From assembly GCA_027475525.1 (NCBI GenBank), contig JAMWFC010000053.1, positions 744,001 through 808,000 of the forward strand: a DNA stretch of 64,000 nucleotides. The letters run 5' to 3'. The stretch comes from Macrolepiota albuminosa. Lineage: Eukaryota; Basidiomycota; Agaricomycetes; Agaricales; Agaricaceae. The translations under genes and the position numbers were made by a program. Below, piece by piece: positions 1-64,000 of the stretch (positions are counted from its first letter, which is position 1; each line of letters opens with the position of its first letter). The notes beneath the pieces are model-generated. The model searched no databases. It was given only the letters and a program-made list of their open reading frames with translations, and was not told where the DNA came from.

Positions 1-1032
1 AAGTATGACAGGTCAAGGATCATGGTCTACTCTGACAGCTCCATGCAGGAAGAGGAATCAAACAAAGAGGTAAGGAATACAGGATGGGGACTAGTAGGAT
101 ACCACCAGGGCTGCGAGATATTCTCCAGCAGAGACAGCATGGGTCACAAGGCTGAGGTCTATGACACAGAGCTGGAGGGACTTGCACAGGTGGCCAAGGT
201 GGCTATGGAGTATGCAAAATGGCACAAACAGGTGAAATACATACATATATTTGCTGATAACATGGCAGCAGTGACTTCGGTATATGAACCAAAGCCAAAA
301 CCTGGCCAACAACAGATGTCCAGGACCACACACACCGTGGACGAGTATCTAGATGGGAATGAGGATAGGACATTGAGCATTGAGTGGTGTCCAGGCCACA
401 AAGATGTGAAAGGCAATGAACATGCAGATAAGGAAGCAAAAGCGAGGTTGGAACTGTGGGTACAGGACTACAGCACCATGACAAATGCAAAAAGGAGAAC
501 CAGAGAGAAGGCCCTTGAGACCTGGCAGGAAGAGTGGAGGAAAGTGCCAGCAACTGGGGGCTTCACAGTGGCAAACAGACTGTGCCCAAGGTGGAAGCCA
601 AGGGAGTTTGTCACACATACACTAAGAGAGGTATTCGGGAGGCTGATGCAATGCTAAACAAAACATGCTTTCATTGGTGAATACTATGCTAAATTTGTAT
701 CTGACAAATCAACAGGTTGCCCTTGCGGACAACAGCTCCAAACACACAAACACATCATCTAGGAGTGCCCAAGATATGAAGAGTACCAGCACATACTATG
801 GGAGGCAGATGAACAGATGGAACTGGGAGTACTGTTAGGGACAAAGAAAGGTATCAAAGCAATGGTTAAATTCCTCACCAAGACAGGAGCCTTCATGAAG
901 ACGGGAGAGAAAAGAAGAAAACAAAAAACACCAATATTAGACAATGAAGAGAACGAGGAGGAGGAGGAAAGCTGGTGGAGGAGGATGGAAGGGGACAGGG
1001 AGGTGGACTATGGGCTGATTAAGGATGAATGA
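1..1032 (+). pseudogene. LINE RNase H / C-terminal ORF2 remnant
   Basis: Frame 1 shows the RNase H acidic residues in order: YSDSS near base 28, the Glu of TELEGLAQ near 169, FADN near 250, and GHKDVKGNEHADKEAK near 396-440. These would cleave RNA in RNA:DNA hybrids during target-primed reverse transcription. The same frame runs on past TAA at 655-657 and TAG at 757-759 into a knuckle (GCPCGQQ then HKHII-stop-ECP), and ends ILGTKKG-like at about 829-900. Similarity on both sides of each stop shows that they are nonsense mutations and not natural ends. The start lies upstream of the window. Confidence 0.75.
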
Positions 1033-1388
1033 TGGAAGGAGAGAGACAGGGACCGCAGAGAAAAAGAGGATAGAGAGAACAAAGCCAAGTCAACACACCG
1101 CAGGAGGTCAAGACACCAGGAGAACACAAGTACCAAGAAACCCCCCATCAGTAACACCCAACTAACCTCAACAAACACATGTTCCACCTGGAGGAGTCTG
1201 CAACGTAACCCGAGTCAACAGTCATGCCACCACAAACCATGCAAAGAGAGTTCTACTTCAAAAAGTTGTCTTACATGACCACAGATAGATAGACCATCAG
1301 GATACTTAATAGGTGTAGAGCACACTACGGCCCTACCCCCACTTCTTAGCTCTGCATAGCAGCTTGCTGGCAGTAAAAATAAATTTAA

Positions 1389-1403
1389 TTCATTCATTCA
1401 TTC
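1389..1403 (+). repeat. ATTC tetranucleotide tail
   Basis: About four copies of ATTC follow an A/T-rich stretch (AAAATAAATTTAATTC). A short tandem repeat is a common 3' end for LINEs that lack a poly(A) tail, so I read this as the end of the upstream LINE. Confidence 0.5.
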
Positions 1404-2129
1404 CTAAAAGTACAGCTACTTGTCTTTAAGTAGTTCTTCGAATTAAAGTTTGCCTTATCCCTCCGATTGAGGGCCTCTAATCATCCTTTTACTCCACAAC
1501 CGTCAATCGTGTTCCAAATAACACAGAGCACCATCCATCATAGAATGATACAGAGAGGAGGGACAGGATTAATATAGCATATATTTTGGAATGTGACCAA
1601 AGCGTGACTGGAATCGGTTGATTTACAAATGCCAGCTCACGCTCATAAATAGTTTTATCTTTTTCAAGTGTGTACGCACTACGTGGTTCCTTGATATTAG
1701 CCATGACGGGGAGAGAAAAAAGGACTCGCACAAAGCTAGGCATGGCTATCCCTGCATCGTATACCTTGGTATTCACTCTCCAACCATTTATGTCAGGAAC
1801 ATAATTGTCTTTTTCTGCCTATATGTGCATCCTCTTGTTCTGGTCATATGTACCTCTGGTGGCCTTATGTGCCATTTTTGTGTGGCCTTCTGTGTCACCT
1901 TGTCATAGGCCTTATGTGCCTTTGAGTCTCATGTACCTACCTGTTGCCTCCTTGCCTTGCACTTATCATTACCTTTGTTACATTATAATCTTGTTCAGGG
2001 TAGCTCATATTGCTGTAACTTTGCAGGCCCACCTGCAGACTATCCAAAGTCAGGGATTCAAGGCAGCCCCCCCAGGTCTACATTTGGGTTCCAAATTCAG
2101 GGATCAGTGAGTCAGTGGTATGGACCCTA
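1404..2129. other. No recognisable gene; possible 5' flank of the DIRS element
   Basis: Only short ORFs without recognisable similarity are present. The stretch lies between a LINE tail and the first DIRS coding sequence, so part of it may be DIRS 5' terminal sequence. I could not find inverted terminal repeats by eye. Confidence 0.4.
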
Positions 2130-2209
2130 GTAGGCAAGCCTTTTCCCAGCTCCACAACTCATCTCGTAGAGCCCCTGGGATATTCTTGGGGGGGAGGTAG
2201 AGGAGGAGG

Positions 2210-3120
2210 CCGCTCGCCCCAATTGTACCATGCATGGCCGCCCACCTATGCAGGGCTGACAGCTCTCTTCAGTGGATAAAGTCTTTCCGCACAAAGTCAG
2301 AAGAGCGTTGGAAGTGGGCATGCTAGAATATATACTGTTGGATCTCTTAATGGATGATGCCTGTTGTCGTGCTGCCAGAGAGCTCCCTGGCCCAGAATCT
2401 GCCTTTGTGATTTTTAATGGGAAGCTTAGACTGCCCAACGCTTCCTTTGACATTTCCAAGGAGAGTAAGCTTTCCTTCGATGAGTGGGTCAGTGCAGGTG
2501 CCAACCTGGTTGCTGCTATGTGGAAGCACTTGCGTGCTGAAGGAGATCATGGAGTGGGAGGCCCAATTGCTTTAGAAATTGCGGGCTGCTTTGAAGGCCA
2601 TTTTCTTTATCTTAAGAACCTGCTGGATGCAAAGATACAGTTTGACGTCGTGTTTGACTATGATCGCCGTCTGCGCTCACTCTTCATGTTAGATTCACAC
2701 ACATTTTGAATGGACAATTTTCATTCCCATGTCTGGCAGGAATGTCTCAATCAGCAGTACGCAGCATGGGCCACCCATTTGGACAACAAGCTTTCCTTGA
2801 TGGAGTCCTTTCTACCCAAACTCAAGGGCAAGGACACCTTGAATACCAACTCCTTTCCTCAGCAGCATAACTCCGTCTCCTCACATAGACTCACTAAGTG
2901 CATTGCATGTGGTGCATCAGACCACAAACTCATCACATGCCATCAAGAAGCCAAATTTCTCCGAAAGGATGGAAAAACGTGGTGGACACCTGCAGGGGCC
3001 TCTGTGTGCTATGGATTCAACAGCTTCTCATCATGTATCAGGAGAACCTCTTGTTCTCACATGTATGTCTGCTCCTTGTGTGGATCGTCTTCTTACGGAG
3101 CACAGGCATGTTCCACTTGA
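2210..3120 (+). pseudogene. DIRS ORF1 (gag-like) remnant
   Basis: Frame 1 encodes a helical region (DKVFPHKVRRALEVGML near 2275) and then two Cys/His clusters: CIACGASDHKLITC near 2899-2940, and a longer one with CYGF and CSLCGS near 3007-3105. DIRS ORF1 proteins of basidiomycetes have this layout, with the clusters probably binding element RNA. A TGA at 2707-2709 interrupts an otherwise continuous frame, and another TGA at 2257-2259 lies just upstream, so the true N-terminus is lost or frameshifted. The ORF2 frame overlaps its 3' end. Confidence 0.65.
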
Positions 3121-3303
3121 ACACATGTTTTCCTTTGTCCACCCTTTTGCATGCAGACAGGTGGAAAACTGCCTTACGACAAGCAGGGGCCCTGGACAAA
3201 TTTGTGGAGGTGCCAAAAGGCCTTCGCAGTGGCTTTAGCATTGGCTTGGACTCTTTTTGTATCAATACAACATTTATTCCTTTAAATCACTACAAGACAT
3301 CAG
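3090..3303 (+). pseudogene. DIRS reverse transcriptase, N-terminal fragment (left of the insertion)
   Basis: Frame 3 encodes the start of the DIRS RT ORF: WKTALRQAGALDKFVEVPKG, then a GFSIG motif and PLNHYKTS near 3270-3300. Coding similarity stops exactly where TGTCACGACC, the start of the solo LTR, begins at 3304. The same frame resumes at 29171 once the insert and one ATCAG copy are removed, giving NHYKTSEAHNF across the junction. Confidence 0.8.
3299..3303. repeat. TSD ATCAG, left copy (solo LTR insertion)
   Basis: ATCAG directly precedes the TG end of the solo LTR and is matched by ATCAG at 29166-29170 directly after the CA end. A 5-bp duplication is typical for Ty3/Gypsy-type integration. 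Confidence 0.85.
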
Positions 3304-3621
3304 TGTCACGACCCCTCCCCTCCAGAACCTCCCTGGCACACCCCCAGAGCCCCATCTGGAAGCCTCTCTTGTCACCCCCACAACGCACCCCGTCCCCACA
3401 GCTGCCGACGCCGCCATCATGCACATCAAAGACTGCCATCAACCAGCACCCCTGGCAACCCTGCATCACGGACCCCAGGATCAACCGCCATCAACAATCG
3501 GATCACGCTGCTCGCTTCTGGCAATCACGCATCACGCATCACAACTCCCTCCATGCCAATTGATCGTGCGTCCCACACACGTGATCCAGGTATACAGTCC
3601 CCGTCCACTACTCAATGCCTC

Positions 3622-3625
3622 CCGG
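3622..3625. repeat. TSD CCGG, left copy (Gypsy-1)
   Basis: CCGG abuts the TGATAGGC start of the left LTR and is repeated at 28720-28723 directly after the right LTR end. Only four bases match (CCCGG on the left, CCGGG on the right). Confidence 0.75.
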
Positions 3626-4668
3626 TGATAGGCTTCTACTCGGACTGAGCGCATCAAGGGACATTATAGGCCGACCAACACTTGACACACTAGAGACTCT
3701 AGCGACCAGCCTTGGGTACAGAGCAGCCCTAGCGCGGGTGCTCTATGGCAAGACTTATCCATTCATCTCAATCACCAGTACCAGCCCCTCAGCGCCCTCC
3801 ACTCAGTTACTTTGGAGAACAAGAAGACTCAGAACTCATAGCGCTAGCACAACGGCGGAAGGTGACTCTGACCAAACCCCGATCAGTACTGAAAGGAGTT
3901 AGCAATTGGCGCTGTCAATCACCGAGGCACCTCAATCAGAAGTCTAAAAGAATCAATGACGATGAGACAGGATACACGCAGACCCGACATTTAAATCTAT
4001 CAAAAGATGGTACAATGTTTAGCGCCAGAATTAGCGCTCACGGCGTCTGTCGAGGATTCCCCGACCATACCCCAGGATGGCATGGCCAATTAAATTACAT
4101 CAAAAAGTGAGCAAACTCGTACCACTTCTAAGTAGTTTTTGAGTCGCCGTTGGTCGCCGTCACCCATGTGCTGCAGGTCGCCGTTGACAGGTGGCCGTTA
4201 GCTACAGTCACGAAGAGAGGTGCTAATTGGTAGCGCCGTCAATGGACTTATTTTGGAAATAATGTAGCGCATAGTATAAAAACTAGCTACTTGCCATGTA
4301 TATAACAACGAATCATAACCTCTTGAGCACCCAGTTACACTTAGCGTTCAAATTGCGCTAGCGTTGCCTGACTTTGCCACCAAGTTCGGCGCTAGCTTCG
4401 TCTATCTCGTCTTCGTTGTTTACGGTGCCACCTACGGGCACGCTACGCTGCGCTATTTGTTTATTTCTCTATAACTTCTCCTAAACTACGACGCTTACCA
4501 CTTGCTAGGTAGCACCCGAGGCGCTATCATCTAGCGCATCGCCCTATCACCTCTGCTCGAGCACACCGGGACCCTGCCGGGACTCCTCACAAACCCATAC
4601 GCCAGGCGCTGGAGACGGCGTTGTACTGCGTATACGTCCAGCGCACCCAACCACAGTTGGCGTCATCA
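3626..4668 (+). repeat. Gypsy-1 5' LTR
   Basis: 1043 bp, equal in length to the right LTR, with TG...CA ends. A TATA-like box (AGTATAAAAAC, about 4271) is present in both copies and probably marks the element promoter. TAGCG/CGCTA words are very dense at 4321-4560. Confidence 0.9.
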
Positions 4669-4671
4669 TTT

Positions 4672-4690
4672 TGGAGCCCACCGCGAGGGG
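4672..4690 (+). promoter_or_regulatory. Primer-binding site of Gypsy-1
   Basis: TGGAGCCCACCGCGAGGGG starts three bases after the LTR end, as expected for a tRNA primer whose 3' end is CCA. The same sequence with one fewer G is found next to the 5' LTR of Gypsy-2. I have not assigned the tRNA. Confidence 0.75.
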
Positions 4691-5059
4691 TTCTATTGAG
4701 GCAGAATTCCGCCGGAAACTCGAGCCCAGCGACAGCGCCGCCTCCTATTGGAGAGCGCGTTTGAACAAACCTTAACTGAGTCACCACACTTACCAGGCAC
4801 GCTACCGAGGCAGACTTTAGATCAGGAACTTGAAGCCACTCCAGATCGCTTGGCTGAAAGCTTCTTCCCATTTTCCCGACCATTCAAATACTTAGCAGGT
4901 GAAAACCATACACCGCTTACTCCTTTGGAAGAGCTGTCTAGGTCATTATTGCCAGAACCTAGCGACACAGAATTACCCAAGCCAGTACCGACTACAACCA
5001 CGCCAAGCGAAACTACCACTAACACTACTATTCCCACCACGACGTCGACGCCAGCTAGT

Positions 5060-7345
5060 ATGGAGCAGGCAAACACACCATGTATGCCGCCAAGAAACCA
5101 CTTCTCGTCGCCAAAATGGGACGAGACAAAACCTCACGAGCTAACACAGTATTTCCAAGAATTGGAATATTTATTACGTGACTGCCAAGTCACCGACAAC
5201 ACACAAATGAAAGAATACGCCACCAGATATGTTTCCTACGATACCGCGGAATCCTGGACAGGACTGGATGAGTTTCAAGGGTTAACACGAGATGCGGTGC
5301 CAAGGTTGTTTACCTACGAGGAATGGAAAAAGGCGATCATTAAACTGTACCCGGGCGCTGAAGAATCCACGCGCTATACCGTCCTTGAAATCCAGAAACT
5401 GGTACAGGATACCTTTGCAACAGGCATTTATACGCTAGGCACGCTATCTACTTATTATCGAGATTTCCAGCGAATTGCAAGATGGCTAGTACAGAACGGC
5501 AAACTCTACAGGAACGAGGAGCGGCGCTTGTTTCAACAAGGCATTCCAACATCACTATGGACCCGTATAGCTCGTCGCTTAGAAATTCTTAAGTCCGACC
5601 ACCACCCTGAGGAACCCTACGATATAGAAGACGTTTTTGAAGCAGGTAAATGGATACTGAAAGGCACAGATACTGGCATCCCCTTCCAGCGACCCTCTAG
5701 TACTGATAACGGAGGAAAGGCGCCACCTGTTGCGGCGCCAGCACCTAGCGCGACTAACAATCAGGGAGGTTTTGTCAAGAAGGAGGATCTGGAAAACGCA
5801 GTCAACACGGCCGTCGCAAATGTTATGAGCAAATTGGAAACGTTAATCTCGACTAGCCTTAATGCGCCACGAGGTAATATGCAATCCGGCCCTTGTCACT
5901 TCTGTGGTGAGGCAGGACATACGATGACTCGCGGACGCTGCGCTATCCTCGAACAATACCTGCGCCAAGGAAGAGCACGCCGAGGCGCCGATGGGAAAAT
6001 AGTCCTACCCTCCGGCGCTAACATCCCTCTATATCCTGAGCACCGAACCTTCCAGGGACGAATTGATGAATGGCACCGACGTAACCCTGGGAACTTAGCG
6101 ACGGGCAATCTCAATAGTACGGCCGCAGCGGAGGCAGAAACAACTCCACAACAGGCGCTAATCCATGAAGTACTCCAGCTTAACGCTGTTAGCGAGCGAC
6201 CGACGTTGTCACGAGAGGAGAGGATTGAGACGTTGGAAAGGGAGCTAAAGTCGCTAAAGAATCAGGTTTTCGATGGTGTCGAGATTAAAAAGAGCAAGCA
6301 ACCGTTGAAAGACTATAGACCCTCAGGCGCTACGTCAGATCCAGCACCCGCAAAGCCTTCGAATCCCAGCATCAACGACGACACACCTGATACGGCCAAA
6401 GCATCAGCTAGCATGGAACCACTACTACACCCGTATTCAGGACTTGCCAGTAACTACGCTCCGCCTATCAATCGAAACTTTGGGGCGCCAGACAAGCCGG
6501 CAGGAGGCTACCGACCAACGGCACCAATCTATGACATAGAAAAATCTAAGCAAGTATTCGATTGTATTATGAAAAGTCAAGTCACGATGTCGGTAGAGGA
6601 GCTATGCAGTGTGGTGCCAGACATCAGGATTCAGATGCGTACAGCGGTTACCCCTCGACGAAATGTAGCTAACAATGTAACGGCAGTGGACAAATGCGAC
6701 GACGTGCTACCTGGATTCACGTACATAACAGAGACGGTCGCATCGGAAATCAAAGAAGAGGCCGTGCCACCCAAAGAAGCTACGTCTATTGACCCGGTTG
6801 AAACTTACCTTAAGTCGCTAAGATCTAGCGATGATCCCGCCGTCCTCACTGTAGCCCAAGACTCTCACGCGATTCGCTCGATTATGTTGACAGTTGATGG
6901 AAAAAGCGAGATAGAATCTATTGTGGACAGCGGATCACAGATTATTTCAATGGCTGCCGACGTCGCTAACGAGCTTGGCATCATTTACGACCCGACCATC
7001 ATTCTTAATATGCAAAGCGCTAATGGCACTATTGATCGATCCTTGGGAATGGCTCGTAACGTGCCATGCGCTGTTGGCGATCTTACGTTTTACCTTCAAA
7101 TACACATTCTTAGATCGCCTGCGTACGACTTATTATTAGGAAGGCCCTTCGACGTTTTAGCCCGATCAGTAGTCAAGACGACGTCTGAAGACGAAATAAC
7201 GCTAACTATTAGCGACCCTAACTCGGGCGTCAGAAGAACAGTACCAATGTTTCCACGAGGGAAATTCCAGAAACCGGGACCGAGAAAGCGACCTTACGTT
7301 AGCAACGACCCTTGCGAGTGTTTTCTGGCACCATCGAGGAGATGA
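5060..7345 (+). CDS. Gypsy-1 Gag-Protease
   Basis: The frame is open from 4748, but the Met at 5060 (MEQ) is the one conserved with Gypsy-2 and is probably the start. In order: a Gag capsid-like region (MPPRNHF, then FQELEYLLRDC and ERRLFQQGIPTSLW), a CCHC-type knuckle (CHFCGEAGHTMTRGRC, about base 5900) for RNA packaging, low-complexity sequence, and an aspartic protease with catalytic IVDSGSQ near 6925 and LLLGRPFDVL near 7130. The ORF ends PSRR-stop. Pol follows in the -1 frame, overlapping by about 30 nt. This ORF looks intact although pol is not. Confidence 0.85.
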   Translation: MEQANTPCMPPRNHFSSPKWDETKPHELTQYFQELEYLLRDCQVTDNTQMKEYATRYVSYDTAESWTGLDEFQGLTRDAVPRLFTYEEWKKAIIKLYPGAEESTRYTVLEIQKLVQDTFATGIYTLGTLSTYYRDFQRIARWLVQNGKLYRNEERRLFQQGIPTSLWTRIARRLEILKSDHHPEEPYDIEDVFEAGKWILKGTDTGIPFQRPSSTDNGGKAPPVAAPAPSATNNQGGFVKKEDLENAVNTAVANVMSKLETLISTSLNAPRGNMQSGPCHFCGEAGHTMTRGRCAILEQYLRQGRARRGADGKIVLPSGANIPLYPEHRTFQGRIDEWHRRNPGNLATGNLNSTAAAEAETTPQQALIHEVLQLNAVSERPTLSREERIETLERELKSLKNQVFDGVEIKKSKQPLKDYRPSGATSDPAPAKPSNPSINDDTPDTAKASASMEPLLHPYSGLASNYAPPINRNFGAPDKPAGGYRPTAPIYDIEKSKQVFDCIMKSQVTMSVEELCSVVPDIRIQMRTAVTPRRNVANNVTAVDKCDDVLPGFTYITETVASEIKEEAVPPKEATSIDPVETYLKSLRSSDDPAVLTVAQDSHAIRSIMLTVDGKSEIESIVDSGSQIISMAADVANELGIIYDPTIILNMQSANGTIDRSLGMARNVPCAVGDLTFYLQIHILRSPAYDLLLGRPFDVLARSVVKTTSEDEITLTISDPNSGVRRTVPMFPRGKFQKPGPRKRPYVSNDPCECFLAPSRR

Positions 7346-10300
7346 GTGATGAGGATCATGGAGATGAAGCGCTTATCTTGGACTATAACCATCGGACTGG
7401 GCAAGTAAACTTTATATCATATACCCCTTTAGCCCATGAAATCTTGAATTCTTCTTCGTCGCTTACTAGCGAAGCGTTATCCTACTTATACCTCACTGCG
7501 TCAGATATTACTGAAAACCTTTCAACAGACACTTATTTTGTTTCTACTCCCGACTCTAAAGAACCTTTGATATCAGGTTTCACTAGAAACCATGACTCTA
7601 TTTATAATACGTTTGCTAACAATAGTACCCCTAAGCGCAAAGGGGTTCAGGTCAAGAAGAAATATAAACCCGTAGCGCTTAAAACGAAACCGGTAGCGAG
7701 CGCCGTACCCGAGGAATTTTTGCATCGAAAGAAAAATAATAGGCGACCCTTTGGCTACTCTGCCAAAACTCGACCCAAATCCACTACCCTTTGAGCCAAC
7801 GGGACGATTTACAGAAGAACAAAAGGCGCTATTTCTTAGCGCCCACGATACTGGCTTCCTCTCAACGGAGGAGATGAACGTATTAATTGACATCATGCAA
7901 AAACAGAATGAGGCTTTTGCATGGGAGGACTCAGAACGCGGTAAACTTAGAACTGACTTCTTTCCACCAGTGGTTATACCAACAATACCACACGTACCCT
8001 GGACTGAGCATAACCGACCCATACCCCCAGGCATCGAAGCCAAAGTCTGTCAAATTATTCGCTCCAAGATAGCGGCAGGTGTATACGAGCCTTCTAATTC
8101 AGCCTACCGCTCCAGATGGTTCTGCGTACTAAAGAAAAACGGGAAGCTACGTATAGTTCACAGCCTAGAACCGCTAAACAAAGTCACCATTCATCATTCA
8201 GGGGTACCGCCATTTCCCGATCACGTCGCTGAATCTTTTGCGGGACGAATATGTGGCGTTACCCTGGATTTGTACGTAGGCTATGACAAGCGCTTAATCC
8301 ATCCTTCTTCTCACGACTTGACGACATTTCAAACACCGTTTGAGGCGCTACGGTTAGTCACACTTCCTATGGGATGGACAAACTCGGTACCGATATTTCA
8401 CAACGATATTACGTTTATCCTACAGCCCAAAATACCCCACCATGTGCTCAGCTTCATAGACGACGTAGGAGTTAAAGGCCCGAAGGATTGGCGATTGGTA
8501 GATGGCAAGCCCGAAGTTCACCCGGAAAATTCTAATATTCGCATGGCGCTATGGGACTTCTTTCAACTGGTTAACCGAGTACTTCAGCGCATGAAGTATT
8601 GTGGCAGGACGTTTTCAGGGCACAAGCTCGTTCTTTGCGCACCGCAGTTTAAAATTTTGGGGCACGTTTGCACGCCAGAAGGCAGGATTCCAGAAAAGAG
8701 CCGATTAGCGCTGTTGGAGAAATGGGGGGTCTGTCATAACCTCTCGGAAGTTTGCGCGTTCTTGGGCACTGTAGGGGTGCTGTGCATGTTCATACACCAT
8801 TTTTCTCATCGCACAAACACCCTTAATTGCCTAACCCGTTCAGGGGTCCCCTTCAAATTCGGACCTGATCAAATCAATGCCCAGAAGGACTTAGTAAAGG
8901 CGCTACAGGAAGCGAAACCATTGGTACCCATCGACTATACTACCGCCGATCCCATTATACTTGCTGTTGACACATCATATATTGCCGTTGGCTTCTTTCT
9001 ATGCCAGTGTGATGGCGCAAACCGGAAAATCAGGCGCTACAATCGCTTCGGATCGATTACCCTTAACGACCGAGAATCGCGCTACAGTCAGCCCAAGCTA
9101 GAGTTATATGGCTTGTTTCGATCGTTTCAGGCGCTGCGCATGTACCTCATTGGGGTACGAAATCTCATTGTCGAGGTCGACGCACGATACATCAAAGGAA
9201 TGCTTCAGAACCCTGATATTCAACCGTCGGCCAGTATGAACCGCTGGGTAGTAGCAATATTAATGTTTCACTTCGAGTTAGTACACGTCAGAAGTGCATT
9301 CCATGGGCCGGACGGATTATCTAGGCGACCCAGACAACTGGAAGATGAAGCGCTAGACGATAGCGACAACAATGTATTTGATAACTGGATCGATCGATTG
9401 CATGGTTTCATGCATATCATTCAGCTGCCTATTCCGGTGCTTCGCGAAGACCAACCAGTTTCAAATTGGCTTCACCCTATTGTTCCGTACCAGCCCGACC
9501 ATATCAGGCATCATCAACTTTTTACACGGCCAGTATCTATAACATCACTAAGCCGTCTAACGATCTAAAGATAGTCGAGGAACCAAGACCCTTGCGAGAA
9601 GACAGTCAGAACCTGCCATATTCAGCGGTACCTCGAAGCGCCAAAGCTAAGTCAGAAGACCAGCGAGTGGACCAGGTTAGGAAGTGGCTACAGGATTTGC
9701 GACGACCATCAGACCTTACGGATACGGAATACGCCACCTTCATTCGATATGCGACGACTTTCTTCATAGTGGAAAACCAACTTTGGCGACGAAATAGAGA
9801 TGGTGCCCATAAACTAGTAATTAAACCGGATAATCAAGTTAGGATTCTACGTGCTATGCATGATGACTTGGGACACCGAGGACTCTATGCGACAAGGGCG
9901 AACCTTTTGGAGCGCTTTTGGTGGCCGCAAGTTAGCGCCGATATTGCGTGGTATATTCGCACTTGTCATCTCTGTCAAATCCAGCAGACACGTCAGGTTC
10001 TAATTCCCCCAACAGTAGCGACTCCAGCGCCGTTATTCGGAAAAATATATATCGACACCATGCACATGCCCAAGTCAGGGCGCTACAAGTATATCATTCA
10101 AGGAAGGTGTTCCTTGGTACATTGGCCGGAGTTCCGTATGCTCCAGCGGGAAAATACAGACGCTATAGCTAAGTGGCTCTTTGAGGACGTTATCTGCCGA
10201 TGGGGAGCCCTTCACGAGATCGTCACAGACAACGGAGCGCCAATAGTCAAGGCGCTCACTTATCTTGCCAAGAAATACAACATACAACACATCCGAGTCT

Positions 10301-10996
10301 CAGGATACAATAAACGTGCTAATGGAATCGTAGAAAGGCATCATTTCAATGTTCGACAAGCGCTATTCAAGGCGGTTGATGGTGACGAAAGTCGCTGGAG
10401 CGAGGCGACTTATTCGGTCTTCTGGTCGGAGCGGGTTACCATACGAAAGAGGATGGGTTGCTCTCCCTACTATGCGGTGACTGGCACCCACCCCTTGCTA
10501 CCTGCAGACGTGGTGGAAGCGACGTACCTACAACCCCCACCGAACTCAATACTATCCTCTACCAACATGATCGCTAGACGCGCTATAGACTTACAATGAC
10601 GCAGGGAGGATCTCGAGCGCTTACACAAGGTAGTATTTCAGGCTAGACAACAAGCTGCGCTACGATTTGAGACTACAATTTCACAACTGGCACCCTAGTA
10701 CTAATGTGCAACTCCAAGATCGAAGTTACCCATAACAAAAAGATGCGGCCTCGGTATCTGGGACCCCTAATAGTGGTTTCCCGCAATTGGGGAGGTGCAT
10801 ACGTACTCTGCAAGTTGGACGGCTCAGTTTTGCATCGACCAGTAGCGGTGTTCCGACTCATTCCCTACTTAGCACGTGAACGCATTTCATTACCTTTATC
10901 GGCGCTGGACATTGACACTGCTAAACTTCGAGAGCTAGAGGAGACCGAATTTGTGGACGATGACGAAGTCGCACCAGAAGAAGAAACCGATCAGTA
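7317..10996 (+). pseudogene. Gypsy-1 Pol (RT, RNase H, integrase), inactivated
   Basis: In order: RT with CVLKKNGKLRIVHSLEPLNK near 8127 and catalytic FIDDVGV near 8453; RNase H from VDTSYIAVGFFLCQC near 8968, with its Glu in KLELYG and Asp in VEVDARYIKG; integrase zinc domain (GHRGLY ... CHLCQ, 9870-9980); integrase core with IDTMHMP near 10050, TDNGAPI near 10226 and the Glu of NGIVERHH near 10323; and a GPY/F module (RPRYLGPLIVVSRNWGG, about 10747). Lesions relative to Gypsy-2: a 1-nt shift near 7735 (A-run), another near 9505, CGA to TGA at 10597-10599, and a short out-of-frame deletion near 10675. A restart occurs at 10704. Confidence 0.85.
7318..7325 (+). promoter_or_regulatory. Candidate -1 ribosomal frameshift site between gag-pro and pol
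   Basis: GTGTTTTC reads TGT-TTT-C in the gag-pro frame and GTG-TTT-TC in the pol frame, so a tRNA-Phe on TTT can slip back one base and re-pair with TTT. The same octamer sits in the same place in Gypsy-2 (23407-23400, minus). The gag-pro stop lies about 17 nt downstream in both. No stimulatory structure was tested. Confidence 0.5.
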
Positions 10997-11015
10997 ATAG
11001 TACCTGAAGGGGAAG

Positions 11016-11034
11016 GGCGCTAGACCTTAGCGCC
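11016..11034. terminator. Perfect hairpin between convergent pol and antisense gene C
   Basis: GGCGCTA, a 5-nt loop, then TAGCGCC form a perfect 7-bp stem just after the pol stop and before the 3' end of antisense gene C. It could shape 3' ends or RNA export signals. It may also simply reflect the GCGCTA word bias of the element. Confidence 0.35.
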
Positions 11035-11134
11035 TTGCACCTTACTTATGAATGGAACAACAACGCATTGGATTTCATACTATACAATACTATACAGGAC
11101 TATAGAACTGGCAATGATTGATCTATGGGCTACT

Positions 11135-11923
11135 TTACGTTCTACGGCGAGGACCCCTGACAAATCCCTCAGAGCGCCGGGGGTGCTGTCTGCGGCGGAG
11201 ATGCACGGGAGAAGGAGGCGGTGCAGGGGGGAGAATAGGCGATAGAGTAGAGGGAAAGGTCCCCGGAGGAAAGGTGGAGAAGCCGGGAGGAGATTCATTT
11301 GTGGGAGCAGGCAGCGCTCCAGCACGAATGGTGGAGGAGCCGGTGGGAGACTCGTTTAGGGGAGCAGGCGGCGCTCCCGCTCCAAAGCAAAAGGTGGAGG
11401 AACCGGGTAGAGACTCATTTATGGGGGCAGGAGGTGCCCCAGCTCCGAAGCAAGGAGCTAGAGGCGTAAACAGTATAATGACGCGCTGAAGCGTGGCGGC
11501 ACGAACTTCATCGTCAATCAGGTCTGGCAAGGGCAACCACTTCAAAGTCTGAAGCTGGGGGTCAGCAAACCTGAACGTATGAACGGGAAAAGAAGAGGAA
11601 CTAACAACATTATCCGTTTCAAGGAGTAGGTACTCCAAGCTTTTTGTGCTACCCGAAATAGGAGGCTGGAAGGACACGTAAGAAGGTACTTAAGGACCCT
11701 GACGGTGGAAACTTACCGCGTTGGGGTGCTGTTCGGACTCCACGAGCCACTCCTGGGCCATAGCCAGAAGTAACCGGTAGCGCCGAATCAGGGTAAGGAT
11801 ATTTCCGTTATGGTGTCGGATACCGCCTGGAGGCAGTCGAGCAAAGAACATCTCGAGGCGATCTAAAACCTCGGGACGAGGAATGGAGGTGATGTCTTCG
11901 AGAAAGAAAGAGGGAGTAGGCAT
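11135..11923 (-). CDS. Antisense gene C of Gypsy-1 (unknown function)
   Basis: Two exons. Exon 1 (11923 to about 11717) starts MPTPSFFLEDI and has a helical FFARLPPGGI ... RRYRLLLAMAQEW segment. Its GTAAGT donor is followed about 50 nt later by a TTCCAG acceptor into PPISGSTKSLEYLL. Exon 2 ends in four imperfect repeats of a GAGAPPAP-x-NES-x-GSSTF type and a basic tail. The helical N-terminal segment resembles those of genes A and B, suggesting one domain present three times. A TATATAT motif lies about 40 nt upstream of the ATG. There is no counterpart in Gypsy-2. I do not recognise the family. Confidence 0.5.
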
Positions 11924-11962
11924 TCCGAAGAACTTAACAACGCTAGGCCCGGAAATCTCAGA

Positions 11963-11970
11963 TATATACC
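11963..11970 (-). promoter_or_regulatory. TATA-like box upstream of antisense gene C
   Basis: The minus strand reads GGTATATATCTG about 40 nt before the gene C ATG at 11923. Comparable boxes lie upstream of antisense genes A and B. Confidence 0.4.
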
Positions 11971-12177
11971 TAGCAACATTATGCAGGGTTGAAGGGACTT
12001 AGGAAACAGAACTTATGCGGCACCATCACGAGGACGCGACAACAACAATATATTTCATGTAACTACGGCAGAAGAAGCAAAAAGCTGGGAATATGTTAGG
12101 CCGGTGGCGCTGCGAAGAAGATGGGATCGCCTCACTCAAACTATAGGGGGGGGGGGAGAAAAACAACACACGACAGG

Positions 12178-12642
12178 TCAAGAAGGGCCGAACCAAGAAA
12201 TACGCTTGCTAACTACCGTCGGCCCCTCAAGGGGACCACGAAAGAGACGAGCGCCGGTATACTTGCGAGGGGACTAGGAGAAAAGAGCCGTTAGACACAG
12301 AAGGAGAGGTGATGGCTCAGTTACTAACCAGGTAATAGCTTTCCTCCATCAAAAGTTGAAGACGCTCCACCATGTCTTCGGTGGCGATTTTCTGGATTTG
12401 GGCGACTGTCAGAAGGAGTGCGCCAAGAATAGCAAGACACGCACATGGAAAGCCAGACTCCAAGTAGCCTCTGTATCAAAATGCGTTAACGGGGACGCAT
12501 CTCCCCAAATTTCACAAGCTGCCCGCAGAAGCCAACAGCGACGACCCAACTCGATTACTTTGTCAGCCAACTTAGGAATACCCTCGGGAGGGTAATGATG
12601 AAAGAACGAGGTGGCCTGGTCCAGAAAGGTGGGAGGGTCCAT
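12178..12642 (-). CDS. Antisense gene B of Gypsy-1 (small protein, unknown function)
   Basis: The likely start is ATG at 12642 (MDPPTFLDQATSFF). Exon 1 encodes FFHHYPPEGI ... ELGRRCWLLRAACEIW, similar in pattern to gene C (FFARLPPGGI ... RRYRLLLAMAQEW). A short intron (about 35-39 nt, acceptor TTCTGACAG) leads to AQIQKIATEDMVERL. A GTTAGT donor and CTCCTAG acceptor then lead to SPRKYTGARLFRGPL and a stop at 12178-12180. The protein would be about 130 aa. Exon borders are my estimate, and the first donor is uncertain in phase. Confidence 0.4.
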
Positions 12643-12734
12643 GGTAACATAGGCGCGATCACAGCTTCAAGTCCACATGCAACCAGACGGGGTGGCCATT
12701 GCGAAGACTGATGGAATCGAGTTGATGCATAAGT

Positions 12735-12745
12735 AATTTATAGGA
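12735..12745 (-). promoter_or_regulatory. TATA-like box upstream of antisense gene B
   Basis: CCTATAAATTA on the minus strand lies about 95 nt upstream of the gene B ATG (12642). Confidence 0.4.
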
Positions 12746-13219
12746 CACGGGAAGTGTTTCGATTAGCGACAGCGTGGGAGGACTTTTCTCAAGGAGCCAG
12801 GACCCTAACAGGAGCGCTAGCCAATCAAAAGTGTTTAACTTATTCTGGGTCCCTCCAAAAAGGGAATTGACATTCGATGTTCAGTGCTTACTCACAACCG
12901 CGCTAAACGGGCATAAGCGATCACTGGTTTTCTATTTCTTTATACGCGCTACTTCTTACATGGATCCGCTTATTTATTTCCAGACAGTTCCTATTTTCTA
13001 CTTAGGCTGGTGCGGTAATGGCTATTGGACCACGTCGGCAAAGGGGTTTTTGCGCTGTGATGATCTACTGAGCGTTTCCCCTTTTTACTTATTTTTCTTT
13101 TGATTACTTACAAACTGACGATTTGAAGCAAGGGGGGGCGTTTATTTTAGCATCACACACTACAAAGTACGTATCAAATGACAAAGTCCATAAAAGTTTA
13201 AAACGCTAAGGGCCGGCAA

Positions 13220-15530
13220 CTACGGATCATACTCGGGAAGGGCGGGATCGCCCAAAGGAAGCAAGTCCCCATCCTGGATCCCATTGCTCGTCTGCCACTC
13301 AAGTGCAGCCGTAATATCGTCATGGAGCTCGAGCAAGAGGCGCTCGCGGCGAGCTAAGGTGGAAACACGAGGACGCAGGTTGGCAAGTTCGCGACCAACG
13401 ACTTCGGTCGCATCCTCAATATGGTGAAGTTGCTGGCAAAGGTCGGCAGAGGGACGGAGAGGAGTAATGGGATAGGAGAACTCGTCCCCGAGCCAAGGGA
13501 AGGCGTTGCCAGAAACTCGCATGGCAGGAGGGGGCATCCAAAAGGGATCGAACTTATTGGGGGATTAGAAAAGGGGAGAAAGGAACGAACAAAGACGGAC
13601 GTACCCAGACAGTTACAGGCACACGGGGTGTCCACTCATGGCGCTCGTCGCCGGGGGACATAGCTCTGGCAGAAGAAAGATGGATACCGTAGGGAGGCAA
13701 GTATCTCCAGCGGCGACAACACTCACCTTCCGGCACCAGGATTCCTTCGGACTCCAGCGCCGCAGAAGTCTCGTGACTACTAGGAAAAGAAGGGGAGCTG
13801 TGGGGAGGAGTAAGGGATGGAGTAATAGGGAGAGCAACTGGAGTGTTGCTAGCTGCAACCAACTCGGGGGCAAGGGTAGCGCCAGCGTCAGACATAACGA
13901 CATCTTCGGCAGCAGGGATAGCCACTACAGCGGAAACAGGAGTGGGGGACCTATCAGTCAAGAAGTTAGCACGCAAAGAAAAGAGAAGTTAGGAAAATGC
14001 GTACTGGTTACCACTGGGGCCACTCTGACGAGGGTTAGCGGCGATAGGGGGAGTAAGGCAAAGCAGGAGAGCGCGTACCGCCAATAGCGCATCGGCATCA
14101 ACAATGGGCTCAGCTTCATCATCATCCTCTCTCTCGGCATCCCTCTCAGTGCCCTCCCCCTCATCCGTAGAAGACTCGGTTGAAGACAAAACCACAGGCA
14201 TAGCAGGCGCTAGCTCGCAGCACTTACCAGGGCTCTTGCCAGGAGACACAACAACAGGCTTACGTTTCAAAAGAACGGGACGACAAGGAGAGCGAGCAAA
14301 AGGTGCCACCATGGTAGTACCATCTTGGGTAGTCGGCAGCGCCAGGCTGGCTGCGCTGATTACCGTGGGTTGGTGAGTAGCCGCCAGATCACGTTGCTGC
14401 AGCACAAAGTCCTGGGCGTTACGAACCAACACTGCGCGCTCATAGTTCCTTTGCATAATGGTGTCCCTACCACGTTCACGAGTACAAATCCCGTTGAAGG
14501 CGCAGCCCCGTTTCAACGCATCGCACCGATAGCAAGGCAGAGACGTGGTAGGAAACCAGCAGCCCTCCGGATCGTTCTCAGACCAACACTTGTCACACTA
14601 ATAAAGAAGTCAGTGACGGCATGATGAACCTACTAAGGGGCAAACCAGTGCTTACCGCGCCAATCTTTGCCCTAAACACGCAACGCTCCAAGGGCGCAAC
14701 GGTAACCTTCTTCTTGCCGCCCAGTACTTGGACACCAGCCGGGATGCCGGTATCAATGACGGTAGTATCATGGCGAAGACGCAAAAGGTCGCAAAGCTCC
14801 ATGTCGGTGAACATAGTCTGGTTAGGCGCCTATCGACATTAACATTTAGGCGCTAAAGTCTAGCGACAACGAGCAAAGCACTTACGACATACAAAGGGGG
14901 AACACGAGCAGGGAGATTGATCTGGAAGAGGAGAAGTCAGAAAAATGGAGTAAGGAAGATAGGGAAAGAACGCACGGTACATTTGGGAGAACTAGCACGA
15001 GCAGGAGGCGCTTGTTCAATAACAATGGCAAAATTACGTGGAGGACCATGGGAAGTTGTGCGTGTCGGACCGGGTCGTGGCTCGCTACGAGAAACGGCAA
15101 TGCGTTTGATGGCCGAATGGGGAGGGGCAGTGCAAATGGGAGAAGCAGTGCTTGGGGCAGGGTGAGTGGAAGAAGCAGCGCCACGAAAAGGGCTGCCAAG
15201 AATGGAAGGAGGCGGAACAGAAGTCGAAGAAGGAGGGGCGGTAGGAACAGAAGGGACAGTAGAGGCCGAGGGGGCAGTAGGAAGACTGGCGATGGTGGGA
15301 GACGTGGCAACCGACTGCTCAAGGATTAACAGTGGAAAAAGGGGAGAAGAAAAGGAAGGATTTACCTCGCTGACCTCGGTACTAGCCAACAACGTGTCGA
15401 TCTTGTCGGATAAGGAGGGAGCCTAGTATGGGCGCTGAACCTTAGCACCACAAAGCCAAAATCAAACTTAGAAACTTACAAAAAGGTCTGCAAAAGAGCA
15501 CAACCAATCGGCACCTTCGAACTCACGGTA
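13220..15530 (-). pseudogene. Antisense gene A of Gypsy-1, main part (exon 1 split by Gypsy-2)
   Basis: This continues the exon begun at 27375-27174. Exon 1 ends at 15480 before GTAAGT. Exon 2 is 15422-15366. A Pro/Ser/Ala-rich exon follows at about 15317-14990, then APNQTMFTDMELCDLL ... VFRAKIGA (about 14830-14655). The exon starting at 14597 opens with CDKCW and holds C-x2-C-x8-C-x8-C-x2-C-x6-C, the same spacing as Gypsy-2. Then come acidic/low-complexity sequence, the conserved WRYLPPYG (about 13690), and a final exon with VSGNAFPWLGDEFSYP (13537-13220). I infer a zinc-binding, possibly DNA-binding protein. It is listed as a pseudogene because of the 11.6-kb insertion; borders after about 14228 are uncertain. 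Confidence 0.65.
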
Positions 15531-15534
15531 CCGG
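15531..15534. repeat. TSD CCGG, left copy (Gypsy-2)
   Basis: CCGG precedes the TGATGACG LTR end and is matched at 27170-27173 after the other LTR. Removing the element and one copy rejoins antisense gene A of Gypsy-1 in frame. Confidence 0.8.
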
Positions 15535-16477
15535 TGATGACGCCCAAAGTTTGGTCAGGAACAAATGTAACTAAAGTGTTACCGTACCAAGAGTGTGCGT
15601 TGGGCACGCTAAAAGTGATATGAGGAGTCCCGGGCAGGTTCCAGAGAACGTGTCTGTGAAAAAGGGTAAAAGTCGGTAACGGGGTCGGCAAGTGTCAAGC
15701 GCTAAGGTAAAGCACCTAAGGAAAGAGCGGTAAGTGAACACGGCAAGGTCAACGGCAAGAGCACGGTAAGCTTAGCGAGATCTAAGCGTCGATAATGCCT
15801 GCCGTAGTTGCAAGGCGCGAATAAGTCGAAGTTAAGCGAGAGTCTGCAACTGCCGACGAGTTCGACGTTGCCGACCGTAAATGAGCTCTTGAGCGTAAGA
15901 GAGAGACTGAAGTAAGGGGGAAACTCTGGTCTATTCGTCTTCTGTGATATGTACAAGTCGGTAAGTACTTTTATACTACAAGGAGTTCGCCGTCGCCAGT
16001 GGCTAATGACGCCAGAGTGCGGTAAACTGGAAAATTTCAAAGGGGTAGCTCCAACAGTTTCAGATCCCTACCGTCCATTCAAGAGCCTTAGCGACGCCAG
16101 GCGACAGATCGCAAAGCTAAACCATCACTCCATCACCCTTCTGTCCGTCCAAAGTGCTTAGCGATGTCAGGCGCCAAATCGAGGCGCTAAGCGATGTCAG
16201 ACGCCAAGGTCAAACGCCAAGCTGTCCGTCAGTTTTTGATAGATCATCAAGCTTCTCGCTAAGCGCTGTCGTCAGTGACTGATGCCATCTGTCAGTTGTC
16301 ATTCTTGCTGCCGTCGGCGCTATCACTGATCGGATCTGCTTCTTGCCGTGCGCGGCCGTCAGAAATGGCTTAAAATGGGTAGAACGCGTGCGCTAAGTTC
16401 GGAATGAGTGCGGCAAGGTTTCCGGAGCCGGTGCCGAGCCTGCCGTTGATGCGCCTAACCTGTATAGGGTCCTATCA
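15535..16477 (-). repeat. Gypsy-2 3' LTR
   Basis: 943 bp with TG...CA ends. On the minus strand it begins TGATAGGACC right after the polypurine tract. A TATAAAAG-type box (minus strand, about 15970) is present in both LTRs. Confidence 0.9.
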
Positions 16478-16489
16478 TCTCCCCCCAAC
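16478..16489 (-). promoter_or_regulatory. Polypurine tract of Gypsy-2
   Basis: The minus strand reads GTTGGGGGGAGA directly before the 3' LTR. The identical tract precedes the 3' LTR of Gypsy-1. It primes plus-strand DNA synthesis in this class. Confidence 0.75.
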
Positions 16490-16646
16490 TGAAAAATTGA
16501 CTGTCCTCAGTCACCAAATAAGGCTACCGTTACCGCTTTTGTGACAAGTGGTCCGTGCGTTCTTGAGATTTGGTTTATAGTCCTGGCGCATGAGTGTGGA
16601 CTTCGTTTCTCCTCCCCATCTTTTCCTGGCGCTCAATTAAAATAAA

Positions 16647-19153
16647 ATGTCTTTCCGCATTCCAACTCCGCCCCCAGTACCCTCTCAGGCTGCCCAGGAA
16701 GCCGCCTACGCCTATATCGCTAAAGCCAACAATTTCATTCGCCATATCGAGGGCGTTGGCGCCGAGGCGCCTCAAAAATTGGTCGTTGGCGTGATGAAGC
16801 TTTTGGAGCGCTGGTACGAGGTACGCGTCCTTGGCATTGGTTGGGATCGTGAAATCAAGGTGCAGGAATGGTGTCGTGCGCGCTATGTCGACAATCGTGG
16901 CGCTGAGTGGTTAGCGCCTTTTCCCCATTTCGTAAGTTGCTTTTGCTGCCTGCCGTGTCGCTTAGCTGATTGTTCCCTAGGCGCCTCCTGCTGTCCCCAC
17001 TATCGAGGACGAGTTGGAGGACATTCTGTCCGGGGCGTTGCCGATGACGGTAAGCGCGCCTGCGGCAGAGTGAGTATCTCTAACCACTTTCTCATAACTT
17101 AGCTCTGGTCTGATTTATCTCCTCACAGTAAACAGGAGGTGTTGGCGCCCTTGGCGCGTATGCAGGTGGAAGAAGAGATCGCGGCAAGGCAAGAGGAGGT
17201 TTCCCAGGATGCCCGCGAGATTATGAGGGGGATAGAGGAGCGAGAGAGGGTGGCAGCGTTGGCGGCAGAGATGGAGGACGTTGCCGCGGGGAAGACGCCT
17301 GCCGTTGAGAGGCAGGTGGTAGCAGAGGGATCCGGCAAGGTAGGTCGCGCCGGCAGCACTTTGAGCCCAGTGCTGCCGGCTAGCAAGTCGGGCTCGCCGA
17401 GGAAGCCGGTAGGCGCTTCCAAACGCAAGGTAAGTGTTGAATTTCGCTTGCCGTTGCCGACGGTCGCTAACGACATCTGCAGAGTCGCAAGGCGGCTCCT
17501 CAATACGCGGTGAGTGGTACTTGCTTGCCGTTGCCGACGGTCGCTAACGACATCTGCAGAGTCGCAAGGCGGCTCCTCAATACGCGGTGAGTGGTACTTT
17601 CGTTTTGAACTGGAATTACTAAGTTTCTGTAGGCGCCAACCCAAAGCTCCTTTGACGACAAGGAGCTGAAAGGTTTGCTTTTGCCGCGTTGGGAGGAGGC
17701 TGTCCTTGATGAGGGACAGGAGGCCGGGGTCGTAATGGAGGAGATGAAGGGAAAGAAGACCGTTTCCCTGGCGACCCGGCAAGCTTTTAAGGAGGCGCGG
17801 GGAGCGGTAAGTGGTTTTTCTGTCTCATTTATTCTATTGGTTGACTTGTAGCGCTAGTGTGACAAGTGCTGGGCAGACAACGACCCAGAAGGCTGCTGGT
17901 TCCTGACTGGGGCCCAGCCATGTTATCGTTGTGGCGCCCTCAAGCGCGCCTGCACTATCGATGGGGCCAAAAGTTGCGAGCGTGGCGGCGCGCCAGACGC
18001 CCTCGTCGAGAAGACGTTTTCCCGTGCGGTGTTGGTTAGGAGGGCTAGGGAGTTTGTGGAGGGACAGAGGAAGAAGGTCGCTGCCGGTGGTATGGCAGCT
18101 GTTGGACGAGCCTCCTTGGCGTTACCGACGCGCCAAGGAGATGGATCAGAATCAGTCGGCAACCGAGGCGCTGGCGAGCGCCAAGGGACTTTGGTCCCAG
18201 AAAAACGACAAGCCCCTTCCCCAAGCAAGGGGAAGGGCAAAGCAAAACGTCCTCGCGTGGTCTCGTCGTCGCCTTCCCCCTCGCCAGCGCCAAAGGATAC
18301 CGAGATGGAGGACCTCGAGAAGGCGTTGGCGGCGAGTCGCCTGCCTCCTCGTGATTCTGAGGCAGGCCCAAGTGGCCTCTTGTCGCCTATTCATTTGGCG
18401 GCAAGGTCCCTTGGCGAGGAGCAGGAGGAGGGAGAGCGGGAAGCGGTTGGTGACACGGCGCCTCGAGAGGAACGGGAAGAGGCTCCCGTCGATGTCGAGA
18501 TGAGGGAGGAGGAGAAGGCAGAGGGGGCTGCAACAGGAGGGGATGAGGACGCTGAAGGAGAGGAGGAAGAAACCTTGGCGACGCAGCGCCAAGGCGACGA
18601 GGAGGCAGGAGCAAAGGAGGTGGTAGCGGGAGCAGGGGAGGCAGCGGCAGAAGTTGCCCGGGAGGAGCCTCAGTGGCGCTGGCTACCTCCCTACGGTAAT
18701 GTCGCCCCATGGGAAGTGTCGGACCCAGAGGATGTTGCCGGGCTGGAGCCAAGACGCCCCGTCATCGCCAGGGTTAATCCTGCCTGGACCCCTCAGCCGG
18801 AGCCGACGGTCACTGGCAACGCTTTCCAGTAGCTGGGGCAGGATCTCGTTTACCCAGTCGTAGCGCTAAATCCTCGCGAGATGCTGGAGCGATATTCGAG
18901 GCGAGCGGCAACGATGGAGGCCACAATGAGTCGGGAGCGGGAACGAGTCCGAGAGCAGCTAATGGCGCTAAGGCTGCGCTACTCCAACCTTGGTCGCAGC
19001 CTTCGCGTTCTTTGCGACTACCAGGACGACTGCCAGGCCGCCATGGATTGGCAGACCGCCAATAATATCTTGCCGGGCGACCTCCTACCTCTGCGTGATT
19101 CTTCTTTGCCGGTATCGGATAGTTCCCTGCCGTTGGACAACGATAGCGATTGA
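16647..19153 (+). CDS. Antisense gene A of Gypsy-2: spliced, Zn2Cys6-like cysteine cluster protein
   Basis: Proposed exons: 16647-16931, 16981-17069, 17129-17429, 17483-17509, 17633-17806, 17858-19153, with 49-60-nt GT...AG introns; about 723 aa if the TAG at 18830-18832 is read as Trp. The N-terminus is helical (AYIAKANNFIRHI ... VQEWCRARY). A charged segment and APTQSSFDDKELKGLLL follow. The last exon opens CDKCWADNDPEGCWF and continues PCYRCGALKRAC (C-x2-C-x8-C-x8-C-x2-C-x6-C). Then come SPSP/KR-rich and Glu-rich stretches, WRWLPPYG, and GNAF-x-x-LGQDLVYP. It resembles a Zn2Cys6 cluster except for x8 in place of x6. It lies opposite the integrase-LTR interval. The TAG looks like a single TGG mutation, because Gypsy-1 has PWLG there. 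The copy of the 27-nt exon at 17560-17586 lies in a 77-bp artefact. Confidence 0.7.
17446..17599. repeat. 77-bp tandem duplication (in antisense gene A)
   Basis: 17446-17522 is repeated exactly at 17523-17599. It duplicates the 27-nt exon and a flanking intron. It has the same 77-bp period as five unrelated sites, so it is probably an assembly artefact. Confidence 0.9.
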
Positions 19154-19580
19154 GCGGACCTTAGCGTAGACAGGCCGCTTGTGTAAATACTTTATTTTTG
19201 TTACCGCCTGTTATACACCTCTTTGCCGTTTCGGTGGAAGTGAACGGATAAGTCCCAGAACCTGAGTTAGCGCAGTTGCAGAAAGCAGAGAGTAGAGCAA
19301 GGAGAAGGCAAGCGGCAAGTATTCTAAGGTAGGTTTTTAGCAAGAGCAATAGTATGTGAGGGACTTAGACAAATTTTGAGGAAAAGGGAAACGCTCAGTA
19401 GATCATCATAGCGAAAAACCCTGGGCGAGAGTTGCGCAAGGCGCTAAGCGTTGGCGACACGCTAGCGCTGCGACTTGACTATGTAAAGAAATGTCTGTTG
19501 AATATAGTATAGTAAGTCACGGCAAGAAAGATAAGTAAGGTAAGTAATAGAAAAATAAGAGCTTATCAGTACTGTCTTTT
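19154..19580. other. Spacer between convergent antisense gene A and pol in Gypsy-2
   Basis: About 430 nt with no convincing ORF. It holds TAGCG/CGCTA-type inverted words (for example near 19440-19470) and probably both 3' untranslated regions. Confidence 0.5.
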
Positions 19581-20808
19581 CTAATCATTTTCTTCTTCTT
19601 CAACTAGAGTCGGTAAGTCATCATCGTCCAATAATTCGGTTTCTTCAAGTTCTCGTAACTTGGCGGTGTCGATATCTAGCGCTTCAAGCGGCAAGTCAAT
19701 GTGTTCTCTGGCGAGATACGGCAATAGGCGGAAAGCGGCAACAGGTCGATGTAGTACTGAACCATCTAATTCACAGAGCACGTAAGCGCCTCCACGGTTA
19801 CGAGAGATAACTACCAAAGGTCCTAGATAGCGAGGGCGCATTTTCTTGTTGTATGAAGTTTCGATTTTGGAGTTGCACATAAGCACTAGCGTGCCCCTCG
19901 GGAAGTTGTAATCCTTGATAGTAGCGCTATGGTCGGTCTCGAATCGTAGGGCTGCTTGGCGACGGGCGCTAAAGACTACCTCGTGGAGTCGCTCTAAATC
20001 TTCTTTCCTTCGCTGGAGATCAATAGCTCGTCTGGCGATAAGGTCGGTAGTCGCTAAGATGCTGTTGGGTGCTGGCTGAAGGTAGGTCGCTTCTATGATG
20101 TTGGCAGGGAGTAAAGGATGGGTGCCAGTAGCCGCGTAATAGGGAGAACAACCCATGCGCTTACGAATGGTAACTCTTTCCGACCAAAATACTGAATACG
20201 TCGCTTCACTCCAACGAGACTCGTCGCCATCGACTGCCTTAAAGAGCGCTTGCCGAACGTCAAAGTGTGGTCTCTCTACCAGGCCATTGGCGCGCTTGTT
20301 GTAGCCAGATACTCGAATGTGGTGAATGTTGTATTTCTTGGCAAGGTATGTTAGCGCTTTGATGATGGGCGCACCGTTATCCGTGACGATTTCTCTTAGC
20401 GCTCCCCAACGGCAGATGACGTCCTCAAATAGCCACTTGGCGACCGCCTCTGTATTTTCTCTTTGGAGCATTCGAAATTCAGGCCAGTGGATTAGCGAGC
20501 AACGACCTTGAATGATGTACTTGTAGCGACCAGACTTGGGCATATGCATGGTGTCGACGTAGATTTTGCTGAAGAGGGGAGCTGGCGTTGCAACGGTTGG
20601 CGGTATGAGCACTTGGCGTGTCTGTTGAATTTGGCAGAGGTGGCAAGTCCTAATGTACCAGGCGATGTCGGCACTAGCGTGTGGCCACCAGAAGCGTTCT
20701 AACAGAGAAGCTCAAGTAGCGTACAGACCTCTATGACCTAGCTCGTCATGCATAGCGCGCAAGACTCATAAGCGACCTTCTGGTTTGATGATCAGCTTGT
20801 GAGCGCCA

Positions 20809-20962
20809 TCTCGATTTCGTCGCCAAAGTCTGTTGTCGGTAAAGAAGAAATGGGTAGCATATCGGATAAAGGTCGCGTATTGTTCTCTCGATTTCGTCGC
20901 CAAAGTCTGTTGTCGGTAAAGAAGAAATGGGTAGCATATCGGATAAAGGTCGCGTATTGTTC
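20809..20962. repeat. 77-bp tandem duplication (in Gypsy-2 pol)
   Basis: 20809-20885 is repeated exactly at 20886-20962. Deleting one copy restores the pol frame from RNase H into the integrase, which supports an artefact. Confidence 0.92.
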
Positions 20963-23379
20963 ATCGGTAAGGTCTGGGGGTCGCTTAAGGTCTTGGATCC
21001 ATTGCTCGACTATTAACAAGCGACTGTCTTCCGCCTTTGCCTTGGCGGACCGGGGAACGGCATCGTAGGTCAGGTTTCTGCTGTCTTCCCTTAGCGGATG
21101 GGGCTCTTGTACGACTTTTACTGGAGGCGAGTTTTGACTGTGGATGCTTGCCGTGTAGAACGTGAGGGGTGCGCTAAAGGTCTCGGGGCGGTAAGGGACG
21201 ATGGGATGTAACAGGATACTGGTAGACTGTTGCCGTCGTAATAGGGGGATTGGCTGTTGTATGAGGTGCACGAAACCATGTAAGCGGTCAATCCAGTCCT
21301 TGAAATCGCTATCAGCCTGAGGGTCCACTACCGGGTCGCCAGGCTGCCGTGGTCGCCTAGAGAGTCCATCTGGGCCGTGGAAAGAGCTCTTGACGTGTAC
21401 CAGTTCAAAGTGAAACATGAGGATAGCGACTACCCACCGATTCATGCTAGCGGATGGCTGGATGTCGGGATTCTGCAGCATGCCTTTAATGTACCTAGCG
21501 TCGACTTCAACGATAAGGTTTCGCACGCCAATCAAATACATCTTTAGCGACCGGAAGGCTTTGAAGAGCCCATAGAGTTCTAGCTTAGGCTGACTGTAGT
21601 GAGACTCTCTGTCGTTTAGCGTGATAGACCCAAAGCGGTTGTAGCGTCGCTGTTTCCGATTGTCACTAAGGCACTGGCACAGGAAGTAGCCAACGGCAAT
21701 GTACGAGGTATCCACCGCCAAGATAACAGGGTCGGCAAAGGTATAATCGATGGGGACTAGGGGCTTGGCGTCTTGTAGGGCTTTTACTAAGTCTCGTTGG
21801 GCAGTGACCTGGTCTGGCCCAAATTCGAAGGGCTCGTTAGCGCGGGTGAGTCGGTTAAGAGCGTGTGCGCGATGGGCAAAGTTCTTGACGAATATCCTGA
21901 GAACGCCAACGGTGCCAAGAAAGGCGCGAACTTCAGATAAGTCGCGGCAAGGACCCCAGCGCTCCAAGAGTGCTAAGCGAGACTCGTCGGGAACGCGTCC
22001 GTCGGGAGTGCAGATGTGACCAAGTATTTTGAACCTTGGCGCGCAAAGGAGGAGTTTGTGACCGCTAAACGTACCACCGCTATACTTCATACGCTGGAGA
22101 ACTCGATTGAGCAGCTGGAAAAAGTCCCATAGCGCTAAGCAAATGTTGGAGTTGTCGAGATGGGTTGCCGGTAAGCCGTTTACGAGTCGCCAGTCTTTGG
22201 GGCCTTTGACGCCAACGTCGTCGATGAAGCTAAGGACGTTATGCGGTATCTCGGGTTGGAGGATGAAAGTGATGTCGTCGTGGAATATAGGGACTGAGTT
22301 TGTCCAGCCCATCGGCAAGGTGACTAGGCGCAGTGCGCCAAACGGAGTTTGAAACGTAGTGAGGTCGCGGGAAGAAGGGTGAATCAAGCGCTCATCGTAG
22401 CCAACGTAAAGGTCAAGGGTGGCGCCACAAATGCGCCCGGCAAAGGACTCGGCAAAGTGGTCAGGGAAAGGCGGTACGCCAGAGTGTCGTATAGTAACCC
22501 TATTCAGCGGTTCGAGACTGTGGACTATGCGTAGATTGCCGTTCTTTTTGAGGACGCAAAACCAACGAGAGCGGTAAGAACTATTGGAGGGCTCGTAGAC
22601 GCCAGCCTGTATCTTGGTCCTAATGATCTGGCAGACCTCGGCTTCGATCCCAGGCGGTAACGGTCGGTTGTGCTCAGTCCACGGCACGTGAGGGATAGTC
22701 AGGATGATGACAGGCGGGAAGAAATCTGTACGTAGACTGCCGCGTTCGGAGTCCTCCCAAGCAAAGGCTTTGTCTTGCTTAGCGACAAGATCGGTAAGGA
22801 CGTTCAACTCATCTTTGGTCAAAAATCCTATGTCATGCTCCTTGGCGAACTGCTTCTGGCGCTCTGTGGTAAAACGTCCTGTGGGCTGAAAGGGTGGCGG
22901 ATTCGGTGATAAGGTCGGTATGTCGGCAAGAGGGTCGCCAATGATCTGGCACTCGATCCTAAACGTCTCGGGAGAGTGCGTAGCAATCGGTTTTGTTTTA
23001 AGCGCAACTGGCTTATATTTCTTTTTAACTTGGACCCCTTTCCTTTTGGGAGCATTAGCTTGGTTATATACAGAGGTGGAAAGGGGAACTGTAGCCTGAG
23101 GGGCGGCAAGTCCAAGAACGGCAGGAGACGAGGCTCCGGGAAGAGTAGTGAGATAGGTGTCGGTAGACGCAATACTTTGAAAAGATTCGGAAGCGGTAAG
23201 GTACAAGTAGGCAAGAGAAGAGTCGGTAATGTTTTGATTTTTCTGGGAAGGCTCTGTGTCGGTAGTAGGTAAAGTAGTTAAAACATCTTCATCAAGAAAA
23301 GCAGTAGACAAAACAGTTACAAGACCAGTTAAATGGTCATATTCCAGCGTTAGCGCTACATCTCCGTGATCGTCGCCAA

Positions 23380-25769
23380 TCACCTCCTCGATGGTCTGTG
23401 AAAACACCGGTGGGGAGGCTCGTTGGCGTGTTGGTCGGTAAACTCCGGGGGCTTAGCGCGGGCGCCTTTTCGTTGTCCCCTAGGGAACGTTGGCACCGTT
23501 CGTCGGATTCCGGAATTGGGGTCGCTAATTGTGAGGGTCGTTTCCTCGTCGGTAACTGTCTTGACGACTGATCGCGCCAAGACGTCGAAGGGTCTGCCAA
23601 GTAGTAGGTCGTAAGCTGGTGAACGTAAGATGTGTATCTGAAGATAAAACGTAATGTCGCCAAGGGTGCACGGCACATTCTTGGCGAGTCCTAGGGATCT
23701 GTCCACCGTTCCGTTAGCGCTCTGCATGTTTAATATAACCGTAGGGTCGTAAATGAGACCCAAATCGTTAGCGACTTCTGCTGCCATAGAAATAATCTGA
23801 GACCCGCTATCCACGATTGCCTCTACTTCGTGCTTGTTGTCTACGGTTAGCGCTACCGAGCGGATAGCGTGCGATTCTTGAGCGACGGTAAGGATGGCGG
23901 GGTCCTCTCCATGGTCTACCGACCTAAGATAGGTCTCTACTGGGTCCACAGAGGTGGCGTTAGCGATGGGGTCGGCAAGAGGTTTATCGGTGTCGGGAGA
24001 GTCAATGGTAACAGAGAAACCAGGAAGCGCATCGTCGAGTTCATCAACCTCGGCAACGGCTGTCGCCAAGGGTCGTCGAGGAGTGACTGCTGTTTTGACC
24101 TGGTTGCGGACGTCCGGGGCAATACTACAAAGCTCTTCAACTGATAAGGTAACATTGGTTTTCATGATGCGGTTAAAGACGTGATTTGATTTTTCGATGT
24201 CGAAGATTGGCGCGGTAGGTCGGTAGCCACCCTCAGGACGTTTCTTGGGAGCGGCAAAGTTTCGTTGTGCGGGAGCGTGATAACGGTCGGGAATCCCTGA
24301 ATAAGGATGGAGAGGCGGCAAAGGCGGTTCGGGAGCGGTAGCGGACGACGATGGTTCTGAAGCAGGAGCAGGGGCAGTGGCAGGAGGTGCGGCAGGAGCA
24401 GGTGTCGGTAACTTGCTAGCGGGAGGCATCGGCTTGTATCCTTTAAGAGGTTGTTTAGGCTGCTTAACTTCAACCCCATCAAAGACCTGGTTCTTTAGCG
24501 AATCTAATTCCTGCTGCAGCTTGGCGATACGCTCTTCCCGCGAGAAAGTAGGGCGGTCGCCAACGCTGTCAAAATGTAGGACCTCGTGAATCATCTGCTG
24601 TTGGGTCGCCTGTTCGGGGTCGGGGTTGGCGTTGCCAGATAGCGTGCCGGTAACGATTTGTCCTGGATTGCGCCTATGCCACTCATCAACTCGCTCCTGG
24701 AAGGACTTCTTGTCTGGGTAGTTGGGGATGGTGGCGCCAGTGGTAAGAACTATCTTGCCGTCGATAGCCCGTCGAATTCTACCTTGGCGAACGTAATTCT
24801 CGAGGGTAGCGCAGCGTCCTCTAGTCATGGTATGGCCAATTTCCCCACAGAAGTGGCAAGGGCCAGGTGCAGGTACGTTAGCGGGTCGGTTAGCAGTCAG
24901 GTTGGTGGTAATCATAGTTTCAATACGCGTCATAGCGGAAGCGACAGCGGCGGTAATAGCAGCATTGAGTTCTTCTTTCTTAACGAAGTCGGCAACAGGA
25001 GGCGGGTCATAGCGGAAGCGACAGCGGCGGTAATAGCAGCATTGAGTTCTTCTTTCTTAACGAAGTCGGCAACAGGAGGCAGGATGGGAATGATACCGTT
25101 AGTTCGCTCAGGTGGTGGGCTCGTCCTAGCGCGTTGCAGTCCAACGCCAGTGTCCGTTCCCTTGAGAACCCATTTACCGGCTTCAAAGACGTTGGCAACG
25201 TTATAGGGCTCGTCTGGGTGATGAGCCTGATGAACTATCTCTAGGTGACGAGCAATACAAGTCCACAGTGAAGTCGGGATGCCTTGCTGAAATAGGCGAC
25301 GTTCCTCGTTAATGTAGAGCTTGCCGTTCTGCAGAAGCCACCTAGCGATTTTCTGGAACTCGCGGTAATACGTAGAGAATGCGCCAAGAGATGATGTGCC
25401 ACTGTCGAAAGATTCCTGAACTAGTTTCTGCAACTCGTTTACCGTGTATTGGGTAGCCTCCTCTGCGCCAGGGTACAGCTGGATTACTGCCATCTTCCAG
25501 TCCTCATATGAAGTGCCCTGGGCTGGAACGGGTGGGGCGGCAGGGACAAAGGCGGCAAACTCGGTCAAACCTGTCCACGTCTCTGCCGTGTCATATGATA
25601 CGTATCTTGCCGCGTACTCCTTCATCTGCGTATGGTCGGTAATGTTACAATCTCTGAATAAATACTCCAACTCCTTGAAATACTGGGAGAGCTCCCGTGG
25701 CTTGGACTCGTCCCATTTTGGTGCCGAGAAGTGGTTGCGTGGCGGCATGCGCTGGACTTGTTGTTCCAT
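23380..25769 (-). CDS. Gypsy-2 Gag-Protease
   Basis: Starts at the conserved MEQ Met (25769); the frame is also open upstream without another Met. A capsid-like region (MPPRNHFSAPKWDE; ERRLFQQGIPTSLW) is followed by a CCHC-type knuckle (CHFCGEIGHTMTRGRC), a Pro/Ala-rich linker and an aspartic protease (IVDSGSQIISM; LLLGRPFDVL). As assembled it is broken near 24930, exactly at a 77-bp tandem duplication. Removing one copy joins AAVASAMTR to IETMITTNL and gives one continuous ORF. It ends PSRR-stop, overlapping pol by 28 nt. Confidence 0.85.
23400..23407 (-). promoter_or_regulatory. Candidate -1 frameshift site of Gypsy-2
   Basis: GTGTTTTC on the minus strand, in the same codon register and the same distance from the gag-pro stop as in Gypsy-1. 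Confidence 0.5.
24929..25080. repeat. 77-bp-period tandem duplication (in Gypsy-2 gag)
   Basis: 24929-25003 is repeated at 25006-25080 (75 nt exact, period 77). It breaks gag as assembled; one copy restores the ORF. Confidence 0.92.
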
Positions 25770-26097
25770 AGCGACTGTGTTAGCGAGTTCGGTTAGCGGT
25801 AGTGGGGAAGGGGTTCTAGAGATTGGCGACGGGGTAAGAGAGATGAGTTGTGAAAGAGGCGTTAGCGGAGTAATGGGAGTGATTGGTTGTGGTACGGTAA
25901 ATGGCGACGCTAAGGGGTCGTCGGCGCTATAATCGAGGGAATGCGGGAAGAGATCAGGAAATGCGTCTACAGTGGTGTTCTGTAGTTCCTGGGCAAGAGA
26001 GAGACCCGGTAAGGCACCAGGTGGTTGTGGAGTTGATGGGTGGGAAGGAGCTATGCCTTCTGCCGACTGGTCTAGCAGGCGGCGCCTACGCTGGAGA

Positions 26098-26251
26098 CGG
26101 GTTTCTGGCGGAATTCTGCCCTAGAGATCCCTCGCGGTGGGCTCCAATTTGATGACGCCCAAAGTTTGGTCAGGCGGGTTTCTGGCGGAATTCTGCCCTA
26201 GAGATCCCTCGCGGTGGGCTCCAATTTGATGACGCCCAAAGTTTGGTCAGG
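26098..26251. repeat. 77-bp tandem duplication (PBS/5' LTR junction of Gypsy-2)
   Basis: 26098-26174 is repeated exactly at 26175-26251. It duplicates the PBS and the first about 25 nt of the LTR end. Confidence 0.92.
26205..26223 (-). promoter_or_regulatory. Primer-binding site of Gypsy-2
   Basis: The minus strand reads TGGAGCCCACCGCGAGGG three bases inside the 5' LTR, matching the Gypsy-1 PBS. A second copy lies in the 77-bp duplicate. Confidence 0.7.
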
Positions 26252-27169
26252 AACAAATGTAACTAAAGTGTTACCGTACCAAGAGTGTGCGTTGGGCGCG
26301 CTAAAAGTGATATGAGGAGTCCCGGGCAGGTCCCAGAGAACGCGTCTGTGAAAAAGGGTAAAAGTCGGTAACGGGGTCGGCAAGTGTCAAGCGCTAAGGT
26401 AAAGCGCCTAAGGAAAGAGCGGTAAGTGAACACGGCAAGGTCAACGGCAAGAGCACGGTAAGCTTAGCAAGATCTAAGCGTCGATAATGCCTGCCGTAGT
26501 TGCAAGGCGCGAATAAGTCGAAGTTAAGCGAGAGTCTGCAACTGCCGACGAGTTCGACGTTGCCGACCGTAAATGAGCTCTTGAGCGTAAGAGAGAGACT
26601 GAAGTAAGGGGGAAACTCTGGTCTATTCGTCTTCTGTGATATGTACAAGTCGGTAAGTACTTTTATACTACAAGGAGTTCGCCGTCGCCAGTGGCTAATG
26701 ACGCCAGAGTGCGGTAAACTGGAAAATTTCAAAGGGGTAGCTCCAACAGTTTCAGATCCCTACCGTCCATTCAAGAGCCTTAGCGACGCCAGGCGACAGA
26801 TCGCAAAGCTAAACCATCACTCCATCACCCTTCTGTCCGTCCAAAGTGCTTAGCGATGTCAGGCGCCAAATCAAGGCGCTAAGCGATGTCAGACGCCAAG
26901 GTCAAACGCCAAGCTGTCCGTCAGTTTTTGATAGATCATCAAGCTTCTCGCTAAGCGCTGTCGTCAGTGACTGATGCCATCTGTCAGTTGTCATTCTTGC
27001 TGCCGTCGGCGCTATCACTGATCGGATCTGCTTCTTGCCGTGCGCGGCCGTCAGAAATGGCTTAAAATGGGTAGAACGTGTGCGCTAAGTTCGGAACGAG
27101 TGCGGCAAGGTTTCCGGAGCCGGTGCCGAGCCTGCCGTTGATGCGCCTAACCTGTATAGGGTCCTATCA
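26227..27169 (-). repeat. Gypsy-2 5' LTR
   Basis: 943 bp, equal in length to the other LTR with about 8 transitions. It is followed by CCGG at 27170-27173. Confidence 0.9.
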
Positions 27170-27173
27170 CCGG
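27170..27173. repeat. TSD CCGG, right copy (Gypsy-2)
   Basis: Matches 15531-15534. Confidence 0.8.
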
Positions 27174-27375
27174 GCCACACACCACTCGCGAACCTCGTCA
27201 CCCCGCTCCCAGGAACTGTCGGAGCTGCGGACCATGAGCCAGTGTCGATAAAGTTGCATAATGCCAGGGACGGTTTGTGGTGCATCGGCGGGACCGACAG
27301 ACTTAGCGTGATCAAATAAATAGGAGGCCTTAGCCAGGAAATTGCAGAGAGCAGAGGCATCGAAAGAAGTGGACA
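27174..27375 (-). pseudogene. Antisense gene A of Gypsy-1, start of exon 1
   Basis: ATG at 27375 (MSTSFDASALCNFL), then AKASYLFDHAKSVG and DEVREWCVAR before the CCGG target. The pattern follows Gypsy-2 gene A (AKANNFIRHIEGVG ... VQEWCRAR). Across the excised insert it reads EWCVAR then YREFEGADWL, and then a GTAAGT donor at the same place as in Gypsy-2. That rejoins the exon exactly. An in-frame Met further upstream exists, but the Gypsy-2 alignment favours 27375. Confidence 0.7.
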
Positions 27376-27426
27376 TGCTGGAAAGATGGGAAGGAAAACA
27401 CGGGAAGGTGAAGTGCGGAAAACAAC

Positions 27427-27434
27427 TTTTATAA
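27427..27434 (-). promoter_or_regulatory. TATA box upstream of antisense gene A (Gypsy-1)
   Basis: The minus strand reads CCTTATAAAAGTTG about 55 nt before the ATG at 27375. It lies outside the LTR, suggesting an element-internal promoter for the antisense gene. Confidence 0.45.
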
Positions 27435-27477
27435 GGCGCCGGCGGCATTATACAGACCGTAGCGCAGTCAAATTAAC

Positions 27478-27717
27478 GACGGTGTTTGACTGAGGACAGT
27501 CAATTTTTCAGTTGGGGGGAGATGATAGGCTTCTACTTGGACTGAGCGCATCAAGACGGTGTTTGACTGAGGACAGTCAATTTTTCAGTTGGGGGGAGAT
27601 GATAGGCTTCTACTTGGACTGAGCGCATCAAGAGACATTATAACTGAGGACAGTCAATTTTTCAGTTGGGGGGAGATGATAGGCTTCTACTTGGACTGAG
27701 CGCATCAAGAGACATTA
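27478..27717. repeat. Threefold 77-bp-period duplication at the PPT/3' LTR junction of Gypsy-1
   Basis: The PPT and LTR start recur with starts at 27489, 27566 and 27643, each 77 apart. Two extra copies are probably artefactual; the copy leading into the full LTR starts at 27677. Confidence 0.88.
27665..27676 (+). promoter_or_regulatory. Polypurine tract of Gypsy-1
   Basis: GTTGGGGGGAGA abuts the 3' LTR start and is identical to the Gypsy-2 tract. Confidence 0.75.
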
Positions 27718-28719
27718 TAGGCTGACCAACACTTGACACACTAGAGACTCTAGCAACCAGCCTTGGGTACAGAGCAGCCCTAGCACAGGTGCTCTATGGC
27801 AAGACTTATCCATTCATCTCAATCACCAGTACCAACCCCTCAGCGCCCTCCACTCAGTTACTTTGGAGAACAAGAAGACTCAGAACTCATAGCGCTAGCA
27901 CAACGGCGGAAGGTGACTCTGACCAAACCCCGATCAGTACTGAAAGGAGTTAGCAATTGGCGCTGTCAATCACCGAGGCACCTCAATCAGAAGTCTAAAA
28001 GAATCAATGACGACGAGACAGGATACACGCAGACCCGACATTTAAATCTATCAAAAGATGGTACAATGTTTAGCGCCGGAATTAGCGCTCACAGCGTCTG
28101 TCGAGGATTCCCCGACCATACCCCGGGATGGCATGGCCAATTAAATTACATCAAAAAGTGAGCAAACTCGTACCACTTCTAAGTAGTTTTTGAGTCGCCG
28201 TTGGTCGCCGTCACCCATGTGCTGCAGGTCGCCGTTGACAGGTGGCCGTTAGCTACAGTCATGAAGAGAGGCGCTAACTGGTAGCACCGTCAATGGACTT
28301 ATTTTGGAAATAATGTAGCGCATAGTATAAAAACTAGCTACTTGCCATGTATATAACAACAAATCGTAACCTCTTGAGCACCCAGTTACACTTAGCGTTC
28401 AAATCGCGCTAGCGTTGCCTGACTTTGCCACCAAGTTCGGCGCTAGCTTCGTCTATCTCGTCTTCGTTGTTTACGGTGCCACCTACGGGCACGCTACGCT
28501 GCGCTATTTGTTTATTTCTCTATAACTTCTCCTAAACTACGACGCTTACCACTTGCTAGGTAGCACCTGAGGCGCTATCGTCTAGCGCATCGCCCTATCA
28601 CCTCTGCTTGAGCACACCGGGACCCTGCCAGGACTCCTCACAAACCCATACGCCAGGTGCTGGAGACGGAGTTGTACTGCGTATACGTCCAGCACACCCA
28701 ATCACAGTTGGCATCATCA
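27677..28719 (+). repeat. Gypsy-1 3' LTR
   Basis: 1043 bp, about 27 differences from the 5' LTR. About 22 of these are transitions at CpG. Confidence 0.9.
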
Positions 28720-28723
28720 CCGG
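28720..28723. repeat. TSD CCGG, right copy (Gypsy-1)
   Basis: Matches 3622-3625. Confidence 0.75.
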
Positions 28724-29165
28724 GACTTATCCCAGACACTCTGGAACCCCAAGACCCAGTCCCATAGTACTTATAGCATAGTTCCCTGTTGTACTTGCTA
28801 GTCTTGATATTAACTTGAATTGTTGCATGCCTTCTGCTTGACTGGTACGCACTGACTGGCACGCTTTGACTGGCACGCTTGAATAACCACATGCTCTAAG
28901 TTTGGTATGCACTTCGCGACTTATAATTTGTTAACCTGGTCTCGTCTTAGAACCCCCGGTTCCCAACTCGACCACCCTCCAACCCTCATCCTCTAAAACC
29001 CAAAACCCCCGGATCAAGTTCCCTTCCCCAGGACCACCCCTTGTCCACATTTTGAACCCCGGAGCCCTAGCCCCAGAGTCCCAGACACCCGAGTATCCGT
29101 AGATCAAGTCCGCCTCATAAGGGCGTTGCTTTTCTGGAAAGCCCCTGACTCAGCGGAACCTGACA

Positions 29166-29170
29166 ATCAG
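29166..29170. repeat. TSD ATCAG, right copy (solo LTR insertion)
   Basis: Matches 3299-3303. The DIRS RT frame resumes directly after it. Confidence 0.85.
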
Positions 29171-30645
29171 AGGCACACAACTTCATCATTTCCAAATACT
29201 CAAAAGAGATTGAGCTTGGTTGAGTCTCTCCAGGATTCCTCCTGGAACATGCAGAACTTCTTTTTGGTCCTTTTTGCACAGCTCCTTTAAATGTAATTCT
29301 TAGCGCAGGTGGCAAACAACGGGTTATGCTCGACCTCTCATTTTCCCGATTAGATTCCGAAATTGCCTTGATTAACTCCATGATAGATTCTTCTACATTT
29401 CAATGTGACTGGGGCATGTTCGCTGATTGTTGGCTCTTGGTGGCAGATGCCCCTCCACGCACACAGGTTGCCGTCTTTGATGTTGAATCTACTTTTAGAA
29501 TAATCCCTACATGCTCAGCTGACTGGCCTCTGTTGGCCGTCTCTATAGACGGCATGATTCACTATGATTTCAGGCTAAATTTCAGAGCTTCGTGTTCCCC
29601 AGGCATATTTGGCCGGGTTGCCGATGCAATTGTTCAGATTTTCCTGCATTCAGATATGGATGCCATTCTTAAATGGGTCGATGATTTCATATTCTTTCGA
29701 TACCCTCTGCATGACTGTTCCCTTCTTTGTTATTCATATGATGAATCCTTGATCTGGTCCACAGTAGCCTCTCTTGGTTGGCCGTGGGCTACTGACAAGT
29801 ACACACCTTTCTCAGACACCTTCAAGTACATCAGTTTTGTGTGGTCGCTCTCTCATAAAACGGTCGCCTTACCAGACGACAAATGAGAGAAATACCTTTC
29901 AAAATTGGATGAATGGTCTTGACATGATTCTGTTTCTTTGAAGACTATGGAATCCTTGATTGGCACCCCCTCAACCATGTTTGTTTGGTCATCCCTCACA
30001 GATGTTCCCACCTACCGGCTCTGTATGCCTTTTGGGCTTCCTTTCCCGTCAACGCCAGTCGCTTTCTTGAGCATCAACCACACCAGGCTGTCTCAGATGA
30101 AATTGATTGGTGGAGGTCCACATTATGCAACAAGTGGTGCGGTATCAAGATTAAAAAACCTCCTAAACCTGCAGACATCAACCTATTTGTAGATGCTTCT
30201 ACATCTTGGGGAATCGGACTGGTTCTCAACAACAAGTGGCTCACATGGCCATTGAAAGCTGGCTGGAAGTCAGATGGTAGGGATATTGGCTGGGCAGAGA
30301 TGGTGGCAGTAGATCTTGCAGTCAGAACTCTTATTTGTGCAGGCCATGTCCAGTGTCACGTCATCCTCAAATTGGACAACTCAGGTAGTCGGCTCTTTTT
30401 CAGCGGGCTATTCGAGAAGTTCTCAGCAAAATTTCATCTTGAGGCACATTGTAGACTCGTTTCAAGCACACAACATATGGCTTTCGGTTAAATGGATACC
30501 AACAGATCTTAACGTCGCTGACGGACCTTCTAGAGGCATTTTTCCTCCAAAGTCTGCGCTTTTCCCGTTTCTGCCGGCAATCCCAGCATATTTGAAAGAC
30601 TATAAGCGGTTTGCAATTTGTCATGCTGAGATTGTGGAAGAATAG
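29171..30645 (+). pseudogene. DIRS RT and RNase H, right part
   Basis: Resumes with IISKYSKEIELG, then an in-frame TGA near 29217, GFLLEHAELLFGPF, and RT motifs FDVESTFRIIPT and ILKWVDDFIFFR (catalytic DD). Two stops interrupt the thumb region (29884-29886 and near 29922). RNase H is visible as LFVDASTSWGIGLVL near 30186, WAEMVAVDLA near 30290 and ILKLDNSG near 30366, and the domain ends with NVADGPSRG near 30515 after a frame change. The element reverse-transcribes its RNA into circular DNA in this class, but this copy cannot. The nested LINE begins about 30 nt downstream. Confidence 0.8.
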
Positions 30646-30661
30646 CTTTCTCTTCCTTCCA

Positions 30662-30677
30662 TTATAAGTGTATTGTT
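30662..30677. repeat. 16-bp TSD, left copy (LINE insertion)
   Basis: TTATAAGTGTATTGTT, repeated exactly at 32986-33001 on the other side of the LINE. Variable 7-20-bp duplications are typical of target-primed reverse transcription. Confidence 0.9.

Positions 30678-30678
<1 letters not shown>

Positions 30679-30731
<53 letters not shown>
30679..30731 (-). repeat. Poly(A) tail of the LINE (53 T on the plus strand)
   Basis: Uninterrupted T-run directly after the TSD, as expected for a minus-strand LINE. Confidence 0.9.
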
Positions 30732-30732
<1 letters not shown>

Positions 30733-30879
30733 GTGGTTCTATCGGTATCTAGACGTATCTACATATGTTAGCTTCTAGTTACCAGAAATTTGCTATTTTC
30801 TTCCGTGAATGGTTTCATTTTTTCGGCCCACCTAAGGTAAATGCTGGTTACGCACGGCGTGTGGGGCTCGGGTCGCAAT

Positions 30880-32985
30880 TTATCTATTCCGCCCTGGGGG
30901 GCGGTCGACTCCCATACCCACTAAAACCCTTAATGCCAATTTCCATGCCCTGTGTGGCGCTAGGTGCTCTGTGAGGAGGGGCATCCATGTCTCTGTTATT
31001 AGTTTGCTGCTTAGTGCTCTCCTTCCGTACCTCTGTTCTTCTGAGGCCAGGCAGTTCAATTTTATTCTTCTTGCTATTGCGTTGCACCATCTTCCTGTTA
31101 CCTCATCTTTTCTGGGGACTTTCTCTGGGTCCGCTCCTTTTTTTATCCTCCATTCGCAGCATAATTTCCATATCAGGCGAGCTGACTCGGACATAACAAT
31201 TCGGAACATTCTATTACTTGCTTCTGTTTTCTCACCTTCCTCGATGTCAGGTTTGGCTAGGTTGCATCCTAGGATGAGGCCCACGCTGGGGTCCTCCCAT
31301 GTTATGCCCCTCATCCCACATAGGTTTTTTGTGAGTGCCCAGACTTCTGTTTGGCCTGATGCCACGCATCCAATTAGAATGTGTTCCAGGCTTTCCTCTT
31401 CGTTACAGACGTGGCACTAGCCTCTCGGCTCGAAGTCCGGGATTTTTGACCAGTACTCTCCCACTTTGTATGCGTTGTGGGTCGCTTTCCAGAGAAAGGC
31501 CCTTGATTCTTTCGTGATTGTACGGTCTCGGAGTGCACCCCATATACTCTTATCAGTCGGGAAGGTGCCGTTTAAGTCTTTTATGGCCCACCTGATTCTG
31601 TCCAGGTTTATTGTCGTGCCTCGCCTCTGTGGTGGGGGTGTTCCTTCCAGTATTCCTCTGTATAGTAGGGCCTGGGAGGCTATATTCAGCCTCGCACCAG
31701 TTATGTAGTCCTTTTTCTCCTTGGTCAGCACCTCTTTCGTTTTATCGTCGTGTTGCATTTGTGCTCCTTTTTTCGCTTGTTCATCTGCTTCCTCGTTTCC
31801 TTTAAGGCCGCTATGCCCCTTGACCTTTGTGAGGAGGGTTTTGCCTTTCCTGTTCCTTAGTTTGGCCGCCGTGGCTTGGAGGATTTCCTTGTTCTCTACG
31901 CCTATCCATCCTCTGTCTTCCCAGTCCTTCAGTCTTTTGGTCAGTCCATCTATTGTGATTTTGGAGTCGCTCAATATTTCCAAATGGTCGCTAGAGTTTG
32001 CCTGGTTGGCCGCTATTAGTATCGCTAATGCCTCGCCTGCGTTATTCGTTTGGCTCATGTGTGCAGGTACCCTTGCGGCAGTGTTTCGTGGGTCGTTTTC
32101 GCTGTACCAGACTCCGGCCCCTGCGCTGGCATTTTCGTAGCCGTTATTAAGGCAGGATCCGTCAGTGTACACTTTTGTCAAACCTGGTGGGCCCTCTCCT
32201 GGCTCTGGGCTTCCTGCCTGGCGTTGGGTATCCACACCCGGGTGATCATTGTTCGGTGCATCATTTTTCTTTTCTACAAAAACTCTTATGCAGTCTGTTA
32301 GGTGCGTTGAGGGGTATATTGTCTTGTCAAAGAGGGTGGATTCCTTACCTCTTGTCATCCTTCTTAGCCCCTCATTCACTTGCCCGCTGTTCAGGTCCTC
32401 AAGACTTAGGGGGTTCCATTCGCTGCTTAGAGAGTTTAGCAGTTTCCTTGCCCTTTTGCTACATTTGCTGGGGTTCTTGCACCCCTTGTCTCTCATTTCT
32501 TTGCAGCTTACGCATTTACAGTTCTTTCGCTTCCTGTGCGCTTCGTTTATTGCGCAGTTAGTCGCCCTAACAAGTTCTAGTAGGTCGCCTACAGTTTTTA
32601 CATCGTGGGACCTTCTCAGGCACTTCCCTGTTGCCGAGTTGTATCCCAGGCGCTTCATGCCCACTAGGCCTGTGTGGTGCCATATCGGCATACTCATTCT
32701 CGTTGCCGGTTCTAGTTTTTTTGGTGGGAGGGATACATTGTGTTTCCGGGCGGTTCTTATCATCCTTTTGAGGGACCTTGGCAGGCCATTTTCGCTCTCT
32801 CTCGTGTCGACTGTGAGGGACTGTAGGATAATGTTCTGGTACGTTCCGTCTCTTTCGATTTTCCATTTTTTGTTCAGGTTGATTTCGATTAGCGCGTCTG
32901 CGACTTTTGCCCATGCCGGTCTTGTTTCGCTCATATTCATGTACCTCTTTATCTTCATGAGGTCGATTGCCTCATTTCTTGCCTT
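30880..32985 (-). pseudogene. LINE ORF2 C-terminus (RNase H and zinc-knuckle domain)
   Basis: Open from the truncation point (KARNEAIDLMK), before any RT motif. RNase H is seen as VYTDGSCLNNG near 32170, AGEALAI near 32035, ILSDSKITIDG near 31975, and NEEADEQAKKG near 31795. A TAG at 31419-31417 interrupts just before a Cys/His knuckle (CHVCNEEESLEHILIGC). The same frame then continues to 30880. Only this nonsense codon breaks the remaining frame. Being 5'-truncated, it lacks RT and endonuclease and is dead on arrival. Confidence 0.85.
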
Positions 32986-33001
32986 TTATAAGTGTATTGT
33001 T
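32986..33001. repeat. 16-bp TSD, right copy (LINE insertion)
   Basis: TTATAAGTGTATTGTT, identical to 30662-30677. Confidence 0.9.
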
Positions 33002-33145
33002 TGTTAGTGGTTTGGTCATTACTTGGTATAGATACTAGCCTCCTTTCCAGGACTTTAAGAGGCAGACAATGGACGTTCTTTTTTATTTGTGTAGTTTAAG
33101 GGGGCTTATCCCTTCCTCCCCTTCTCAATAGAATCAACTCTCTTC

Positions 33146-34360
33146 TTGAACCTTCAGCTTCTTTTTTCGATGCCTATTAAATATGGTTTCATGTTTGCAC
33201 GGAGCAAGAAATACAAAGGGGGCAAAGTCATGAACAAAGAATTACACACCGCACGTTTCATTCCTTACGACATTTTGAAAAACCTCAGTAGACTGTCCAG
33301 ACCATACTCTCCTAGAAATTCTTCCTTCCTTTGCTTTCATAAAGATATTGTTTCGGTTGACATGGACAGGCCAGATGATGACAAATGTAAGGTCGATTTT
33401 GTCATCAACCATGTGTGGTCGAGGTCGACACTGGACAGGTATGACGCGCATGTCAGAGAGTTTTTCTCCTTTTGTCGTGCAAGGGGAATCAAACCATCCA
33501 GAGACATTCCTGCTTCGGAACGTCTCTTGTGTTCCTTTGCAGCTTCTATGGCCAGATCCAGGGCTGGTGGAACAGTGTTGGCTAAGCTTGTGGCTGTCAA
33601 AGCCTGGCATATTCAGAACGATCTACCGTGGATGGGGTCTTCTCAATTGAAGTATACGTTGAAGGGAACTGAAAACTTTACGCCCTCCAGACTCCTTAAA
33701 AGAGAAACGACCACCAGTCTCACTCGACATGTTTCATGTTTTTAGGGAACACCTCAACTTGTCTTTGCCAGAGGACGCCTGTATTTGGGCAGTCGCATGT
33801 ACTACCTTTTGGTCTCAGATTTGCATGGGAGAGTTCTGTCCCAAGACTGAGAAGAACTTCGATGTTGGGATTACACCCACTTGGGAACAATTCGGAAATC
33901 CTTTTCCAACGGGGACTAGGATGCTGCATTTACCACGAACTAAGAGGGGTGGGTTGAGAGGAGAAACAGTGGTTGTTACTCGTCAGCACGAAATCAACAT
34001 CCTATTGCTGCTCTGGAGAATCATGCTCATGTCAACACTTGCTCTATATCAGACACAATCGCTTCATTTAGGAATCGGGCTGGCATCATGACAGGCTTGA
34101 CCGTACGCCGCATGCTCAAAAGACTCAATGGAATTCTCGCTGACGCTCATTTCCCTTGCATTACAGGACACTGTTTCCGCATTGGCGGCACGACGCATCT
34201 TCTGCTGCATGGCATTCCTCCGGATGTTGTCAAATTGATGGGTAGATGGACTTCAGACGCGTTTCTTCGATATTGGAGATCTTTGGAGATCATTGCTCCG
34301 ATGTACGTTGAATTGTTGAGGCCTGTTCTGGGTCACCTTGATTGCTGTCACCTATGGTAG
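33146..34360 (+). pseudogene. DIRS tyrosine recombinase, frameshifted
   Basis: The N-terminal SAM-like region (STLDRYDAHVREFFSFCRARG, 33425-33490) is followed by a frame change near 33735, HLPRTKRGG near 33930, another frame change near 34005, and the catalytic C-terminus GHCFRIGGTTHLLLHG ... LMGRWTSDAFLRYW (34165-34285). The His-x-x-Arg pair and the Tyr nucleophile are visible. It integrates the circular DNA of DIRS elements without target duplication. At least two frameshifts inactivate it. Confidence 0.82.
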
Positions 34361-34370
34361 GGGTTCGATC

Positions 34371-34679
34371 CTCATTGCTTTCTCCGGTTGCCTTGGCTAC
34401 TGCGATGTGGGATTATAGTGTTTAGCATGAGGAGGATTCTCAGTCGCCCCTATTTTAACATTTGGCCGGCTACCCCCATCAATAGATAATGTATGTAGAA
34501 ATTTTAGAATGCTTATATTGAATTGAGTCTATATACAAGGCATGCTGTAACGGGTGCAAAATGATAGCGCCAGGTTCCATTGCAAGCAATTTTGCTTACA
34601 ATTCATGAATATCAATCAAGTTCTCCGCGAGGAAATGCATTTACGCACTCATGTGGGGCTACGGGCCCAAGGATAGACA
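34371..34679. other. DIRS 3' flank; nothing recognisable
   Basis: About 300 nt without an ORF of note, between the recombinase stop and an older LINE remnant. DIRS terminal sequence probably ends within it. Confidence 0.4.
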
Positions 34680-35802
34680 TTAGCCTATTCCTTCTTCCGT
34701 TCCAGGCCTACTACCCACTAAAACCCCGCTTTGGGCAGCTATGTTTGAGTCTCTGATTATGTCCATGTCTATGATCCCTGTTTCTTCCCATGTCTCTATA
34801 ACTAGCTTTATAGTCAGTGATTTTTTCCCAAGTCTAGTTTTCGTTAACTTGAAGTCCAAATCGGCTCTTTTGGATATTGCCGAGGTCCATCTGTTTGAGA
34901 CCTCGATTGTGGAATGAGGGATATCATTATTTCGAATCACTCTTTCACATCTTAGAGCCCAAATCATCTGTGCTGCTTCTACAATTAGGATTCTATGTAA
35001 TCTAGAGAGTCCTTGCGATCTACAACCTTCCTCGTACTTGATCATTAATGGACTTCCTAATATGGAGCTTATGTCCTGTTTACGGAGGTGTTTTCCGGTT
35101 CTTTTTTCCTCGTTTACCTTTTCCCATACAAGGGATTGACCGGTACAGGCGCATTCGGTCAAGATGTGGTTCAGGGAGTCCTCTTCATCATCGTGTTTAC
35201 ACGTGGCTCTTGCTTTCAACTCCGGTTTCATATTAGGTCAGTCCCAGTAGGTTCCAACCTTGTATGCGTCGTGAGCGCACTTCCACAGGAAGACTCTCAG
35301 TGGTTTAGAGAAGTCCTTGTTTCTTAGGCTGAGCCATATTTGTTTATCACTCGGGACCTTTTTATTCACTTTTTGTACTGACCTCTTTATTTTTTTATCA
35401 TAACGCCCGTTCTCGGTCTCTGGGGTATTGATAGTTCACTCCTTATTTTCTTGTAAGCAATTGCTTGGGTCATCTTCGTTAATTTTGCTCCAGTTAGATG
35501 TAACTCAGTGGGTATCGGGGGGAGAGTAATGGGTTTATCGTTGTTCAGGGCTTCTCTCGCCATTGTGCTGGCATTATTCTCATGCGAGGTCGTTTGGGAG
35601 TCAGATAAGTCATTGATATATATTGGTGCCGTATGCATTCTTGTCGAAATGATTGTTCCAATCTTGTAGAACCATAAAGATGCATCGATTGGTCTTTGAG
35701 AGGTTCACCTAACAAGGCAGTCTTGGGATCGGATCTGCCATCTTTGCATGCGTAACAGCGTACATCTACCGGTGCATCAAACATGAGCCTTCTAATGAAC
35801 AA
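34680..35802 (-). pseudogene. Older LINE C-terminal remnant
   Basis: Fragments of the same LINE family as 30678-32985: FLWKCAHDAYKVG near 35275, a Cys/His knuckle CKHDDEEDSLNHILTEC near 35170, SNRWTSAISKRADLDFKLTK near 34850, and the end VLVGSRPG (the younger copy ends VLVGMGVDRPPG). Frames are broken and no poly(A) or TSD was seen, so it is an older copy. Confidence 0.65.
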
Positions 35803-36020
35803 GTAGTCTGAGACGAACTTAAAGTGCCGAGGTGAGAGATGAGGAATCTACTGACCTTGATTTTGTCGCAGATGGAACAAAAATTGAAACGATTGAGTAT
35901 GGTTACGGACAGCGGTGATACTATTCATACATGCATATTGTGTTAATACAGTGGGGTACGAAATGCATGAGTCACAGGTCTAACATGTCAGTTACAAAAT
36001 TCCTTGAGAAACTCAAAGTT

Positions 36021-39020
36021 TCAGCCTCGACCACAAGGACGGTGAGGCTCAAGACTCACGTCTAGATATCGTAAATGTTCTGGGTCATCTCCCCTAACTC
36101 CCGGATTCTCCGATTTCCTGATCTTTCGAACTGTCTCCTGTATTCTCACAGATTCCACAGATCCATGTTCAGAAGAATAAACTGCGGGTTTGTCTGAAAG
36201 TAGCAAGTCTTGGTAAGTGCCGTTTTGATTTGGTTCGATCACTCTGAAAGTCGAAGAACATGCTCCAGCACACCAGATATCGTACGCAGTGTATTTGTCG
36301 GCCGGCTTGCTGTCTCGAAGAGGGTTGCGCCGTTGTGGACTCAATATAGAGATACCTGATTTGGGAGAACCCAAAGCCATAACCATCCTTATGAAAGGAA
36401 TAGGAGGCTGTTTGTCCGGAGGGTTGAAAACCCCTAGTTTAAACGGGTCCATATTCGGATCAAACAGGTTTCCTACGACTTTTGTGGTGTACTCGAAGGC
36501 GTTTCGAACTTGGCAAAGGATCACAGACACGTTGTCTGGGCCAACGGGTTTCCGAGCATCGAAGACGAACGGGATGACCACATCCACTCCAGGTTGGTTT
36601 TCACGGCATAGTATTGCAGCACCACGTGCAATGAGTCCGTAGAGAGTGCTGCGATTCATGGCAGAGGCGTGCTCGATCCTGATGAAGTGGTTGAAATGCA
36701 CTTGTGAATACTCAAAGCAACATTGAAGCGAGACGTCTTCGTCGGAATTATGTAGGAACATCGGGCGCCCTTGAAGAATATTCGAAAGGTGAGCTGCATC
36801 AGCGTAGGGTCCGTAGCGTCCTCCTTGGCCTTCAGTGACTTCAGTACTTGGACCGTCCGACCGCAGTAAAGCGTTCAGAAAGCTGGTTAACTTGATGTTT
36901 CGGCGGTCCCCGACGATTGCATCACGTGCCAGTGTGAACAGCAGGAGAGCTACCATCTCACCGCGATCGCCCTTGTCAAGACTGGGACCTGTCAGCACTT
37001 TGTTAAGAAGATCGGCTTGATCAATGTTGTGCTCTTGGACGATGTGACAGGCAGCCTCCGCCAAAATAGGTTCCGAGGCTGCGATGGTGATGGCCGTTTC
37101 GTTGTTATTTTTTATCGCAAGGCAAAGGCGCATGTGATGCTCTACCTGGTTGATTTCCAGCGTTCGTGATGCTAACGTCGTGCGAGTAAAGCATAAGGGA
37201 ATCCGGGCGGACAAGATTGCTTTAAAGGAAGATAAATATCCTCTGAAAACATAGAAATGACGGGGAGGACCCTACCGATCCGTTGTGATTCGTTTAGATT
37301 TTTTGGATCCACTTCGTAAGCTTCGGGGCCACCCAGAAGCTTCATGGCGGCAAATTGCACCATGTTACTTCTCTCCCTCGCCCCTCCTTCATTATAGCGT
37401 GTTCCAAACCTGTGCATCACGTCAAAAATTGTCAAAAGAGGGGATGACTCTTGACATACAGTGGCCGGCCAAACTGGCACATCCATTCAATAGAAACCAT
37501 ATCTCGAAGATAATGTACGTCCTTCTTCACTTTTCCGACTACTAGTTGGTCGAAACTGATGTCTGTAAAAGGAGGGATGAGTTTGAAGCTCTGTCCACTG
37601 ACGCGTCGAGAAGGATCCATGTATGGAGGCGGAGCATATTTACGCATCTCGCCGGCCGTAGAAAGAAACACCGAAACCAGAGCTTTCACTGAAGTGATGC
37701 AATTTAACGCCCTTCGAAGGCAATGGAAGACATTTTCTCCTTCCACATCTGTTAGCGGTTTGAACAGCCCATGAACTTCGTCACATGCAAAGACAACAGC
37801 TTTGTATCCCATATCTTTAACGCAGGAGGTCAACTCTTTAGCTTTGGTCTCAAGTAGTTGTTCCTGCATCATTCAGTGAGCAGATAGCGATGGATGTGAC
37901 AAGCGGAGTACTTGCAGAAGAATAGATCCCAATTTTTTGACTTTTGGCCATATCCAAGATTTTGTTATAGAACTTGACGCGGTAACTGCCTTGCGATTTA
38001 AAGGATGAACCAGCGGTCATAAGAAATCTAAACTTTGCTGCTGTCGAACTGTTCAGGTGTGAGGAATCGTGCTCGGGAATTTTGCGTATTTCATTGTCGA
38101 TGTTTTCGAGAATTTCGTTGGTGCATGTGAAGACTGCTGACAAGAACAAAAGACATCTCGACATCATCACCTTGTACGTGCCTTTTATATCAAAGTAAGA
38201 TTTAACTTCTTCGTCACATGGGGGAAACCCTAGAAACCGACAACCATGGTGAACAACATAGATCAAGAAGAAAAGATACGACTCTTGCCTGTATGGGGAG
38301 AAGGTCGGAGATTGAGAGGAATCACAACCAATTTTTTGGCCAGTTCATCAATCATGCGAGATTTTCCGGTTCCCGACGACTGGACAATAGGGATGGCTTG
38401 TGCATAGAAGGGCTCTTTACCATCGAGCTGTGCATAGAATGAGATAATTTCTTCCAAGGCCTTGGGTGCTAAGCCTCTATATTCGACGCCCCAAGAACGT
38501 TCCGTTGCTTGGACGATCTCAGACTAGATTTGTTACCTTGGTTAAGATACGTACCTCTGCTACCTGTCACAGACGAAGGGCCTTTGACAACTTTTTTTAC
38601 AGGCGGAGGGCCTTCTTTCACACTCTCTAAAAATTTCAAGCCTAGGAAGATCTGAGGCTGCAAGATCAATACTGATATTACAGAATGGACGGACCATGTT
38701 CTCGTAATTCTTTCCACGTCCCGTTTGCAATACATCGATCGATTATATCTCGTAACTCGGTCTGCTCAAGATACTCTGCCTTTTGCAACTGATCGAACAC
38801 AGAGTAAGACTGCAATTGTCGAAATGACATTTCCGCCTCGACGACTGCACCCCAAAGCATATAGATTATCTGGGTGATGTCTGATTCTTTCGTGTAACCA
38901 ACGTTGGTCACTCTTAACATGAATTCCATCGGCCAATCTCTGTTTCTTCTCTACGGATGGAGCAGAATCCTGGGTCCCAGGCGACAGAGAACGCTTCTGA
39001 GGAGCAGTTGACTGAGACAT
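36021..39020 (-). CDS. Uncharacterised P-loop NTPase-family protein
   Basis: Multi-exon gene with the likely start at 39020 (MSQSTAPQKRSLSPG). After a helical segment (LWGAVVEAEMSFRQLQ), the Walker A-like IVQSSGTGKSRMIDEL lies near 38400-38350 and a Walker B-like VVFACDEVHGL near 37790-37755. The 3' exon is long (37214-36021). Introns are about 30-60 nt; borders were not fixed exactly. The QSSGTGKSR type is a recurrent, poorly described protein group in Agaricomycetes. It lies beside the Crinkler-like gene on the same strand, but I see no proof of a functional link. I found no clear inactivating lesion, but the exon chain is inferred. Confidence 0.55.
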
Positions 39021-40027
39021 GAGCGAGTGTGAGAGACAGGGGTGGATGCGACATTTAGAACCCCTCCAGGAGTTTGTAAGTCCGAAACAAACGACGGAAC
39101 GGATCATGTGACGTGCAGCAAGGTTGCCTCGCTGAGACACCGGTCCGGTAAAATCATCCACTCTCGTCAACAGAACCATCCCTCGCTCTCTCTGACATTG
39201 GCCCATCCCTGCTCTCCCCACAGCGCCGTTCCCGCTCTCCCACAGTGCCGTTCCTGCTCCCCTATTATAATACATACGTACCAAGTTGGGAAGAACTGAC
39301 GACTTTGGATCCAGTGTAATATACATATTATAATACATTACTTATTAACGTAGCGGGCTTTGTGGCCAAAGGGCGCCCTTGAATATTATCGATTACTTAT
39401 CATCAGCCAAGTTACCAGCGAGTCCAGGCTGCGCCGGACGATGCCGTGACGATCGCTAATTTTACCTCTCGCCAAGGCTATCCTCGCGACTCGGCACCTT
39501 TGCCACTTGATAATCGAACTTATTTCTTATCCTTAGTACAGCAGTGCGCAGGGGATTCTTAGAGCGCGTGATCATTCCAGTGGCTATGTCACTTTCTGTC
39601 ACTTTTGACATCTTCGTGGCTTCTTTGATCTCCCCTGATCTCCCCTGGGAGAGTGCGGAATTCGCCAAGCAGTTCGGCCCTCCCACCCGAGTGGGCATCT
39701 GCTGCCCTGCGTCCCATGTCTATCACAGACGCATCTCTCAGTCAATATATTCTCTCACGACTACGTCGAAGCTGGATGGTTTGTGGTCCACTCGCATCAT
39801 CATGATCCCGTCATCATGATACTCCATGCATGACATCGTGTAAGAAGAGCATCACTTCACCCTCACACTTATCGATCAACGACTTGACTTTTTTTGGGGC
39901 AGACTGCTAGTGTCTTTGACAGCCAAGTACACCCAACGACGTCGATGAACTCGACGTATAATCCCATCCAGTACGCGTCCGCCCCCCGACATGCCACCCA
40001 GCGGGTTTCCAGGCCCACATCAGTATC
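39021..40027. other. Intergenic; no supported gene
   Basis: Short overlapping ORFs on both strands (for example 39462-39819) without recognisable motifs. A direct ATATTATAATACAT-type motif recurs near 39265 and 39325. Confidence 0.4.
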
Positions 40028-40635
40028 TTTTGTCATCTGTCAAGGTACTTGGGCGAACAAGTTGTCTCATGACTTTGCTCATAGATGTACATCCTTCTTT
40101 TGTCATCTGTCAAGGTATTTGGGCGAACAAGTTGTCTCATGACTTTGCTCATAAATGAACATCCTTCTTTTGTCATCTGTCAAGGTATTTGGGCGAACAA
40201 GTTGTCTCATGACTTTGCTCATAGATGTACATCCTTCTTTTGTCATCTGTCAAGGTATTTGGGCGAACAAGTTGTCTCATGACTTTGCTCATAAATGAAC
40301 ATCCTTCTTTTGTCATCTGTCAAGGTATTTGGGCGAACAAGTTGTCTCATGACTTTGCTCATAAATGAACATCCTTCTTTTGTCATCTGTCAAGGTATTT
40401 GGGCGAACAAGTTGTCTCATGACTTTGCTCATAGATGTACATCCTTCTTTTGTCATCTGTCAAGGTATTTGGGCGAACAAGTTGTCTCATGACTTTGCTC
40501 ATAAATGAACATCCTTCTTTTGTCATCTGTCAAGGTATTTGGGCGAACAAGTTGTCTCATGACTTTGCTCATAAATGAACATCCTTCTTTTGTCATCTGT
40601 CAAGGTATTTGGGCGAACAAGTTGTCTCATGACTT
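40028..40635. repeat. 70-bp tandem repeat (8 copies plus a partial ninth)
   Basis: The unit starts TTTTGTCATCTGTCAAGG and recurs every 70 bp from 40028 to 40588, with a 48-bp partial copy at the end. Two tail variants alternate: TAGATGTAC (B) and TAAATGAAC (A), in the order B A B A A B A A. That suggests a 210-bp higher-order unit (B A A) was duplicated. Since 70 is not a multiple of 3, the ORFs crossing it are incidental. Confidence 0.92.
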
Positions 40636-41448
40636 AGATGAACATCCTGACAGACGTCGTGTGACTTTTTTTTACAACGCTTCGTGAAATGCATGTTGGT
40701 TCTTCAAAAACAAACACGCATGACATACGACCGCAGTTTGAATAGGGAGTGGAGTGGCGTGGCGTGGGTGCTGGGCATGAACATGACATGCTGGTTGCGG
40801 CGGCAAGGACGGCGATGATGGAAGCGGGGCTGTTCACACCGGTGCTCTCCACGTATAGTCAAGGCCAACGAGAGGAACTACAACACGGGCAAAGAAGAAC
40901 AAGAGAGCCAATGAGAGGGAGCCGAGATAATAATAGACAGGCAGAGGGGCACGCATCGATCTTCCTCATCACCTCCATGTGAACTAGCCATTTCACTCGA
41001 CACATCAGTCCTGATCTGGAGACTTCGTGGAGGAAGCAGCCATGAACCCGGAGAGAACGTTTGAACCGGTTGAGCCGGGGCCCCCACCAATACCAAGTTC
41101 TATTCTTACAACCTGTCAGTCCCTGACTATTTATGGACATTTCAAAGGTTTATATGTAATAGGAGGATTTCGTAGAGTAAAGGCGAGGACAGGTTCTCAC
41201 AGCACTCGAAGGGGGGGGATGTCCGTAGCATACTTGGTACGCGACCAAATGTATGTAGTACGGGCCCCGGTCGTTCATGCGTGGACCTCCCCGGGTAATG
41301 TCAACCAACCAACCAACCAAAGATTAACAAATACCGATCGCGCACCACACCTGGTGGCGCGCTCGATAGTCAGGGGAAAAAGGATGTAAGTAGAAATGAG
41401 AGAGAATAAAACATATCTTCGACCATGTACAAGTCGTCCTTCAACATT
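40636..41448. other. Intergenic; no supported gene
   Basis: No convincing coding sequence. A CCAACCAACCAACCAA tetranucleotide run is present near 41304-41320. Confidence 0.4.
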
Positions 41449-44134
41449 TTACAATCTTCCCGCAATCTTCCCGAGTGTAATCCCCAGTACCCTTTCATCA
41501 TCGGATGCTGTTATTGCAAGGCTGTTAGATGTTCGACCAAGCATAAGGTCTTCATTCAAGTTTGCCGATGGGTAAAATACTTTGCCATCGAGGCCACCCC
41601 AGTCGAAATCAATCAACCAGAAGTTTCCCTGAGAATCCCATAGAATGTTCGAATCTCGCAGATCCCCGTGGACAAGACCTTGTTGGTGAAATGACTTGAC
41701 CAGCGTCCGAAGCTCATCTACCCGTACCCGAGGTTCTCTAAGACACGATAAGTCGGGGATCGAGCGAACGTCCTTGAGATATTCCATAGCAATGCCATAC
41801 AAACCACCGGGGAGAACTTGACAGGCTAGCAAAGCTGGTGCGTGACCTTTTTCATGACAAAAACGATGTAAATCTTCCGAGTATTTCTGGGTGAACTTGA
41901 CAAGGATCTTCTTTCCTGAGTCGTCCTCAGCGGTGTAGAGGTGTCGATATGGTTGCTGCATGGACCATGGCTGTAGATGTTTTATTCCGAGTGATCCAAG
42001 CTTCGAAATGGCGGGGAGGTATGGCGGTGAAAAGTCAGAAAACTTTGGCGGTGATGATTTGGAATCGGTATGAATTTTAGCATGCAGGACGGACGCAGCC
42101 ATGAAAGCCCTACGTAGAAGTTTGCGGTCGTACCCGAATGATGCTGTCTCACGACAGGAGAGCGCTGGCGTGAGGGGAACAGACCGAAATTTGCCACCCA
42201 ACATGAGCAGTGCATAGAACGTGACTTGCCATCCTGTATATCGAGAATCAGTACCTAAGCATGCAAGGATAACGACCAGGACTCACCTATTACAACTATT
42301 CCAATGCATGGAATTCTCCGTCCAACAAAATCATATCGATCCTTCTCCGAACGATTTGCAACCGGACTTGCAGCCGAACGATTTGCAACCGGACTTGCAG
42401 CCGAACGATTTGCAGCATCGATTAAAAAATTCTGCGAGTGAGCAAAATACGAAACAATCTCTGGTTCTGGCAGTGAGCTAATGCTAGAAAGCGAATTCTT
42501 GAACTCGACGATCATCGACATCATGCCAGTAGGATCATTGCAGTGACCATCTGTTCTTACTGCACCAATGTGTGACGCACGTAGGCTGCTTTCCGGAATA
42601 GGATCTTTGCGTGCGGCAAAAATTTCATTAAGCAGTGGCAATGCTGTATCCCTCCTTTTGTCCTCGGATGTAAAAAATCCGTTCATCTCACATGCGAAGG
42701 TATCGACGGCCTGGATCATCTCGGGAATCTTGAGTTCCTCTGGTTCAAAGGTGTCTTGTGCATAAATATCCTGGAAGATCCCAAAACCGTCGTATAGAAG
42801 GCAAATGGGTGGGACGTCGTTGGCTTGTGGGTGATCATCCAAGATTGCATCAGACGTCTCTTGTAATTTGGAGTATCGAGGGAATCTAGCGACTGAAGAG
42901 GGGTTTTCTGTGGCGAACGGGTTGTGTTCTCGCTGGTGGATTTCGATTTCACACAGCTCATCGTACTTTCGTTTGGCCACAGGAGTTCCTAAAATGCAGA
43001 ACATTAGAGAAACGTATAGAAGGCAAGAGTCCTTGACGCACGGACAACTTCTACCAAAACGTGGACTGCATCGTCTATCCAGTCCTCATATATTCCACCA
43101 ACTTGGGTCACTGAGTCTAGCCGCAAAGCACTTTCATTCATGTTCTCGCTTGTGACTTCGGTTTCCGAGTTGAGAAAACGAAGCTTTCTTAAGCTTTCCG
43201 GGCATATCTCGGAAAAAAATCGTGGTTTGTATAGTTTCCATAGTTGCAGATCATTCAGGCGAATGTCTTTCAAGGCATCCTCTCCCCCTTCCTTGGCCTT
43301 CACCATCAAATTCGAGAGGTTATCCCCCAACTTAAGAAACACCCTGTACGGGCGTCCAATGAACTCATTATCACGACTAAAGGCAAGGCACCTTACTGCG
43401 AGATGAGGTTAGATATTGCAATGAAGGGTAGAAAATGATGGCATACGTGAGATGGGGAGCTGCACGACGAGTACCTCTTCGTGTTCAAGGTTTGGTTTGA
43501 TATCTCCGAGGGTGTCATCGTGGTCGAGTTCCACCTCAAGGCCGTCAGCGATGGCGCCCTTGACCTTCTCAACGACGGTATGGTCGATATAGATAATTGG
43601 GGATTTTAAGCATCGCCATACGACGAGATGCATGGGATCGATGTCCAAATTCTTGGCTGAGACCCTCTTGACAAGGTCCCCAACTTTATTGTTGGCGAAG
43701 GCCTTGAACACAATTTCGATCTTGCTCTTCTGTGCATTGAAGGCGATACACCGGACTGCAAGATGAGGTTAGATATTGCAATGAAGGGTAGAAGATGACG
43801 GCATACAAGTAGCGGGTAGCTGGACAACAAGGACCTCGTCGTCTAAGAGTGTGAGACTTGCGAGTTCTTTGGCCGGGATGAGGAGTTCGAGGCTGGACTT
43901 GTGAGCGATGACTTGCTCCTTGACAATGTCGTCGTTGCCGTCGATAATAGGGAATTTAGGGCATCGCCATACCTTGAGCTCGCTGGCATCGATATTGCTA
44001 CAATTCGCCCGTTTGATATTTACAACCTCTTCCCGCAGATGATTTATTGTCTGACATGTGAGAGCGAAAGCTTGGGTCAGAACTTGGTAGCGAAATGTGA
44101 AGAGGCGACAATAGACTTCGACGGGAGGCGCCAT
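41449..44134 (-). CDS. Crinkler (CRN)-family protein with three headers, REase-like and kinase-like domains
   Basis: Five main exons: 44134-43807, 43755-43447, 43395 to about 43043, about 42987-42288, and about 42234-41449. Each of the first three carries a CRN/ubiquitin-like header ending in a DA/LxLW-type motif (IDASELKVW, IDPMHLVVW, LNDLQLW). Exon 4 has the REase-like motif MSMIVEFKN, preceded by GHCNDPTG, and a 27-bp repeat coding ANRSAASPV. Exon 5 is protein-kinase-like with LVHGDLRDSN and LIDFDWGG. Zhang and colleagues described CRN proteins as header plus P-loop/REase or kinase effectors; whether this acts in host interaction or within-fungus conflict is unknown. No lesion was seen. 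Confidence 0.68.
42348..42417. repeat. 27-bp in-frame tandem repeat in the Crinkler-like gene
   Basis: 2.6 copies with starts at 42348, 42375 and 42402, coding a repeated ANRSAASPV segment. It keeps the frame, as expected in a coding sequence under constraint. Confidence 0.85.
43396..43446 (-). other. Intron 2 of the Crinkler-like gene, near-identical to intron 1
   Basis: 51 nt, differing from intron 1 (43756-43806, also 51 nt) at only 3 positions, while the flanking header exons are strongly diverged. Confidence 0.8.
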
Positions 44135-44359
44135 TGTGAGTTTGACTGAACAGCCACAGAGGCTCCCACAGGCCTTTTTGAGTCCATGTCACGAGTTTGA
44201 TTGTCACTCGTTGCGATCTTTTCATTCAGGGGGTCTGCGCGATAGGCCATGGTCGGTCAGTAAGTGTGTATGTTGTAAATAAAAGTCAAGTGATAGGCAT
44301 CAAACCTTAATGTATCTAATGCCAAGTCTACCACAGACCTTTTTGTCACACTATCTCAA

Positions 44360-44959
44360 CTCCTGTCTGATCCAGCCTTGACGCTGACCATCGCGAAGCT
44401 TTATCGGCCCATTCTACTGGACCTCTGTGCACGATGGCTAGATGCCGAACAAAATACAGAAGATCAATTGGTAGCGTTGTGTCTTATGTTAGAAAACCAC
44501 GAAGAACTCTTCCCGTATGTTGACATGTTTTTGTCGTGTTGTCTTGTGCTAATTGTATCTTTAGGATATTGAATGCGGATTCTAAACACACCTACCTTTG
44601 CTGAAGGACCGCTGGCCTTCATAACTGCTTCCTCGTCACCCCTCTCCGTTGACGTGGCTCGTCTACACCGCTTGTTACCGGCACAAATCGAATTTTGCGC
44701 GCCAATCGCGAATTACCTCAACTTCTTGTTTGGGCACTATCTCCTCTTTCAAAACTTATTTGGACTCCAAATCTCGACACTGGCGTCCGCCTTCTAGCTA
44801 TCCGTTGTTATGCTCTCTCTCCAAAGTCACATGGGCGAAGCCGAACAAGAGGTCATGGAAAGAGAGGTTCTTGGCGAAGCATTTGGGGTCGATTGCCCAA
44901 TAGAATATGGAACTAATCCCGATGGAACGAAAAGGGACATAGACGATAGACGGCTGGCT
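44360..44959 (+). pseudogene. MDN1: Midasin (MDN1) pseudogene, N-terminal part
   Basis: Midasin is the dynein-like AAA ATPase that removes assembly factors from pre-60S ribosomes. Visible segments: IAKLYRPILLDLCARW and NHEELFPY, an intron (about 44520-44566), FAEGPLAFIT, NRELPQLLVWALSPLSKLIW, DTGVRLLAIRCYAL, and MGEAEQEVMEREVLGE. These lie in three frames. Lesions include shifts near 44670-44690, a 4-nt insertion near 44810, and a 7-bp tandem duplication (ATAGACG twice, about 44940-44953) before DGW. Intron remains argue for a DNA-level duplicate and not a retrocopy. The pogo insertion follows at 44962. Confidence 0.75.
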
Positions 44960-44961
44960 TA
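44960..44961. repeat. TA target duplication, left (pogo element)
   Basis: TA precedes the TIR and is matched by TA at 48202-48203. Removing the element and one TA gives DGWL then MPVLELQRI of midasin. Confidence 0.85.
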
Positions 44962-47900
44962 CTATCATTGGTTGGGTGTTTCAAAATTTCGACTAAATCA
45001 CGAATAGCAAGACATCCATAGAACTTCTTTCCAATCGGACTTCCGGAGTCGGTACCGTAACACTTGAATATGATGCAACTGTGCTAACTAAGAGAATGGC
45101 GAATGTGTTATTATGTTGGAACAATGCCGGTCGAGCATGTCCCAAAAGTTGGGAGTTTCAAAACTTTTGTCACGGATTGTCACGCTGACTCATACAGCCA
45201 GTTTCAACTCCGCTCTGGCAGTGGGAAGTCATCGCCGGCGCGTAGACGTGTAGACCTCGCGATTACAGCACTATAACTCAAGAAAATCTATTAACGGGCT
45301 ATGTACAAGTAATGTTAAGTTGTATAGTAGAGGATGTAATGATCAAAATATATACAATACTATTAGTTGTGAGTAAAGCAAAAAAAATCAAGGAGGTAAA
45401 ATAGAGATTGCGTCGTGATAAAATGTTGGAGGGGCTGGGTGTTGTGAGGCAGGATAAAATGTTGGATAGACCGGATTACCAGCATTGATGATGTTTGAGG
45501 ATAGCAGAGTTGACGGCAGTGGGGGTGGTAAAGTAGAGGGCCCAGCCATGTATGCCATATTGAGGTTTGGAGCTTCACCTTCTGTTTGTACAGTGGGTCT
45601 ATGTCGTGTCCGGTTGAAGATGCCTTCATACCGAGGATCCTTACGCAGGGCAGGTTTGGCATTAAAATGTGTGTAGATCCATGCCAACAAGTCCTTCTTC
45701 TGGCCATCTATTGAAAGGCTCAAAGCCTGTGCAATGTCCTGAAGGTCAGCCTTAGATTTCGAGCTCAACGTACCTGTGAATGGCATGTTTGGATCTCGCT
45801 GTCGTCGTTGTTCCACCCTCTCTGCCTCCTTTGCAGCTCGTAACTCCCGTGCCTCACGCTTCCTCTGCTCCTCTGCTGCCCGAGCCACCTCTTGTTGCTG
45901 GACTAGCCTCAAACCTTCATCCGAATTAAGCCATCTTGCATCAACGTTGAGTTTGCGCCTCTTTGATGATTTTTTCTCCTTGGTATTGACACGTCGATTA
46001 AGATCCTGTATTTCAGTCCCTGCAAGGGTGCAGTGTGCTCGAAGTGTCAAATTTTCTGAGCGCAATGCAACATTTTCTTTTTGAAGTTGTTTGTTCTCGT
46101 GTGAAAGGGCATTGAGATGATGAGTCTGACCTGATGATGTGTGGCCTCCTGTGCGCTTCTGCTTTTTATAGCTACTTGATGCGTAAAAATTTGTTGGTGG
46201 GACAGGATCTTGTACAAGCTCGTGAACAGCGTGAATGATATGACGGACAGCAAGAGCGAGTGGTTGAGAAGTAGTGGTGAAAATGGGTATGTGAGAGTCT
46301 GAGACAACTGGTGATGGGTGTTTCCCACCGTGACCATTGTTGACACAAGTGCCAGCATATTCGACATCAGACGACCCATCATCTGAGGAGGAATCACTGT
46401 TGCTGCGAGAGTCTTCATCATGGTCCTGTGTGATAAAAGGAAAGCTGTCTGGTACATGTCGTACAGAAGTAGATGTCAGGATACTTGGTGCAAAATCCTT
46501 ATCATCAAAGATGTCATGATTGACTGGCCAGCAGCCACTTTTCAAAATGCAGTGATGATTGTTGTTGACTTGAAAGTCTTGTGGCGAATGTTCATATACT
46601 CTTGAACAAAGTCTTCACGTGGCATTTCTTCACCTGTGCTATCTACAATCTCATCGCATCGCTCTCCCCAGGCACGTGCAAAAGGACCAAAAACCCCGAC
46701 ATCAAGAGGCTGGAGCATATGTGTTGTGTGTGGAGGAAGACAGAAGAGTATGATGTTATGATCACGGGCAAGTTGAATGAGCTCAAGTGTATCATGTGAA
46801 CCATGACCGTCATAGATAAGAAGGATAGGTTTCCCAGATGTGTTACATGTGGCAGATTGAGGTATGAAGCTCTCCTCAAACCACTTCATGCAAAGGAAGT
46901 CATCAGTCCAGCCATTTTCGGACATAGATACTCTGGTAAATAATCAATGAACAGTCAAATATGGAGGAAGAACAACTCACCCAATTCCAGAATCCACCGC
47001 AAACCATTTGGGGTCAAATTCTTTTCCAGAGAAGACAAATCCAGGAAGGAGAGATGTGCCGTTAGCGCAAACACACTCAATGATTGTGACAAGTTCCAGA
47101 TTCCCGCTATGTGCTCTATATTTAGGCTGACGTGTCCTATGAACAAAATATTTCCTGCTCGAGTTTTTTCGTCCTCCACCTCTCTGACAGCCCTTTTCAT
47201 CCATGTTATAAATATTTTCGATGGGGATATCATATTTCCGAATGATCTGGGTGAGAAGATCAAAGTGATTATTGACAACTGGTCTGTTGAATGCCTGAGC
47301 ACGTTTGGGATCTAGTCCCAATGGTTTTCCAAGCTTGATCTCCGGGTGACGTCCAAGGAAATAACGAATCCAGGATTCACTTGGCCTCTTTCCACAAAGA
47401 GCCTCAGCCTTTTTCCGGATTGTTTTCTTGCTGAGTGGATGGCTGGTGTCTGACAGAAACTTGATCCAATCAATGAGGACCCTTTCAACTTCCGGAGAAA
47501 GGAGTTGTTGGCCAGTATGAGCCTCATGCATAGGAACATGTTTGCCAAGGAAGCGGTTACGAAGAGTGTGATAAGGAATAGCAATACCAGTACGTTCCAG
47601 AATATCTTTAATGACTTTAGAGTAGTTGGGCTTTGCCTCAGTGCAGAGTGTGGTGCATGCCTCTTGAATTAGCTTTTCAACCTCAGGACTAATGGTCCTT
47701 TGCCAAGAAGAAGCCCTAGCAGAAGCTTTGTGACTCCGTATCATATAAGATCAGTCAGTGGGCAACACATTAACAGTCGCAATGATTAAACAAAACGCGA
47801 CGCGACACGCTGCGGACTTTGAAATCTGATCAATGTCGAATCACTCATTGTCACGCTCAGACACTTTAACCCTTGTATCTCACACATCACAACTCAGGAT

Positions 47901-48201
47901 GCTCTGAAACTTTGGATATAACATTTCTTATGTGCCTTCATGAATTCTGGAAACTCTGGTGGCAGTACATTCAATGATACTTAAATCCGGAGCTGTTTGA
48001 ATATGTTTTTCTCATTTTCCCAGTCTTGTTGCCTACATCGCAATCAGGATGTAGCTCAATCCCTTCATTTTTTTGGTAATATAGCTTCTACTAGTATATA
48101 TCTAAGATACTGTGCAAAGGATCAGTGGCTCTATGTCCGCGATCTCTTAAAATTCTGATTTTGAAACTCCCAACCGTTTTGAAAGCCGTAACCAATGATA
48201 G
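44962..48201 (-). mobile_element. Pogo-type DNA transposon inserted in the midasin pseudogene
   Basis: The left end CTATCATTGGTTGGGTG and the inverted right end CTATCATTGGTTACGGC share 12 perfect bases plus TTTCAAAA further in; TA flanks both ends. A second inverted pair, GTTGGGAGTTTCAAAA, lies at 45148-45163 and 48174-48159 as a subterminal repeat. At 3240 bp with one transposase gene, it matches Tc1/mariner-pogo elements. Its site inside midasin coding sequence is exact. Confidence 0.88.
45388..47744 (-). pseudogene. Pogo-type DDE transposase with C-terminal SAP-like motif, frameshifted
   Basis: Exon 1 (47744-46977) has an N-terminal helix-turn-helix pair (ISPEVEKLI; LSKKTIRKKAEAL) of the pogo/CENP-B type and the first catalytic Asp in YNMDEKG. 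An intron of about 49 nt (46928-46976) leads to VSMSENGWTDD. LIYDGHGSH holds the second Asp and LPPHTTHMLQPLDVGVFGP follows. The frame breaks at a T-run near 46543 (one T short); the next frame continues SGCWPVNHDIF to a basic region and KADLQDIAQALSLSIDGQ, a SAP-like DNA-binding motif. One missing T separates it from an intact ORF. Confidence 0.8.
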
Positions 48202-51200
48202 TATGCCCGTCCTTGAATTGCAACGCATCAAGGAATTTCCCGTGAAGAACAAGATTACTATTTTAACGAAGGACCTATCACACCCTTACAATCGTCAGAG
48301 CTCAGGTACCGTTCATTTTTTGCCTTTAAGCATTGGACCTCACACCCTTTAGCAAACACATCGTTGATATCCATGGAATCTTGATGCTTCGAACACCCGG
48401 TCAAAAGTCTTATGAGCCCACCTCACCTCTGATATCGACTCCGACCACTGTCGAAGCTCTGAGGTCTCTGGCGTTACACGTCTCCCTTCGTCTCCCTACT
48501 CTCCTTACTTCACCACCCTCTTCTGGAAAGTTGTTATTCCTGTCCCACCTCGCAGAACTCCTTTACCCTGGCGTCAGTAATCAAATTATCACTATCCATC
48601 TCGCCGATACTTCCCTTGACCCACGTGCCCTTCTCGGGTCCTACGTCTCTTCTCCAACACAGCCTGGTACTTTTGAACGGAAGGAAGGTGTTCTTGTGCA
48701 ATCTTTGCGCGAAAGAAAATGGGTTGTCTTCGAGGACATTGATTGAGGTACTCGGAGTCAGAAAGCCTCTTGTGGAATCACTGAGAGAAGGGAAATCGAT
48801 CGGTGGCCGAGCATCCCTCCAGGTCCCTAGTCGTGGTCGTGTCGTCGCTGCAGACAGTTTCGCATTGTTCGCCACAAGATCTACAGCACCCTCGAGAAAT
48901 GGTACCTTTCTGCTCCCGCATTCTTCGGAGCGCACAAATTCCACGAGATCATCATATCATCTCCAACCACCCAGGAGCTTCGCACGATCCTAAACTCTCG
49001 CTTCACTCGATTGGCAGGCCACCCCAACCTGGCAATCATCCGTCTCTGGGAGGCCGCCAAATCCTTGGGTCCGGCGGCGTCGGCACGCGACATCGGTTTG
49101 CGCGAGCTCGAAAAATTTTGTGCGCGCGTACAAAGGCTTTTACCTTCCTCATACCAATCCATGGACGTCGACATGGACGATGCTACTACACCACTACCCT
49201 TCTCATCTATCTTCCCCAACCCCACATTGAGGGAAGAAATCTACATGGAAGCACGAGACGTATCCTTCGGCGCTGGAACTACGACTGCCAGTGCACGCGT
49301 GCATACCGAGTCCATTTCCCAGATTACTGCAGATCACCTTGGATTAGACCCTGATCGCCGTTTGTGGGTCTTGAACGGCCGTACACCTGAGTTCGAGGTG
49401 GAGAAAGACATTAATGGTACTGTCACCGCCGTGCGTGTTGGGCGAACACACCTTGCGGCCCGTTTAACGAAGCTAGGGATATACGAGGCTCCTGTGAGGC
49501 CGTTCGCGTTACACAAACCTGCCGGGCTTCTCCTGTCGCGGATCGCGACGGCTGTGGCGTTATCGGAGCCTGTGCTCCTGACTGGAGAGACTGGGACGGG
49601 AAAAACCAGTGTTGTCACACACCTAGCATCCCTACTACATCGTCCGCTGATATCACTAAACTTGTCACACCAGACTGAGTCTTCTGATCTCTTGGGAGGA
49701 TTCAAGCCTGTCGATGCGAGGGTACCCGGTGCGCAGCTTCAGCAGAAGTTTTTGGATTTGTTCGGAGGGACGTTCAGTCGGAGGAAAAATGAGAAGTTTG
49801 AGGTTGAAGTTAGGAAGGCCGTTACTGAGGGGAAGTGGAAGAGGGCCGTCGGGTTGTGGAAGGAGAAGTGCGAGGTTGGCAAGAGAGAGAATATAGGCTA
49901 AGGAGGCTTTGGAGACAAAGTGCGTGCGGTACTATTCCTCCAACGTCTGTGCTACCACTAATTAATCTGCCATTTATAGGGACGGATTGGAGAAAAGAAG
50001 GGCCGGCCGCGCAAACGGCGGAAGTTGGAACAAAGTGAACTTAAAGTGTCAGCGAAGAGCTGGGTCACATTTGTTCAAGACGTTGAGCAGTTCGAGGTTC
50101 AACATGTCCATGGCAAGGGCAAGTTTGCGTTTGGGTTCGTCGAAGGTCCCTTAGTCAAGGCATTGAGAAATGGCGACTGGTACGATCACAATTCATGTAC
50201 GAACCACAGATTTATGATCTTCATTTAGGGTGTTGCTTGACGCGATGAACCTTGCTAGTCCAGAGGCTCTGGAGTGTATATCTGGCCTCCTGCATGGATC
50301 TACTGCGTTCATCACCCTGACTGAACAAGGTTCTCTGGAACCAGTCCCTCGCCACCCTGACTTCCGGCTTTTTGCCTGTATGAACCCAGCGACTGATGTT
50401 GGGAAGAAAGATCTTCCTCCTAACATCCGTTCGCGCTTCACCGAGATTGACGTGCCCCCTCCTGATGCCGATAAAGAAACTCTTCTTAGCATTGTCAGTC
50501 AATACATTGGTGCCAGCGCTGTGGGGGACAAAGGGGGTATCATGAACGTTGCCGAATTCTATCCAGCCGTGAAAGATCTTGCCGAGAAGCGACAGATAGT
50601 GGATGGATCGAACCATCGACCACACTTCAGCATGCGTACGCTCGCTCGCGCGCTCACCTTCGCATCAGACACAGCGAGCATGTTTGGCCTCCACCGAAGC
50701 AATATGGGAAGGCTGTCTGATGGCATTCACGATGGTACTCGACATCCCCAGCGCAGAGCTCGTGACTGCCCTCGCGCAGAAGCATCTCTTGGCTGGTGTG
50801 CGGAATCCTCGCTCCATGCTGATGAAAGAGCCTTCAGTACCCTCCTTCACGTTCTGCCGACGAGTTCATTAAGTTGGGACCGTTCTATCTCGAGAAAGGA
50901 TCGTTGCCTGAGGACCCTGCAGAGGATTACATCATAACCCCTTCAGTAGAGACCAAACTCATTGACCTTGCAAGGATTATTTTCACTCCGGCGGTTTCCT
51001 ATCCTCATTGAGGGCCCCACGTCCGCTGGAAAGACTAGTTCGGTTGAATACCTTGAATGTTCCTCCTCGATGAAATTTCACTTGCTGATGACTCGGTTCT
51101 CGAGAGGCTTAACAGTGTTCTTGAACCAGGAAGAACCATCGTCCTTGCCGAAAAGGGTGGTGAGGACGAGCTTGCTCATCCGGCGCTGAAAGAGAATTTC

Positions 51201-53190
51201 AAACTTGCTGCAACGATGAATCCTGGAGGTGATTATGGGAAAAAGGAACTTTCGCCAGCTCTGCGCAATCGGTTCACTGAGATATGGGTCCCTCGCGTCG
51301 AGGATCGGCATGACTTGGAGCTTATCGTCGGAAATATGTGGAAACACGAGACGTTGAAACACTATACGTCACGTCTACCAGACTTTGTCAATTGGTTATG
51401 TACCCGAGTTGGTGATACTTCTTTGAGGAGTCTCAGGGATATCCTTGTAAGTTTCAGTTTTATTCTTCTCTGAAAATGGCATTTTGATCGATTTCACTAG
51501 GCCTGGGTCGCCTTTTCCAATGCTGCTTTTCAATCTGATAGTTCCAGTCGTATTCCTGGAGATGAGGTCTTCGTGAGTGATCTTCATCTTTCATCGGTAG
51601 CTTCTCGCTCAGTTTCTCTTCCAGCATCATGGCTGCACATATGACGTTCCTGGATGGTCTAACTTCGCTGCCACAACTATCAACGTACACGCGAGAGGAC
51701 CTTAAACAACTCAAGGATGACGCAGTGTCGAAACTGATGGATCTCGTTCCGCTTTCTGACCATGCATACATTCCGCCCTGCGACCCCTCATTATTCGTTC
51801 AGTTTGGCTCATTCAGCATACCTAAGGGAGCCCAGCAAGTCGTCGATTCTTACTTTAATCTCGAAGCTCCGACCACTCAGGACAACGCAATGCGCGTCGT
51901 GCGGGCTTGCCAAGTTCTGAAACCTATTTTGCTTGAAGGTAGTCCTGGGGTCGGGAAAACGAGCCTGATCACCGCCTTGGCTAATATATCTGGTCACCAT
52001 CTATGCCGAATTAACCTCTCTGATCAGACGGATATCATCGACCTGTTCGGTTCTGACCTTCCGGCAGAGGGTGGCGGGCCAGGAGAATTTGCATGGAAAG
52101 ATGCAGAATTCCTTCAAGCCATGCAAGAAGGTCACTGGGTCCTTCTCGACGAGATGAATCTTGCCCCTCAGGCTGTTCTGGAGGGGTTAAATGTGGTTTT
52201 GGATCATCGCGGAGCAGTCTACCTACATTCCCGAACTTGGCCGTTCTTTCGTTTGACACCCTAATTTCCGTATCTTCGCAGCTCAGAACCCTCTGCATCA
52301 GGGCGGAGGACGAAAAGGTCTTCTAAAATCTTTTGTGAACCGTTTCACCAAGGTTTACGTTGAAGACTTATCACCCAGCGACCTGCTACTAGTTTGTCGT
52401 CATCTTTTCCCTGATTTTAATCAAGACGTTCTTGGGCACATGATCACATACAATATGCAACTTCAAGAAGCAGTCGGAGTCCAACGTCGTTTCGCTAGAG
52501 AGGGTGCCCCATGGGAATTCAACCTTCGTGACGTCATTCGTTGGGCTTCCCTGCTACGTACGCCTCACACAATCCTCCATCCCTTCGAGCACCTTCATAC
52601 CGTCTATCTCCATCGTTTTCGCACTGAACAGGATCGATTGCAGGCCCGCCTCCTCTTTGACCAAATCTTTACAAAGGCAGTGCGACCATTTGGTGCCTCT
52701 CCCAACTCGACGATATCATCAAGCTACCTTCAAGTGGGTTATTTTACTTCCGTACGCCAGGAATATGGCTCCACTATCACCTCCTGGCCGTATCTTGAAG
52801 ATGCAGCTATCCGCTTTGGCCTCTGTGTTTCTCGTTCGTGGCTCGCCATTCTTACAGGTCATCGAAATAGTAGTAAGACTGAGGTAGTGAGAGTGTTGTC
52901 GGGAATATTCTACAAGAGATATCAATCAATAGTTCCACTGACACAATGGATATCTTAGGCAGCTTTGAAAAGGTCGATCTGCGTGGACGCGTTCTTTCTT
53001 TGGTTGACGAGTTGCTATTCTACTTTGATCATCAACTGAGGTCAACTTCAGGCTTCAAGCTTCATCAAAATCAAGTGCACATGTTGCGTAAGGCTCGACA
53101 AACTTTTGCCTCCCATCATGATTTCTTACGATTGGCATCTGAATGGAATGGCTCGCAGTTTCATCTGATATGTCGGAAGTAACTTCAACA
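48202..53190 (+). pseudogene. MDN1: Midasin (MDN1) pseudogene, AAA1-AAA6 with internal deletion
   Basis: AAA1: SSGKLL at Walker A (no Ser/Thr after Lys), VVFEDID at Walker B followed by a stop. AAA2: GETGTGKTS near 49585 but LLDAMNLAS near 50235, where Walker B Glu is Ala. AAA3: IEGPTSAGKTSSVEYL near 51005, then within about 15 nt FLLDEISLADDSV, which belongs to AAA4 Walker B; most of AAA3 and the start of AAA4 are deleted. AAA5: GSPGVGKTS near 51940 and LLDEMNLAPQAVLE near 52145. AAA6: Walker A eroded to NSSKTEV near 52868. Many frameshifts. The D/E-rich region and MIDAS domain were not found. Midasin is essential, so a working copy must exist elsewhere. Confidence 0.85.
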
Positions 53191-54599
53191 TTACGGGGTA
53201 AGGTTCATAACTTTCTCACCACTAAAGGGTTGAATACGACTCGACTGGCCCAGGTTCCACCATTGGAATCTACAGGACGTTCTCTTGATCTAGATTCCAG
53301 TTTCTCTCAAGTCTAACTGACCATGTGGGCCTATGCTCGCTGTTTCTTCTTTGGCAGGATTTACAGATGCTCATTTGTTCTTTGTCGCTCGTACAACAGC
53401 GCCCGCTTTTGTCTCACCTTTTTATCGTCTGTTGACCATGCTGCAAGACTCAAGAAGAGAACCTATCAATCGGATTCAAGGGGTCCTGCGCACATTGGCT
53501 GATTGCACAGTCGCCGGAGGAACTCTTGTACGTCTACGCGAAGCATATTCACTGTCATTTTTGTTACCTTCAGACCTTTTACTTACCCAGGTCGGCCAAC
53601 CCTTCATCCGCCGCTGGCCTTTTGTTGATTGATTTCTACTTGAATGCTCTGCCATGTGTGGATAAGAAACTCCCCTCATGATATCCTATTCGTGATCGAT
53701 CTTGCAGTGACTTTGTTTTCTGATGGAGAAGATCAGGCCGGCATAGTCGACGTGAAAAAATTTGTTGGGAAACAGGGAAAGGAATATCAGGCATCAAAGC
53801 AAATTAAAGACTTTCTTCAGGCCATTCAAGTTGCGGCACGCAACACTTTGGACTCTTTGGCCATCAAAAGTGAGGTGCCTCGAATAGTGAGAGATTTCAT
53901 CTTCACGTTCAATTTCTGATCACTCTGTCTTTTCCCAGCACGAGAGTCTTCAATTATCATCATTACTCCTCAACTACGGTCGTTGTCTTCGCAAGGTTTC
54001 TGCGGCTGCAGTTTTAGATTTTTCGGCGCTTCAAGCCGCATGGCCGCTGGATCGTCGATGCTCTGGAAGATATAGTTTTACGGGTCCATGAGCTGAAAGA
54101 TGCCATTTCTTTATCTACTGGACTAGGGCTACAAAATATCTGGTCCGCTCTATATATAGACAGGTCACATATATCGTCGACCACTCTGGACCTCGTCGAG
54201 AAACACAGTGCGCACCTGAAAGGCAAGGAAGCACAAGGTAATCCTTCTCTTATCAGAGGTGACCATGACGTTTATTCTCTTGACATAGACCTAAGAAGAC
54301 AACTTTTTGATTTCATGGCACTAAGAACACTTCCTGGCAGCGTATCTACGTACTCGAATGAGAAGTTGGAGATCCTTCAAGCGGATCTCGAATCAGTATG
54401 GCATAATGTACTTCGAATATCCTAGAGCTAACATTGCTCCCTCATCAGCATTTGCTCCGCCATGACTTTGAGATAGAAGGAGAGTTGAGAGTAGACCCAT
54501 CTCTTCTTATTGCAGAACTAGGGTTTTTTTTGATGATTTCTGATGCAGAGGTGCGTCGTGGCATAGACTCATAGTCCTGCTTTTGAACTGAAATATTTT
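53191..54599 (+). pseudogene. Decayed coding sequence, probably midasin linker
   Basis: Short frames with GT/AG remains and coding-like stretches (WIVDALEDIVLRVHELKDAI near 54040; HLLRHDFEIEGELRVDPSLL near 54450). Position after AAA6 suggests the midasin linker, but I cannot confirm it by motif. Confidence 0.4.
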
Positions 54600-57470
54600 C
54601 AGGGGCTGAAAGCTAGTTGAGGATGTCATAGAAGCTGCGTGTTGCCGGAAAGGCGGACTGCTTCGATTGACTTCCTATCAACATCTGTCGTGGACTCTGG
54701 AGGCCAAGAAAAGTGAGTAACACTCGAATACGTCAAACTCCCGCGCTTACATGAGGGGATTACAGCTTGCGATTCAAGAGGGCTGGCTCGTGCAGCGTGC
54801 GCGAGAGATGTGTACTTGGACACATGACCGTTATCGTCAGGCTGCTCAAGCAGAAGCTGATTCTCTATCACCGATGACCATATCCAAAATGTCGCTTATA
54901 TACACCTTTGCTGTGGTATAAGATACTCTTATTGGACTGACTCTTTATAGATTGTGTTAATGATGCTTCTTGAAAAACCCATTGATGTATTCCGTGTGGC
55001 CGAGCATGCGAAGAGGTGTGACAATTGTTTCCACCCTTCTAACAGTGTTTTCGATGTTTGTGTCCTAGATGTCTCCCGTTACTGCAAGATAATCAAAAGC
55101 GAGAAGAGTTGTTAACAGTCCTGGTGGACGCTGGTGAATCTGCTTGGGCAAGGGGCGCTCATGAGGTTTCTTCCCCATATTATTACCCCTAAATCACAGC
55201 TCCATCTGATTTCTTTTGACATGATAGTACTTTGGCTATCCGCTCGTTTCTGAATGCAAGGTCGTTACTACGAAGTGACCGTTGGACAAATGACTCGGCT
55301 AGTACACTTTCCTTGCTTTCCAGACTGGCCGAGTGAGTCTTAATACAACGTGTAATGATCCATTTTGATTGAAGACCATTGGCTAGACTTTTCACTTGGA
55401 AAGGCACGTTCTTTGTGGTATTGAACCTAGCAAATAATTTTGACGCTATCCTTAGGCGATTACACCACGTCTAATTCTATACTTGACGAATGCGAAACAC
55501 ACGCCAAGGCACCCGAAGACATAGCCAACATTATCCGCCTGAGGTCGCGAAATTATCTGTTCTGTAACAGTTATGCGGAGGCGCTAAACCAAACTCTTTA
55601 TGCACTCAAGCATCTAGGTGTTTAGCTGAAAACAGCGCCTTCGGAACATGAGGCGGATGCCATGTTTGATCTAGTCAAGAACGAAATCCTTGCGGTCGGA
55701 TTTGACGAGATAATGAGGGATACCAAGGGCCATTGATAAGAGGACAGAACTTGCGATTACTCTTCTAAACGATGCCGGTTTGTATCGTCTTGAGCTCAAG
55801 CTTTCACTATATTTTCAATATACGTAAAGGTCTCAATTCGTATTGGATGCCTTCATCTTCGACCTTTGCTAATGTTGTCGGTTTAACTGTATGTGAACTT
55901 CGATTTCTTTCCCAAATCCTCAATGATTTGGTTTGACAGACGATACAACTTGCTCTACGGTATGTAATTACCAGGCCTTTTCATCGTCATTACTAGGTGT
56001 GGCATGGCTCCGGGCACGGCCCTTGGGCTTTAGGAGGCGAGCTCAACATCACTGAACGTAGTTCACTGTTCTTGACATTATTCACTTATCAGCCGTCGCC
56101 GAGAAAAGGGAATTGTACCGATTCTCTGTTGATCTTGGCAAGCTCGCCGTGACGATCGCTGACAAGCACGAGAAGTATGGTGAGTATTACTAAAAACCCT
56201 TATATCTACGTCAAGAGCGTTCGACCTGGTGGTAGCCGTGCTCGAGTCTTATTCTGTGCAATGGTATCTGGCTATGACAATATACACGTTCGTGTCAACA
56301 TAGCTAGACTGGAAAAAGCTATCAAGTATGGTAATGGAGCGGGGGGACCGGTAAAGTCTGATTGTGTCTAATAATAATAATCACTGATAACAGTGATTGA
56401 TAGCATGTATACTAGCATCGCTAGTGCGCACGCAATAGTTGCACGTTTATATGTCTGCCAACATTGTGGGTGTCGACTTGATTACGTTATCAGTCGTCAT
56501 CAACACCTTTTCCAGTGAACGAACTGGTTGAAGTTGCTGAGGAGGTGCAATGTAATGATGTAATTATGTACTCATAAGCTCATCCTTATCGTGCTCTAGT
56601 GCTTCAGTGACGCGAAGATATGAGGCGAAAGCGGAGACCCAGCTATCCTGGCTATTGGTATGTTCTGACCTCAGTTTGTCTCTTTGTGTTAATGCTAGTA
56701 AGGCATGTTGAATTGTATTCGGGTTCTTGGCGGATATACCATCGCACAGTCTGCGGATACTTTGTTTGACACTCAGTCTTTCAAAGAGATCACGTTTTTG
56801 GAACAAATCGGCAGTACATCAGGCAGTTCTGTTATGTTATTTAGCTGGTGCGCTTGAGTGTATTTCTGTCTTATTGTCCTTTGACATGCGTTCATAGGTA
56901 TAACACCTTCAAGGTAGCCTTTCTGTATTCTTGTGTCTCGGTGGCTCACTCGTGGTATAGGTTGTCAGTTACTTTTGTGCAATGAAGCAGCAGAAATTGG
57001 GTTTTCTGTCTTTGCTTCACGACATGGACAGCCAAAGTAGGCCCATTACTCCAACTTTTTCCGGATAGACCCCATGAAAAGCATTAAAGTCATAGGCACA
57101 TCCGTTATTCTCTTTTCTTTCACAGTTTGGCCATGATTGCTTGTATTCGAAGAGGAAGGCTGTCAGAAGCTGACCGACAGCGATACCTTCGTCAAATAGC
57201 TGAAAACCAGGCATATATCAGAAAGCAAGTCTACTGAGCTTTTGGAACTCTTTGGTTCTGATCTGTTCTCAGATGGCTTTCACCGAGCCCTGTGAATACA
57301 AGCACATGGGTTGCTTTTTGGTGGTATGTTTTAGTTTGAATCCCTTTACTATCCCTCCTGATGTGTGTCAAATAGGAAGCGGAGCTCGCATTCCAATTCA
57401 ATGTCCTCAATAATCGAGTGACTGCCATGGAGAATATGGAGGGAGGTCCTAACACTGGCTTTTAAGTAGG
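54600..57470 (+). pseudogene. Fragment of a PknB/AAA-type hybrid histidine kinase
   Basis: Segments in order match the TPR-like region of fungal histidine kinases with an N-terminal kinase/AAA module: WTHDRYRQAAQAEA near 54815, SLLRSDRWTND near 55265, GDYTTSNSILDECETHAK near 55455, NIIRLRSRNYLFCNSYAEAL near 55528, YRFSVDLGKLAVTIADKHE near 56117, AMVSGYDNIHVRVNIARLEK near 56260, FFHSLAMIACIRRGRLSEA near 57110, and WLSPSPVNTSTW near 57275. Stops, missing exons and frame changes occur throughout. Neither the GAF, histidine kinase nor receiver domains are found downstream, so it is a truncated relic joined to the midasin relic. Confidence 0.6.
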
Positions 57471-58120
57471 AAAAAACTTCATGGGTCAGCCACTGTCCAT
57501 TGAAAAAAGGCTGGCAGATCGTCCACTCTGCTTGGATTTGTAATAGCACGAGAAGTGTTGATTGTAGGTATACGGTGTGGTAACTAGAAGAATACCATTC
57601 ACGCGCCTTGGAAATCTGGAACTGCCCTTGAAGTTGTGTAAAAGTTCTGTCCATTCCGGAAAAAAAGGTTTAAAAGGTCTTATGCGGAATCCTTCAAGAA
57701 ACGGTCGCGTTGAGAAACTCGAGATAAATGACTTTGCACAATCGGCAATATCCGAGTACTTCATCCCTCTCATATCTTATCTTGAAAATCGCTTTCGTGC
57801 TTTGATGACGTGCTCGATTGAAAGGCTAAGAGTCAGTTTGCCCAGAATTTGCTTTCTTATTATGACTGACTGTTCAACACAGGTCCACCCGGAACACCAA
57901 GAAACTAATTGCATAGTATGTTACATCTGATATACACTGAATAAGACGGCGAACATAGAGAAGCATATGCGGAGTGAATACGTCATTGCTGCAACAGTGA
58001 GCGAAACATCGACCTAACATCGACCCATCAATACAAGACCTAAACCACGACTAAGGGGTAGCTTGATATCGTGAAGACGCGTCTGCTGAAGGGGAGAAAT
58101 CTGAGCAAAGGGTACAAATA
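57471..58120. other. No recognisable gene
   Basis: One ORF (57577-57930, plus) has no similarity I recognise. It may be the far end of the kinase relic or chance. Confidence 0.35.
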
Positions 58121-60175
58121 TTATGCTTTGGAAGTGACCGAGCGTGAGGATCGAGCATCGTTTCGGTCGTGGTCTAGTGCTGTAGGAAATCGAATCGGTG
58201 AGAATCACTGACATGAAGTTCAGATGAGAACGTACCTCTTTCCTGTGCGGCGATGTGCGCGGCACGTTCGTCAGCAGAGATAGTACCAAAGATCACGTCC
58301 ATCTCTTCCAGACTGCGGCCCTTGGTTTCAGGTATAAGGCTGAGACCAACATGTAAAGATAAGTCAAGACATATGTGCAGATAAGACTCACAAGGAAAAC
58401 AAGCCCATGGCACCGACAATGATGGTGGCGAACATGAGGAAAATCTTGTAGCCCAGGTCCGAGATCATGTCGGGTGTAACTTTGGACACGACGAAGTCTA
58501 ATCAAGGACAATGAAGCACTGCCGTTTAGTAAGAATAAGCACAAGGACTTACTCCAGAGCCACTGTGAAGCACTAGCGACGGACAGACCATAGTGTCTTG
58601 TGCGAGTGGGGAAGATATCAGAAACGTAGATCCAGGGCATGGGACCCCAGCCCATAGAGTAGAAGCAAACGTAAATATAGAGCATGGCCGCCATGGCCTT
58701 GGATGCGGGTGGAGGGGATGGGGGAGGGTGAGCAACAGATACGGGATGGGTTTTGAGAATGGCACCGATGATGAAGAATAATGTACCCATTCCAAGAGAA
58801 GAAACAATGAGTGATATGCGTCGCCCAATACTCTCGACGAAGAAGAAAACGAAAATGGCAGTCGCGACAACCTGGAGGGATTTGAGTTTTAGAATGCAGA
58901 GATGGCAGAAACACACCTTGACAACACCATAGATACCTGAAGCGAGCAAAGAATTCTTCGTTCCTGTATATCCAATGGAAGTAAAAATCTGAGGTGCGTA
59001 GTATTTAGGTGTTGCTGATGAGAGTCCGCTCTGAAGAACCCAGAGCAATTGTACTCTACCCAATGGAATTCTGGCCGCCCCATTGCTGGAGAAGGAAGAT
59101 AACAAACGCGATGACGAAGCGGATGAAGTTTCCTTTTCCAAAAAAGGCCTCCTTCATTCCGAGGCCTTGCCTGGCAACCCGCTCCTCTTCAATTTGTGCC
59201 TCTATTTCTGCCATCTCGTGTACGACATTTTCTGAGTCGGTGGATTCAGATCGGAGATAGGCAAGGTTTTGCAAGGCCTCATCGTTCCGACCAACAGAAG
59301 CAAGCCATCTGGGAGACTCCTTTAATCATGAAAACATGAGTTCCATGGAGAAGTCGGACACGGGTGGAGTACCTTGACAGTGAGCAGGCCAAACAGCATG
59401 ATTCCTGCCGGCACGAGCTGGAAACCGAACGGTATCCTCCAGATATTGGGACCAGTATGGATGTTTATCCCGATTCCATAATTGATGAAGTATGAAAGTG
59501 TTACTCCAATCGCAACCTAGGGTCAAGTTTCAAGGTGAAAAGAATATAGGAAAGCAAGGTGACGACGCACCATGATCTGGAAAAGACCCGTGAATCTGCC
59601 TCTTACTTCCTTGGGAGAACACTCTGAAACGTAGGCTGGAGCCACTGCAGAAATCCCACCAATACCAAAGCCAGATATCACACGACCAGCATAGATGAGC
59701 TGAAGACCGTGATGCTTATCTTTTGCCGCTGTGGCGAGAATAGCACCAATACAGAATACAAGCGTAAACGCAACCAACGTCCATTTGCGGCCGAGTTTAG
59801 CTAGAAATATCGTAGAAAGAGAAATTAACGAGAATGTTGATCATTTAGAAGATAAAACCGTACATGAGACAGGAGCTGACCCAAGGGCACCGAAGAAAGC
59901 TCCTGCTTGCAAGACTGATACGACATTAGATGTCACATCATTCGTGCGTTTCAGATTCGTGGTCCCATCGGGATTAAGGAGGCCGAATTCCTGCTTGAAG
60001 TATGGCTGCGATACTACACCACCCGCTATGCCAGTGTCATAACCGAAGAGAACGATTCCCCAGTAAGCTATAAATGCCAGATCTATTCAAAACGCAAGGT
60101 ATGATTCAGAAGGAGAGAACATGAAAGGAACGGACAGTATACACGTATATTCTTGAAAATGTGGTCAACCGCCAT
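58121..60175 (-). CDS. MFS sugar/quinate-type transporter
   Basis: Start at 60175 (MAVDHIFKNIR), a short first exon, then AYWGIVLFGYDTGIAGGVVS. Sugar-porter signatures: GRKWTLV (loop 2-3), YAGRVISGFGIGGISAVAPAYVSECSPKEVRGR, WRIPFGFQLVP, ESPRWLAS, LLQQWGGQNSIGYYAPQIF, ESIGRR, and PETKGRSLEEMD at the C-terminus. About ten exons split by roughly 50-60-nt GT...AG introns rejoin in frame with no stop, giving about 12 membrane segments. The last exon after the 58232-58289 intron ends TSKA-stop at 58121. It would import quinate or sugars by proton symport at the plasma membrane; the substrate is not determined. It is the clearest intact host gene here. Confidence 0.85.
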
Positions 60176-62161
60176 GATTGATCGTCTGCGGAGGTAAAGA
60201 GAGGACAAAAATGGACATACGCTCTTAAGAAGACGTCCTGACTTAATAATTCTGATACCCGTTGGTTTTGCATTTTCAGGGGAATAGGGGTACACGTCTA
60301 CATACAACCCCAGAGACCGGTCCGCGGTCCGCCCTCTTGTCTACGGGTTATCCCTGAGCGTAATGTGGCGTACTGAAACTAAGGGTTTGACACTTGCGAA
60401 GTATCTTTTCTCCTTGGAGTCTTCCAAACTTCGTCTGGGTTTCCTTGTGCAATGGATCTGGGCCAATTCTGCAATACGCAAGAAATAACTTACTAACAAA
60501 GAGATGAAACGAAGGACACATCTCTAGGCAGATCCGAACCAAAAGATTCTTGCTTGTGTATGGTAGCATTATGGCGTTGACGAGTGATTTAAAAGGTTTC
60601 CCCGATAGGGAAGGACCCGGGTGCACGCAAGCCACCTGCTGTAACGGTTTCGTGACTACGTTACACTTTACTTCATATGTTTTCATTGATTACCATCACA
60701 CTCCTTGACTACCGCTTACATATCCTATAAGTACCTAACCGAATGTTGTAGTTAGGCAGTTTTTCGCAATACTAGGACTTACAACAGTTCTCACCGCGAG
60801 ACTCGATCAGTGTGCCGTGACCCAATCCTAATCCGGCTGGCTCACGTCACACCTGCCAACGTCTGACCCACATACATTTCAGTCATCCCTGACAAGAGTT
60901 GCAAGGTAGGCTTAGCGTCTCGAGGCAGTATTCCTGTACTGATTTGGGATTGATGCGACGAAATGGGAATTCTATCTTGACTTGTTTCCCCTTCGAGGAG
61001 AAAAGCGTCAGATTGAGTGGATTGAACCTACGTGCGTGATTGCATATGTGTTATATTGATATCAGGAACACCGTCCACACTGGCTCTGTGGTTGATTACC
61101 GGGGCAGAATTCGCTGTGCTGTATGAGTGGATGCAGGTGGATGCTTTACAGCATGACGGGAATCGGATCAAATTCTCATCTGCATTCCAACGCGAACAGA
61201 TCAGGACGCAAATTCTGCCAAGTAAATTCTCATGTTTAACACAGCACCTCTTGATATCCAACCTTATACTCTTATTCGTCAAATATAAACTGGAGTACAC
61301 GTGCTTAAAGTGCGCTTCCCGTGGCCGCGAATGTATTCTTCATCAACGCCTCAGTTTCACGGTTACAAGATGCTGGCCTTGTCCAAACGAAAATATCACT
61401 TTCTTCTTCGCTTCCCCAGCTCCGCTTCTATCCTTACATTTCAATTCGGAGTCTGCAACGGATAGCCCCACTGACCTATCGTCTTTATTCTTCCCAGAAC
61501 CTCTACGGATTCCCCATTCTCCCTTGCTCTGTCTCTTTCGGTAGCTCCAGGTCTTCATCAATGTCCCCGTTGCAATAATCCTTGCAGCCTGATATGCTCC
61601 ACAAGGAGAACATTTGATAACTTCGATGCCCCTGCTGGTCAGGTCATACAAGATAAAGAAGTTCCGGTTTTCATCATATTTTAACTAGCTCTACTGCGAT
61701 ACCTTCTCACATATTTGCCTACATTTGAGTTCTCTCTCTGCTATCTGCCTTCTCATCCTCTTTAGAGTTAATCGATTCTCTCAGTCGCGCATCGTCACTT
61801 GACTCGAGTATCTGCCTGTGAGTGATGAGACGTTTATCATGTTATACGATACAAAGTCCCTCATACTTTCTCTGTTAAGGTAATATCTTTGAATATGCCC
61901 GAGAATTCATGTCAATTGTTCTCGATACGAACCTGATTTAACCAATCAGAAGATAGAAATCTGGACGTCTTCCTGAAGCGTCAGTGATGGTCAGGTCAGC
62001 ATCTTCAATGACTTAACGCATGAACCTGTCTTTCTGCGCATCCAAAAAGCTCCACATAATCCAGCCATTTCAATTTCTCGCACAGAATGGTTGGTATACT
62101 ACCTATGCGAATTATTATTTTTGGTGGCATATCCATTGACGATTTTACGAGTACAAGTACA
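60176..62161. other. Intergenic; no supported gene
   Basis: About 2 kb between two minus-strand transporters. The longest ORF (61032-61544, plus) has no recognisable motif and a composition unlike the genes nearby. Confidence 0.45.
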
Positions 62162-64000
62162 TTACAAACTATACGAGAACCACGCGGAGCGATTGCCAAG
62201 CCCCGGAGCCTCATCTTCACGAGACGTCGTCATCCGAATCGTCGCCTTCTTCTTATTCTGGAGAATCAGATACCCAATATTCATTGCTGAAAAGACGATC
62301 ATGAGAATGGAGAAAATGAGGAGAGTGAGGGTAGCTTCAGTGTAAAGGGGAGCGGGAGACAGTGTCCCGAGAAGTCACGTTGCGAGAATACCGCCCGAGT
62401 TCGTCATGATGAATCCAATCGCAATAGCGGTAGCTTGACGCGTGTAGGGTGCAGTGTTGTTGGCGTTCCATGTGGAGAGCGCAGGAGCACCGCAATCGCA
62501 ATAGCGGTAGCTTGACGCGTGTAGGGTGCAGTGTTGTTGGCGTTCCATGTGGAGAGCGCAGGAGCACCGCGCCGCTGATACTCATGAATAAACTACCGTA
62601 TTTGAAGTGTGGGTTTTGGGATGCTGCAAGTCATAAGAATCAAATTCACGTTGACATGTGGTTCGACATACCATAGAACATGGCAAAGCCTATCGTGGCG
62701 AGGATATCAGAGAATATGCTGACGATGCCGCGAGCTCCGTAGCGGTCAGAGAGATAAGATACAATGATGGAGACTATAATCTAACGTCAGTGCATGAACG
62801 TGAACAACGAAATGGTTCAGCTTACCAACAAAAGCCGCGGCGAAAGGAGGCACACTGTAAAGTTGGGCGTCGACGTTGGTATATCCTAGACCAGAAAGGA
62901 TGGAGGGCGTGAAGCTATGGGAGCAGTCACGATGTTCAACCTTTCAAAACATGATGACGTACTATCCGAGAGCATAGATGAGAGTACCTAAGAACCATGC
63001 GATTAGAAAACTTCATCAACTAAACTGATGGAGATGTTACCATCGAAAAAGAAAGCTATAGCAATCATCCACACGTGAGGAAGGGTAAACGCCTGCCAAA
63101 TCTCGCGCCAGCTGAGCGAATCCGCCTCATCTTGAAGGCCAGTAGCACCCGTCTCACGCAGACGGGCAACTACATACTCCTTCTCCTCCTCCTCAGTCAA
63201 GAATCTGGCCCGTGCAGGCGAATGTGGAAGGGTGAAGAATGACGAGAGGCCGAATAAGACAGTGAAAAGACCTTCAAGGATAAATATCCATGCCCAGCCT
63301 GGACGATGGCCCACTCCATCCATGTGAATGATACCGTAGGCAAGGAGACCGGAGAAGGCGCCTGAGAGAGAGGCGGTGGAGAAGAAGGCAGATATCCTGA
63401 GTAATTGGTCAGGTAGATGATAGTGGAAACATCACAATGTCAACTGACCGTGACTGGAGTTCTCGACGTGGATACCAGAAGGAGAGATATAAGACAAGGC
63501 CTGGGAATACACCACCTGCGTGTATGTATAAGGTAAGTAAGGATCAGTTAGGCTGGAATTACACGCCTTCACAGAGACCGAGGAAGAATCGACATGCTAA
63601 AAGACCTTGATACGATTTGACGACTCCTGGAAGTGGAATCAATGCCTGCAATGTCTTGAAATCATAGCACGAACAAACCTTGAAGAGTGGTGATAATTCC
63701 CCATAACGTCAGCATTGTAGGTAGTAGCAACGGCCTACCCCATATTAAGAATTATTCAGGTAAATATAGGATAATTGAAGCCACACCTTTAAGACGAGGT
63801 TTGAAGGAAGTTCCGCGATGATGTATGGAATGTAAGTCACTGTGAGCGCAATACAGTATTCGTGGTTGTTCATCTTGAGATCAGCCACACGAGCGTTTCC
63901 AAGATTAGTCCGATCCTAGATATGATAGTAATACCATGAGCCAAAGAGAGCAAGATATCCCAACTTACCAGGATCGATAGCAAATAGAACATAGCCACCA
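62162..64000 (-). pseudogene. Allantoate-permease-like MFS transporter (ACS family), partial and lesioned
   Basis: Runs off the right edge. In order: DRTNLGNARVADL (loop after TM1), YIPYIIAELPSNLVLK, CRFFLGLCEGGVFPGL, YLSFWYPRRELQSR, LPHSPARARFLTEEE, SGLGYTNVDAQLYSVPPF, and the C-terminal RNRSAWF-like end with stop at 62164-62162. This is the Dal5/Tna1-type anion:cation symporter layout. Lesions: TGA replaces the Trp of ILATW at 62377-62375; the frame is wrong between LFMSISG and APALSTWN near 62570, next to a 77-bp duplication whose removal does not repair it. It is either a decaying gene or a locally misassembled one. Confidence 0.7.
62416..62570. repeat. 77-bp tandem duplication (in MFS exon)
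   Basis: 62416-62493 is repeated with period 77 up to 62570. The period is identical to the five sites in the transposon region. Confidence 0.92.

Follow-up and report, generated by a model that had tools for sequence, protein, structure and literature searches.

Each of the two Gypsy retrotransposons in the window, the whole 64,000-nucleotide stretch of agaric DNA analysed here, carries antisense to pol a multi-exon gene that begins just inside the 3′ LTR. Comparison of the copies supported the conclusion that this gene is protein-coding, spliced and under purifying selection, and its predicted product is best read as a nuclear regulator that the element itself encodes and that may act at a palindrome upstream of the gene. 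The preliminary description had reported a minus-strand Gypsy-1 and a plus-strand Gypsy-2, each with such a gene, and mapping of the LTRs and exons confirmed this arrangement. Gypsy-2 (3626-28719, plus strand) has LTRs at 3626-4668 and 27677-28719 that were 97.41% identical over 1043 columns. It is interrupted by Gypsy-1 (15535-27169, minus strand), which is nested within it and has LTRs at 15535-16477 and 26227-27169 (99.15% identity, 943 columns); CCGG was found at each flank of both elements. The pol of Gypsy-2 occupies 7697-10997 on the plus strand, where RNase H and the integrase zinc domain scored above the Pfam cut-off and RVT_1 below its own, and the pol ORFs of Gypsy-1 lie at 19581-23452 on the minus strand. 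The insertion point of Gypsy-1 is inside the antisense gene of Gypsy-2. Both gene copies in the window are thus damaged as assembled, that of Gypsy-2 by this nested insertion and that of Gypsy-1 by an in-frame TAG.

The Gypsy-1 antisense gene, on the plus strand, starts with ATG in exon 1 (16647-16931) and continues through exon 2 (16981-17049), exon 3 (17103-17429), exon 4 (17483-17509), exon 5 (17633-17806) and exon 6 (17858-18829), which runs into the TAG at 18830-18832. Exon 4 is doubled in the assembly via an exact 77-bp repeat (17446-17599); exact tandem duplications of this length very probably arose during assembly. Exon 6 contains the cysteine cluster (17858-17953), a basic stretch, an acidic stretch and the WLPPYG motif, and the C-terminal part of the gene behind the TAG (18836-19153, plus strand) resembles the C-termini of two relatives, L043 (87%) and L044 (59%). 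All five introns, including those preceding exons 2 and 3, are GT-AG and in phase 0, at positions common to L043 and L044, the exon-5 match of the latter beginning one residue late and its acceptor not being read directly. The Gypsy-2 gene lies on the minus strand. Its exon 1, which starts with ATG, is split by Gypsy-1 into a first part (27170-27376) and a remainder (15480-15533) directly followed by GTAAGT. Exon 2 (15366-15422) and the counterpart of Gypsy-1 exon 5 (14656-14829) are each preceded by AG and followed by GT, the cysteine-cluster exon (14228-14597) is preceded by AG and has GTAAGT at its putative end, and the last-exon region with GNAFPWLG...YP, the C-terminus and the stop occupies 13220-13564, its 5′ border being approximate. 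The introns matched those of Gypsy-1 at the end of exon 1, at both ends of exon 2 and of the exon-5 counterpart, and at the cysteine-exon acceptor, that is, at all borders compared, those of the middle and last exons of Gypsy-2 not being fixed. The matching intron donors claimed earlier were therefore seen wherever the two genes were compared, and so was the shared order of a helical N-terminus, the cysteine cluster, W-x-LPPYG and GNAF...LG...YP. The interval 11135-19153, to which the gene had been assigned, needs correction in that exon 1 of Gypsy-2 starts outside, at 27376, and that 11135-11998 belongs to further antisense units and not to the gene with the cysteine cluster. Two such coding units were mapped on the minus strand in Gypsy-2, unit a (MDPPTFL...) at 12469-12642 and its paralogue, unit b (MPTPSFF...), at 11717-11923. 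Kinship of the N-terminal domain with these units was rejected (hhalign probability 2-3%).

Hundreds of relatives of the antisense gene were found within the same 100-Mb genome. No stop interrupted the query stretch in 137/150, 143/150 and 150/150 scored places of three genome searches, the 150 places being the best of 855, 784 and 766 first-look candidates, a choice that favours well-preserved copies; copies were recruited through the antisense gene itself. The strand of pol, read from the reverse transcriptase (RT), was opposite to that of the gene in 22 of the 23 elements with an RT match, in a set of 22 loci and both window elements in which L033 had no RT match and an integrase antisense to the gene. 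In the sole same-strand case, L035, a second element has inserted downstream and the pol is part of that element. For the cysteine exon, 32 distinct copies (482 of 496 pairs) gave dN/dS values of 0.40, 0.15, 0.17, 0.16, 0.14 and 0.04 by rising dS class, compared with 0.35 to 0.04 for RT and 0.37 to 0.10 for integrase in the same classes, so that the antisense protein is conserved about as strongly as pol. Values of 0.03-0.09 were obtained when CpG sites were left out. The other reading frames of this exon showed dN/dS of 0.87-2.30 (40 rows, 8 of them duplicates), with the exception of reverse frame 1 (0.14-0.62), the third positions of which coincide with the coding ones. Exon 1, scored in the correct frame in 23 of 31 loci, gave 0.13-0.32 beyond a dS of 0.03 and 1.33 in the youngest class; of the loci left out, seven were oriented the other way and one, L038, has no exon 1. 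The cysteines were kept in 32/32 copies, and splice sites were preserved as GT at the intron-1 donor (28/29) and as AG at the exon-2 acceptor (27/27) and the cysteine-exon acceptor (31/31). A chance ORF or a plain pseudogene is ruled out by the selection and the kept splice sites. These results bear out the earlier proposal that the spliced antisense gene is under selection, with dN/dS of the cysteine exon falling from 0.40 in the youngest class to 0.04. The accompanying argument about the introns is also sound: since they lie on the antisense strand, they are not spliced out of the sense genomic RNA and are retained in every new copy.

The six cysteines have the spacing C-x2-C-x8-C-x8-C-x2-C-x6-C in both window genes. 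Database matches of the protein were all Termitomyces proteins, and annotated Termitomyces gene models had the same spliced make-up. Among 78 related proteins, 47 had a recognisable cluster region, and the exact x2-x8-x8-x2-x6 spacing was present in 39 of these. The expectation that relatives would keep the spacing thus held in those 39 and, as to the cysteines themselves, in all 32 genomic copies, but not in the 8 deviating relatives. The usual Zn2Cys6 (PF00172) spacing is C-x2-C-x6-C-x5-12-C-x2-C-x6-8-C, and the earlier observation that the cluster differs from it by one spacer is correct. The six cysteines again form two groups of three, and the second group of the antisense protein (C-x2-C-x6-C, with LKR) looks like the first group of a typical Zn2Cys6 domain; its own first group, in contrast, has x8 instead of x6, and its first loop (WADNDPEG) is acidic, whereas the corresponding loop of Zn2Cys6 domains is basic. 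The kinship with Zn2Cys6 proteins that had been suggested could not be upheld. The usual spacing was found in 0/78 related proteins, Zn_clus was not matched in Pfam scans at E<=1 or at E<=10 (the latter limited by HMMER filters that drop most matches above E ~0.1), and sequence searches of the PDB returned insignificant matches only. Structure prediction, which had been proposed as a check, gave a poor AlphaFold model with no confident fold (pLDDT ~38 over the cysteine region, residues 1-40). The antisense protein gave no Pfam match; DUF3716 (PF12511) stayed below its curated cut-off, with matches in 2/28 members (best E 0.12), and may be taken as a weak lead only. The 105 pattern matches in viral contigs included 0 relatives, and Rfam gave 0 matches.

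The palindrome TTGACTGTCCTCAGTCA is located in Gypsy-1 at 16497-16513, between the polypurine tract (16478-16490) and the antisense ATG. The same palindrome, which is nearly invariant, is present in Gypsy-2 at 27487-27503 and recurs there at 27564 and 27641 (one mismatch) inside the 77-bp repeat. It was found upstream of the gene and on the same strand in 53 of 57 gene copies drawn from the top-listed matches on contigs C1-C43. The genome contains 642 exact copies and 0 of the reversed pattern. Putative TATA-like elements precede the antisense ATG by ~70 nt in Gypsy-1 (TTTATAG, 16574-16580, plus strand) and by ~50 nt in Gypsy-2 (TTATAAAAG, 27426-27434, minus strand). The half-site TTGACTG was not found in either LTR examined, which makes it unlikely that this motif controls the sense promoter directly.

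We propose, tentatively and at somewhat less than even odds, that a Gypsy lineage in this agaric, probably Termitomyces or a close relative of it, carries an antisense accessory gene whose protein regulates the element by binding, as a dimer, the palindrome at its own promoter. The promoter of the gene would lie in the interval from the polypurine tract to the ATG. Translation of the spliced mRNA would yield a protein of some 500-700 residues that acts in the nucleus; it would combine a cysteine cluster that binds metal with one basic stretch, one acidic stretch and a C-terminus rich in helix. Binding of a dimer to TTGACTG-AGGA-CAGTCAA could make the gene autoregulated and keep in balance the sense and antisense transcription units, which run in opposite directions. 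That an undescribed cysteine-cluster DNA-binding protein, antisense and intron-bearing, recognises the 18-bp palindrome, fixed in hundreds of copies, and acts in trans to regulate the family or to release it from silencing is a bolder reading, which we consider rather unlikely. A role as regulator or as anti-silencing factor is put forward as a hypothesis.

The palindrome adjoins the polypurine tract and may instead be a replication signal. There is a substantial chance, although below one half, that the accessory gene is genuine but its protein acts away from the palindrome, by bringing the integration complex into the nucleus, by choosing targets or as a chaperone, and that the conserved block serves in cis for plus-strand priming or as a hairpin of the genomic RNA. 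The block, made up of the polypurine tract, a T-rich stretch and the palindrome, is fixed as a whole: a count that allowed any bases at the eight central positions gave 588 sites, the middle being identical in 96 of the 100 listed, and 752 genomic sites lay within 3 mismatches of the 30-mer block. According to PMC7264820, plant antisense proteins probably act in the nucleus, in line with such functions. The palindrome RNA could form a hairpin of 6 bp, but this hairpin is weak (z -1.72; 9/200 shuffles folded equally well). Four of the 100 listed sites have a different middle; these variants show no compensatory change, a result that speaks neither for nor against a hairpin.

An anti-silencing factor, which would bind element DNA and counter host DNA methylation or heterochromatin, appears improbable. 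C/T or G/A changes at CpG account for 22/27 LTR differences in Gypsy-2 and 7/8 in Gypsy-1, so the host probably methylates both elements; such deamination, however, points to probable silencing and not to a protein that opposes it. That the antisense RNA itself acts, through double-stranded RNA or copy-number feedback, with the protein incidental, is discussed for other elements in PMC7264820 but is disfavoured here and very unlikely, since purifying selection at the codon level is comparable to that on pol and both splice sites and cysteines are kept. Least credible is a recently captured, hitch-hiking host gene, for which the multi-exon structure would speak; subfamilies at 39-47% protein identity carry the gene in the same place, and gene distances track RT distances (Mantel r = 0.945 for 23 elements, including L035 with its RT from another element; 0/5000 permutations as high). 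No relatives outside elements were noticed among the candidates listed without genomic context, and an old capture of a host gene is possible. The family would show that retroelements can carry intron-bearing genes over the long term simply by way of the antisense strand, and that dozens of 'hypothetical proteins' annotated in Termitomyces, where 78 related proteins were found, are probably transposon genes.

Antisense accessory genes are common in plant LTR retrotransposons, and the mushroom family offers a tractable fungal case, with one strongly selected protein, hundreds of copies of a defined candidate target site and natural subfamily variation. The aORF-3R genes of plant Gypsy elements, described in PMC7264820 for maize Grande (gene23), rice RIRE2, Silene Retand and bean PvRetro13, occur in the majority of copies and are about as well conserved as the other proteins of these elements (PMC7264820); gene23 is reported there to be driven by a promoter of its own and to encode a protein found in the nucleus. 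The mushroom gene occupies the same place on the same strand, its ORF running against gag-pol in the region that separates pol from the 3′ LTR in 22/23 elements with an RT match, and it too is conserved about as strongly as the element's other proteins; unlike them it has at least five introns, a six-cysteine cluster and a fungal host, in a comparison made with the plant sequences through the Pfam TRP28 profile and otherwise by description. In the Retand lineage an antisense TRP28 ORF is described as nearly universal within a long pol-3′LTR region, a layout similar to ours, and the author predicts DNA binding and proposes a regulatory role (PMC11963269). The mushroom proteins, in contrast, had no Pfam match to TRP28 (PF04195), and the word 'intron' is absent from the main text of PMC11963269. 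HTLV encodes the antisense regulator HBZ from an antisense promoter in the 3′ LTR (PMC11963269, PMC7264820); by description, the likeness lies in a gene that begins on the 3′ LTR side and in a product that is nuclear or, in the mushroom, predicted to be so. Boty-like elements of Botrytis cinerea have an antisense gene, brtn (PMC8365987; PMC7264820), and thus share with ours a fungal host and the placement of the additional gene, which follows pol and precedes the 3′ LTR (PMC8365987), but the host is an ascomycete, and brtn was compared by description. The earlier statement was that no fungal system with this gene is known to have been described; no basidiomycete element with such a gene was among the listed matches of the open-licence literature. 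Additional antisense genes of a comparable kind had already been described in plants and in one further fungus (Boty, Botrytis), and what is new is the spliced form and the undescribed cysteine cluster.

The antisense gene of Gypsy-1, with at least six exons, runs on the plus strand from an ATG at 16647 to 19153. All five introns are GT-AG and in phase 0, and the same introns are present in L043 and L044, two relatives from the same genome whose exon 1 is 93% and 83% identical, respectively. The preliminary description had stated that the order of features within the gene and the places of intron donors match in the two elements, and both points were borne out: the Gypsy-2 gene repeats the Gypsy-1 order on the minus strand, and the intron positions agree at every border that could be read. 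Between the two genes exon 1 is ∼45% identical (71 residues) and the cysteine exon 47%; the C-terminus of the Gypsy-2 gene is 36–39% identical to those of L043 and L044. Among Gypsy-2-like copies the intron-1 donor was GT in 28 of 29 (AT in L042), the following acceptor was AG in 27/27 and the cysteine-exon acceptor was AG in 31/31. Reading through intron 1 met a stop in 24 of 27 copies, and its length was a multiple of three in nine of the 27.

The expectation that dN/dS among gene copies would depart from 1 was confirmed for the cysteine exon (first 123 codons, 32 distinct copies; 482 of 496 pairs, the rest having no usable dS), where the mean lay well under 1 in every class: 0.40, 0.15, 0.17, 0.16, 0.14 and 0.04 with rising dS. 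When CpG sites were removed the proportion ratio was 0.03–0.09, and the cysteines were unchanged in all 32 copies. Codons of this exon past GTAAGT were under weaker constraint (1.10 down to 0.09). The C-terminus gave 0.10–0.22 (29 copies, one with a stop), and exon 1 in the right frame gave 1.33 where dS was lowest (class mean 0.007) and 0.13–0.32 above that (23 copies, one with a stop); the frame controls comprised 40 rows, eight duplicates among them. Values for reverse transcriptase (RT) were 0.04–0.35 and for integrase 0.10–0.37 (12 copies each, four of each set with a stop). Gene and RT distances were correlated across 23 elements (r = 0.945) and across the 20 Gypsy-2-like ones (r = 0.862), with 0 of 5000 permutations as high in either case.

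In the 100-Mb genome, stops were found in 13 of the best 150 of 855 first-look candidates with the Gypsy-2 query, in seven of the best 150 of 784 with the Gypsy-1 query and in none of the best 150 of 766 with a Termitomyces query. Identity to the query among the matches listed was 79–100% for Gypsy-2 and 82–100% for Gypsy-1. Because these two queries share only about half their residues, their lists of 150 places do not overlap, and there are therefore at least 300 gene copies. The gene was antisense to the nearest integrase in 19 of 20 fetched Gypsy-2-like copies, the exception (L035) having a second element downstream. In 19 of the 20 the LTR lies outside the gene on its 5′ side; in L038 another insertion takes its place. 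Once L043, L044 and the window elements are added, 23 elements have an RT match, and in 22 of them gene and RT occupy opposite strands.

The Gypsy-2 LTRs (3626–4668 and 27677–28719, plus strand) differ at 27 of 1043 columns and those of Gypsy-1 (15535–16477 and 26227–27169, minus strand), which is inserted in exon 1 of the Gypsy-2 antisense gene, at 8 of 943. Transitions account for 26/27 and 8/8 of these differences, and C/T or G/A changes at CpG for 22 and 7; we attribute them to CpG deamination, which makes methylation of both elements probable. Gypsy-2 carries a primer-binding-like sequence, TGGAGCCCACCGCGAGGG, at 4672 (plus strand) and a polypurine tract, AGTTGGGGGGAGA, ahead of its 3′ LTR. 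In its pol the Pfam cut-off was exceeded by RNase H and by the zinc domain of integrase, and RVT_1 fell under its own. CCGG flanks both elements and precedes 52 of 591 Gypsy-1-type LTR ends genome-wide (896 less 305 with the exact primer-binding sequence in front), ∼9% versus 0.4% for a random tetramer, an excess possibly reflecting target preference.

Gypsy-2 has two further antisense coding units, a and b (11135–12642, minus strand), which are paralogues of each other (hhalign 99.7%) and occur also in L023–L042; they were sought in L043 and L044 and not found there. Unit b contained stops in three of eight copies, with dN/dS 0.28–0.51; behind it lies a proline-rich stretch with repeats.

Three overlapping protein searches matched Termitomyces exclusively (11/11, 39/39 and 71/71; together 78 proteins from five strains), the first and last scoring the best ∼8000 candidates by shared words and the second scoring 121. 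Annotated Termitomyces proteins have the same make-up as the window genes, and copies in this genome reached 68% identity to the T32_za158 query and 52% to the J132 query. These values make it probable that the genome comes from a Termitomyces, or from a near relative, outside the five strains matched. The Pfam scan of the protein gave no family above cut-off and the PDB sequence search no relative. Of the 47 proteins in which the region could be recognised, 39 keep the spacing x2-x8-x8-x2-x6 exactly; the remaining eight are truncated or short of cysteines. Structure prediction did not recover the cluster itself (pLDDT about 38; mean 60.1); AlphaFold gave one long helix behind it (exon residues 48–75, block means up to 92). 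We infer a metal cluster from the invariance of the cysteines, not from a fold.

Read along the gene strand, starting at the edge of the LTR, both elements show TCTCCCCCCAACTGAAAAATTGACTGTCCTCAGTC, Gypsy-2 with one mismatch in the LTR-adjoining copy of a 77-bp repeat. The tract pattern was present in 21 of 24 element rows (absent from L038, L040 and L041), accompanied nearly always by the exact palindrome; that of L035 is one base off. The 16-mer TTGACTGTCCTCAGTC occurred exactly 642 times in the genome, some occurrences doubled by the 77-bp artefact, versus 0 for the reversed control. With the middle eight bases left free there were 588 sites, the middle being identical in 96 of 100 sites listed. 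The 16-mer lay 1.2–2.2 kb upstream on the same strand in 53 of 57 gene copies among the matches listed (three top lists, contigs C1–C43), and at least 53 of 100 sites listed had a listed gene copy. Since the palindrome sits between the polypurine tract and a TATA-like sequence, a candidate operator, a priming signal or both would fit. TTGACTG was sought in two LTRs and was absent from them. Near this edge, positions 1050–1500 of L023 (gene orientation, LTR inner edge into exon 1) are 87–94% identical to L036 and 83–91% to L039, adjoining LTR and gene windows being mostly 70–86%; the contrast is weak against L042. This may reflect regulatory constraint or recombination.

Exact 77-bp tandem duplications lie in unrelated sequences at 17446–17599, 20809–20962, 24929–25080, 26098–26251, 27478–27710 and 62416–62570, and also break genes. 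Fetched loci totalling 213,822 bases contained 65 exact tandem duplications with units of 30–159, and in 64 of them the unit was 77; the 77-bp duplications are very probably a k-mer assembly artefact. A separate array at 40026–40635 has 8.7 copies of a 70-bp unit.

The best single proposal for the antisense gene product is a putative regulator of the element. Boty is an already known fungal case of an element with an extra antisense gene. Within the literature and database searches made, the spliced cysteine-cluster gene and its host lineage are new, as are the measured selection on the antisense gene and the fixed palindrome.
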